Source of the DNA: an uncultured Opitutia bacterium
GTDB lineage: Bacteria > Verrucomicrobiota > Verrucomicrobiia > Opitutales > Opitutaceae
Direction of reading: 5' to 3'
NCBI GenBank assembly: GCA_903820035.1
Contig: CAIJFT010000424.1
Span: 1-43,964 of the forward strand
Length of the DNA: 43,964 nt
The translations under genes and the position numbers were made by a program. Of this stretch, positions 1-43,964 are shown piece after piece (the stretch's first letter is position 1; the number at the start of each line of letters is the position of its first letter). The notes below the pieces were generated by a model, which worked only from the letters and a program-made list of their open reading frames with translations, searched no databases and was not told where the DNA came from.

Positions 1-101
1 CGCGCGAATCGGGCGCGCGCAAGCGCGCCGACCGACGGTTGCACGTTCACCCACCCCGACGCTTGCCACGGCGCAAAACCCTCTGGTTCACTCGTGGACT
101 T

Positions 102-704
102 GTGAAGCAAAGCATCGTCACCCTCGACATGGAAGGCGTCCTCACGCCGGAGATCTGGATCGCCGTCGCCGAACGCACGGGGATTCCCGAACTGCGCCGT
201 ACCACGCGCGACGAACCGGACTACGACAAGCTGATGCACGACCGCATCGATCTCATGGACCGTCACGGCATCACGCTGACGAAAATCCAGGACGTGATCG
301 CCGGCCTGCCGCTGCTGCCCGGCGCCCTCGATTTCATCACCGAGCTGCGCCGCCGGACGCAGGTGATCATCCTTTCGGATACCTTCGAGCAGTTCGCGCA
401 GCCGTTCATGCGCCAGATGGGCTGGCCGACCTTGTTTTGCCATCGTCTGATCGTCGAAAGCGACCGCATTGCCGGCTACGAATTGCGCATGCCCGACCAG
501 AAACGCCACTCCGTGGCCGCGCTGCAGAGCCTCAACTACAACGTCATCGCCGCCGGCGACTCGTTCAACGACACCTCGATGCTCGGCCAGGCGAACCACG
601 GGATCCTGTTCCACGCGCCCGACAATATCGTGCAGCAGTTCCCGCAGTTCCCGAGCGTGCACGCGTACGAAGAGCTCATGCAGCTCATCGTGGCGCGGAT
701 GTAA
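102..704 (+). CDS. thrH: ThrH-type phosphoserine phosphatase / homoserine phosphotransferase
   Basis: HAD-superfamily protein of 200 residues, close to the roughly 200 usual for ThrH. In that family it dephosphorylates phosphoserine and can transfer the phosphate to homoserine, in the cytoplasm. HAD motif I is LDMEGVL with nucleophile D9 and E11, motif II is the serine in ILSDTF (S92), motif III is the lysine in DQKRH (K134), and motif IV is GDSFND (152-157). I chose the GTG at 102 because the family begins directly at the motif I strand; an in-frame TTG at 39 would add 21 basic, unconserved residues. The next gene starts 148 bases on and looks unrelated, so this appears to be the end of its own unit. 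Function is inferred from family motifs. Confidence 0.88.
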   Translation: MKQSIVTLDMEGVLTPEIWIAVAERTGIPELRRTTRDEPDYDKLMHDRIDLMDRHGITLTKIQDVIAGLPLLPGALDFITELRRRTQVIILSDTFEQFAQPFMRQMGWPTLFCHRLIVESDRIAGYELRMPDQKRHSVAALQSLNYNVIAAGDSFNDTSMLGQANHGILFHAPDNIVQQFPQFPSVHAYEELMQLIVARM

Positions 705-835
705 TTCCCAAATCCCGGCGTGCGCGCGGCGGGATGTTCGCGGGAGCTCGAATGAAAACCGCTCGCTGCGCTCCCGCAGGGCTACGGCCCGCCCCGCGAA
801 CCAGGGACACTCGCGGCCTTGACCGGAATTCACTT

Positions 836-848
836 GGTAATACGGTAA
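836..848. promoter_or_regulatory. Direct repeat upstream of toxin-antitoxin pair, possible operator
   Basis: GGTAA-TAC-GGTAA lies 4 to 17 bases before the antitoxin ATG. Ribbon-helix-helix antitoxins commonly bind short repeats overlapping their own promoter, so this could be the autoregulatory site. The repeat is seen directly; the role is inferred. Confidence 0.3.
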
Positions 849-852
849 GACC

Positions 853-1095
853 ATGCCGACGCTTTCCTTCAAGGCCGCCCCTGACGAAGTGCAACGCATT
901 CGTTCGGCCGCCAAGGCCAAGCACCTTAGCCTCTCAGAGTACCTCCGGCGCGCAGCGTTGCCCGCTGCCACCGTTCGCGCGACACTGCAGATGAAGTCCG
1001 ACCGCAAGACCGGGCTCTCGTATGCGGTCATGGCACCCGGCGCGCCCAAACTACAGCTCACCGACATCAAACGCCTCCTCGCGGAGTTCCCGTGA
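853..1095 (+). CDS. Ribbon-helix-helix-type antitoxin
   Basis: Protein of 80 residues. The N-terminal half (about 3-38) has a short beta strand (TLSFKA), then two helices separated by a turn (PDEVQRIRSAAKAKHLSLSEYLRRA), the CopG/Arc ribbon-helix-helix pattern. The C-terminal half would be the toxin-binding part. Its stop overlaps the start of the downstream PIN-domain gene by four bases (GTGA, 1092-1095), the usual arrangement of type II toxin-antitoxin operons. It is expected to neutralise the toxin and repress the operon. The call rests on fold pattern and context; I do not recognise a specific named family. Confidence 0.72.
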   Translation: MPTLSFKAAPDEVQRIRSAAKAKHLSLSEYLRRAALPAATVRATLQMKSDRKTGLSYAVMAPGAPKLQLTDIKRLLAEFP

Positions 1096-1478
1096 AGTTC
1101 CTGCTGGACGTCAACGTGATCGTCGCGGCGCTGCTCCCGGCCCACGCAGAACGTGCGCGTTTTGTGGGCTGGGCCGGGCGTTTCCGGCCGGCGGATTTCG
1201 CTAACTGCGCCCTGACCGAGCTCGGCTTTATCCGCGTGGCGATGGTAGCGTACGGCTACTCGATCACCGACGCCCGGGCCATGCTCCGACAACTCCGGCG
1301 GGACGGCGTCGGCTACCTCGGAAACCTGCCCCGTCCGGCCGAAGTCATGCCCTCATGGGTGGCGGGACATCGTCAAACGACCGACGCTTACCTATGCGCC
1401 GTGGCGGCGGCGCACGGCCTCAGGCTCGCCACATTCGACACCTCGATCAAAGATCGTGCCGTCGAGTTGATCGCCTGA
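1092..1478 (+). CDS. PIN-domain toxin, VapC-like
   Basis: Protein of 128 residues, the usual size of VapC ribonucleases. The PIN acidic residues are in place: D6 in FLLDVNV, E43 in ALTELGF, D98 in TTDAYL and D116 in ATFDTS. The family is metal-dependent endoribonucleases that cut tRNA or rRNA when not held by the antitoxin. The GTG start overlaps the antitoxin stop (GTGA), indicating coupled translation and fixed stoichiometry. It is convergent with gltX, whose stop lies 77 bases further on. The fold is well supported; the RNA target cannot be read from sequence. Confidence 0.85.
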   Translation: MKFLLDVNVIVAALLPAHAERARFVGWAGRFRPADFANCALTELGFIRVAMVAYGYSITDARAMLRQLRRDGVGYLGNLPRPAEVMPSWVAGHRQTTDAYLCAVAAAHGLRLATFDTSIKDRAVELIA

Positions 1479-1491
1479 ACAGCGGAGCCCC

Positions 1492-1525
1492 GGTGGGAGC
1501 AGCTCGATGCCGCGACGGTCGCGGG
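1492..1525. repeat. REP-like extragenic palindromic element
   Basis: Between the convergent PIN toxin and gltX genes lies a GTGGGAGC...GCCGCGAC stretch followed by a 7-base-arm palindrome with a single central base (CCGCGAC G GTCGCGG, 1510-1524). The layout resembles the GTAGGAGCGGC-type REP sequences spread by RAYT transposases in other GC-rich bacteria. Only one good copy is visible here, so the repeat status is inferred. Confidence 0.35.
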
Positions 1526-1554
1526 GGAAAACCGCTCTCTCTGATTAAGCTGAG

Positions 1555-2946
1555 TTACCCCGCCAGTTTCGCCAGCCGCGCCAACACGCGCGCGCGGCCC
1601 AGCACGCGGAACATGCCGGTGATGCTCGGACCAACGTTCGTGCCGGACACCGCCAAACGCGCGACCGACTGGTAGTCGCCGAACCCGAGGCCGTTTTTCG
1701 TCGCGAGCGCCTTGAGGGCCTCCTCGATCGCCGGGTCGCTGGAGAAATCCATCGCGGGCAACGCCTCGGCCAGCTCCATGAGCCGCGCCTGCGGATCGCC
1801 CTTGCCCATGACCTTCTCGCGCACCTTCGCGTCAACCGGGAACTCTTCGCTGAAAAAATATCCGGTATACGCCGGCAGCTCCTCGACGCCCTTGATCTTC
1901 GGCTGGCTGAGCCGCATCACCGCGTCGAAATACTCCACATCGGCCGCCAGCGCCGCCGCCGCGACCGCATTGCCAGCCTGCCGGGCAAAAAAGTCGCGCG
2001 CCCGCGCCGTGAACTTTTCCGGCGCCAACTCGAGCAGGTACGCCATGTTCATGTGCGCGAGTTTCTTGTCGTCGAAACGCGCGTTGCTCTGGTTCACACC
2101 GGGCAGGTCAAAGAGCCGGATCACCTCGGCGATCGGCATCTTCTCCCGGTCGTCGCCGGGATTCCAGCCGAGCAGGCAGAGGAAATTGACCAGCGCCTCC
2201 GGCTGGTAGCCGCGACGCTGATACTCTTCGATCAGCGCACCCTGGTCGCGCTTCGACATTTTTCCCGGACCGTTTTGCTTCAGGATCAGCGGAATGTGCG
2301 CGAACGCCGGCGGCTTCACCCCGAAGCCCTCGTACAGGTGCACATGCTTGCTCGTGTTGGAGAGATGATCCTCGCCGCGGATGATGTGCGTGACGTTCAT
2401 CGCGATGTCGTCGACGACGTTCACGAGATGGAAGACCGGATTGCCGTCGGACCGCACGATAACGAAATCCTCATCCTCCACCCGCTCCACCCGCCCACGG
2501 ATCATGTCTTCGATCACCACGGGCGGCACCTTGACCTTGGTCACGGTCTTCTTGCGGTGCTCGTCGTACACCTCGAAACGCTCACCGAGCAGTTTGAACC
2601 AGATCGCGCCGTCCTTCTCGTAGGCCCGGCCGTTCGCGATCAGTCGATCCACATAGGTCTTGTAAACCGCGCCGCGCTCACTCTGCCGGTACGGTCCGAA
2701 ATCACCGCCGCCGTTCGGGCCAACCTTCGGACCCTCGTCCCAATTAAGGCCGAGCCACGCCATGCTTTCATAGATCAGGTTGAGAAACGCCTCGCTGTTG
2801 CGCTCCTTGTCCGTGTCCTCGATCCGCAAGATGAACACACCGCCCGTGTGCCGGGCGTAGAGCCAGTTGAACAACGCCGTGCGGGCGCTGCCGATGTGGA
2901 AGAAACCGGTGGGACTGGGAGCGAAGCGGACGCGTACTTGGGACAT
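1555..2946 (-). CDS. gltX: Glutamate--tRNA ligase
   Basis: Class I aminoacyl-tRNA synthetase of 463 residues, full length for bacterial GluRS, which charges tRNA-Glu with glutamate in the cytoplasm. The N-terminus reads [19 protein letters not shown], with the HIGH-type signature as HIGS (17-20). RIEDTD follows at 41-46, and the KMSKR loop is at 229-233. The C-terminal helical anticodon-binding region is present but not distinctive. It could be the discriminating form or one of two paralogues; nothing here decides. The gene is alone on the minus strand, divergent from the AsmA-like gene and convergent with the toxin-antitoxin pair. Confidence 0.96.
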
Positions 2947-3272
2947 GGTAATGGGACCGAACCGTTTCGTTTCTCAGAATCGGCGGGCAAAGGGAAGTTT
3001 TCATTCCGCGCCCGGCCCCGGCCCCGGCCCTGAAAACAGGGAGACCGGAAAGGGCGGGGAGAAGTCCATCTGTTGCTCGCCGCCCTTCCCGCGCCGCTTC
3101 CTGTTCCAATGCCGCCGGCGCTGCGCGGTCGGTTCCTGAACGAGGCTTTGCAATCGAAGCAAAGCGGAACATCTTCCCGCCTTCGTCGTCTCCCTCGACT
3201 CCCGCGGCACCGTCACGCCGCACAATTCGCTTGTCGGCAGGCGGCCGAAGGTGGTCGTTTGTTCTATTTTTT
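2947..3272. other. Divergent intergenic region gltX / AsmA-like gene
   Basis: 326 bases without a convincing gene. It holds a short tandem run of CCCGGC units (3011-3030), an imperfect GC-rich stretch, and a hairpin CTTTGC-N7-GCAAAG (3146-3164). It must contain the gltX promoter and probably that of the AsmA-like gene, but I see no clear -35/-10 pair. The sequence just before the downstream ATG is T-rich (3265-3272) with no Shine-Dalgarno motif. Confidence 0.5.
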
Positions 3273-6200
3273 ATGAAAGGTCTTAAGATTACCGGTTTGG
3301 TTCTGAGTGCAATTATCCTGCTCTTCGTGGGGCTTCTGGCGCTCGCATTGACGTCGAAGGTCCAAACCTGGGCCTTGCGCAAGGCCGTCTCGGGCCAACC
3401 CGGCATGACCCTGGAGTTTGAAAGCGTCGGGGCCGGCTTCTCCGGCGCCGACGTCAGCGAGCTGAAGTTCACCCAGGACGGGATCGTCGTCACGGCCAAG
3501 GTCATCGCCGTTCGCCACTCGGCTTGGGACTACGTCAGCAAAAAGCTGATCAACGTGGGCTCGATCCAGGTCGATGACCTCCTCGTCGATCTGCGCAACA
3601 TGAAGTCCACCCCCTCGGCCGCCGCCCCGGCTCCGACCAAGGCCCCGACCGGGGCCAGCAACCAGGGCCAGGCCGCCACGACTCCGGCCAAGAAAGTCGA
3701 CCCGAAGGCGTTGTTCGAAGGCCTGCTGAAGGAGGCCCAGTTACCCGTCGACATTCGCCTCGATACCTTCGCCCTCAAGGGCAAGGCCCTGCTGCCCGAC
3801 AACCAGACCGTCGGCTTCGACGTCAAGGGCGGCGGCATCGGCGCCGGCCAGCGCGGCAAAGCAGAGTGGACGATTGATTTCACCGACACCAAGAAGGACG
3901 CCCCGCTGCAGACATTGCGCTCCACCGGCACACTCTCGCTGCAACTCACTGCCGATCGCCGGATCAACGCCATCGAACTCGACACCCTGGCCACCGCCTC
4001 CGGCCCCGCCATCGCCAAGGAGCAGGTCAAAGTCTCCGTGAAGGCCGACCGCCCCGGCACCTCGAACGACGAGGCGTATTCCGCCAGCATCGGCCTCGTG
4101 CGCGGCGCCGCCGTCGAACCCGTACTCAAGGTCAGCGGCCAATTCGTTGCCGCCGCCCGGGAGATCAACGGCAACTGGGAAGTCGGCCTGCGCTCTGAGC
4201 AGGTCGCCGGCCTCCTCGCCGGCCTCGGCCTCCCCGAAATCACCTCGAGCGGCAGCGGCAAATTCAGCCTCAAGCCCGACACCAAGGCCGTGGCCGCGAG
4301 CGGCGAACTGCAGGTGCGCGCCGCGCAACTGCAAAAGATCCGCCCCGAACTCGCCGCCCTCGGCACGGTGCAACTCAAGACCGCGTTTGATGCCAACTTC
4401 GTGGACAACGTCGCCCAGCTCGATCGCCTGAGCCTCGACGTCGCCACGGGGGACGGCCGCACCTTCGCCGCCATCGGCGTGCTGCAAAAAATCACCTATT
4501 CCGTCACCGACAAGCGCGTCGTCCTCGCCAATCCGAAGGCCGAGCTCGCCCGCATTTCGCTCACCGCCATTCCGCTGTCCTGGGCCCAGGGCTTCGCCGC
4601 CCCCAACACCATCGACAGCGGCGAACTCTCGCTCGTGATGGCCGTCGAAGCCGAACCCGACGGCAGCCGCATCCGCACTCGCACCATCGAGCCGCTCACC
4701 CTCAAGCGGGTGAACGTCCGCGCCGGCGACAAGAAACTCGTCGACAACGTCACGCTCTCGTTCCGCCCCACGCTCGATTACTCCGACACCAAGATCATCG
4801 CCCAGATCGCCGACCTGAGCGTTTCGATGCCGACCGGCGATGCCCTCTCGGGCAATCTCGCGGCAGAGGTCATCAACTTCAAACAAGCGCCCACCGTCGC
4901 CTTCTCCGCCCAACTGCAGGCCAAGGTCGTCACCGCGTTGAAGCCCTACCTCCCAATCGACCTCGGCACCCTCACTGTCGCCGCCAACGTCGAGGGCCGG
5001 CACGAGGGCAACCTGCTCCAACTCGCCAAGGCCTCCGCCTCGGTCAACCGCGACGGCAACACCCTCCTCGGCGCCTTCGACCTACAGCAGGCCGTGCGGA
5101 TTGACCTTAAGGCTACGACCATCGCCGCCGGCAATCCCGCCGCCAGCGTCGCCCGCCTGCGTGTCGGCGCGATCCCCCTCGCCTGGGGCGAGGCCTTCGG
5201 CCCGAAGTCGAAACTGGCCGGCACCTTTAACGGCGCCACGCTCGACGTTAGCGTCCGCTCCGCCGACGACCTCACCGTCGCCACGACCGAAGCCGTCTTG
5301 CTCCGCGGCATTTCCGTCACCCTCGACGGCAAGGCCCTCCTGCAAGCCCTCGATCTCACCACCGAATTCTCCGCCACCAAGCGCGGCAACGACGTCAGCT
5401 ACGACCTGAAGCGCCTCGACCTCAAACAGGGCGAGGCCGCACTCATCGCCCTCGCCGTCGCCGGCAAGACCAAGCTCGGCGGCAAGCCCGACCTCTCGGC
5501 CAAGGGCCGCCTCGACGTCGACCTCCCCGCCCTGCTGAAACAGCCGGCGCTCGTGGAATTCGCCACGCTGGCCAAAGGCAACCTCAAGACCACGTTCGAC
5601 GCCACCGTCGGCGACGTCATCTCCGCCAAGGCCGCCGTGTCCGCCAAGGGTCTCGTGGCCAAGCAGGACAACCGCGTGCTCGGCGACCTCGAGTTGACGG
5701 TCGACGCGAGCGTAAAGCCCGACGGCTCGGGCTCGTTCACCCTGCCGCTCACCTTGACCAGCGCGGCCCGCAAGTCCGACCTCTCGATCACCGGCTCCTT
5801 CGGCCAAACCGCCAACAAGCAGACCTTCCTCTTCAACGGGAAGATCGTGAGCAATCAGCTCTTCGTCGACGACTTCCAGCCCCTCGCCGGCCTCGCTCCC
5901 GCCGGGGAAAAGCCGAAGCCCGCCGCGGCGCCGCAGCCGACGACTCGCGTCAGCGCGCCGGCAAATCGCAGTGCCGCCGTCACCGTTCCGACGGCCAACG
6001 CCCGCGACAACGCGCCGTTCTGGAGCGCGGTCAACGGCAAGTTCGAAGTCGACCTCAAGCGCATCCTCTACGGCAAGGACTACGTCATCAGCGGCGTCCG
6101 CGGCACCGCCGTGATCACCGACAGCCGGCTCTCGCTCGACGGCCTGGAGGGCAAGTTCAAACAGAACCCGTTCAAGGTGGCCGCCGGCGTCACCTTTGCC

Positions 6201-6920
6201 GCGCCGCAGCCGAAGCCCTACACGCTCACCGGCTCGCTCAATGTTTCCAACTTCGATGTCGGCGAGTTCATGCGCGCCGCGAATCCGAACGAGGCGCCGT
6301 CCTTCGAGTCCACGGTGACGGTCAACGCGAAACTCAACGGCACCGGCCGTAATACCGACGACCTGATGCAAAACGTCTACGGCACCTTCGGCCTCGAAGG
6401 CTCGAAGGGCGTCACGCGCATCCTCGCGCGCAAGGGCGGCGCCGGCTCGGCGGTGAATCTCGCGTCGACCGCGCTGTCGATTCTCGGCGCAGCGCGCGGC
6501 TCCGACACGACGTCGGCCCTCGGCACCCTCGCCTCGACCATGAACGAAATGAAGTTCGACAAGTTCACGATGAAAGTCGAACGCGGGGCCGACCTGAACA
6601 TCAAGGTGTCCACCCTCGAGTTTATCTCCCCGATCATGCGCCTCACCGGCAGCGGAGGGTTGACCAAGACCGGCGCGCCAAACGAGACGATCCAGAACCA
6701 GCCGATGAAATTCACGTTCCAGCTCGCGGCGAAGGACCAGTTCGCGGTCGTGCTCAACAAGGCCGGCGTGCTCGGCGGCAACAAGGACGAGAAGGGTTAT
6801 TACCAAATGACGCAGACCTTCTCGATCGGCGGCACGCCCGCGAACCCCGACTCGAGCCAACTCTGGCAGATGCTCGGTGGGGCCGCCGCCCGCGCCGCCG
6901 CCGGCGCCTTCCTTCGCTAA
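3273..6920 (+). CDS. AsmA-like envelope protein
   Basis: Large protein of 1215 residues with one N-terminal membrane helix (about 7-26) and a long, beta-rich periplasmic part. Two Pro/Ala/Thr-rich linkers lie near residues 111-142 and 875-905. The C-terminal block (about 910-1190) has the AsmA C-terminal pattern: alternating strands with LTGSLNVSNFDVGEFM, VNAKLNGTG and the terminal strand run ending FSIGGTPANP. AsmA/TamB/YhdP-type proteins form hydrophobic grooves that carry lipids between inner and outer membranes, or influence outer-membrane assembly. I chose ATG 3273 because the membrane helix follows at once; an upstream in-frame ATG at 3231 adds 14 unlikely residues. It appears monocistronic. 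Family membership is likely, precise role unknown. Confidence 0.8.
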   Translation: MKGLKITGLVLSAIILLFVGLLALALTSKVQTWALRKAVSGQPGMTLEFESVGAGFSGADVSELKFTQDGIVVTAKVIAVRHSAWDYVSKKLINVGSIQVDDLLVDLRNMKSTPSAAAPAPTKAPTGASNQGQAATTPAKKVDPKALFEGLLKEAQLPVDIRLDTFALKGKALLPDNQTVGFDVKGGGIGAGQRGKAEWTIDFTDTKKDAPLQTLRSTGTLSLQLTADRRINAIELDTLATASGPAIAKEQVKVSVKADRPGTSNDEAYSASIGLVRGAAVEPVLKVSGQFVAAAREINGNWEVGLRSEQVAGLLAGLGLPEITSSGSGKFSLKPDTKAVAASGELQVRAAQLQKIRPELAALGTVQLKTAFDANFVDNVAQLDRLSLDVATGDGRTFAAIGVLQKITYSVTDKRVVLANPKAELARISLTAIPLSWAQGFAAPNTIDSGELSLVMAVEAEPDGSRIRTRTIEPLTLKRVNVRAGDKKLVDNVTLSFRPTLDYSDTKIIAQIADLSVSMPTGDALSGNLAAEVINFKQAPTVAFSAQLQAKVVTALKPYLPIDLGTLTVAANVEGRHEGNLLQLAKASASVNRDGNTLLGAFDLQQAVRIDLKATTIAAGNPAASVARLRVGAIPLAWGEAFGPKSKLAGTFNGATLDVSVRSADDLTVATTEAVLLRGISVTLDGKALLQALDLTTEFSATKRGNDVSYDLKRLDLKQGEAALIALAVAGKTKLGGKPDLSAKGRLDVDLPALLKQPALVEFATLAKGNLKTTFDATVGDVISAKAAVSAKGLVAKQDNRVLGDLELTVDASVKPDGSGSFTLPLTLTSAARKSDLSITGSFGQTANKQTFLFNGKIVSNQLFVDDFQPLAGLAPAGEKPKPAAAPQPTTRVSAPANRSAAVTVPTANARDNAPFWSAVNGKFEVDLKRILYGKDYVISGVRGTAVITDSRLSLDGLEGKFKQNPFKVAAGVTFAAPQPKPYTLTGSLNVSNFDVGEFMRAANPNEAPSFESTVTVNAKLNGTGRNTDDLMQNVYGTFGLEGSKGVTRILARKGGAGSAVNLASTALSILGAARGSDTTSALGTLASTMNEMKFDKFTMKVERGADLNIKVSTLEFISPIMRLTGSGGLTKTGAPNETIQNQPMKFTFQLAAKDQFAVVLNKAGVLGGNKDEKGYYQMTQTFSIGGTPANPDSSQLWQMLGGAAARAAAGAFLR

Positions 6921-7165
6921 CGCGCCCCGCAGCCCGTACGGTGCTTGGGGCCCGATGCACCCATCGGGCCGCTAGGACGTTTTCAGTCCTATCGTAGCTG
7001 CGTTGGAGCGCAGCGACAACGTGGTGCTCATTCGTGACCACGTTTTCGCCTCCAGCTCAAACGCGGCGACAGAAGTCTTCGAGCTGGTCTAGCTTACAGT
7101 AATCCTACCGAAACACCCCGATGCGGACATGGTGCCCCACCCGCCTTGGGTCAGTCTACCGCCAC
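6921..7165. other. Intergenic region with two hairpins
   Basis: No gene is seen. Just after the AsmA-like gene lie a perfect 9-bp hairpin GGCCCGATG-CACC-CATCGGGCC (6949-6970) and a second one AGGAC-N7-GTCCT (6974-6990). They could end transcription of the gene or stabilise its mRNA, but no proper T-run follows. A GTTGGAGCGCAGCGAC stretch near 7009-7025 weakly resembles the REP-like element at 1492. Confidence 0.4.
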
Positions 7166-7192
7166 AAAAAAGCCCCGCCTTGCGGGCGGGGC
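7166..7192 (-). terminator. Rho-independent terminator after tRNA-Met
   Basis: Read on the minus strand, a perfect 8-bp stem GCCCCGCC / GGCGGGGC with a 5-base loop is followed by six T residues. It starts 7 bases after the encoded CCA end of the tRNA, so it is the terminator of that transcript. Confidence 0.9.
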
Positions 7193-7198
7193 CTAAAA

Positions 7199-7273
<75 letters not shown>

Positions 7274-7445
7274 ATGGCGTGAACCACCGCGCATTAGGGT
7301 CGCGCTGAAATCACGGGCAAGCAAAAATACCAGCGGATGCCGGTTCGTCGGAATGGCGCCAGCGCGACCTGACGAGGGGGACCGTCTCGGGCGCCTCCTC
7401 GCTTTTACGCCGCAGGTGCAGGGCCTTACACTGGACCGGGGAATT

Positions 7446-7457
7446 TTCTACGTAGAA
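7446..7457. promoter_or_regulatory. 12-bp perfect palindrome upstream of PEP-CTERM gene
   Basis: TTCTACGTAGAA is a perfect palindrome ending 29 bases before the assumed start of the PEP-CTERM gene. The CTACGTAG core was not noticed anywhere else in the window. Position and symmetry fit a dimeric regulator site in the promoter or leader. No recognisable -35/-10 or -24/-12 promoter could be assigned around it. Confidence 0.45.
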
Positions 7458-7486
7458 GGCGTGCCGTTTTAGCGTAGCCCCCTTCA

Positions 7487-8278
7487 TTGACCCTGACGCC
7501 GCCGGACCGTTTCACCTTGAGCGTGATCCGCCGCCCAAGTTCCAACCTTCTAAAGCACGCCAGTGCGATCGCCCTGCTGGTCGGGCTCATGTTCGCAGGA
7601 TTGAAGGCTCAGGTAAACATCGGCGGAACGCTCGGTTTTACGGCCGCGAAAACGAGCGGAAACACAACCATGACCTTATCGTCGAATTCAACGACGAGCA
7701 CGTCTGGCACCGGCTCGTTTGGAGCCTCGGGCAACGGAATCACCAGCGTGAGCGCCGGCGTGCAACGTTCATGGACCAAGGACGCCACTGCCACCAGCTA
7801 TGCGCTGCAAAGCGTCATCCTTACGAATGGAGGCTCAGGTAGTTCGAATTCCAACGACGTCGGCACGTTCTCCCTGACCTTTACTCCCACGGGTGGCACC
7901 GCAATCACGGTTGGCACCTTCAATTTCACTCTCGACAACAGCAATAGATATACCTGGAGCTTGGCTAGCAGCACTGCCGCCACTTACAATAATGTTTTCG
8001 GCGGATCCGTGAGCAACGACAGCTTTACGAATCAGTACTACTCTTCCTTTACCTCCAATAACACCACTGTGTTCTATCGGGTTTTTGGAAATAACGTTTC
8101 ATCGGGTACCTACAGCGAGGCCACCAGCTACACGCAGTATGTCGGCTTCCAAATCACCAACATCCAACCGATCCCCGAGCCTGGCACGTACGCGCTAGCC
8201 GGGCCATTGGTCCTCTTCGGTGCGATGGGTGTCCGCAAACTGCGGCGCAAAGCGAAAGAACCCGCGCCAGCAGGCTGA
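7487..8278 (+). CDS. PEP-CTERM sorting-domain protein, Ser/Thr/Asn-rich
   Basis: Secreted protein of up to 263 residues. It has a long basic N-region and a hydrophobic signal segment (about 26-40) with probable cleavage after AGLKA. The body (42-225) is rich in Ser, Thr, Asn and Gly with beta-type repeats. The C-terminus has the full tripartite exosortase signal: PEP at 230-232, a hydrophobic helix (about 235-249), and the basic cluster RKLRRKAK. Exosortases are thought to process such proteins at the membrane, and many are glycosylated. The exosortase gene in this window (13881-15488) is the obvious partner. Base composition is clearly lower in GC than the neighbours. The start is uncertain: TTG 7487 is the longest, GTG 7523 is also possible. 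Confidence 0.88.
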   Translation: MTLTPPDRFTLSVIRRPSSNLLKHASAIALLVGLMFAGLKAQVNIGGTLGFTAAKTSGNTTMTLSSNSTTSTSGTGSFGASGNGITSVSAGVQRSWTKDATATSYALQSVILTNGGSGSSNSNDVGTFSLTFTPTGGTAITVGTFNFTLDNSNRYTWSLASSTAATYNNVFGGSVSNDSFTNQYYSSFTSNNTTVFYRVFGNNVSSGTYSEATSYTQYVGFQITNIQPIPEPGTYALAGPLVLFGAMGVRKLRRKAKEPAPAG

Positions 8279-8284
8279 AGCCCG

Positions 8285-8307
8285 CGACCGAGATTGAGGT
8301 TCGGTCG
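8285..8307 (+). terminator. Weak hairpin after PEP-CTERM gene
   Basis: CGACCGA-N9-TCGGTCG forms a 7-bp stem just 6 bases after the stop codon. It is followed by TTGATGTTTG, only moderately T-rich. It lies between convergent genes and may end transcription from the plus strand. A second small GCGCC-TTC-GGCGC hairpin is at 8325-8337. Confidence 0.4.
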
Positions 8308-8392
8308 TTGATGTTTGAATAACCGCGCCTTCGGCGCCGGCAGATATGGCGGGGAAATCCGTTCGCTGAGCCGGACCGAGGGCGAGTCGGCT

Positions 8393-9640
8393 TCACCCGC
8401 GTAAAAGACGGGAAAGCCGAGCCTCGAATTCCGTCAGAACCCGCGCCGCGCTAAAGCGCTCGACCCACGCCGTCCGCCGCCGCAGCTGCGCGAGCGCAGC
8501 CGGATCCGCCGCCAACTCCTCCAGCGCCTGCGCCAGCGCGGTCGGGTCGGCGGGACGCACATTGCGCCCGAAAGCACCGTCCGCCACGGCCTTGGCCAGC
8601 TCGCTGTCGTCGTCCGCCACGCTCAAGACCGGACACCCGGCCGTCAAAATGGAGAGCAGTTTGCTCGGGAAGAAATACTGCCCTGTGCCGGGCGACTGCA
8701 CGATTAGGCTGACGTCACTGGCGGCCAGCATCCTCTGGTAGTCCGTCTCGTCGAGCAACGGCAACATCCGGAGGCCCGTCATTCCCTTGGCTCGCACCTG
8801 CGCCGCCAGCGTCTCGCGCATGGCTCCGTCCCCCACGAGCAACACCTGAATCCCCGGCGCTCCCGCCGGCCGGGCGTCCAACCGCGCCACCGCCTCCACC
8901 AGCGTTTCCAGCCCCTGCTTGCGCCCCAAATTGCCCGAATATGAAGCCAGGAAGCAGCCCGCCGGAATGCCGTATTTGGCCCGAAACGCCGCGGCCGCGG
9001 CGCACCGCTCGGACGCAGCCGCACTCGCCCCACCGCGAATCCAATTCGGAAATAGCCACCGCTTGGGCTCCGGCACGCCCTTCGCGGCGAACGCCTGCAT
9101 CATGCCGTCCGAGATGCCGGATACCGCCGCCGCGTCCCGATAAGCCCAGGCCTCGACGCGGTAGAGCAGCCGGGTAAAGAGCCCGGGCTTCACCATCCCG
9201 AGACCGACCGCGGCGTCCGGTTGCAGGTCTTGGACATGGAAGACATAGGGTCGCCGCTTGAGCCGGCACAAGAGCGACGCCAGCGGTCCCAAAATCAGCG
9301 GCGGGCTCACCACGATGTACACGTCCGCCGCCGGCCGCAGGAGCACGCGCAGCAACGACCCGAGGCCGAACGTCAGTTCATGGGCGATGCGCCGCAGGGT
9401 CGTCACCCGCCGCGGCACGTACTGCCAGCACCGGTACACCGGGACGCCGTTGATTTCCTCCCGGCGGTGCAGCCGCCCGCGATCGCCCGGCGCCTTCTCC
9501 CAACGGGGATAGTAGGGGAAACCCGTGATCATCTCCACCGTGTGCCCGCGGCGCCGCAGGTCCTCGCAGAGCCCGGCATTAAACGGCGCGATCCCGGTCA
9601 ACTCCGGAGCGTAATTGATGCCCCAAACAATGATGCGCAT
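8393..9640 (-). CDS. WcaI-like GT4 glycosyltransferase
   Basis: GT-B fold glycosyltransferase of 415 residues. The N-terminus MRIIVWGINYAPELTGIAPF and the segment VVSPPLILGPLA match the WcaI (colanic acid) group. The C-terminal donor domain has FPSKLLSILTAGCPVLSV, the usual sugar-nucleotide region. It probably adds a sugar to a lipid-linked glycan on the cytoplasmic face. I chose the ATG at 9640 because the first Rossmann strand begins there; the frame extends 11 residues further upstream. It follows the other minus-strand glycosyltransferase by 16 bases and should be co-transcribed with it. Sugar specificity cannot be read. Confidence 0.87.
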   Translation of the reverse strand: MRIIVWGINYAPELTGIAPFNAGLCEDLRRRGHTVEMITGFPYYPRWEKAPGDRGRLHRREEINGVPVYRCWQYVPRRVTTLRRIAHELTFGLGSLLRVLLRPAADVYIVVSPPLILGPLASLLCRLKRRPYVFHVQDLQPDAAVGLGMVKPGLFTRLLYRVEAWAYRDAAAVSGISDGMMQAFAAKGVPEPKRWLFPNWIRGGASAAASERCAAAAAFRAKYGIPAGCFLASYSGNLGRKQGLETLVEAVARLDARPAGAPGIQVLLVGDGAMRETLAAQVRAKGMTGLRMLPLLDETDYQRMLAASDVSLIVQSPGTGQYFFPSKLLSILTAGCPVLSVADDDSELAKAVADGAFGRNVRPADPTALAQALEELAADPAALAQLRRRTAWVERFSAARVLTEFEARLSRLLRG

Positions 9641-9656
9641 AATAATCCTTGAGCGT

Positions 9657-10835
9657 TCAGGGGCGGCGAACAAAGGGAGTCACGGCTGCGATCAGGCTCG
9701 CCGCACTCGCCGCAATGCCGAAGCGCGAGGTGAAGCAGGCCCGGGCCCGGGCCCCCATGGCCGAGCGCTCCGTGCCCGTCAACGCGGACCACCGGGCGAG
9801 GAGTTGCTCCGTACCCGGCAGATCGTCCGGCGCCACCAAGGCCGCGCCGGCGTCCTCGATTTCGCGCCAGATGTTCACCTGATCGGAAATCAGCACCGGT
9901 CGGCCGCAGGCCAGCGATTCCGCCACGACGATGCCGAAATTTTCCTGGTGCGACGGCAGCAGAAAGGCCTCCGACTGGTAAAAGGCCCCCCACTTCAACG
10001 CCCCCTCGACCATGCCGGTCCAGGTGACCCGTGCATCCAGTCCCAAGCTCCGCGCGAGCTCGCGCATGGCAACGCCGTACGGATGCCCGGCGGGCCCGGC
10101 CATGATCAGGTGCCACGGCTCCGCCGCCGGCCGCTGCTGGAGCTGCCGGGCAAACGCCCGCAGCACCAAGTCGGGGCCCTTCTTCTCGTGCATGCGCCCC
10201 AGGTGCAGGAGACAACGCCGCCCTTCGGTCTCGGGCCAGCGCGCGGCGAAGGCACGGCGGAACAACTCGGGGTCGCCGGACGGCGGGCCGGGCGTGCCGT
10301 AGGCGACGACCCGTTCAACACACCGGTAGAGCCGGAACGAGCGGCTCGCCTGGCGCCGCTCCTCCTCGCAGGTAAACAGCACCGCGGCCGCGTCGCGCAA
10401 CACGCGGTAGTCCGCCCACGGCCAGTACAGGCATTTCTTGAGATGCTTTAGCGGATACGTCCGCTTAAACCACGGGTCGAGCATCCCGTGCGGATAGACC
10501 ACATAGGGCGTATCCGTGCCGTGCAGCGCGCGCCACGTGCCGAAGGCGTTGTACTGCCAGAGCCCGTTGACGATCACCATGTCGTAGTCCCGCCGGTGAG
10601 CGCGCAGCCACGCGTCAAAACGCGGGGTGTAACCGTAGCCGCGCCAGCCCGGCCCCGCGGCGTGCACCGGGACGGGGCACGCCGCGACGTAGGCCGCCGC
10701 CGGATCATCGAGGCTCAGCACCTCGACCGAATGGCCGAGTTCGCGGCAAATCTGCGACAACTGCTTGAGACCTTCCACGGGGCCGCCCCCTGTTGGATCT
10801 ACAGAGTGGATACAGTGCAGGAGGCGCAGCGACAT
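9657..10835 (-). CDS. GT4-family glycosyltransferase
   Basis: Protein of 392 residues with a GT-B fold. The N-terminal domain begins LRLLHCIHSVDPTGGGPVEGL, the glycine-rich acceptor loop. The C-terminal domain contains LHLGRMHEKKGPDLVLRAF and the GT4 E-x7-E region, with LLPSHQENFGIVVAESLACGRPVL. The segment VVYPHGMLDPWF is typical of exopolysaccharide GT4 enzymes. I chose ATG 10835; the frame is open for 51 more codons upstream, but that part is Pro/Arg-rich and unlike the family. It is the first gene of the two-gene minus-strand unit that diverges from the main cluster. Confidence 0.88.
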   Translation of the reverse strand: MSLRLLHCIHSVDPTGGGPVEGLKQLSQICRELGHSVEVLSLDDPAAAYVAACPVPVHAAGPGWRGYGYTPRFDAWLRAHRRDYDMVIVNGLWQYNAFGTWRALHGTDTPYVVYPHGMLDPWFKRTYPLKHLKKCLYWPWADYRVLRDAAAVLFTCEEERRQASRSFRLYRCVERVVAYGTPGPPSGDPELFRRAFAARWPETEGRRCLLHLGRMHEKKGPDLVLRAFARQLQQRPAAEPWHLIMAGPAGHPYGVAMRELARSLGLDARVTWTGMVEGALKWGAFYQSEAFLLPSHQENFGIVVAESLACGRPVLISDQVNIWREIEDAGAALVAPDDLPGTEQLLARWSALTGTERSAMGARARACFTSRFGIAASAASLIAAVTPFVRRP

Positions 10836-11105
10836 GGCAGGCCGCACCGTCTGCGGCGCCAATCCCGCACGCAAGCGTGGAGCGCATGGCTCGGGGGAAA
10901 TGCGGAGTGAGCCTCCGCAAACGCCCCTGCAATCCACGGGTTCCCCCTTCCCTTCCCGCATTCCGTTTTTTGGAAAAATTCCATCCATTTTGTCGCGTTT
11001 TCCTCCAGTAGCCTGATCGATTTACAACGCTGTCGTACAAGTCCTTATGACGCTAAGTAGGTTCCTGCGTTGGGCTCGGCAAAATCGATCCGCACGGTCC
11101 GTCTC
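10836..11105. other. Divergent intergenic region between the two glycan units
   Basis: About 270 bases with no convincing gene. It must hold the promoter of the minus-strand glycosyltransferase pair and probably the main promoter of the long plus-strand run. A GGAA-AAA-TTCC inverted repeat (10973-10983) lies in an AT-rich patch, the only such patch here. I see no JUMPstart/ops element and no confident promoter boxes. Confidence 0.4.
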
Positions 11106-12506
11106 GTGAATCAAAAACGCATGGATGGCTTCATCGCCCTGCACAGCATCGCGCTCGCGGTGCTGCTCTGCGCCGTCTACGTCGCATCGATCGCGATTTT
11201 CCGCGCGACCGAGATCGTGACGTTGCACGAGGACCTCAACTTCCGCCTCTACCTTGTCGGTATTCTCTTCGCCGCTTTTTCCAACGCCCGTCACCTCCGC
11301 GGCGCCGCCGGGCGCTACGGAAAGTTCTCCACGCGCGAAGCCGTCAACCTGACCGTAAACCAAGTCATGCGGCTCATGCTGAGCCTATTCGCGATCGCCT
11401 TCGCCACCAAGGACGCCGCCGTCTCGCGGAGTTTCATCCTCTTCGTGGTGACCGCCAGCGCCTTTTGGCTGCTGCTCGGCAACCTTTTTCTGCCGCGTAT
11501 GCTCGCCGCGCTGTTTGAGCGCCGCTCGCTCCACCACACCGTCATCTTCGCCCAAAGCGCAGTCGCCGAGCGCCTTCATTGCTGGGTCTCCTCGTCGCCG
11601 CATATCGGCGACAAACTGCAGGGCTACGTCGCCACAGATCCGATTCGGGGTGACACGGAATTGCCTTGGCTGGGCCGTCCCGAGCAACTCGCTGAAATCG
11701 TCCACAACCACGACATCGACCAAATCCTCGTGGACCAGACGTTAGCCGGAGACGACGTGAGCCGCGGTCTGATTGAACAATGCGAGCGCCAGGGTTGCCG
11801 GGTGCGTTACTTCGTCGACGCGACCGCCCTCCTCCCCGCCGCGATCACCGGCGTGGAGTTCGCCGGCGGCTACGTCTTTGCCCAATCCACGCCGGAGCCC
11901 CTCGACAATCCCGCGAACCGTTCGGCCAAGCGTCTGCTCGACCTGCTGGTTGCCCTGCCGGTGGTCATGCTGATCCTGCCGCTGGTGGTGCTGGTCACTG
12001 CCGTAATGCAGGGCTTGCAGGCCCCGGGCCCCGTCCTCTACTCGCAGTGGCGGACCGGCTTCAACCGCCGCCGTTTCCGGATCTACAAGCTGCGCACGAT
12101 GTACGTGGCGAACCCGAACACCGCCCTTCAGGCGACCCGCGGCGACTCCCGAATTTTCCCCTTCGGCCGATTCCTACGCCGTACCAGCCTCGACGAACTC
12201 CCCCAGTTTCTGAACGTCTTCAGCGGCGAGATGAGCGTAAGCGGGCCCCGGCCCCACCTCATGGAACACGATGAGCTTTTCGCCCAGCGGATCCGCACCT
12301 ACCGCAAGCGCCATCTGGTAAAGCCCGGCATTACCGGCCTGGCCCAAATGAAGGGTTACCGTGGCGAGATCACCCAGCCATCGGATATCCTTCGCCGGGT
12401 GCGCTACGATATGCACTACGTCGCAAGGTGGTCACTGTGGCTTGATGTTCGCATTATCGTCGGTACGATCCGGCAGATTTTCTTCCCGCCGCAGTCTGCC
12501 ATCTGA
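11106..12506 (+). CDS. Polyprenyl-phosphate sugar-1-phosphate transferase (initiating enzyme)
   Basis: Protein of 466 residues. It has four or so N-terminal membrane helices, a soluble Rossmann-like middle part (about 145-265), another helix (about 275-302), and a C-terminal polyprenyl glycosylphosphotransferase catalytic domain. Signature segments are YKLRTMY, RTSLDELPQFLNVFSGEMS with the catalytic Asp-Glu pair near 363-364, SGPRP, and KPGITGLAQ. It transfers a sugar-1-phosphate from a nucleotide sugar to undecaprenyl phosphate at the inner membrane and so starts the repeat unit. It is the first gene of the long plus-strand run. Start is uncertain: GTG 11106 is taken; TTG 11070 or ATG 11121 are possible, all just before the first helix. 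Confidence 0.93.
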   Translation: MNQKRMDGFIALHSIALAVLLCAVYVASIAIFRATEIVTLHEDLNFRLYLVGILFAAFSNARHLRGAAGRYGKFSTREAVNLTVNQVMRLMLSLFAIAFATKDAAVSRSFILFVVTASAFWLLLGNLFLPRMLAALFERRSLHHTVIFAQSAVAERLHCWVSSSPHIGDKLQGYVATDPIRGDTELPWLGRPEQLAEIVHNHDIDQILVDQTLAGDDVSRGLIEQCERQGCRVRYFVDATALLPAAITGVEFAGGYVFAQSTPEPLDNPANRSAKRLLDLLVALPVVMLILPLVVLVTAVMQGLQAPGPVLYSQWRTGFNRRRFRIYKLRTMYVANPNTALQATRGDSRIFPFGRFLRRTSLDELPQFLNVFSGEMSVSGPRPHLMEHDELFAQRIRTYRKRHLVKPGITGLAQMKGYRGEITQPSDILRRVRYDMHYVARWSLWLDVRIIVGTIRQIFFPPQSAI

Positions 12507-12516
12507 CCCAAGCGAC

Positions 12517-13815
12517 ATGTACTCCGCCTCCAGCCCGACGAAACCTCTAGCCTACCTCCTGACGTTGCTCGGGCCGGCCGGAGCTTTTGTTACGTCTGCC
12601 CAGGCCGAGTGGACCGTTGCGCAGGGGCGCCTGACCGCCGAGGCCACCGCAACCTCGATGTACATGAGCAATGCCGAGGCGCGCCGCAACGGAGCGGAGG
12701 CTTTCACCTTTTCCTTCGCACCTGCCCTGGATTACAAGCGCCAGAGTGCGCTGATCGAAACCAGCGCCACCGCCGGAGTGGAGTTTGAACATGTCCTCGA
12801 CGGCCCGGGCAGTGATCGGGAGGCCAAGCGAGCCGGCCTCACTTTTAGCACGGCCAAGTCGGCCGGCTACCGATTCACGCCCACCCTGCGCACACTTTAC
12901 ACGGAAAGCTACAGCAACGACCTGAACGTCAACGCGCGGATCTTCAACCGCCAGACCACGACCGCGGCTGGCGGGGAAATGACCTTCAGCCCCACTCTCG
13001 CAGGGGCGCTGACCTCGACCTACGAGACGAACCGGGCCGATGGGTACGCTGGCCGGCATTCCCTCGAAAACAAGGGCCGGCTGGAGTCCGCCCTTGGGGG
13101 CCGACGCTCGCTCTTCGCGGAAGTTAACCATCGCGAGGTGGCATCTGACGATCGCAGTGCCGGCTCCACGGCGCTGGACCAGCGCGCATTGAGCACCACC
13201 CTTGGATTTACGCAGGGCTTCAGCACCGGCACCAAAGCTAGCATCGGCGTCGGCTACCTCGACCAGCAGCGTTCCACGGCAGAGACGTTGCTCCGTTCGA
13301 AGGGGAGCTCCGGCGCCACCGTCATGGCCAGTATTGACGGTCCCTTTTTACCGCCCACGCTCTTTCCGAAATTGACCTCGATGATACGCCTCGCTTTTGG
13401 ACGGCTGGAGAACCCTGGACTGCAGGACAACGGAAATAAGCAGCTGACCGGTGAAGTCGCCGTGGGCTGGGCGGCGCGATCGACGACCCGCCTGGGGCTT
13501 GCCGCCGCCCGCACCCGCGATCTGACGGTGAATGACCTGACGATGGAGCGTTCACGCAGCGTTGCCACGGTCGAGCAGTCGGTCGGCAACACCAGTCGCC
13601 TTGCCGGCACCCTTGGCTATGAATGGATGACGATCCGGGGAATCATCCGGCACAGCGAAGGGGCGATCGCCACGTTTTCTGCCAGCCGGAAACTCGGCTC
13701 CCGTGACCGCTGGGAAAGTCGTTTCAATTATGAGTACCGCGACCTAAACTCATCCGAGCAAGTCGCCAATTTCTCCCAGCACACGGTGCGGCTGTCCGCG
13801 ATCTACCGGTTATAA
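12517..13815 (+). CDS. Outer-membrane beta-barrel protein of the export locus
   Basis: Protein of 432 residues with a signal peptide (hydrophobic 11-28, probable cleavage after SAQA at 30). The rest is alternating amphipathic strands with polar turns, no helices, and a final strand ending VRLSAIYRL, as in outer-membrane barrels. I count enough strand-like segments for a 16- to 18-stranded barrel, but this is an estimate. Exosortase/EPS loci often carry a barrel such as EpsL, and short OPX proteins can work with separate barrels. It starts 10 bases after the initiating transferase and is probably coupled to it. I do not recognise a named family. Confidence 0.75.
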   Translation: MYSASSPTKPLAYLLTLLGPAGAFVTSAQAEWTVAQGRLTAEATATSMYMSNAEARRNGAEAFTFSFAPALDYKRQSALIETSATAGVEFEHVLDGPGSDREAKRAGLTFSTAKSAGYRFTPTLRTLYTESYSNDLNVNARIFNRQTTTAAGGEMTFSPTLAGALTSTYETNRADGYAGRHSLENKGRLESALGGRRSLFAEVNHREVASDDRSAGSTALDQRALSTTLGFTQGFSTGTKASIGVGYLDQQRSTAETLLRSKGSSGATVMASIDGPFLPPTLFPKLTSMIRLAFGRLENPGLQDNGNKQLTGEVAVGWAARSTTRLGLAAARTRDLTVNDLTMERSRSVATVEQSVGNTSRLAGTLGYEWMTIRGIIRHSEGAIATFSASRKLGSRDRWESRFNYEYRDLNSSEQVANFSQHTVRLSAIYRL

Positions 13816-13880
13816 ACCGGCAGGTTTGGCGGTCGGCCGATTGTCCTACCGCCCGCCTCGGACCTAGCGCAAACCGCCGC

Positions 13881-15488
13881 ATGCAACGCCCGCGAGTGCC
13901 TAAAAACGAGGGACCGGAACGGTCAAAATCGTCCCAGCCGCTGAAGCCGCTGCAGCATCACCCCGCGCACCTTGCCCGCCGCGTTGCGCCCTGCGCGCTG
14001 CTGGCGACCGCGTGGGCCATGGTATTTTTCCGGATCCACGACACTTGGATCGCGAACCCGGTTTACGCATACGGTTGGTCCGTGCCGTGGCTTGCCCTTT
14101 ACCTCGCACGGGAACGCTGGTTGGACCGCCCGACGGCCGGCGCCACGCCTGGGCCGGGCCTCGTCTGGGCAGTCGCTCTGCTTTTGCTCGGAGCCTATCT
14201 CCCCATCCGGATCATTCAGGAGGCCAACCCCGACTGGGTGAAGATCAACTGGGCCCTGGTCGGCGTTGCCGCGGGTTTTAGCGTCTTGGCCGCGTGGGCC
14301 CAGGGAGGACTCCGCCAAGCCGTACATTTCCTATTTCCCGTTCTGTTCTGCTTCACCGCACTGCCTTGGCCGGTGTGGCTGGAGGAAGAGCTCGTCCAAG
14401 GACTGATGCGGGGCAACGCCTCGGTGTGCGCCGAAGTGCTGACCTTCGCCGGCCTGCCCGCTCTGGCCCAGGGCAACCTGATCCAGGTCGCGAATACCCT
14501 GCTCAACGTCGAAGAAGCCTGCAGCGGTATCCAATCGCTCCAGACGGCCTTCATGATGGCGCTCTTCCTCGGTGAATTCCACCGCGTTACGCTGGCCCGG
14601 CGCGCCGGCCTTCTGGCCACAGCCCTCAGCCTCGCCGTCGTGGGCAACCTGGCTCGAACCCTGATTCTCGCATTCGGGGCACGGACGGGCGCGGCCGAGC
14701 GCTGGCACGACCCGGTCGGCCAGCTCGCGATGGTCCTCACGTTGACCGGCGTCTGGTTCGCCGCGCGCTGGATCCGCGGGCAAACGCCCACCGACACCGC
14801 CACGACGCCAGCGCCCGGCCCCGCCAGCACCACCCTTTCTCCGGTCCTAGCCGGTCTGGCGGTTGTCAGCTTGCTCGGCACCGAAGCGGCGACGGAGCTG
14901 TGGTACCGTCGCCACGAGGTCACGGTTGCCGCGGCAAGGCCGTGGACCGTGACTTGGCCGACCGGCGAGCGGTCGTTCCGGGAGGTAACGTTGCACGCCC
15001 GGGCCCGCGCGTTGCTGCGCTTCGACAGCGGGTCGAGCGCCGCGTGGACGGACGCCGACGGCCACCAGTGGAACGGTTACTTTCTTTCCTGGGAGCCGGG
15101 TCGGGTGTCAAAGTACCTCGCGATGTCCCACTACCCTAGCGTGTGTCTGCCCGCCACCGGCCTGAATCTCGTGGCCGAGACAGCCCCTTGGGAATGGCGC
15201 TACGACCAACTCCGACTCCCCTTTGCGGGCTATCGTTTCACCGACGCCGGCCGGGCGGTCCACGTTTTCCATTGCATCGCGGAAGATCGGCCGCGCCCCG
15301 ACGACGCGGGGTTCACCTACCATCAAGTCACCACCGAGGAGCGGCTGGCGTCGGTCCGCCGCGGCGAGCGCAACCTCGGCCAACGCGTCCTGGGGCTCGC
15401 CGTCCACGGCTGCGCCTCACCGCAGGAGGCTCGGCGCCTCGTCGAGCAGACCTTGGGTTCATTGGTGAAGCCGCCGCGCAAGCCATGA
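13881..15488 (+). CDS. Exosortase fused to an EpsI-like C-terminal domain
   Basis: Protein of 535 residues. The N-terminal two thirds is a multi-helix exosortase with all three catalytic positions: Cys214 in EEACSGIQSL, Arg259 in GNLARTLIL and His276 in WHDPVGQ. Exosortases are transpeptidase-like membrane enzymes thought to cleave PEP-CTERM proteins. After a last helix (about 312-330), residues 335-535 form a periplasmic domain with the EpsI/DUF3485 pattern. That pattern includes strands, GYFLSW, and the conserved segment HYPSVCLPATG. In many loci EpsI is a separate gene. The stop overlaps the TPR gene start (ATGA). The first 30 residues are polar and basic; start ATG 13881 is reasonable but not proven. 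Confidence 0.92.
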   Translation: MQRPRVPKNEGPERSKSSQPLKPLQHHPAHLARRVAPCALLATAWAMVFFRIHDTWIANPVYAYGWSVPWLALYLARERWLDRPTAGATPGPGLVWAVALLLLGAYLPIRIIQEANPDWVKINWALVGVAAGFSVLAAWAQGGLRQAVHFLFPVLFCFTALPWPVWLEEELVQGLMRGNASVCAEVLTFAGLPALAQGNLIQVANTLLNVEEACSGIQSLQTAFMMALFLGEFHRVTLARRAGLLATALSLAVVGNLARTLILAFGARTGAAERWHDPVGQLAMVLTLTGVWFAARWIRGQTPTDTATTPAPGPASTTLSPVLAGLAVVSLLGTEAATELWYRRHEVTVAAARPWTVTWPTGERSFREVTLHARARALLRFDSGSSAAWTDADGHQWNGYFLSWEPGRVSKYLAMSHYPSVCLPATGLNLVAETAPWEWRYDQLRLPFAGYRFTDAGRAVHVFHCIAEDRPRPDDAGFTYHQVTTEERLASVRRGERNLGQRVLGLAVHGCASPQEARRLVEQTLGSLVKPPRKP

Positions 15489-18061
15489 AAGCTCCGCGGT
15501 ATTTCAGCGGTTACATCTGGCTCGCCATCGGGGCGGGCCTCGTCGCCCTGCTCGGCGGCGGCTGGTATACCGTCAGGCACGTGGCCGGCAACTGGCTGAA
15601 CAACCACCTAATCGAGCGCTACAACCGTTCCGCCGCGGAGGAACTGGCGAAGGGCGACGCCCCCAACGCGCTCGTGCTCGCCCGCCGCAGTCTGCAACGG
15701 GCCCCCGGCCACGTCGCGGCCTGGCGCCTCGCGGCCGCGGCCGCGCGGCAACGCGATCAGCCGGATGCCCTCTACTACCAGGAAAATCTGGCGCGGGTTG
15801 ATCCGTCCAAGGAAAATAAATACGAACTGATCCGCCTCACGCTGCACTTCGGGATGGATGCCGACGCCGTCCGGCAGATCAAGGCCTTGACCGGCACAGC
15901 CAAGGACGACGCCGCGTACCTGACGCTCGCCGCGCAGGCCTACCTGAGGCAGGGCAACGCGCTGGCCGCCCGCTTTCACCTGATATCGCTGCTCGCGCTG
16001 CAGCCCGCAGACACCGCCGCCCAACTCGATCTTGCGCTCATCGATCTGGCGGCCGAGACCACAAGCCAGCCCCCGGGTCTCCGCGAAAAAATCCGTCAGC
16101 TGGCCGAAATTCCCGCCCTGCGCCGACCGGCCCTGACCGGGCTGATCCGGCACTGCATCAAGACCAAGCAGGCCGAGGAAGGTCGCGCGCTCATGACGGC
16201 GCTCGAAGCTCAACCGGAGTCCAGCCCCGCCGACCGTCTGCTTCTGTTGGAGGCCGCCTACGCATTCACGCCCGGGACCGCAACCGCCCGCCTCCTTCGC
16301 CTCCAGCAGGCGGCCGCCGCAAACGCGGACGACGCCGCAGGTCTGATCGATTTTATGGCGGAGCACGGCCAGGAGTCCGTCGCCACGGGATGGGCGGCCG
16401 AACTCCCACCCGCCACCCGCCAGACCGAGCCGGTCCGCCGCGCCCTCGCCGATTGCCACCTGCGGCTCCAAGCCTGGGACCAATTGCGAGCGGTGGCCCT
16501 CGAGGACGAGTGGCCGGCGCGCGAGTTCCTCCGCCGAGCCCTGCTGGCTCATACTTACCGCGCCCAAACGCGACTCACCGAGTTCAACGAGGCGTGGAAC
16601 GGGGCCGTGCAACTCGCCGGCGCCAGCTTCAACCACACCCGGGAACTACTCGGCCGGATCGAGGCCTGGCACTGGAATCGCGAGCGGTTTGACCTGCTCT
16701 GGAAACTCTTCTCCTTCCTGCCGGGCCATCTGGAACTGCGAAGGGAAATTGCCAACTGGGAGCACCAGCAGGGCAACACGGCCAACCTGCTGCGACTCTT
16801 CAGTCAGGTCACCGACTTCACCCCCGCCGACGGCGAGAGCCGCGCCAATGTTGCCTATTGCACCCTGCTCCTCGACGCCGATCTCCCCGGCGCGACGACG
16901 ACCTTTCGTGAGCTCATCGCGCTCGATCCGCAAAATCCGTATTTTGCCACCGGTCACGCCCTCGCTCTCCTGAAGCAGGAGCGGTTTCCCGAGGCGCTGG
17001 CGACCTTGTCCACCCTGCGGCCCTCCCAGCTCGCGGTGCCGGAACGCATGAGCCTGCAAGCCTGGCTGCTCGCCTTGAACGGCCGGGTCGACGAGGCCGA
17101 GATCACCCTGAACTCGCTCGTCTCGGACGGACTTCTGCCGGAGGAGAAAAAATTTGCGGATAACGCCCGGCAGGAGATCGCCCGCCTCCGACGTACACGC
17201 GAACAGGAGTCGCAACTCGCGCTCGGCCAAGGCGGAGCGGGGTCGGGAGGCGAGCGGAACGGCTGGCTATTCCTGATTCATTCCCGTCTCGCAGCCCCCC
17301 CGACCTTCGACATGCGATTGTCGGACCGACTTTTTTCGCGCCGCGACGTCCCCAGTCTGGCCCGTTTGGTCCGCAACGGCGACTGGAGAAACCAAGAGCA
17401 CCTGCGGCTCGCGCTGCTGGCTTATGCCGTGAAGTCCGACGATCCAGCGGCCGCCCGTGAGGCCTGGACGCACGCGCTGACCCGCGCCCGGCAGGAACCG
17501 GCCGGAGTGGCGCAACTCGAAATTCTGGCCGCGGACTGGCACTGGGCGGTTGAGCAAATTGAAGCCCTCAACCTGCTGAACCAGCAGGACCCCGTCGACC
17601 GCGAACGCCTGAACCGCCTGCTCGCTTACTATCGTGAGCGGCAGCGCACCGCCGAGCTGATCCGCGTTCTGCGCCCGTGGATGGAGCGCGCGCCGGACTC
17701 AGCCGAGTCGCTCCTCTATTTCTACTACAGCCTCCTCGCAAACCTCGAAACGAGCCGGGCGGTCGTGGCCGCGGCGGAGGTCTACGCCGCGCGGCCAAAC
17801 GATGCCGACCGTACCCTCCTCCACGCCTTTGCCCTCAGCCGCGCGGGCCGGCGGGACGACGCGACCCGCCTGCTCGACGCGCTGCCGGAAAAGCCGGGAA
17901 GCAGCCTCCCGGGCGCGCTGATCCGCGCCGTCGTTCTGGCGGACGCAGGCCGGGCCGACGAAGCCGCCCGCGCCTTGGCCCGGTTCGATTCGGCCAAGGC
18001 CCTACCCGAGGAGCTCGCCCTCATCCGAAAAATCACCCAGAAAACCGCCGGCTCACCATGA
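15485..18061 (+). CDS. Membrane-anchored tetratricopeptide-repeat protein
   Basis: Protein of 858 residues. An N-terminal membrane helix (about 9-30) leads to a long periplasmic solenoid of Ala/Leu/Arg-rich helix pairs with TPR spacing. Examples are AEELAKGDAPNALVLARRSLQRAPGH and the ALALLKQERFPEAL type repeats, spread over most of the chain. It has no lipobox. Exosortase/EPS loci of Proteobacteria carry a comparable TPR protein (PrsT, a lipoprotein), so this is a likely functional counterpart acting as a scaffold for export or sorting. It overlaps both neighbours by ATGA junctions (15485-15488, 18058-18061). The open frame extends upstream to 15143 inside the exosortase gene, but that extension is a shadow. 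Confidence 0.85.
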   Translation: MKAPRYFSGYIWLAIGAGLVALLGGGWYTVRHVAGNWLNNHLIERYNRSAAEELAKGDAPNALVLARRSLQRAPGHVAAWRLAAAAARQRDQPDALYYQENLARVDPSKENKYELIRLTLHFGMDADAVRQIKALTGTAKDDAAYLTLAAQAYLRQGNALAARFHLISLLALQPADTAAQLDLALIDLAAETTSQPPGLREKIRQLAEIPALRRPALTGLIRHCIKTKQAEEGRALMTALEAQPESSPADRLLLLEAAYAFTPGTATARLLRLQQAAAANADDAAGLIDFMAEHGQESVATGWAAELPPATRQTEPVRRALADCHLRLQAWDQLRAVALEDEWPAREFLRRALLAHTYRAQTRLTEFNEAWNGAVQLAGASFNHTRELLGRIEAWHWNRERFDLLWKLFSFLPGHLELRREIANWEHQQGNTANLLRLFSQVTDFTPADGESRANVAYCTLLLDADLPGATTTFRELIALDPQNPYFATGHALALLKQERFPEALATLSTLRPSQLAVPERMSLQAWLLALNGRVDEAEITLNSLVSDGLLPEEKKFADNARQEIARLRRTREQESQLALGQGGAGSGGERNGWLFLIHSRLAAPPTFDMRLSDRLFSRRDVPSLARLVRNGDWRNQEHLRLALLAYAVKSDDPAAAREAWTHALTRARQEPAGVAQLEILAADWHWAVEQIEALNLLNQQDPVDRERLNRLLAYYRERQRTAELIRVLRPWMERAPDSAESLLYFYYSLLANLETSRAVVAAAEVYAARPNDADRTLLHAFALSRAGRRDDATRLLDALPEKPGSSLPGALIRAVVLADAGRADEAARALARFDSAKALPEELALIRKITQKTAGSP

Positions 18062-18960
18062 ACGCCGCCAAGGTCCCAGTTTCAATCCTCATCCCGATCA
18101 AGAACGAGGCGGCCAATCTGCCGCGTTGCCTTGCCGCAGTCGCATGGGCGGAACAGATCGTGGTGGTGGACTCGCAGAGCACCGACGGCTCCATCGCGAT
18201 CGCGGAGGCCCAGGGCGCCGAGGTCGTGCAGTTCGCGTTCAACGGAGTCTGGCCGAAGAAAAAAAACTGGGCGCTGGATCACGTGCCGTTTCGCCATCCT
18301 TGGGTCTTCATTTTGGATGCCGACGAGGTGCTGCCCGAGACCGCTCGCGCTGAGATCGGGGCCATCGTCGCCGCCGACGGCGCCGGCCACGCGGGCTATT
18401 GGATCAATCGCCGCTTCATGTTCATGGGCGAGTGGCTGCGTCATTCCTACTACCCGAACTGGAATCTCCGGCTCTTCCGCCACGTCGCCGGCCGTTACGA
18501 GCGCTTGGTCGAGGGCGCGACCGGTAGTGGGGACAACGAGGTCCACGAACACATCGTGGTGCAGGGCACCACCGCCCGCCTCCGCTGCGAGATGGACCAC
18601 TTTGCGTTCCCTTCGATCCATACTTTTGTCGAGAAGCACAACCGCTACTCCAACTGGGAGGCGCAACTCGCCTCCGAGTCGGGGTTAGCCCGCACCGGCG
18701 CTCTCCTGCAGGACCGGGCCGCCGGTTGGCGACGGTTCATCAAGCGCGCCGTCCGCCAACTGCCATTCCGGCCGACGTTGCGATTTCTCTACGTCTACGT
18801 CGCCCAAGGTGGATTCCTCGACGGCCGGCGCGGGTTTTATTTCGCCCGGCTGCACGCCGTGTACGAATTCCTCGCCGTCGCCAAGACCGCGGAACTTCGG
18901 CTGGCCCGCCAAGCCGCCGAACGCCCGCGTCCGCCGGCAGGCCACTGCACCAAGCCCTGA
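18058..18960 (+). CDS. WaaE-like GT2 glycosyltransferase
   Basis: GT-A fold enzyme of 300 residues. It opens SILIPIKNEAANLPRCLAAV, then VVVDSQSTDGS, and carries the metal-binding motif ILDADE. The segment WPKKKNWAL and the later NWNLRLFRH are typical of the WaaE/KdtX group, which adds sugars to lipopolysaccharide core or related acceptors. A C-terminal amphipathic region (RRGFYFARLHAVYEFL) may touch the membrane. The start overlaps the TPR gene stop (ATGA). Its place between TPR and export genes suggests a core or first-sugar step, but the donor is unknown. Confidence 0.88.
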   Translation: MNAAKVPVSILIPIKNEAANLPRCLAAVAWAEQIVVVDSQSTDGSIAIAEAQGAEVVQFAFNGVWPKKKNWALDHVPFRHPWVFILDADEVLPETARAEIGAIVAADGAGHAGYWINRRFMFMGEWLRHSYYPNWNLRLFRHVAGRYERLVEGATGSGDNEVHEHIVVQGTTARLRCEMDHFAFPSIHTFVEKHNRYSNWEAQLASESGLARTGALLQDRAAGWRRFIKRAVRQLPFRPTLRFLYVYVAQGGFLDGRRGFYFARLHAVYEFLAVAKTAELRLARQAAERPRPPAGHCTKP

Positions 18961-18982
18961 GCCTCCTTCAACTTTCCCGCGC

Positions 18983-19654
18983 ATGATCCCCCTCACCACC
19001 ACCGCCGGTCCGCGTCCCAGCCTCGCCCGTTCCCGCTACCCAGCCTTCGTGCTTTGCGCCATGCTACTCATCGCGCGCGGGGGCATCTCCGCCGCCGGCG
19101 CACCCGCAGCGGAAACCACGAGCGTGACGAACCCCGAATACGTGCTCACCGCCGGGGACACCATTGTGGTCGTCATTGATGGCGAACCCGAACTGCGCAC
19201 CGCGAACCTCATCGCCCAGGACGGAACGGTGCGCCTGCCGTTGGTGGGTGGTATCCGGCTCGAGGGTCTGCCGGTACGCCAGGCCGAAGCGCTGCTCGCC
19301 AAGGGCTACCGCGAAGGCCTTTTCCTCCGGAACCCCGAGGTCCACGTGCAGGTGACGGAGTATGCCGCTCGGCTTGTCAGCGTTCTCGGCGCCGTCCGCA
19401 TCCCGGGAAAAGTCACGTTCCCCAAAGAGCGAAAGCAAATCGAAATCATCGACGCGATTACGCAGAGTGGCGGGTTTCTGCCCGTGGCCAAGGGCGACGC
19501 CGTCGTCGTCACCCACACCGACGCCGCCGGTCACGAGACCCAAAGGATCGTCGATGTCGCCGCCCTCATGAGTGGAAAGCGCAAGGACGACAAACCTGCC
19601 GTTATCTTTGTCCAACCTGGTGACCGCATTTTTGTTCCAGAGCGCTTGTTCTGA
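18983..19654 (+). CDS. Short OPX-type polysaccharide export protein
   Basis: Protein of 223 residues with a signal peptide (hydrophobic 19-38; cleavage near SAAGAPA; no lipobox cysteine in the usual place). The polysaccharide-export domain covers about 48-127 (PEYVLTAGDTI, DGTVRLPLVGGI, NPEVHVQV). One SLBB-type domain follows from about 131 (VLGAVRIPGKVTF, AITQSGGF, PGDRIFVPERLF). Wza of E. coli is near 380 residues and ends in the helix that forms the outer-membrane pore; this protein ends after the SLBB domain, so it lacks that part. It should act in the periplasm in series with the chain-length regulator encoded 34 bases downstream. The barrel at 12517 could supply the outer-membrane channel. 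Confidence 0.9.
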   Translation: MIPLTTTAGPRPSLARSRYPAFVLCAMLLIARGGISAAGAPAAETTSVTNPEYVLTAGDTIVVVIDGEPELRTANLIAQDGTVRLPLVGGIRLEGLPVRQAEALLAKGYREGLFLRNPEVHVQVTEYAARLVSVLGAVRIPGKVTFPKERKQIEIIDAITQSGGFLPVAKGDAVVVTHTDAAGHETQRIVDVAALMSGKRKDDKPAVIFVQPGDRIFVPERLF

Positions 19655-19688
19655 TCCCGCCCCCGACCCATCTTCAGCTCCGACCGTC

Positions 19689-21851
19689 ATGGAAAACGCC
19701 CCGCCCACCCGTCTCGCCGCTGCCAAGTTGAACCTCAAACGATCCCCGCGGGAGTTCGTCGCCATGTTCCTGGAACGCTGGTGGATCGGCGCTTTGGTCG
19801 GCGCCGCCGCCGGCGCGGCCGTCTTTCAATTCAGTCCTCGCCCGGAGCCCGTCTACCGCACCGAGGTATCGCTGATGTTCGAGTCGAAACGCAGCCGCAT
19901 CCTCGCGATGCAGGAAGTAGTGGATACCACCGTCCAGGGAATCAACGAGCTGAATAACCACCTCGAGCAACTCCGCAGTAAAACCTTCCTCGACTACCTG
20001 CTTGGTTCGTTCACCCCGGAAGAGGTGGCGAAGATTCAGCAGTCTTACCGCGACCCGCTAAACCCGTCCGCGCCGCCGCCCCCCCTCGCCGATCTCATTC
20101 AGAGTGGAACCGCCGCAAACGCCCGGCGCGGGACGACGATCATCAGTATCACGGTGAACAACCGGAATCCGGAGGCCGCCGCGCTCATCGCCAACCGGTT
20201 CGCCCGGAAGTACATCGACTTCAGCCTCGACCGCGCCAACACCGGCACCAGCTCCGCGATCATCTTCCTGCGTAACCAAGCCGAGGAGACCCGCACCGAA
20301 GTCGAGTCCGCCGAAACCTCGCTGCAGGCCTACCGGGCCAAGCATAACATGGCCACCCTCGGCGAAGCGAAGGACGTCACCGTCCAGAAACTCGCCTCGC
20401 TCGGCGAGGCATCCGTGGCCGCGCGGCTCACCCAGATTCAAAGCAAATCGTTGATCGATAAAATCGCGGCTGACCAGGCCGCGGGCCGGGATCTCTCGGA
20501 AATCAGCCAGATCGCCGCCACCCCTCAGGTCGCCGCGGCCAAGAGCCGCCTCACTGAACTCGCCACGCAACGCACGATGCTTGAGCAGCGGTACCTCGCC
20601 CGGCATCCGAAAATTGTCGAAAACGAGGTCGAACTGCGCGAGGCCCGACGCCTCCTCGACGACGGGGTGGCGCGGGCCGGGTCGAGCCTTCGCACCAACT
20701 ACGACGTCGCCGCGCAGCAACTGCAAAGTCTCCAGAAAGAAATGGTCGAGACCGAGGCGCAGGTCCGATTGCTCGACAAGATCGCCGTCGACTACAAGTT
20801 CTTGGAGCAGGACGCCGTCACCAAACGGGCGACGTACACCGGCATCGTGTCGCGCCTCGGGGAGGCAAAGATCACCAGCCAACTGGAGAATACGACGATC
20901 AAGGTGTTCGACGCGGCACCGGTGCCTGGGGCGCCCATGGACCGCGGCACGGCCCGCATTGTCAGCCTTACCGTGACGGCGGCGTTTGGTGGACTGCTGC
21001 TGGTGCCCCTCCTGATCGGCCTGCTCGATACGCGCGTCCGGAGTCCGTACCACGTTGAAGAGGCCCTCGGGGAGAAACTGCTCGGTGCGATCAAGCCGCT
21101 GGTCCGAACCTCCGCCTTTTCCAACGCCAACTCCTTCCGGGCCAACAACGACGCCGCCCTGACCGAGAGCTGGCGCGGCATCTACAGCGAAATCGAGGTC
21201 GGCTCCGCCCTGAAATACCCGAAGACAATCCTCGTAAGCTCGAGTATTCAGGCCGAAGGCAAGACGCAGGTCGCCTGCAACCTCGCCGCCGTCTACGCAC
21301 AACACCGCAAGAAAGTACTGCTCGTCGACTGCGATCTGCGCCGCCCCGGCTTGCACCGCCAGTTCAACCTCAAGAGTCCCCACGGGTGGACGGAATGGAT
21401 CCAGCGACCGGCTGATAGTCGTGGTGCGGTTCCAGATACCGTCACGACGGTCGAACCCTATTTCGACTTCCTCCCCGCCGGCCCCACCCCGGCGAACCCG
21501 ACGCAGGTCCTGGACCTCCTCGGCCGGCGAGAGGTACTCCAACTGTGGCTCGACCGCTACGACGTCGTCATCTTCGACACTCCGCCCGCCTCGACCTTTC
21601 CCGATGCCGTACTGCTTGCCCGCAGCTGTAACGAATTGTTCTTTGTCATCGGCTACAAGATTATCTCGGCCCAAACCGCCTACCGGACGCTTTCCCGCTT
21701 CGGCGAGACGGGTATCGCCAAGCTCGGTGTCATTCTCAACCGGCTGCCGTTGTCCAAGATTATTAACTACGGCGATTACTCCGGCTACGGCGGCCAAGAT
21801 ACTCGTTTCTACAAATCGTACGCCGAAGAAGGCGACGGCGGCTCCAAGTAA
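19689..21851 (+). CDS. Polysaccharide co-polymerase fused to BY-type tyrosine kinase
   Basis: Protein of 720 residues combining a Wzz domain and a cytoplasmic kinase. Membrane helices are at about 31-48 and 424-446, flanking a large periplasmic coiled-coil part (about 200-400). The Pro-rich PCP motif sits near 411-417. The kinase has Walker A SSSIQAEGKT (517-526), Walker A-prime LLVDCD (544-549), Walker B VVIFDTPP (626-633), and a C-terminal tyrosine cluster (Y694, Y697, Y700, Y708, Y711) for autophosphorylation. Walker A has Ala where most BY-kinases have Gly. It controls chain length and couples assembly to export. The ATG at 19689 follows the OPX gene by 34 bases. Confidence 0.94.
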   Translation: MENAPPTRLAAAKLNLKRSPREFVAMFLERWWIGALVGAAAGAAVFQFSPRPEPVYRTEVSLMFESKRSRILAMQEVVDTTVQGINELNNHLEQLRSKTFLDYLLGSFTPEEVAKIQQSYRDPLNPSAPPPPLADLIQSGTAANARRGTTIISITVNNRNPEAAALIANRFARKYIDFSLDRANTGTSSAIIFLRNQAEETRTEVESAETSLQAYRAKHNMATLGEAKDVTVQKLASLGEASVAARLTQIQSKSLIDKIAADQAAGRDLSEISQIAATPQVAAAKSRLTELATQRTMLEQRYLARHPKIVENEVELREARRLLDDGVARAGSSLRTNYDVAAQQLQSLQKEMVETEAQVRLLDKIAVDYKFLEQDAVTKRATYTGIVSRLGEAKITSQLENTTIKVFDAAPVPGAPMDRGTARIVSLTVTAAFGGLLLVPLLIGLLDTRVRSPYHVEEALGEKLLGAIKPLVRTSAFSNANSFRANNDAALTESWRGIYSEIEVGSALKYPKTILVSSSIQAEGKTQVACNLAAVYAQHRKKVLLVDCDLRRPGLHRQFNLKSPHGWTEWIQRPADSRGAVPDTVTTVEPYFDFLPAGPTPANPTQVLDLLGRREVLQLWLDRYDVVIFDTPPASTFPDAVLLARSCNELFFVIGYKIISAQTAYRTLSRFGETGIAKLGVILNRLPLSKIINYGDYSGYGGQDTRFYKSYAEEGDGGSK

Positions 21852-21943
21852 GAACCCCGGACACTGCGGCGACCCAGCCTTTTCCGATTTCCTCCGCGTC
21901 CGCCAATTCCTTCCCTGCCCCCGGGCCCTCGTGCGCCTCAGGG

Positions 21944-23455
21944 TTGCGCGCGGCCGCCGGCGTCGGCGTGCTCGCACTACTGGTCTTTGCTCCCCTTCAC
22001 TACGGCTCAACCCGGCCGGGCGGCATCGAATGGCTGCTTGCCCTCGGCGCTCCGACCGTATTGCTGTGGGCCGCAAGCTGGGTCGTGGCGCGACGTCGTC
22101 CCGCTGTGCCCGCGATCTTTGCCGGTTTCGCCGGACTGGTGTTGCTCGCCGCGGTGCCGTGGCTCACCGGCCTGGCCCAGCCCACGGCCATCGCCGATTT
22201 CACCCGCGAACATTTCGGCCGGGTCGCCGCGCGCTGGCCCGATTGTCTCGTCTGGTGGAACCAGTGGAACCAGCTGGGCTTTATCGGGCTGCTCGTCGCC
22301 GTCATGGTGATGGCGGTTGATTTCGCCCGAAGCCCGACCTGGCTGCTCGCGATGGTCGTCACCATCACCGCTACGGGCACGGCAGTGGCCGCCCTCGCCC
22401 ACGTCCAAAATGCCCTCGGCTGGAAAACTATTTTCGGCGAGGCCGGCCCGCCGCTGATGACCTACTTCTCCGGCACGTTTTATCATCACACCGCGGCCGG
22501 AGCCTATTTGAACTCAGTGTGGCCCCTGGCCTTCGGGCTGGCGTGGCTTTCGTGGCGCGCGGGCTGGCGGCAGGGCTGGACGCGGGGCAATACCGCTCGG
22601 ACAGCCGCGGGCGTCTTTGCGACGGGCCTGCTGCTGACCGCCCACGGCGCTCACGTTTCGCGCCTGCCCCAGGCGGTGGCCGCCCTGTGCCTAATCGCCT
22701 TGATCCTCGTGCTGCTGCCCCGCTACGGCGTGAAGGTGCGGCTTTGGTCGACCCGACGCAAACTCGGCGTCGCGTTCGGCTTGCTCGCGCTGGCCGGCGC
22801 CGCGGTGTTACTCGTCAACACCACCGGCCGGATCGAAAAAATCGCCGACCGCTGGCGGGCGCTGCTCTTCCCGCCCGCCAATCCCACCGTACCCATCTGG
22901 CACCAGCCGCCCGAAGCCGAGTGGAACGCTTACGTCGGCGGCGATCTAATCATCCACGCAGCAAGCCGCGAGCGCACTTTTGGCCTGCGCCAAATCGCCT
23001 GCGAGGATGCGATTGCCGCAATCCGGACCCGTCCCTGGTTCGGCCACGGACCCGCCAACTGGATCGGAGCCGCCAGCCGGCACTCCACCGATCCCACGGT
23101 GCGTTCTTTCTTTCAAATGCTCCAGTTCACCCATCAAGACGTCCTGCAGTTTGCGGTCGAATGGGGCCTGATTGGCGCCCTCGGCTGGTGGGGATTACTG
23201 GCCGGGGGGCCCGTGCGACTCCTCCGCCTGAACTTCACCGGGCGAACCCTTGGCGCGATTGAGATCGGCGTGTTCTTCGCGCTCGTCGGGGTGCTGCTGC
23301 AATCACAATGGGATTTCCCGCTCCAGATGCCCGGCATCGCGCTAAACATTGCCGTGCTCGCCGGCATCGCTTGGTCCGCGCAGCGCAGCGCAACCGCCGG
23401 CGTAGACTCCGCGGCGACCTTTGCCCCCTTTCAAAGCACCCGCTCCCATGCCTGA
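21944..23455 (+). CDS. O-antigen ligase/polymerase-like membrane protein
   Basis: Protein of 503 residues with about 11-12 predicted membrane helices. It has a large periplasmic loop near 270-400 holding the Wzy_C-type pattern: PWFGHGPANWIGA and then FTHQDVLQFAVEWGLIG. WaaL ligases and Wzy polymerases share this architecture, so either joining a glycan to an acceptor or polymerising repeats is possible. The C-terminal 25 residues are polar. The start is uncertain: TTG 21944 is the longest option; GTG 21968 is close. Its stop overlaps the ABC permease by 8 bases. The WaaL/Wzy distinction cannot be made from sequence alone. Confidence 0.86.
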   Translation: MRAAAGVGVLALLVFAPLHYGSTRPGGIEWLLALGAPTVLLWAASWVVARRRPAVPAIFAGFAGLVLLAAVPWLTGLAQPTAIADFTREHFGRVAARWPDCLVWWNQWNQLGFIGLLVAVMVMAVDFARSPTWLLAMVVTITATGTAVAALAHVQNALGWKTIFGEAGPPLMTYFSGTFYHHTAAGAYLNSVWPLAFGLAWLSWRAGWRQGWTRGNTARTAAGVFATGLLLTAHGAHVSRLPQAVAALCLIALILVLLPRYGVKVRLWSTRRKLGVAFGLLALAGAAVLLVNTTGRIEKIADRWRALLFPPANPTVPIWHQPPEAEWNAYVGGDLIIHAASRERTFGLRQIACEDAIAAIRTRPWFGHGPANWIGAASRHSTDPTVRSFFQMLQFTHQDVLQFAVEWGLIGALGWWGLLAGGPVRLLRLNFTGRTLGAIEIGVFFALVGVLLQSQWDFPLQMPGIALNIAVLAGIAWSAQRSATAGVDSAATFAPFQSTRSHA

Positions 23456-24311
23456 TCCCATCGAACCGCCGCCGGCCGTCACGATTCGCCCGACCCGGTC
23501 CTGGGTCGATTTCGATTGGCGCAGTCTGGTCGCGTACCGCGATCTGATCAGTCTGCTCGTCCAACGTGATTTTACCGCGCGCTACAAGCAGACGGTACTC
23601 GGGCCACTCTGGTACATTCTCAATCCCTTCATCACCACGCTGGTCTTCACGGTGGTGTTCAGCCGGATCATGGGGATCTCGACCGACGGCACGCCGCCGA
23701 TGCTTTTCTACCTCTGCGGCATGCTGGGCTGGTCGTACTTCTCGAACGTGCTCGGCGCCACGTCGAACTCGCTCGCGGGCAATGCCGGACTCTTCTCCAA
23801 GGTTTACTTTCCGCGCCTGGTGCCGCCGATCGCCGCCACCCTGTCGAACCTGCTCGCCCTCGGCGTGCAGTTGGCGACCTTCCTCGTCTTCTACACGCAG
23901 CAACTGCTGTCCGGCGCACCCGATGGCATTGCGGCTCCCGGCTGGCGCTGGCTGCTGTTTCCGTTGCTGGCCGTGCACATGGCCCTCCTCGGGCTCGGCG
24001 TCGGGCTGGTGTTGTCCACCCTGACGGCCAAGTACCGCGACCTCCAGCACATCCAAGGATTTCTCGTGCAACTGTGGATGTACGCCACGCCTGTGATCTA
24101 CCCGTACTCCCGCATTCCCGTGGAATGGCGCTGGATCGCCGCACTCAATCCCATGACCGCCGTGATCGAGGCGACCCGCTGGGTGTTCCTCGGCACCGGC
24201 TCGGTCCCGAGCTCGACCTATCTGCTCTCGCTCGTTCTGACTGGCGGGCTCTTGGCTCTGGGCCTGATCGTCTACCAACGCGCGGCCCGGACTTTCGTCG
24301 ACACCGTCTGA
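23448..24311 (+). CDS. ABC-2 type polysaccharide exporter permease (Wzm-like)
   Basis: Protein of 287 residues with the ABC-2 permease layout. A cytoplasmic N-terminus with WVDFDWRSLVAYRDLISLLVQRD and FTARYKQTVLGPLWYILNPF precedes six membrane helices. The segments LGWSYFSNVL, KVYFPRLVPPIAATLSNL and ATPVIYPYSRIP are typical of Wzm/KpsM proteins. Paired with the ATPase 34 bases downstream, it would flip undecaprenyl-linked glycan across the inner membrane. I chose ATG 23448 (MPDPIEPP); the frame extends 9 codons upstream inside the previous gene. Confidence 0.94.
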   Translation: MPDPIEPPPAVTIRPTRSWVDFDWRSLVAYRDLISLLVQRDFTARYKQTVLGPLWYILNPFITTLVFTVVFSRIMGISTDGTPPMLFYLCGMLGWSYFSNVLGATSNSLAGNAGLFSKVYFPRLVPPIAATLSNLLALGVQLATFLVFYTQQLLSGAPDGIAAPGWRWLLFPLLAVHMALLGLGVGLVLSTLTAKYRDLQHIQGFLVQLWMYATPVIYPYSRIPVEWRWIAALNPMTAVIEATRWVFLGTGSVPSSTYLLSLVLTGGLLALGLIVYQRAARTFVDTV

Positions 24312-24345
24312 TGAACCGCCGCCACTCGTCACCTTTTTCCCCGGC

Positions 24346-25581
24346 ATGAGCGCACCCATCATTGAAGTCAGCGGCATCTCCAAGCGCTACCGCCTGGGCC
24401 AGATCGGCATGACCTCGCTGCGCGACGACCTCCAGCGGCTCGGCCGCTGGCTGGGCGGTCGCCCCCCGGCCGCCGTGGCCGAAGCGAGCCGCGACTTCTG
24501 GGCGCTGCGCGACGTCTCCTTCTCCGTCGCGCCCGGCGAGGTCCTCGGCATCATCGGCCGCAACGGTGCCGGCAAGAGCACCCTTCTGAAGATTCTCTCC
24601 CGCATCACCGAGCCGACCGCCGGAGAAATCAAGCTGCGCGGCCGGGTCGGCAGCCTGCTTGAAGTCGGCACCGGTTTTCACCCGGAGCTGAGCGGCCGCG
24701 ATAACATTTTCCTGAACGGCAGCATCCTCGGCATGCGCAAGCGTGAGATCGCCGCGAAGTTCGACGAGATCGTCGCCTTCGCCGAAGTCGGCGAGTTCAT
24801 CGACACGCCGGTGAAGCGCTACTCGAGCGGCATGTACGTGCGGCTCGCTTTCGCCATCGCCGCGCACTTGGAGCCGGAGATCCTGATCGTCGACGAAGTG
24901 CTCGCCGTCGGCGATGCCCAGTTCCAGCGCAAGTGCATCGGCCGCATGCAGGAGATCTCCCACGGCCACGGCCGCACCGTGCTGTTTGTGAGCCATTCGA
25001 TGGCGACGATCCGCCGGCTCTGCCAGCGCTGCGTCGTGCTGGAGAACGGCCGGCTCAAGGGCGTCTATCCCGTCGAGGAGGCGATCGACCAGTACAACCG
25101 ACATTTCGGTCCCGCCGGGCTGGACCTTGAGGTGTCGACCCGGCCTCGGGACTGGGGTACGACGGGCGAAGACGCACGGCTGCTCCGCGTGCGTTGCGTG
25201 AACGAGCGCGGGCTTTTTTTCGGAGAACCTTTCGCCGTCGAACTGACCCTGCAGGTCAACAAGCCCTTCGATGCGCTGATGACCGGCTTTTGCCTCAACA
25301 CCATCGAAGGCCAGCGCGTGATGACCATCGACAGCGATGCCGACCGGCAGACCTGGCAATTGCAGCCGGGGCGTTATGTGGTCCGCATCGGCCTGCCGCG
25401 CCTCCCGGTTTCACCCGGCCGCTATCACCTCTCGATCTCCATCGGGCAAGGCCGTCATTTTGCCGACATCATCGACGGCTTCGCCCTGTGGGAGGTCCAA
25501 CCGGGCCAGAACGATTTCGAGAGCGACCGCGGATTTGGCGGATGCCGCCTGACATCGGAAACCTCCATCCGGCCGGCCTGA
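24346..25581 (+). CDS. ABC exporter ATPase with C-terminal carbohydrate-binding-type domain (Wzt-like)
   Basis: Protein of 411 residues. The N-terminal nucleotide-binding domain has Walker A GRNGAGKST (71-79), ABC signature YSSGM (159-163) and Walker B ILIVDE (179-184), with the usual H-loop in FVSHS. A long insertion-like helix (about 24-50) precedes the Walker A, as in Wzt. Residues about 250-405 form a beta-rich domain like the Wzt C-terminal domain, which in some O-antigens recognises the modified end of the finished glycan. This implies that chain termination and export may be linked here. It works with the Wzm-like permease just upstream. Confidence 0.93.
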   Translation: MSAPIIEVSGISKRYRLGQIGMTSLRDDLQRLGRWLGGRPPAAVAEASRDFWALRDVSFSVAPGEVLGIIGRNGAGKSTLLKILSRITEPTAGEIKLRGRVGSLLEVGTGFHPELSGRDNIFLNGSILGMRKREIAAKFDEIVAFAEVGEFIDTPVKRYSSGMYVRLAFAIAAHLEPEILIVDEVLAVGDAQFQRKCIGRMQEISHGHGRTVLFVSHSMATIRRLCQRCVVLENGRLKGVYPVEEAIDQYNRHFGPAGLDLEVSTRPRDWGTTGEDARLLRVRCVNERGLFFGEPFAVELTLQVNKPFDALMTGFCLNTIEGQRVMTIDSDADRQTWQLQPGRYVVRIGLPRLPVSPGRYHLSISIGQGRHFADIIDGFALWEVQPGQNDFESDRGFGGCRLTSETSIRPA

Positions 25582-25591
25582 CCTCCCTCGT

Positions 25592-26863
25592 ATGCGCCCC
25601 GTCCGACGCGTCGCCATTGTAACGCGCCACACCCCGTTGCCATGGGATGACGGTGCGGGTAGCTATCTGCATGATCTTGCCGCCGGCCTCGCCGCGCGCG
25701 GCTTCCGCGTCGAAGTGCTCTGGCTCGAGCCGCACGAGCCCATCCGCTGGCAACGCGTCTGGCGCCTGCCGGCCGCCTTCTCCGCCAACGTAACGCTGCA
25801 CCTTCCCGGTGCGTGGCGGATCGGCCGCCGCTACTTTTTTCCCCTTGTGATCTGGCTGCCGTGGAAAGCCCGCAGTTTACACCTCGTCCGGCGCAGTCTC
25901 GAAGCGCTAAGACTGCTGCGCCCCCGCAGCCACCCGGCCCCAAAGCCCGGGGCCGAGGCCACTCCAGGCCGGCCGTGGATGTCGCCCCCGAACACCACCG
26001 AACTGGCCACCACCTCACGTTGGCTAAGGCGCCAACGGCCGGACGCCGTCATTGCCAGTTATGCCTGGCTCGCTCCCGTGCTGGCGGTGCCGGAGGCACG
26101 CGGACTCCGGCGACTGTGCCTGACCCACGATGTGGCCTGGCGACGCGCGCAACTCGCAGTCGCCCGCGCCGACCCGGCCGAGGTCACCGCGGCTCAGGAA
26201 GCGGGTTGGCTCCAATCGGCGGATACGCTGATCGCGATTTCCCCGGCCGACGCCCGCGAATTGCAGGCACTGTCGCCGCGCGCCCAAGTCGTCGTGACCC
26301 CCAAGGCCTTCGTCGTTGCCGCAACGGAGAGCCGAGCCACCCCGGCGCCCCGCCTGCTGTTCGTCGGCAGCGGCAACGCCTTCAACGTCGAAGGGCTGCG
26401 CTGGTTTCTGGAGAAGGTGTGGCCCCTCGTCCGCGCGGGAGTCCCGGAGGCAACGCTTCAGGTTTGCGGCTCCATCGCCGCGGCGTTTCCCGCCGCGCCG
26501 GCCGGCGTGACGTTCCTCGGCGGCGTTCCCGACCTCGCGCCCCATTATGCCTCGGCAGCCGTTGTCGTGGTTCCGCTGCTCCGGGCCACCGGGCTGAACA
26601 TCAAGTTGGCGGAAGCCGCCGCGTACGGTCGCGCCATCGTTACCACCCCCGTCACTCTCGAAGGCGCACCGTTTCTCCGCGACGCGGTGCGGTCGACGGA
26701 CCAGCCGGCGGATTTCGCGGCCGCCGTAAACCAGCTGCTAGGCGACCGCGACGCGCAGGCGGCGGCGGCGGCGCGGAGCCTCGCCGCCGCCCGGCGGCAC
26801 CTGTCGCCGGAAGCCTGCTACGGCCCGCTGCTCGCCGCGCTGGGCGCCTCCGCGACGAGTTGA
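25592..26863 (+). CDS. GT4-like glycosyltransferase
   Basis: Protein of 423 residues with a GT-B fold. The N-terminal domain begins RVAIVTRHTPLPWDDGAGSYL (acceptor side). The C-terminal domain has LLFVGSGNAFNVEGLRWF, VTFLGGVPDLAPHYASAAVVVVPL, and the donor-site segment TGLNIKLAEAAAYGRAIVTT. That last segment resembles the one in the GT4 gene at 35088, and the two could be relatives. It starts 10 bases after the ABC ATPase, marking the change from export genes to glycosyltransferases. Sugar specificity unknown. Confidence 0.86.
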   Translation: MRPVRRVAIVTRHTPLPWDDGAGSYLHDLAAGLAARGFRVEVLWLEPHEPIRWQRVWRLPAAFSANVTLHLPGAWRIGRRYFFPLVIWLPWKARSLHLVRRSLEALRLLRPRSHPAPKPGAEATPGRPWMSPPNTTELATTSRWLRRQRPDAVIASYAWLAPVLAVPEARGLRRLCLTHDVAWRRAQLAVARADPAEVTAAQEAGWLQSADTLIAISPADARELQALSPRAQVVVTPKAFVVAATESRATPAPRLLFVGSGNAFNVEGLRWFLEKVWPLVRAGVPEATLQVCGSIAAAFPAAPAGVTFLGGVPDLAPHYASAAVVVVPLLRATGLNIKLAEAAAYGRAIVTTPVTLEGAPFLRDAVRSTDQPADFAAAVNQLLGDRDAQAAAAARSLAAARRHLSPEACYGPLLAALGASATS

Positions 26864-26899
26864 CCGGCCCGCCGCGCCTCCGCCACTTTCCCGCTTACC

Positions 26900-27838
26900 G
26901 TGCCTCAACTCACCGTCGTCCTCTGCACTTATCGTCCGCGCCGCGAGCACTTGGACGCCACGCTGGCTGGCCTGGCCGCGCAGTCGCTGCCGGCGGATGA
27001 CTGGGAGCTCTGGGTCGTGGGAACCGGCGACGAGCCGACGCGGGCGGCGATTGCGACGGCGGATCTTTCCTTCCAGCCAAGGGTGCGACTGATCGACGTG
27101 CCGCATCTCGGCATCGCCCGGGCGCGTCAGGCCGCAATGGGCGCCTTTACCGCCGGCACGTCGGACGTGATGGTGTTCATCGACGACGACAATGTCCTCG
27201 CGCCGGATTACTTGGCCCGCGGGCTGGCGATCGGCGCGCGCGAGCCCCGGCTCGGCTGCTGGGGCGGACAATTGACCGGCCGGTTTGCCGCGCCCCCGCC
27301 GGACTGGATCGAACCCTTCCTCAAATACATCGCCGTATTCCCCCTCCAGCGCGAACTACGCCTCCGGGATCGCTTCACCGGCACGCACGATCCGATTCCG
27401 CCGACGGCCGGTATGTTCCTGCGCCGCGCGCTGGCCGAGCATCATCTGCACATGCTTGCCACCAAACCCGAGCGCCTCGCGCTGGGTGGAACCAGGGAGG
27501 CTCCCCTCGCGTGCGAAGACATGGACCTCGCGCTCGGCGTTCTCGACATCGGCTATGAGGCGGCGCGCTTTCCGGAGTTGAAGATCGACCACCTCATCCC
27601 CGCGGACCGTCTGACCGAGCCCTACATGGAGCGCCTCCTTCAGAGCATCCGCGCCGGCACCCTGGTTCTCGGCGTGCTGCGCGGGATCGGCGCGCCCCCG
27701 CGCTCCCCGTGGGCGCTTTGGGTTCAGCACCTCCGTTCGCTGCGGCTGCCTTCCCGCCACCGTCGTTTCATGCAGGCCGAGCTACGCGGGGAATGGCAGG
27801 CCCGGCGCATCCTGGCCCAATTCCAGCCACGCGCATGA
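26900..27838 (+). CDS. GT2-family glycosyltransferase
   Basis: GT-A fold enzyme of 312 residues, starting at GTG 26900. The N-terminus reads LTVVLCTYRPRREHLDATLAGL, the metal-binding motif is VFIDDDN, and the acceptor side has TAGMFLRR and CEDMDLALG. The ED motif serves as the catalytic base region in this family. The stop overlaps the next glycosyltransferase start (ATGA). The open frame runs cleanly to the end. Probably a cytoplasmic enzyme extending the lipid-linked oligosaccharide. Confidence 0.87.
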   Translation: MPQLTVVLCTYRPRREHLDATLAGLAAQSLPADDWELWVVGTGDEPTRAAIATADLSFQPRVRLIDVPHLGIARARQAAMGAFTAGTSDVMVFIDDDNVLAPDYLARGLAIGAREPRLGCWGGQLTGRFAAPPPDWIEPFLKYIAVFPLQRELRLRDRFTGTHDPIPPTAGMFLRRALAEHHLHMLATKPERLALGGTREAPLACEDMDLALGVLDIGYEAARFPELKIDHLIPADRLTEPYMERLLQSIRAGTLVLGVLRGIGAPPRSPWALWVQHLRSLRLPSRHRRFMQAELRGEWQARRILAQFQPRA

Positions 27839-28794
27839 CGCCATCCGGTCCCTCACCCGTCGTATCGGTGCTGATCCCCGTCTTCAACGCGGCGCCCTAC
27901 CTCGCGTCCGCCCTCGCCAGCGTGCAGGCGCAGACCTTTGCCGATTTCGAAATCATCGCAGTGGACGACGGCTCGACCGACGGCTCCTCCGGCATACTTG
28001 ATCGCATCGCCGCGTCCGAACCTCGGCTGCGGGTGATCCGCCGGCCGAATACGGGAATCGTCGGCGCACTGAACGACGGGCTGGCGGCCACCCGCGGGGA
28101 ATTTATCGCGCGGATGGACGCCGACGACCTCTGCCTGCCGGAGCGCTTCGCGCGCCAGTTGGAGTATCTCCGCCGGCACCCGGACTGCGTGTGCGTCGGC
28201 TCGGCGTTCCGCTACATTGACGACATGGGCTCCCATCTGAAGGAGTGCAGGCGGCAGACCGCGCACGACGCAATCGAACGCGACCTGTTGACCGGCGACG
28301 GCGGAGCCATCATTCACCCCGCCGCCATGTTTCGGCGCGACGCCGTCGTGCGGGCCGGCGCCTACCGCGAGGCCGCGCAATGGGTCGAAGACCTCGACCT
28401 TTACCTTCGCCTCGCCCGAGTCGGCCGGCTGGCCAACCTTGAAGGGGTGCTCCTGTATTACCGGCTGCACGTTCAGAGCGTAAATTACACCCGCAACCAC
28501 GGGCGGCATGAGCGCAAGGTCGCGACGTTGGCTGCCGCGCACGCCGCGCGAGGGCTCGCCTTCGACGCCACGCGGCACCCCGCGCCGTCGGCACCGGCCC
28601 GCATCACCGCCGACGACCTCCGCGACTTCGCGATCACCGCGCTCCAATTCGGCCGCGACGGCCGCCCCTGGCGCTACGCGTTGCGCGCGCTCCGCACCGC
28701 CCCCGCCGAACCGGCGTCGTGGCGCACGCTTTGGTACATTTTCAAGCACCGCGTTGGCCTGATCAACGCCCGACCCGACCACCCATGTCGTTGA
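27835..28794 (+). CDS. GT2-family glycosyltransferase
   Basis: GT-A fold enzyme of 319 residues. It begins VVSVLIPVFNAAPYLASALASV, continues IIAVDDGSTDGS, and has the metal-binding motif RMDADDL. A later WVEDLDLYLRLA is the typical acceptor-side ED segment. The ATG overlaps the stop of the preceding glycosyltransferase (ATGA, 27835-27838), and its own end overlaps the GT-D-like gene by 10 bases. The longer frame from 27709 is a shadow over the previous gene. Substrate unknown. Confidence 0.88.
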   Translation: MTPSGPSPVVSVLIPVFNAAPYLASALASVQAQTFADFEIIAVDDGSTDGSSGILDRIAASEPRLRVIRRPNTGIVGALNDGLAATRGEFIARMDADDLCLPERFARQLEYLRRHPDCVCVGSAFRYIDDMGSHLKECRRQTAHDAIERDLLTGDGGAIIHPAAMFRRDAVVRAGAYREAAQWVEDLDLYLRLARVGRLANLEGVLLYYRLHVQSVNYTRNHGRHERKVATLAAAHAARGLAFDATRHPAPSAPARITADDLRDFAITALQFGRDGRPWRYALRALRTAPAEPASWRTLWYIFKHRVGLINARPDHPCR

Positions 28795-29750
28795 AGTCCC
28801 GCCTCCGCCAGCTGGTGTTCGCGTCCCGCCTCGACCGGGTCGTCAATCTGGCGCGCTTGAACGAACCCCGCGAGCGCCGGCTGTGCCGCCGCCGTCTGGT
28901 TCACCGGGGAGCGGCCGCCCACGCCTTCATCCGCGACCTCATCCACGCCGGGCGTCCGGCGGCCGTCGGCAAACTCGGCGACGTGGAAGTCAAGGCATTG
29001 GCCTGGCGGCTGGGCATTCCCCGCTACTACACGCTTGGCCGCGCGGTCCCCACCCTCGGGGAACAGGAACTTTTCGAGCAGGCCGGGGTATTCCCGAAGT
29101 CCGCCGCAGTGTACCAACGTTTCTGTGACACGTTTCTCGAGCGGCTCGCATCCCTCGACATCTGCGCACTCTGGCACAATCCGGGGGAGTACGAAATCAC
29201 CGCCCGGGCCTGTCCGGCGGCGGGTTGGACGGACCTGACTGCGCTGGAGCCTTATTTCAACCCGACCGCCCCCTGGAGCGCGGCGCTGGCCGGCAAGCGG
29301 GTGCTGGTCGTGCATCCGTTTGAGGACTCGATTCGCCGGCAGTATGTCCGCCGTGACGAGATCTGGCGTAGTATTCCAGGGCTTTTGCCCGAATTCAAAC
29401 TGGTCACGCTGCGCAGCCCGTACGGTTTCTCCGCAAACGCGTTTCCCGACTGGTTTGCCATGCTCGCATGGCTCGAGGAACGCGTCACCGCGCTGGCCGC
29501 CAATCCCGGCTTCGACGTCGCGCTGATCGGCTGCGGCGCCGCGGGCATTCCCCTGGCCGCGCACTGCAAACGCCTCGGGAAAATCGGTCTGCATACCGGC
29601 GGGCCAACCCAACTATGCTTCGGCATTCGCGGCGGACGCTGGGATACCCGCCCCGAGTTCCAGTCGTTTTTCAACGACGCATGGATCCGGCCGGCAGCGG
29701 GGGAAACCCCGGCCGAAGCCCCCCGCGTCGACCGCGGCGGGTATTGGTAA
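28785..29750 (+). CDS. GT-D fold-like putative glycosyltransferase
   Basis: Protein of 321 residues. The N-terminal helical part carries VGKLGDVEVKAL (61-72), like the GDxE motif of GT-D fold enzymes. A C-terminal half with FDVALIGCGAAGIPLAAHCKRLGKIGLHTGGPTQLCFGI follows, ending in FNDAWIRP. This second part is typical of a poorly studied group found in O-antigen and capsule clusters. I infer a glycan-modifying or sugar-transfer role. It overlaps the preceding GT2 gene. A 90-base gap follows before the next gene. Confidence 0.68.
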   Translation: MSLKSRLRQLVFASRLDRVVNLARLNEPRERRLCRRRLVHRGAAAHAFIRDLIHAGRPAAVGKLGDVEVKALAWRLGIPRYYTLGRAVPTLGEQELFEQAGVFPKSAAVYQRFCDTFLERLASLDICALWHNPGEYEITARACPAAGWTDLTALEPYFNPTAPWSAALAGKRVLVVHPFEDSIRRQYVRRDEIWRSIPGLLPEFKLVTLRSPYGFSANAFPDWFAMLAWLEERVTALAANPGFDVALIGCGAAGIPLAAHCKRLGKIGLHTGGPTQLCFGIRGGRWDTRPEFQSFFNDAWIRPAAGETPAEAPRVDRGGYW

Positions 29751-29840
29751 ATCTTTGACGGGAACGAGCATGTCCGCACCAGCACCACATGGAGCACGCT
29801 GCGACGCTCGCGACGCCCGCCGCTCCATCAACCCCACCGC

Positions 29841-31004
29841 ATGAAACCCGTTGTCGTCTACTTTGGTCACGTCCCAGCCGAGGGCGCGGGCAGCGCGATC
29901 ATCGTGTACCGCCATCTGCAACGGCTGGCCGCCGAGGGCTGGGACATTCGCATCGTGGCAGACTGGGGCCAGCAACCGCTGCACGCGACCTGCCGCGCAC
30001 ACGGCTGGCCGGTGCTGGAGCTTTCCCATCGTCGCCCGTGGTGGCCACCTTTCGACGCCGACCAACCCTGGTCGCGCGCCGTCCGCGCGTGGCTGTGGGC
30101 GGGTGAAGTCCGCGCTTGGCTTGGCGCAGCGCGGCCGGTTGCGGCCGTCACTTATCTCTCCGCCTTCAGCGACACGCTCAGCATCGCCGCCGCCGGCTTC
30201 GCGCAACGCTGCGGGGTGCCCCTTTCGACCCTTATCCACGACGACACCCGTTGCTTCGCGCCGACTCCGGCCGACGGTGAGCGCGCCCATGCGCGGCGGC
30301 AGTGGGTCCTCGGCCGTTCGCACCGGGCGTGGTTTGCTTCCCCGGAACTGGCTGCTTGCTTCACCCTCGATCCGCGGCGCGCGGGCATCCTGCCCCCGAT
30401 TCCCGAAGGAGCAAACGCCGCGCCCGACCTGCCGCCAAGCGCCGCCGCCCCCGTGCGCTTGGTCTACGCCGGCAACTATTGGGCGGCGCAAATTCCGGCG
30501 TTCGCGACGCTGGCCGCGGCCATCCACGCCGGCGGCGGCAGCTTCGAAACCGTGCTCAAAGAGGACGCAACCCACGTCGCCTCGCTCCGCGCCGCCGGGG
30601 TCGATTGGCGCGCGCCGTTCGCACGGAACACGGAGGCCCTGGATTACTTTCGCTCCCACGCGACCGCGTTGGTCGTGAGCTATGCCCAGTCCAGCGACGC
30701 GATGCCGTGGACCCGCACCAGTTTTCCGAGCAAACTGATCGAATACTGCCATCTCGGCCGCCCGATCGCGATCGTCGCGCCGGCCGACACGGCGGTGGCG
30801 CAGTGGGCCCGAGCGCGTGGCTACCCCGATTATTTCGAGCCGCACGACACCGCGGGACTGACCCGCTTCACCCAAAAACTGGCTGATGCCGATTTCCGTT
30901 CCGCCCGCGGCGCCCTCGTCCGCTCTTTTGCCGCGGGAGAGTTTTCACCCATCGCAATCCAAGGCCGTTTCGCCACCGAGCTGAGGCGGCAAGCCCAACC
31001 GTAG
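29841..31004 (+). CDS. GT-B type glycosyltransferase
   Basis: Protein of 387 residues. The first strand and acceptor loop read VVYFGHVPAEGAGSAIIVYRHL. The middle has a DTRCF segment and a cytosolic-looking helix bundle. The C-terminal domain has RLVYAGNYWAAQIPAF and the donor-site run SFPSKLIEYCHLGRPIAIV, in the GT4 style but divergent. It ends before a 161-base gap with hairpins. No membrane helices are seen. The transferase function is likely; donor and acceptor unknown. Confidence 0.77.
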   Translation: MKPVVVYFGHVPAEGAGSAIIVYRHLQRLAAEGWDIRIVADWGQQPLHATCRAHGWPVLELSHRRPWWPPFDADQPWSRAVRAWLWAGEVRAWLGAARPVAAVTYLSAFSDTLSIAAAGFAQRCGVPLSTLIHDDTRCFAPTPADGERAHARRQWVLGRSHRAWFASPELAACFTLDPRRAGILPPIPEGANAAPDLPPSAAAPVRLVYAGNYWAAQIPAFATLAAAIHAGGGSFETVLKEDATHVASLRAAGVDWRAPFARNTEALDYFRSHATALVVSYAQSSDAMPWTRTSFPSKLIEYCHLGRPIAIVAPADTAVAQWARARGYPDYFEPHDTAGLTRFTQKLADADFRSARGALVRSFAAGEFSPIAIQGRFATELRRQAQP

Positions 31005-31165
31005 TTTGTGCGCCGCGGTTCCAGACGAGCCCCCGGTGGCGCCCTCTGTCGCCGACCGGCTACTACGCATAAGACTTGCACCAACCGTTCCAAAACAGGT
31101 CCGTATTCGTCACTTACGTTTCAACGTGTGAAACCGGCCCGCGCCCGTTGCTTTAGATCCGCACC
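31005..31165. other. Gap with a hairpin, possible internal regulatory site
   Basis: A 161-base gap, the largest clearly empty one inside the gene run after the operon start. It contains the inverted repeat GTTTCA-ACGTG-TGAAAC (31118-31134), about 32 bases before the next ATG. It may be an internal promoter/operator or a structured leader for the oxidoreductase gene. No clear terminator or promoter boxes were seen. Confidence 0.4.
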
Positions 31166-32272
31166 ATGACCCATTTCCCCAATATGCCCGAACCGGTTCC
31201 GGTCATCGTGTCCGGTTGCGGTGCGATCACCAAATTCTTCTACGCCTCCGCTCTCGCCTTTTTGGAGGAGAAACGGGTGGTGCGCGTCGCCGCCGTCTGC
31301 GATCCGCACGAGCCCAATCGGGCCGGGATCGCCGCGCGCTTTCCGCACGCCAAAAGCGTCGCGCGGTTTGAGGACGTTCCCTTCGCCTCGGACAGCCTTG
31401 TCGTCGTGGCATCGCCCCCCCGCCTCCATGCCACCCAGTCCATCTTCGCCCTTGAAAAAGGGTGCGGGGTGCTGTGCGAAAAACCAATGGCCGCCAGTCT
31501 GGCGGACGCCGAGGCGATGGCTGACGCGGCGAACCGCACGGGCCGCCCCCTCGCCGTCGGGCTTTACCGGCGCTTCTTCCGCGCCACACGGGTGATCAAG
31601 GAAATTTGCACCCACGGTACCCTCGGCCAGCCCGTGTCGTTTGAGGTCGAGGAGGGGGGCGCGTTCCGCTGGGAAGCTGCATCGGATTCTTTTTTCCGCC
31701 GGGAAGCGACTCCCGGCGGCGTCTTGTATGACACCGGCGTCCACACCCTTGACCTCCTGCTGTGGTGGTTTGGTGAACCTTCGCGGCTCGACTACCGTGA
31801 TGACGCCGCCGGCGGTCAGGAAGCCAACTGTACCCTTGAACTCGGGTACACTCCGGGGTTCACCGGCCGGGTCCGTCTCAGCCGCGACTGGGCGACGCGA
31901 AACACGTTCCGTCTAAACTTCACCCGCGGCAGCATCGCCTGGAACGTCGGCCAAGCCGGCCAACTCACCCTCAGCCTCGACGGCGTCACCACCGTACTGC
32001 GCGGCGACGTGCTGCCGCGCCACGACGATGGCCTCACCCTGCTTGGGCATTCCGCCGGCGAAGGATCGCCCCAGGCCTTCATCCACCAGTTAATCAACCT
32101 CGCCGACGCAATCCGCGGCCGCGCCGCCCTCGCTATTCCCGCCGCCGAGGGGCTTCGATCCCTGCGCCTGATCGAGGCCTGTTACCGCGAACGCCGCGCA
32201 ATGGACCAGCCTTGGCTCTCGCCCGCCGAAACCGCCGGCCTCGCCCGGCTCCAACGGAGGACCGCCGCATGA
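31166..32272 (+). CDS. Gfo/Idh/MocA family oxidoreductase
   Basis: Protein of 368 residues. A dinucleotide-binding Rossmann fold begins VPVIVSGCGAITKFFYA, and the family motif CEKPMA (104-109) supplies the conserved EKP lysine. The middle has the YDTGVHTLDLLLWWFG segment with a likely catalytic His. Such enzymes use NAD(P) to oxidise or reduce sugar rings and their derivatives, often to make unusual nucleotide sugars. Here it sits directly before an epimerase whose start overlaps the stop (ATGA), which suggests the two act in one pathway, perhaps making or modifying a sugar for the glycan. Precise substrate unknown. Confidence 0.86.
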   Translation: MTHFPNMPEPVPVIVSGCGAITKFFYASALAFLEEKRVVRVAAVCDPHEPNRAGIAARFPHAKSVARFEDVPFASDSLVVVASPPRLHATQSIFALEKGCGVLCEKPMAASLADAEAMADAANRTGRPLAVGLYRRFFRATRVIKEICTHGTLGQPVSFEVEEGGAFRWEAASDSFFRREATPGGVLYDTGVHTLDLLLWWFGEPSRLDYRDDAAGGQEANCTLELGYTPGFTGRVRLSRDWATRNTFRLNFTRGSIAWNVGQAGQLTLSLDGVTTVLRGDVLPRHDDGLTLLGHSAGEGSPQAFIHQLINLADAIRGRAALAIPAAEGLRSLRLIEACYRERRAMDQPWLSPAETAGLARLQRRTAA

Positions 32273-33351
32273 AAATCGCTGTCATTGGCGCCAGCGGCTT
32301 TGTCGGTCTCCGCCTCGTCGAACGCCTTCATCTCGAGGGCCGCGCCGAGGTCGTGCCGGTCGTCCACGCCTTCCGTAGCCTCGCCGTCCTCGCCCGCTTC
32401 GATCTGCCGTGGCGCGTGGCCGATCCCGCCAACGTGGCCGCCCTGACCGCCGCCCTGCAGGGCTGCGACGCGGTGGTCCACGCCGCCCTGGGTGACGCCA
32501 AACAGATCGTGACCATGGCCGCCGCGCTCTATCCGGCCGCCGCCCAGGCCGGCGTCAAACGCATCGTCGCGCTCAGCAGCGCCGCCGTCCACTCGCTGAC
32601 GCCCGCGCCGGGCACCACCGATTCGACCCCGCCGCTACTGAAACAGAAGTCCGAATACAACACCGCCAAGGCGCGCGCCGAAACGATCCTCTCCGCGGCC
32701 CGCAAGAACGGTCGCGTTGAACTCGTCCAGCTGCGCCCCGGCATCGTCCATGGCCCCCGCTCGCGCCTCGTCGCCGACGTAGCGGGTCAGTTGCGCGACG
32801 GCACGGCCTGGCTCGTCGACGACGGGGCCGGCATCTGCAACGCGATCGCGGTGGACAACCTCATCGACGCCATCTGGCTCGCACTCATGACGCCCGAGGC
32901 CGACGGCGAAGTTTTCCTCCTGAATGACCGCGAAACGATCACGTGGCGCGACTTCTATGCGGCCATCGCCGGCGCCGCGGGCACGGACCTCCGCGACGTG
33001 CACGCCGTGACCCCACCGGTATTTCGCAGCAGCCCGAGCGCACGGCTGGCGCGCCTCGCGGCCACCGACTTCGCCATGTCACTGATGCCGGTGATCCCGG
33101 CGCGGATCAAACGTATCGCCAAGGCCGCGGCCGCGGCCTGGCCGGCAAACCACCCCCCAGACAACTGGCGATTGCCCGACGCTGCGCGCCCCGCCGTCCA
33201 CGAGGAGATGTGCGAACTCCAAAGCTGCCGGTGGCGCTTCCCCATTGCGAAGGCGGAGAGGGTGCTCGGCTACCACCCGGCGTTGACGTTTGACGCGGCG
33301 ATGCAGCGCACCGGCGCCTGGCTGCGTTTTGCCGGAGTCGTCCGGGCCTGA
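32269..33351 (+). CDS. NAD-dependent epimerase/dehydratase (extended SDR)
   Basis: Protein of 360 residues. The Rossmann motif GASGFVG is at 7-13. The active site has SS at 103-104 and the YxxxK pair in SEYNTAK (Y130, K134). The C-terminal substrate domain runs to the end. Extended SDRs of this kind act on nucleotide sugars. The start overlaps the oxidoreductase stop, and the membrane protein gene begins 13 bases after its stop. Together with the oxidoreductase it is the only visible pair for sugar precursor synthesis in the second half of the window. Confidence 0.87.
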   Translation: MKIAVIGASGFVGLRLVERLHLEGRAEVVPVVHAFRSLAVLARFDLPWRVADPANVAALTAALQGCDAVVHAALGDAKQIVTMAAALYPAAAQAGVKRIVALSSAAVHSLTPAPGTTDSTPPLLKQKSEYNTAKARAETILSAARKNGRVELVQLRPGIVHGPRSRLVADVAGQLRDGTAWLVDDGAGICNAIAVDNLIDAIWLALMTPEADGEVFLLNDRETITWRDFYAAIAGAAGTDLRDVHAVTPPVFRSSPSARLARLAATDFAMSLMPVIPARIKRIAKAAAAAWPANHPPDNWRLPDAARPAVHEEMCELQSCRWRFPIAKAERVLGYHPALTFDAAMQRTGAWLRFAGVVRA

Positions 33352-33364
33352 TCCGCCCACCGCC

Positions 33365-35068
33365 ATGGCCATGGAATTCATCGACCGACTCGCCGCCGAC
33401 CGCGCGCCCCGCAGCTACCGCCGCGCGTTCTTCGTTTTAGTCACCGCAGTGGCGGGCATCACGGGGCTCTTGATTTGGACGGGCGCCGCGTTTCAAGCCG
33501 ACATGGGCTGGGACCCGGTGATCATGCTCGAGGCCGCGGCGCGCGGGCAGCAGGGTCAGATGGCGCATGTGGATTATCTTTCGCCGGTAGGACTACTGCC
33601 GACCTGGCTGGTGAGTCTCGGACTAAGGCTGAGCGGCGGCACTGCCGACGCCCTCGCCTACGCCCCCGCGTTGGCCTTGGCTCCACTCGCGCTCTACGCG
33701 TGGTGGCTGACCCGCCGACGTTTCAGCGCGTGGCTCAGTTTGGGCGCGACCCTTTACCTCGCCGGTCTAATCACCGCGACCCGGCCGCTGCCGTTCGGGA
33801 TGTTGCCGTACACCCTCGAGTTTTCACATGCCTCCTACGCCATGGCCTACAACCGCCTCGGCTGGGCATTGCTGTCATTGCTGGTTCTCCAGCAGTTTCT
33901 GCCGCCCGACGGCGCCGGGTCACGCAGCGCGCTCCGCGCCGAGGATTTCGGCTCAGGCTTGATTTGCGGGCTGCTGTTTCTCACCAAGGTTAACTACGCC
34001 TTGGCCGCAGTCGGCGTGATGGTCGTGAGCCTCGCGCTCTTCCGCCGCTCCCGCGCTCAGTGGCTCGCCTTCGCCGCCGGTGCGGCGATCCTGCCCGCGA
34101 TTCTACTGGTCGGCACCCGGTTTCAAGCTGGGGCCTGGTTCCGGGAAATCGCTTACCTCGGCCGGGTCAATCCCCTCGCCGACCGCTTGAGCCGGATGGC
34201 GGAGCTCGCCCTCAACAATGCGACCCCGATGCTCGTCGTGGTCGGCGGCTACATCATCCTCCGTCCGCTGCTGCAGCTCCGCAGCCGGCTGGGCCAGATG
34301 TCGCCCTGGTATGTCGCGCCCGGCCTGACCCTCGCCGGCCTCGCCTGCGGCCTCTGCGTATTGACCCTGAACGCGCAAGTGAGCGAGGTCCCCCTCTTCG
34401 CGCTCACGCTGCTGCTGCTGGCCGAACACGCCGCCCGCCGCCTCACGGCGCGCGACCGTTCCGAACACGCCCTCCGCCTACGCCACCGCGTCACCCTCGG
34501 CCTGGCACTGCTGCTGGGCGCCGGAACGTTTTGCAGCGACGCGGCCAGTATCGTCTGGCCCGCAATCCGGGGCCGGCACATGCGGGCGATGATTCCGGCC
34601 GGATGCACCGTCCAATCGCCGACCCTCGGAAAGCTCCTCCTGCCGCCACAACGCTATGAGGAGAGCGACCCCGCCAAGGTGACGCCCAAGATCCTCGCCG
34701 CCGCTGCCCCTGTCACGCCCTACCAGTACGCGGTCGTAGTCAACGACGGTCTCACCCTGCTCGCGGCCCAGACCGATGCCGGCAGCCGGATTATGACCTT
34801 CGATCTCACCAACCCGTTTCCCTTCGCCTTGCGCCGGCCCTACCCGCGCGGCGGCAGCCTGTGGTGGGCGTGGAACACGTTCTCGCGCGAAGCGTACCCG
34901 CCGGCCGCGGAACTGTTCCGCGATGTCACCCATCTCATGGTGCCAAAGGCCCCCGTGCTGCAGAGCGGCGAGGTCGCCGTGCTGCAGGCTATCTACCGGA
35001 CCGATCTGCAGGAACGTTTCCAGCCCGTTGCCGAATCCACTTTCTGGATTCTACTCCGGCACAACTAG
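33365..35068 (+). CDS. GT-C-like polytopic membrane protein
   Basis: Protein of 567 residues with about ten hydrophobic segments over residues 20-425 and a C-terminal extracytoplasmic part of about 140 residues. Following the first helix, a loop reads FQADMGWDPVIMLEAAARGQQGQ and then HVDYLSPVG. That resembles the first outer loop of GT-C membrane glycosyltransferases, whose acidic residues (here D46, D50, D70) use lipid-linked sugars. It may add a side sugar to the glycan on the periplasmic face. The two ATG codons 33365 and 33371 are both possible starts; the first is taken. I do not recognise a named family. Confidence 0.62.
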   Translation: MAMEFIDRLAADRAPRSYRRAFFVLVTAVAGITGLLIWTGAAFQADMGWDPVIMLEAAARGQQGQMAHVDYLSPVGLLPTWLVSLGLRLSGGTADALAYAPALALAPLALYAWWLTRRRFSAWLSLGATLYLAGLITATRPLPFGMLPYTLEFSHASYAMAYNRLGWALLSLLVLQQFLPPDGAGSRSALRAEDFGSGLICGLLFLTKVNYALAAVGVMVVSLALFRRSRAQWLAFAAGAAILPAILLVGTRFQAGAWFREIAYLGRVNPLADRLSRMAELALNNATPMLVVVGGYIILRPLLQLRSRLGQMSPWYVAPGLTLAGLACGLCVLTLNAQVSEVPLFALTLLLLAEHAARRLTARDRSEHALRLRHRVTLGLALLLGAGTFCSDAASIVWPAIRGRHMRAMIPAGCTVQSPTLGKLLLPPQRYEESDPAKVTPKILAAAAPVTPYQYAVVVNDGLTLLAAQTDAGSRIMTFDLTNPFPFALRRPYPRGGSLWWAWNTFSREAYPPAAELFRDVTHLMVPKAPVLQSGEVAVLQAIYRTDLQERFQPVAESTFWILLRHN

Positions 35069-35087
35069 CCCGACCGCCGTTCCCTGC

Positions 35088-36290
35088 GTGGCCACGTCCC
35101 GACCTTTCCTTTTCCTTAGTGCCAGCCTGGCCATGCCGAGCCAACACGGCGGCTGCGTGTACCCGCACGCGCTGCTGGGGGCGCTCCACCACGCCGGACA
35201 CCCGGTGCATTACGGCTGGATCGGCGCACCACTGGGCCAAGGCCGGCGCGCGATGCGCGACCCGCTGCGGGCCCCCTACATCGCACGCGGCTGGGTGCGC
35301 GACACGGTCCGAATCGGACCGGTCCGCGTCGCCTCGACCCTGGCCGGTTGGCTCAGCCGGCGGCCCGCGAGCGCCCCCGCTCGCCCGGCGGAAATCGAGC
35401 ATCTCGCCACGCCGGCGGAACAACACTTCGCGGCCGACCTCATCAAACGTACCCGCCCCGGGGCGGTCATCGTCGACGGTACCCCGATGCTGACGCTACT
35501 CGACGGACTGCCCTCCGATGTCCGCACTACGATCCGGGTTTTTGTCCTGACGCACAACCTGACCCATCGCCGCACCGAACTTTACCGCGCCGCAGGTCAG
35601 GCACTTGATTTCCTGCCGATGTCGGCGATCGAAGAAAGCGCGCTGCTGCGGCGCGCCGACACCGTGGTGGCGATTCAGGACCGCGAAGCCGAAGCCTTCC
35701 GGGCCCTCCTCCCGGGCAAACCCGTGATCACCGTTCCCATGCCATGCACGCCGGAGCCGCTCGACTCAGCCCGAGCTGAACCGGACCGATGCCTCTTCGT
35801 CGGCGGCTACAGTGGTCACAACATCTTAGCCGTGCAGGACCTCGTGCGCGCAATCTGGCCGCGGATCAGGGCGACCCGGCCAAACGCCCAACTGGCGATC
35901 GCCGGCACCGTCGGCAAAGCCGTGGGTGCGGCCCCACCCGGCGTGCAGCTCTTGGGTCCGGTGTCCGACTTGCGCTCGGAGTACGCCCGCGCCTCGGTCT
36001 GCCTGGTTCCCCTGCCCATGGGTACCGGACTGAAAATCAAAATGGTCGAAGCCATGAGCTACGGTCGCCCCGTCGTCACCACGCGGGCCGGGGCCGAAGG
36101 CTTTGACGCACTTGAATCCGGCGACGTGGTCAGGGTCGCGGACACTCCCGGCGCGTTCGCCGACGCCTGCACGGATTTACTGTGCCACCCGCCGGCTTGG
36201 GAGCGGGCCGTAACGCACCAACTCGACTGGATCCGTCAAAACCTCAGTGGCTCTTTGGCCCTGCGCCAGCTGACACCTCTACTCGCATGA
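35088..36290 (+). CDS. GT4-like glycosyltransferase
   Basis: Protein of 400 residues, starting at GTG 35088. The N-terminus has LFLSASLAMPSQHGGCVYPHAL, an acceptor loop typical of GT4. The C-terminal domain has CLFVGGYSGHNILAVQDL, VQLLGPVSDLRSEYARASVCLVPL, and the donor segment GTGLKIKMVEAMSYGRPVV. The last resembles the GT4 at 25592. The stop overlaps the next gene start (ATGA, 36287-36290). A longer frame from 34923 lies over the membrane protein gene and is a shadow. Specificity unknown. Confidence 0.86.
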   Translation: MATSRPFLFLSASLAMPSQHGGCVYPHALLGALHHAGHPVHYGWIGAPLGQGRRAMRDPLRAPYIARGWVRDTVRIGPVRVASTLAGWLSRRPASAPARPAEIEHLATPAEQHFAADLIKRTRPGAVIVDGTPMLTLLDGLPSDVRTTIRVFVLTHNLTHRRTELYRAAGQALDFLPMSAIEESALLRRADTVVAIQDREAEAFRALLPGKPVITVPMPCTPEPLDSARAEPDRCLFVGGYSGHNILAVQDLVRAIWPRIRATRPNAQLAIAGTVGKAVGAAPPGVQLLGPVSDLRSEYARASVCLVPLPMGTGLKIKMVEAMSYGRPVVTTRAGAEGFDALESGDVVRVADTPGAFADACTDLLCHPPAWERAVTHQLDWIRQNLSGSLALRQLTPLLA

Positions 36291-37324
36291 ATCACCGCCT
36301 TTTGCCCGACGTTGAGATCATCGCCGAACAGCGATTCACCCAGCATCAGGGACATAATCTCCTCGCCCTGAAGCTGCAGCAGCGGGGCTATCGGTGCACG
36401 GGGTGGAGCGGATCGCTTGTCCAGAAAGCGACGGCGAAAGTGCTCCGCCGCCTGCCCGCGTTTCGCGGGCTCAATCCCACCACGGCATTCCACGTTTGGC
36501 GCGGCAACCGGATTTCAGCCCGGCGCCGGCCGCGTTGGGTTCATTTTATTTGGGGCGATGACGAACTCTCCCACCTCAAGCATCCTGAAGGCTGCATTCT
36601 CACCCTGCACCAGCCGATGGAACTTTGGACGGCGGCCTCCTGGCAGCAGATTGCGCGCTCCGGCGGCATTATCTGCATGTCCGACCGGGAACGCGTCGCC
36701 ATCAACATCCGGTGCCCCCATATTCCCTGTGTATTCATTCCGCACGGGATCGACATTGATTTCTGGCAACCGGCGAACCCTCCGCCGCTGCGCCGGCTCT
36801 GCGCGGTCGGTCGCTACATGCGTAATGTACCCATGCTGCTCCGGGTGGCACGGGAAATACTCCAACGGCATCCCGATGTGACATTCCAATGGTTGATCCA
36901 CCCGGATTACACCGTCCGGCCGGAACTCGTCCGCGAACTACCGCCGGAACGTTTTGAATTGGTCCACGCCTACTCCGATCAGCAGCTCCGCGCGTTGTAC
37001 GCGGAGAGCTGGGCGTTCTGCATGCCGTACGACAACGTCACGGCGAGCAATGCCATCGTGGAATGCATGGCGAGCGGAACCCCAATCTTCACGACGCGCA
37101 CCGGAGGGATGGCGAGCTATGGCGAAGACGTGATGACGCTGGTCGAAAACAATGACGCCGCCGGCATGGTGGAGGCCCTCTCGGCCTGCCTCGCGTCCGG
37201 GACCCTGCGGGCCGACCAGGCCCGGCGCGGCCGCCGCTACGCCGTCGAGCACTTTGCCTGGCCGCAGGTGCTGGACCAACATGAGCGGTTCTATGCCTCG
37301 CTCCCGCGCGCGGAGGCCGCTTAG
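36287..37324 (+). CDS. GT4-like glycosyltransferase
   Basis: Protein of 345 residues. The acceptor domain includes FTQHQGHNLLALKLQQRGY and later VHFIWGDDE. The donor domain includes VFIPHGIDIDFWQP, LCAVGRYMRNVPMLLRVAREIL, and ASNAIVECMASGTPIFTTRTGGMASYGED, the usual GT4 E-motif region. The start overlaps the previous gene (ATGA). It is shorter than most GT4 enzymes, but both Rossmann-like domains are present. The codon use is slightly less GC-rich in the first third. Confidence 0.84.
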   Translation: MNHRLLPDVEIIAEQRFTQHQGHNLLALKLQQRGYRCTGWSGSLVQKATAKVLRRLPAFRGLNPTTAFHVWRGNRISARRRPRWVHFIWGDDELSHLKHPEGCILTLHQPMELWTAASWQQIARSGGIICMSDRERVAINIRCPHIPCVFIPHGIDIDFWQPANPPPLRRLCAVGRYMRNVPMLLRVAREILQRHPDVTFQWLIHPDYTVRPELVRELPPERFELVHAYSDQQLRALYAESWAFCMPYDNVTASNAIVECMASGTPIFTTRTGGMASYGEDVMTLVENNDAAGMVEALSACLASGTLRADQARRGRRYAVEHFAWPQVLDQHERFYASLPRAEAA

Positions 37325-37340
37325 ATCCGGAATCCGCTGC

Positions 37341-38246
37341 GTGGCCTTCGCGTATCACATTCTTGCCCACAAGCAGCCGGACCAAGTGGCCCGGTTGATC
37401 CGCGCGCTCCAGCACCCGGACGACTGCTTCGTGCTGCATTTCGATCGCCGCGCGCCCGCCAGCCTGCACGCGTTGAGCCGGGAACTCGCGCGGGACAACC
37501 GGAACGTTCTCGTGCAACGCCCCCGGGCGGTCATCTGGGGAGGTCCCGCGATCTCGGATCTCCAGACCGAGGCCATGCAGCTTGCGCTCGAACACGCTCC
37601 GGCCTGGCGACACTTCATTAACCTCACCGGCCAGGATTTCCCCCTGACCTCGCGCGCCGAGCGTCAGACCCGGCTGGCCGCAGCCCCCGGGCGCAGCTAC
37701 CTGAGCTGGTTCGATCCGCTGGCCACGACGCAGTGGTCCAACGCCCGTGAACGGCTGGAACGCCACCACCTGCACGCCCCGTGGCTGGCCAGACTCCTGG
37801 GCGTGCCCGGGCTCGGGCGCCGGCTGCGCGCGATTCTCGGTTGGCAGAACCGGCTGCCCTACTGGCCGGGTCGGCGTCGGCGCCTGCCGGTTTTTTTCAA
37901 GTATTACGGCGGCTCCAATTACATGGTGCTCGCCCGCGCCGCGTGCCGGTATCTGGTCTCAGCGCCGGAAGCGAAACGGATTCGCACCTGGCTGAGTTCG
38001 GCGGCCCACCCGGACGAAATCGTTTTTCAATCCGTCCTGCTCAACAGTCCCCTCGCCGCCACGCTCGAGAATCGGGATTGGCGGGAAATCGACTTCCCAC
38101 CCCACGATCCCCATCCGCGGACGTTGACCCAGGCCGATTGGCCGCGCCTGCGCGATAGCCGCCAGCTCTTTGCGCGGAAATTCGATATCGCCGTGGACGC
38201 CACCATTCTCGACCGCATTGCAGAACACATTCGACCCGCTGCCTGA
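37341..38246 (+). CDS. GT14 core-2/I-branching-like glycosyltransferase
   Basis: Protein of 301 residues. It starts VAFAYHILAHKQPDQVARLI, like bacterial members of the core-2/I-branching (GT14) family. It has HFINLTGQDFPL, the acceptor-side KYYGGSNYMVLAR, and HPDEIVFQ with the expected catalytic Glu. Eukaryotic GT14 enzymes make branched N-acetylglucosamine or xylose linkages; bacterial ones are found in surface glycan clusters. I chose GTG 37341, 17 bases after the previous stop; ATG 37281 or 37293 would overlap that gene. It may form a branch in the repeat unit. Confidence 0.87.
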   Translation: MAFAYHILAHKQPDQVARLIRALQHPDDCFVLHFDRRAPASLHALSRELARDNRNVLVQRPRAVIWGGPAISDLQTEAMQLALEHAPAWRHFINLTGQDFPLTSRAERQTRLAAAPGRSYLSWFDPLATTQWSNARERLERHHLHAPWLARLLGVPGLGRRLRAILGWQNRLPYWPGRRRRLPVFFKYYGGSNYMVLARAACRYLVSAPEAKRIRTWLSSAAHPDEIVFQSVLLNSPLAATLENRDWREIDFPPHDPHPRTLTQADWPRLRDSRQLFARKFDIAVDATILDRIAEHIRPAA

Positions 38247-38250
38247 ACCC

Positions 38251-39153
38251 ATGGCTTCGCCCCGCCTCAGCATCTGCATCCCCGCGTACAAGGCCGAACG
38301 GTATCTCCCCGAAACGCTCGCCTCCCTGCGCGCGCAGACCTTCACCGACTGGGAGGTAATCTTGATCGAGGACGGCTCGCAGGACGCCGTGGAGGCACAG
38401 TTTCAGACCTTTGCCGCCGGCGATCAGCAGCCCGCCCGTTTCGTCCGCCACGAAAAAAACCAAGGGCTTCCCGCCACCCGCAACACGGCAGTGGCACTCG
38501 CCCAGGCCGAGTGGATTGTACTGCTCGACAGCGACGACCTCTGGCACCGCGAACACCTTTCAAACCTCGTGGCGGCGGCGGAACGCCAACCCGACGCGGA
38601 ATTGGTGCACGCCGGCTCCATCCTCTTTGATAGCGACACCGGGCGTGAGCTCGAGCTCCGCGCCCCCTCAGCGGAAATACGCGCGGCGTTTCCCGTCTCC
38701 CTCTTTCACGGCGGGTACATCATCCAGCCTTCGTCCGTGATGCTGAAAAAGTCGCTGTGGGCGCGGGTCGGCGGCTTCAACCCGACGTTCCGCTACGTTG
38801 AAGATCGTGAGATGTGGCTGCGCTGCGCGCGGGCCGGCGCCGTCTTCGCCTTTACGGGCGCGAATACCTGCCTCTACCGGAAACACGCCACCGCCCTCTC
38901 CACGCATAGCGCGGCGATGGCCGAGGCGGCTGCCGCGGTGTTTGACCAGCACCTCGACTGGACCGCCATTCCCAGCGCGGCCCGCCTGGAGCGCGCCGCC
39001 GCCGAATGGGCGGCGGCCGGCCGGCTCCGGCAACGGAGCGAGCCCGCGCTCGCCGCCCGCCATTTTCAACGCGCCTGCCGCATCCGTTGGCGCGCCGTTT
39101 GGTGGTTGCGCGCCCTCGCCTGCCGGGCGTACGCCCTAGCCAAAAAACCGTGA
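38251..39153 (+). CDS. GT2-family glycosyltransferase
   Basis: GT-A fold enzyme of 300 residues. It begins RLSICIPAYKAERYLPETLASL, continues VILIEDGSQDAV, and has the metal-binding motif LLDSDDLW. The acceptor-side segment is YVEDREMWLRCA. The last 60 residues are Arg/Ala-rich helices that may contact the membrane. The stop overlaps the GT8 start (GTGA, 39150-39153). Donor and acceptor unknown. Confidence 0.87.
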   Translation: MASPRLSICIPAYKAERYLPETLASLRAQTFTDWEVILIEDGSQDAVEAQFQTFAAGDQQPARFVRHEKNQGLPATRNTAVALAQAEWIVLLDSDDLWHREHLSNLVAAAERQPDAELVHAGSILFDSDTGRELELRAPSAEIRAAFPVSLFHGGYIIQPSSVMLKKSLWARVGGFNPTFRYVEDREMWLRCARAGAVFAFTGANTCLYRKHATALSTHSAAMAEAAAAVFDQHLDWTAIPSAARLERAAAEWAAAGRLRQRSEPALAARHFQRACRIRWRAVWWLRALACRAYALAKKP

Positions 39154-40049
39154 AACCATCCGTCGCGCTTCCGCCAACGATCGTGCTCTGCACGGCGTGC
39201 AACGAGACCTATGCCTTAGGCGGCACGGTGGCCCTGACCTCCGCGTTGCGCCACCTGCCCGCCGGCGGCGCCCCGGTGCGCGTGTACGTGCTCGACGGCG
39301 GTATGCGGCCCCGCACTTGGGCGCGTCTGGCCCGTAGCCTGGTCACCACCGGCCGGAAGCATGATCTCGTCCGCCTGAAACCGGAAATGGGGCGTTTCGC
39401 CGGGCTGCCGCAGGACTGGGGCTCAAGCGTGATGACCTACGCCCGGCTCGCCCTGCCGGAACTGGTCGATGAGCAGCGCCTGATCTACCTCGACGCCGAC
39501 ATGGTGGTGCAAGCCGACCTTACTCCGCTGGCCCATCTCCACCTTGGCGACGCCATGGTGGCCGCGGCGCCGGACGTTGTCACCCGCACCCTCGGCAACG
39601 AGGGCCTGCCCGTCCGCGAACTGGGCCTGCCGCCGGACGACCCGTATCTGCAAGCTGGATTCCTCATTATCGACCTGCCGCGCTGGCGACAGGAAAAGGT
39701 CAGCGAGCGCGTCCTCGCCTACCTGCACGCCTGGCCGAAGCACGCCCGCTATTGGGACCAAAGTGCGCTGAACGTCGTGCTGCACCGCCGCTGGCTGGCG
39801 CTGCCGGCCAACTGGAACATGCCCGCGTGGTGGGCGGATGAGGGCCGGGGCGGCTGCCACCTCGACGGCGAACTGCTGCACTTCGTCGGACCGCACAAGC
39901 CGTGGCTCCTCGGCCACGATCAGGGCGGATCCGCCGGGCGCTTCTTCGCGGAGGTCCGCCGCACCGCGTGGGGCAACTGGCGCCCCAACCGCCTGCGCCA
40001 AACCCTGAAATACGCCAAGTACCGCCTTTCCCAACTCTTCCGCCGGTGA
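39150..40049 (+). CDS. GT8-family glycosyltransferase
   Basis: Protein of 299 residues, starting at GTG 39150. Rossmann-like N-terminus: IVLCTACNETYALGGTVALTSAL. The DxD motif is in LIYLDADMVV (DAD 115-117). Later segments LQAGFLIIDLPRWR, YWDQSALNVVL and LLHFVGPHKPWL are the standard GT8 elements, the last carrying the conserved His. GT8 enzymes usually transfer glucose or galactose with retention of configuration. It is coupled at both ends (GTGA at 39150 and 40046). Confidence 0.92.
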   Translation: MKPSVALPPTIVLCTACNETYALGGTVALTSALRHLPAGGAPVRVYVLDGGMRPRTWARLARSLVTTGRKHDLVRLKPEMGRFAGLPQDWGSSVMTYARLALPELVDEQRLIYLDADMVVQADLTPLAHLHLGDAMVAAAPDVVTRTLGNEGLPVRELGLPPDDPYLQAGFLIIDLPRWRQEKVSERVLAYLHAWPKHARYWDQSALNVVLHRRWLALPANWNMPAWWADEGRGGCHLDGELLHFVGPHKPWLLGHDQGGSAGRFFAEVRRTAWGNWRPNRLRQTLKYAKYRLSQLFRR

Positions 40050-40819
40050 GCCACTCCCACTCGAGCCCTGCCGCCCCGCCCCCGCGCGACGCCCGCCCCG
40101 CCCGCCCCGCCTACGAGCCGTCGTGGCCACCCGAAACGTTTATCGTGCCGCTCCTCGCCGGCGCGATCGGCTCCGCGCTGGAAAACGCCCTCGCGCGCCT
40201 GCCGGCCGGAGCGCGGGTCCTCGACGTGGGCTGCGGTCGCCAACCGTTCCGCGCCGTCATCACCGCGCGCGGCTTGCGTTACCATGCGCTCGACGCCGTG
40301 CAGAATCCCGAGGGCACGGTCGATTTCATCGCGACTCTCGACGGCCAACTGCCGGACGCCTTGCTTGCGCAGGGACCGTACGACTTTCTCCTCTGCACCG
40401 AGGTCCTGGAGCATGTCGCCGATTGGCCCGCGGCCTTCCGTAATCTTGCGCGACTCGCCGCCCCGGGCGCCGACGTGCTAGTGACCTGCCCGCACTTCTA
40501 TCCTTTGCACGAAGTGCCCTATGACTTTTGGCGCCCGACACCGTTCGCGCTGCGCCACCACGCCACGGCCAACGGCTTCACCGTCGAACAGCTCGAGCAG
40601 TTGGGGGACAACTGGGCGGTACTTGGAACATTTCTCGCCGAGGCTTGGGCCTATCCCCGGACGCGCCGGATCACCGACCGTGCGCTGGCCTGGTTGATCC
40701 GCGGGGCCCTGCGTTACACTTTCCGCCAAGTGGCCCGCGGATGGCCGCAGCGGAGGGTGGAACTCAAGGGCCTGCATTATCTCGCCAATCTCGCGGTGCT
40801 CCGCCGCCAGACGAACTGA
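40046..40819 (+). CDS. SAM-dependent methyltransferase (class I)
   Basis: Protein of 257 residues, starting at GTG 40046, which overlaps the GT8 stop (GTGA). Motif I is VLDVGCGRQPF (58-68), and LLCTEVLEHVADW follows as the post-motif II/III region. The later HFYPLHEVPYDFWRPTPFAL is typical of methyltransferases in glycan clusters. It could methylate a sugar hydroxyl, perhaps the terminal one, which would fit recognition by the Wzt C-terminal domain. That link is inference. A 3-base gap separates it from the next gene. Confidence 0.86.
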   Translation: MSHSHSSPAAPPPRDARPARPAYEPSWPPETFIVPLLAGAIGSALENALARLPAGARVLDVGCGRQPFRAVITARGLRYHALDAVQNPEGTVDFIATLDGQLPDALLAQGPYDFLLCTEVLEHVADWPAAFRNLARLAAPGADVLVTCPHFYPLHEVPYDFWRPTPFALRHHATANGFTVEQLEQLGDNWAVLGTFLAEAWAYPRTRRITDRALAWLIRGALRYTFRQVARGWPQRRVELKGLHYLANLAVLRRQTN

Positions 40820-40822
40820 CCC

Positions 40823-41746
40823 ATGCCAACCGTCGCCACCAACGCCGCCCGGCCCCTGGTCTGCACGCTCTTCGAGGGCGACTACCACCTCGGCGCCGCC
40901 GCTCTGATCAACTCGCTGCACGCGACCGGCTTCACCGGCATCATCGTCTGCGGTCACCGCGGTCCGCCACCCCCTTGGGCCGCCGCCGCATTCCAGCTCG
41001 CCCCGGCGATCGAGGTCCACTGCGTGCCGGTCACGACGACCATCCACCTCACCAACCACAAACCCGCCTTCCTCCGGGCGACGTGGCGCGCCCATCCCGA
41101 AGCGGAGACGCTGTATTACTTCGACCCTGACATTGTGGTGAAGGCGCCGTGGACCGTCTTGGCGCGCTGGGCCCGCGACGGGATTGCCTTGGTCGAGGAC
41201 GTAAACGCCAACTTTCCCGCGGGACACCCCTACCGGTTGGCGTGGCTGGATTTCTTCCGCCGCTCGTCCTTCACGCCGATCCGTTCGCTGGAGCGATACT
41301 ACAACGCCGGCTTCATCGGACTTCCCCGGAGTCAGGCGGATCTACTCAACCGCTGGGAGACTCTCGTGGCCGCCGGCGCACGCGAGACCGGCTCGCTGGG
41401 TGTGCTGAAACATGCCGGCCCGCACGCGTTGTTCCACTCGGCAGACCAGGATGCGCTGAACATGGCGCTCTTACTCGGCCCCGAGCCGATTCATGCCGCC
41501 GGCCCGGAGGGGATGGACTTCCTGCCCGGAGGACATCTCTTGTCCCACGCCGCCGGCAGCACCAAGCCCTGGCGCGGCGGCTTTCTCCGCGACGCCCTGC
41601 GCGGCCGGCCCCCGGGCCTCGCGCAAAAAGCGTTCTTTGCCCACCTCGCCGGACCACTGCCGGTATTTCCCGCTGCGATACGCTGGCGCCTGGCACTCTC
41701 CTTGCGCGCGGCCGCCCTGATGGGCCGCTTCTACCGCCGGACATGA
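40823..41746 (+). CDS. GT8-like nucleotide-sugar transferase
   Basis: Protein of 307 residues with a GT-A fold. It has VCTLFEGDYHLGAAALINSL at the start, a YYFDPDIVV segment with the metal-binding DPD (101-103), and YYNAGFIGLPRS and SADQDALNMAL as acceptor-side elements. It resembles GT8 but is divergent from the enzyme at 39150. The stop overlaps a small open frame at 41743 (ATGA). Specificity unknown. Confidence 0.8.
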   Translation: MPTVATNAARPLVCTLFEGDYHLGAAALINSLHATGFTGIIVCGHRGPPPPWAAAAFQLAPAIEVHCVPVTTTIHLTNHKPAFLRATWRAHPEAETLYYFDPDIVVKAPWTVLARWARDGIALVEDVNANFPAGHPYRLAWLDFFRRSSFTPIRSLERYYNAGFIGLPRSQADLLNRWETLVAAGARETGSLGVLKHAGPHALFHSADQDALNMALLLGPEPIHAAGPEGMDFLPGGHLLSHAAGSTKPWRGGFLRDALRGRPPGLAQKAFFAHLAGPLPVFPAAIRWRLALSLRAAALMGRFYRRT

Positions 41747-41910
41747 CTCCCGTTGCGCCCAGCACCGAGGGACGGCTCATGGTCCCGGTCGCAACCGTGG
41801 TCATCCGAATCCACCCGCGCCAACGGTGCACCGGCCCGGCCGGGCAGTCGTTCCTGCGGCCACCCGACTCCGCGATCACTCCGGAGGGGAAGGACCGCTT
41901 GCAGCCGTGA
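41743..41910 (+). CDS. Possible 55-residue small protein
   Basis: An ATG overlapping the preceding gene's stop (ATGA, 41743-41746) opens a 55-codon frame. Its stop overlaps the next gene's GTG start (GTGA, 41907-41910). Otherwise this would be an empty 160-base gap in a tightly packed run. The product has a hydrophobic patch MVPVATVVIRI (13-23) and no motif I recognise. It could be a real small protein or a leader whose translation couples its neighbours; chance is also possible because ATGA and GTGA junctions are common. Confidence 0.35.
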   Translation: MTPVAPSTEGRLMVPVATVVIRIHPRQRCTGPAGQSFLRPPDSAITPEGKDRLQP

Positions 41911-43028
41911 AGATCGCCTTCCTCTGCTCTTCGCTGGAACCCGGCCGGGACGGCGTGGGCGACTACGCACGCCAACTCGCCGCCGCCTGCGCCGCGCGGG
42001 GTCACACCTGCCTGCTCGTTTCCCTGCGGGACCCGCACCTCGCCGCGACCGCTGAAACCGCGGGCGAGCTGCGGCTCGCCTCAAGCGAACCGCTGGGCGA
42101 CCGCGTCGCCCAACTGGAACGGACCCTCGCTGCGTTTTCGCCCGACCAGGTCAGCTGGCAATTTGTCAGTTACGGTTATCACCCCAAAGGCCTCATCGGG
42201 ACGGAGGCGCGTGCCTTTGCACGGTGCCTCGCGCCCCGCCGGCCGCACGTGCTGTTGCACGAACTTTGGATCGGGATCGACCGGCACGAGCCATGGCGGA
42301 ACCGCCTCATCGGAGCCCTCCAGCGCCGCGGTCTCCTCGGTTGGCTTTCCACCCTGCAACCTTCGGCGGTCGCGACCAGCAACGCCACGTACGGCGCCGT
42401 CCTGGCGCGCGACGGCATCGCCGCCACCGTGCTGCCCTTGTTCGGCAACATCCCGCTCGTAACCGCCGACGCCGCGGTTCTGGCGCGTCACCTGCCCGCC
42501 GGGCCGCGACCGACGTGGCTCGTCGCCGTGAGCTTCGGCACCCTGCACCCGCAGTGGCGGCCGCACGCCACGGCCGAATTCCTGACCGCGCTCGCGCGCC
42601 GTCTGGGCCGCAGCCCCGTACTGGTCGCCGTGGGACGCACCGGGACGCACGGCGCCGACATTCTGGACCAACTCCGTGAGCACGGCCTCCCCGCCGTCGC
42701 CACCGGCGAATTGCCCCCTGCCGAGATTTCCCGCGTGTTTCAGGCTGCGGACCTCGGCCTCGCACCCCATCCGTGGGCCCTGATTGGCAAGAGCGGCGCT
42801 GCCGCGGCCCTGCTCGATCACGGCCTCCCCGTCCTCGTTCCTCGCGACGATTGGACGCCGCGATTTGCGCTGCCGCCCGCTGCCCCCGAAACCGACCGGC
42901 TCGCCCGTCTCACGGATCTCACGCCGGACCGCGCCGCGGCCTGGCTCGGCCGCCGTTGCGCACCGGCCCCCATCCTGCCCCGGGTGACGGCCGCGTTTCT
43001 CGCCACTCTTGTGTCACAGAACGCCTGA
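41907..43028 (+). CDS. GT4-like glycosyltransferase
   Basis: Protein of 373 residues, starting at GTG 41907 with AAGGA 12 bases before it. The N-terminus is KIAFLCSSLEPGRDGVGDYARQLAAAC, a clear GT4 acceptor loop. The segment LLHELWIGIDRHEPWRNRLIGAL follows, and the C-terminal part has VLVAVGRTG, VFQAADLGLAPHPWALIGKSGAAAALLDHGLPVLV. The usual Glu pair of the donor site is replaced by a GKSG region, so activity or nucleotide binding may differ. The next gene begins 10 bases on. Confidence 0.82.
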   Translation: MKIAFLCSSLEPGRDGVGDYARQLAAACAARGHTCLLVSLRDPHLAATAETAGELRLASSEPLGDRVAQLERTLAAFSPDQVSWQFVSYGYHPKGLIGTEARAFARCLAPRRPHVLLHELWIGIDRHEPWRNRLIGALQRRGLLGWLSTLQPSAVATSNATYGAVLARDGIAATVLPLFGNIPLVTADAAVLARHLPAGPRPTWLVAVSFGTLHPQWRPHATAEFLTALARRLGRSPVLVAVGRTGTHGADILDQLREHGLPAVATGELPPAEISRVFQAADLGLAPHPWALIGKSGAAAALLDHGLPVLVPRDDWTPRFALPPAAPETDRLARLTDLTPDRAAAWLGRRCAPAPILPRVTAAFLATLVSQNA

Positions 43029-43038
43029 TACGCTCCGG

Positions 43039-43964
43039 ATGCACTTCCTCTTTTATGCCCCGCAGATGGCCGCCTATGGCGGAATGGAGCGGCACGTGTG
43101 CAGCCTGGCCGTGGCGGCGGCGCAGGCCGGACATCACGTCCGCCTGCTCACCACCAGCCGCTCGCTGGGCGCCGAGCTGCGCGCGGAGCTCACCGGGGCC
43201 GGGGTGGATTTCCGGGAACTCACCCGCGACCGCGGCCACGCGGGCAAAGTCGCCAAACTCGCCTGGCTCGGGTGGGAAACCCTGCGGGCCCGCGCCACGC
43301 CCTGGGACGTGATCTACACCAACGCCCAAAGCGCGCTTGCCCGCACGGTCTGGCGCGCCCGGCGCCAAGGCACGAGGGTTATCCATCACCACCACACCGC
43401 CGCCGACGCCGGCGAGCAGGCAACGTGGTCGCCGGCGTTTCGGCGCATGCTGGCCGCCGCCCCGGAGCTGGTCGGTTGCAGCGAAGCCACCAGCCGAGCC
43501 CTCAATGACGCGACCGGACGGCACGACGCGCGCTTCCTCCCCTACCTGACCCGGTGTCCGGTCGCCGCCGACGCGGTCCCGACGCGCGGCCCGGGGACCC
43601 CGCTGCGGTTCGGCTTCACCGGCCGGCTGATTCCCGAAAAGGGCATCGCGGTCATCACCCGTCTCGCCGCCGAACCCGCCCTGCGCGGCGTGGAGTGGCA
43701 CATCCACGGCGCCGGGGAGGCGTATCCACCGGAGTACTTCGCCGGCCGGCCGAATCTGGTTTACCATGGCGCCTACCGCTCGGCTGACGAGCACGCTGCC
43801 GCGCTGCTCGGTCTGGACGCCCTGACGCTGTTCTCCACCCACAACGAAGGCATGCCGCTCAGCCTCATCGAAGGACTTTCCGCCGGACTGCCGCTGGTCG
43901 CCACCGATCGCGGCGGCACGCGGGAACTGGCCGGCTCCCCCGCCGACACCGTGATCATTCCGGC
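43039..43964 (+). CDS. GT4-family glycosyltransferase, cut by window edge
   Basis: The frame opens at ATG 43039 and stays open for 308 codons to the end of the window. The acceptor domain begins HFLFYAPQMAAYGGMERHVCSL. The donor domain has RFGFTGRLIPEKGIAVI and FSTHNEGMPLSLIEGLSAGLPLVATDRGGTREL, a textbook GT4 pattern with both Glu residues. The natural C-terminus lies outside, probably about 40-60 residues further. It shows that the gene run continues past the right edge. Confidence 0.9.
   Translation, partial: MHFLFYAPQMAAYGGMERHVCSLAVAAAQAGHHVRLLTTSRSLGAELRAELTGAGVDFRELTRDRGHAGKVAKLAWLGWETLRARATPWDVIYTNAQSALARTVWRARRQGTRVIHHHHTAADAGEQATWSPAFRRMLAAAPELVGCSEATSRALNDATGRHDARFLPYLTRCPVAADAVPTRGPGTPLRFGFTGRLIPEKGIAVITRLAAEPALRGVEWHIHGAGEAYPPEYFAGRPNLVYHGAYRSADEHAAALLGLDALTLFSTHNEGMPLSLIEGLSAGLPLVATDRGGTRELAGSPADTVIIP

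Follow-up and report, generated by a model that had tools for sequence, protein, structure and literature searches.

The window, the whole 43,964-nucleotide stretch of Opitutaceae DNA analysed here, carries a forward-strand run of genes with the content of a polysaccharide cluster, including glycosyltransferases, a polysaccharide co-polymerase (PCP), a Wzy_C-family protein and an ABC transporter. The run opens with an initiating sugar-phosphate transferase (11070–12506; Bac_transf, Pfam E = 9.8e-60; TIGR03025, 343 bits, above its cut-off), which is WcaJ-like, falls below the WcaJ equivalog cut-off and has an unverified TTG as its listed start. The next gene (12517–13815, ATG start) encodes a 432-residue outer-membrane β-barrel that we propose as the polymer exit. 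Three genes follow it: an exosortase 65 bp downstream (13881–15488; Exosortase_EpsH, E = 5.3e-34, below the cut-offs of all listed named Xrt types); an 858-residue TPR protein (15485–18061; TPR_19, E = 6.5e-10; PrsT TIGR02917, below cut-off) with a single N-terminal hydrophobic stretch as judged by eye; and a 300-residue GT2 glycosyltransferase (18058–18960; Glycos_transf_2, E = 6.4e-12). Beyond these lie a short OPX export protein (18983–19654, ATG start, 223 residues), proposed to form a periplasmic ring, and a 720-residue co-polymerase fused to a BY-type kinase (19689–21851, ATG start; TIGR01007, 117.5 bits against a cut-off of 108.05). Above-threshold hydrophobic windows of the co-polymerase occur only at starts 423–432; for Myxococcus xanthus, an unusually long periplasmic region of the co-polymerase has been proposed. 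The Wzy_C (O-antigen ligase/polymerase) family protein (21944–23455; PF04932, E = 3.1e-11; listed start TTG) is followed by a Wzm-like ABC transporter permease (23421–24311; ABC2_membrane, E = 6.2e-24; KpsM and Wzm models below cut-off) and a Wzt-like ATPase (24346–25581; ABC_tran, E = 4.2e-23; Wzt_C, E = 2.5e-8).

A first-pass annotation had placed the barrel and OPX genes in the same run. They do share a same-strand run with short gaps or overlaps, but they are not neighbours: 5,167 bp and the exosortase, TPR and GT2 genes separate them. Three intervening genes put the pair inside the published limit for coupled genes, which is within five genes. Scanning positions 10950–22000 returned six terminator-like sites and, within the gene for the co-polymerase, a single promoter-like site, no commoner than in shuffled sequence and therefore uninformative about operon ends.

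A two-domain OPX protein and a separate barrel

With 64.9 bits (E = 7.8e-18), the OPX protein clears the Poly_export (PF02563) cut-off of 28; its SLBB_2 match (E = 4.8e-4, 20.6 bits, cut-off 27) and its SLBB match both stay below cut-off. Its AlphaFold 2 (AF2) model, with block-mean pLDDT of 80–97 from residue 51 onward, comprises the periplasmic domains D1 and D2 (the latter at about residues 130–223) only and terminates directly past D2; the final element is a strand at residues 215–218 and the chain stops at 223. This agrees with the earlier description of a 223-residue protein ending after one SLBB-type domain and without a C-terminal pore helix, as the model contains no helix past D2. Wza_C and GfcC gave no Pfam match at E ≤ 0.1, and the maximal mean hydropathy among 19-residue stretches starting past residue 50 is 1.07. 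The top solved structure is that of WzaB, a class-3 OPX protein of M. xanthus (9n9a, E = 1.5e-16, 171 columns spanning D1 and D2). Escherichia coli Wza shares the D1 and D2 fold (2j58, E = 1.1e-11) but additionally has D3 and the D4 pore helix, both absent from our model. By Poly_export match, D2 following D1, absence of a Wza_C helix or GfcC, and length, the protein belongs to class 3 (D1D2), and its 223 residues lie inside the empirical limit of 280 (PMC9601211).

The barrel assignment comes from structure and from relatives. The AF2 model has 20 strands (mean pLDDT 80.1, pTM 0.71; a single model from 11 sequences), and in a structure search its residues 37–432 align with solved outer-membrane barrels. 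A plug domain is absent from the 432-residue model. The protein itself has no Pfam or NCBIfam match (NCBIfam searched to E ≤ 0.1), which includes the EpsL TIGR03014 and TIGR03016 models, whose cut-offs it does not reach; its homologues match EpsL or TIGR03016 weakly. BBP2_2 (PF10082) fails to match the window barrel up to E = 10 and yet matches all ten other members of its alignment (A1), which are 25–29% identical to it. The fold neighbours are mostly TonB-dependent receptor barrels, with AlgE among them. Reading function from the barrel fold (Foldseek, VIA-align) was rejected, as many unrelated barrels score alike.

Composite OPX/barrel translocons have been in the literature since 2022, and 453 of 2,749 OPX proteins were described as short, barrel-coupled and devoid of the C-terminal helix (PMC9601211). 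In the M. xanthus pair EpsY/EpsX (WzaX/WzpX; PMC9601211, PMC9603273), the OPX protein is likewise a short D1 and D2 chain with no outer-membrane helix, the barrel is encoded separately in the same polysaccharide cluster, the PCP adjoins the OPX, and the paralogue WzaB is the nearest fold to the window OPX. EpsX and EpsY interact and stabilize each other (PMC9601211). The window differs in the three-gene separation, in the exosortase and Wzm/Wzt-like ABC transporter of its run, and in strand number, the single AF2 model showing 20 where the published partners EpsX, ExoB and WzpB have 18. We saw no lipobox in the window OPX, whereas the three OPX proteins of M. xanthus carry type 2 signal peptides. 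For the M. xanthus barrels, homologues were found only in myxobacteria (PMC9603273).

Two further systems resemble the window. XrtA and XrtB exosortase loci pair a TIGR03027 or TIGR03028 OPX protein with a TIGR03016 or TIGR03014 (EpsL) barrel, and an exosortase is present in the window run as well; however, the window OPX scores 95.2 bits against EpsE TIGR03028 (equivalog cut-off 262.65) and 73.5 bits against the XrtA export protein TIGR03027 (equivalog cut-off 180), and the window barrel itself matches neither barrel model. In a polysaccharide cluster of Sphingomonas LM7, as reported in PMC11340318, barrel and SLBB export genes adjoin each other (prmC/prmD), and mutants of either are EPS-negative; that cluster, as described there, is of the Wzx/Wzy type and alphaproteobacterial. 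Literature searches joining Opitutaceae, exopolysaccharide and polysaccharide export, or WzaB, WzpB and OPX from 2023 on, found no paper, and a search on Verrucomicrobia exosortases gave nothing about such a system among the matches listed.

Short OPX proteins and barrels in related genomes

Homologues of the window barrel are present in 18 relatives, 13 of which carry an OPX gene within about 6 kb (spacing 5–62 bp in nine). By a rough estimate, a randomly placed gene would be so linked about 0.7% of the time. Linkage is complete among the 11 relatives whose barrel match has E below 1e-19. The five unlinked relatives are G019, G063, G089, G110 and G109; in G109 the match sits where the contig ends. 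In four genomes of the same genus (G006, G054, G081 and G104) the window barrel finds no homologue at E ≤ 0.001. In the window's own genome, both further testable OPX genes have a barrel-like gene immediately upstream; candidates there, as in the 80-locus set below, were chosen by a home-made heuristic barrel score.

Across 51 genomes of the family, a BBP2_2 gene occurs within 6.5 kb and on the same strand for 64 of 98 short-OPX frames (none in range for the other 34), against 1 of 14 OPX proteins of 301–420 residues and 0 of 7 longer than 420. Counted from the barrel side, 65 of 92 BBP2_2 genes lie near an OPX gene and 27 lie away from one, and the linked barrel gene is upstream in 63/65 cases. 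With these counts and the 13 of 18 linked relatives, barrels are not missing from most related loci, a point that the first-pass annotation had singled out for checking. In Opitutaceae relatives, short OPX proteins are tied to BBP2_2-type barrels; one culturable relative that carries the cassette is Opitutaceae bacterium EW11 (L086).

The exact end of the OPX chain also tracks the barrel. We compared 80 loci, the best 80 of 84, collected through one D2-end pattern that favours OPX proteins with that motif. A barrel is present in 32 of 47 loci whose OPX stops three residues past the last D2 motif and in none of 33 whose OPX continues, tying the absence of any OPX tail to barrel presence. A barrel was called from our own profile or BBP2_2, each at E ≤ 0.01. 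The profile accounts for 23 loci, 13 of which score only 14–43 bits; on 9,245 reversed ORFs it gave zero matches at that threshold. BBP2_2 was scanned in ten hand-chosen candidates and then in ten more from both OPX classes. It added eight loci, of which L091, L099, L101 and L105 fall below Pfam's own cut-off, and L131 from the second ten raised the count to 32/47; the candidates L106 and L137 had no BBP2_2 match and are uncounted. For 31/47 versus 0/33, Fisher's test gives p = 1.2e-10, a value that ignores relatedness and locus selection. Three long-OPX loci (L115, L118 and L134) carry an upstream barrel-like ORF with an SLH domain, which is not BBP2_2 and is uncounted.

Fusions, alternatives and a proposed exit

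In some Alphaproteobacteria, OPX and barrel form a single fused chain, with the barrel at the C terminus of a second OPX copy, and an unfused short OPX is retained beside it (the 15 non-fusion comparison genomes are a non-random sample, drawn from the higher-ranking matches). These natural fusions are independent support for the OPX/barrel pairing, and their occurrence beside a second, unfused OPX is the most novel result of this analysis.

Three rival readings of the barrel were considered. With the exosortase gene so close behind the barrel, exosortase homologues in 5 of 13 linked stretches (L059, L060, L062, L063 and L064) and PEP-CTERM systems in the name of the TIGR03016 barrel model, the barrel could work for the exosortase system, for instance by letting out or anchoring sorted surface proteins, with exosortase and glycan genes merely travelling together. 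We consider this improbable: a homologue of the window exosortase was not found in the other eight barrel-plus-OPX stretches (L055–L058, L061, L065, L071 and L072), some of which are cut by contig ends, and the fusions couple the barrel with OPX rather than with an exosortase. About equally improbable is export by the barrel and the TPR protein in the synthase-dependent style of PgaA or AlgE/AlgK, leaving the OPX to serve another exit or only to regulate the co-polymerase. The TPR gene does lie between barrel and OPX and matches PgaA and PrsT models weakly, the fold matches of the barrel include AlgE, and OPX-like proteins occur in Gram-positives too (PMC9603273). A TPR homologue is nevertheless found in only 3 of the 13 linked stretches (L059, L060 and L062); OPX is in all 13 by selection, and the less selected count is the 65 of 92 BBP2_2 genes near OPX. 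None of the scanned genes was assigned to a PgaC- or Alg8-type synthase; PgaC_IcaA turned up solely as a below-cut-off match of one GT2.

Slightly less probable still is a barrel of the ordinary porin or uptake-receptor type, lying near OPX for other reasons. TonB-dependent receptor barrels make up most of the best fold matches, 27 of 92 family BBP2_2 genes are away from OPX, and the weaker homologues in G019, G063, G089 and G110 have no OPX nearby. Set against this, linkage follows short and not long OPX proteins, the barrel is fused with OPX in Alphaproteobacteria, the window barrel has no plug domain, and a barrel mutant in the comparable Sphingomonas cluster is EPS-negative according to PMC11340318.

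Very probably, the window pair belongs with EpsY/EpsX among the composite outer-membrane translocons. Linkage, folds and fusions favour the earlier suggestion that short OPX and separate barrel may form a two-part glycan exit, a reading that is well supported by genomics and fold. Weighing the other way are the 5.2-kb distance in the window, the 34 short-OPX frames and 27 BBP2_2 genes that have no partner in range, the four same-genus genomes lacking a barrel homologue, the 20 modelled strands and the missing family match of the window barrel. It adds a member to the known composite translocons; the kind itself is not new, nor is its extension beyond Myxococcus, because such pairs are already reported in 10 phyla (PMC9601211).

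Several secretion pathways share the open question of how a polymer leaves when its OPX lacks a pore. For the composite translocon proposed here, the 223-residue protein would form a periplasmic ring of D1 and D2 above the inner-membrane, kinase-fused co-polymerase, with no part predicted to cross the outer membrane. The separate barrel, placed over the outer-membrane-facing side of D2, would contact the ring and supply the hole through which the polymer passes. For the inner membrane, the probable route is the Wzm/Wzt-like ABC transporter encoded in this run, a step made less certain by the Wzy_C-family protein also encoded there.

The published model has eight OPX subunits and one barrel, a stoichiometry that was assumed. 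A more speculative reading, less likely than not, makes OPX and barrel a single machine with one barrel per ring, represented in the window by its separate-chain form. In mixed rings, a single fused subunit, the others being unfused, would place exactly one barrel per ring, and the short fusion junction would hold D2's end next to the barrel's first strand. The fused OPX-barrel proteins offer an experimental handle, as their geometry is fixed and the barrels per ring can be counted.

A short OPX protein and a barrel in one gene run

The outer-membrane polysaccharide export (OPX) protein of the window (18983-19654, + strand) is 223 aa long, with a clear Poly_export domain and weak SLBB matches. 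The first-pass annotation had claimed that it lacks a C-terminal helix, and the AlphaFold2 model (24 sequences; mean pLDDT 85.6, pTM 0.63) bears this out, comprising two domains and no such helix. By Foldseek, the top solved structure is WzaB, a class-3 OPX of Myxococcus xanthus (9n9a; E=1.5e-16, 31% identity), with Wza entries ranking below it. No lipobox was seen, the sole cysteine being residue 25, preceded by leucine; judged by eye, some relatives' OPX from cassettes (barrel, OPX and transport genes together) seemingly have one.

The proposed partner (12517-13815, + strand) is 432 aa long and, on visual inspection, likely carries a signal peptide. The protein itself matches no Pfam family, but all ten other members of its alignment (10/10) match the barrel family BBP2_2 (PF10082). 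Its AlphaFold2 model (11 sequences; mean pLDDT 80.1, pTM 0.71) has 20 strands. The 50 matches listed by VIA-align span Z 20.5 to 17.2 and include many TonB-dependent receptors; AlgE gave Z 18.3 over 310 residues.

Both genes lie in a + strand run that starts at 11070 and encodes an initiating sugar-phosphate transferase, the barrel, an exosortase, a TPR protein, a GT2 glycosyltransferase and the OPX, followed by a co-polymerase fused to a BY-type kinase, a Wzy_C-family protein, an ABC permease, an ABC ATPase with a Wzt_C domain, and then glycosyltransferases and sugar-modifying enzymes. Spacing is tight: 10 bp between transferase and barrel, 65 bp between barrel and exosortase, 22 bp between GT2 and OPX, 34 bp between OPX and co-polymerase, and 4 bp overlaps at exosortase/TPR and TPR/GT2. 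The source assembly comprises 469 contigs and 6,048,463 bases in all.

Such pairs have precedents. PMC9601211 showed interaction and mutual stabilization of the M. xanthus D1D2 OPX EpsY and the barrel EpsX, and counts, across 10 phyla, 453 short OPX that are coupled to a barrel and lack the C-terminal helix; of 486 barrel-coupled OPX, it assigns 185 to Wzx/Wzy and 14 to ABC transporter pathways, leaving 287 unassigned, and PVC is one of the superphyla given in a figure legend. PMC9603273 defines class 3 OPX together with the barrels that partner them, and PMC11340318 lists a Sphingomonas barrel and its neighbouring OPX gene as EPS-negative. The window pair is predicted, as the most likely reading, to be a composite OPX/barrel translocon, which would add a new case to a kind already known. 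It differs from the M. xanthus EpsY/EpsX system in its 20-strand barrel model and the lack of a visible lipobox in the OPX, and its run differs in including an ABC transporter and an exosortase.

Barrel–OPX linkage among relatives

Homologues of the window barrel (E<=0.001) occur in 19 of 120 family genomes, its own included; four same-genus genomes yielded none at this threshold. An OPX, sought with Poly_export, lies within about 6 kb of the homologue in 13 of the 18 relatives, at gaps of 5-62 bp (n=9), 3.9-4.0 kb (n=3) or 5.1 kb (n=1), and all 11 relatives with a barrel match of E below 1e-19 are linked in this way. No OPX was found within about 6 kb of the match in G019, G063, G089, G110 and G109, the last match lying at a contig end. 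In one of the nine closest pairs (genome G046, L065 8940-10215), the barrel frame is split across two overlapping ORFs, a frameshift that is either real in the gene or from assembly.

Five stretches (L055, L056, L058, L059 and L061) share the order barrel, OPX, co-polymerase-kinase, Wzy_C, Wzm, Wzt. Across the 13 linked stretches, some of which end at contig ends, homologues of Wzm and Wzt were found in 9, of the exosortase in 5 and of the TPR protein in 3. Judged from gene order, the window looks like a rearranged cassette with exosortase, TPR and GT2 genes between barrel and OPX.

Kinase-fused co-polymerases are a usual part of the Wzx/Wzy pathway. In the window, one shares a single run (19689-25581) with a Wzy_C protein and a Wzm/Wzt-like ABC transporter; a co-polymerase-kinase also accompanies such a transporter in cassettes L055, L056, L058-L062, L064 and L065, and all three components occur together in the window and five cassettes. 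Stretch L057 carries a second, divergent short OPX gene (2874-3488) on the same strand, ~6 kb from its cassette OPX (9455-10087).

A less selected count covered 51 family genomes, with 119 Poly_export hits (E<=1e-5) and 102 BBP2_2 hits (E<=0.01) merged into 92 genes; a pair required a BBP2_2 gene <=6.5 kb from the OPX frame on the same strand. The co-occurrence of short OPX with nearby barrels, which the first-pass annotation had put forward for counting, held up: 64 of 98 frames <=300 aa were paired (62 within 1.5 kb) and 34 unpaired, as against 1 of 14 frames of 301-420 aa and 0 of 7 above 420 aa. These counts are lower bounds, because neither the window barrel nor the barrel beside the OPX of contig C459 is picked up by the BBP2_2 profile. 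Of the 92 barrel genes, 65 have an OPX nearby, and 63 of these lie upstream of that OPX. In the window's own genome, a barrel-like gene lies directly upstream of each of the two other OPX genes with sufficient sequence (L073 6845-7963, BBP2_2 E=9.7e-10; L074 5793-7394, E=0.0043, below cut-off); a fourth OPX, close to one end (the start) of a contig of 3.5 kb, falls outside this comparison.

OPX–barrel fusion proteins

In Alpha proteobacterium Q-1 (genome G120, locus L142), one 679-aa chain (9959-11995) matches the XrtA-type OPX model TIGR03027 at residues 49-214 and then the barrel model TIGR03016 in two stretches, the better of which (219-485) scores 161.2 bits, over cut-off; BBP2_2 extends to residue 678. 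Similar chains spanning both halves occur in four further genomes among 80 of its order: G383 (57% identical, one internal stop), G377 (52%), G393 (42%, ending at a contig end) and G370 (35%). The further fusion frames lie at L202 15777-17840, L204 7639-9690, L203 3-2030 (ending at a contig end) and L201 15907-16551 plus 16732-18060 (interrupted by a stop). In a sample of 240 genomes of the class, the L142 chain was the sole listed match covering both halves.

Every TIGR03016 match found in the five fusion genomes is within the fusion frame; a separate barrel may possibly have been missed, because genome completeness is not given. All five also encode a short OPX apart from the fusion, in frames of 207-265 aa; in G120, G383 and G377 it is on the same contig as the fusion. 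The unfused OPX of G120 is ~13 kb from the fusion on the opposite strand, in a stretch that also holds XrtA and its associated ATPase. Fifteen non-fusion genomes of the order, drawn from the better-ranking matches, were compared: TIGR03016 matches a frame lacking a Poly_export hit in 14, and G403 has no TIGR03016 match.

At the fusion junction, the profile match of the OPX and that of the barrel are 2-9 residues apart, and D2, a periplasmic OPX domain, retains its aromatic end. The fusions support OPX–barrel pairing, and the junction places the D2 end close to the barrel; we infer that fused and unfused OPX could sit in a common ring. In the literature listings searched and in term searches of PMC9601211 and PMC9603273, no OPX–barrel fusion is mentioned.

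The OPX chain end beyond the family

A named-genome scan with the OPX alignment gave loci from several phyla, of which the best 80 of 84 were compared; the scan used a pattern at the D2 end and so favours OPX with that motif. By OPX sequence, the ten closest of these (E 1e-47 to 1e-29) carry the titles Opitutae, Opitutaceae, Opitutales or Verrucomicrobia, and one is Akkermansia muciniphila; this similarity would place the window within Verrucomicrobia, close to the Opitutaceae. A custom barrel profile matches within 6 kb of 18 of the 35 OPX no longer than 280 aa, of 5 of the 24 measuring 281-420 aa and of 0 of the 21 above that length. Once BBP2_2 matches of hand-picked neighbours are added, a barrel is nearby for 32 of the 47 OPX that stop exactly three residues past the last D2 motif and for 0 of the 33 that continue, the L142 fusion being one of these 33. 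Of the 47 that stop there, 33 end in F, 5 in Y, 3 in W, 3 in I, 2 in L and 1 in V, and the barrel may dock at this end.

Where the OPX chain of one of the 80 loci continues, this position is mostly occupied by D, G, R or T. The window codons for the OPX chain end are at 19622-19654. In three records from Bacillota or Clostridia, whose OPX are very long (range 907-1154 aa), a barrel-like ORF containing an SLH domain precedes the OPX by 3-6 kb (L115 4754-7000, L118 4463-7090 and L134 4296-6932).
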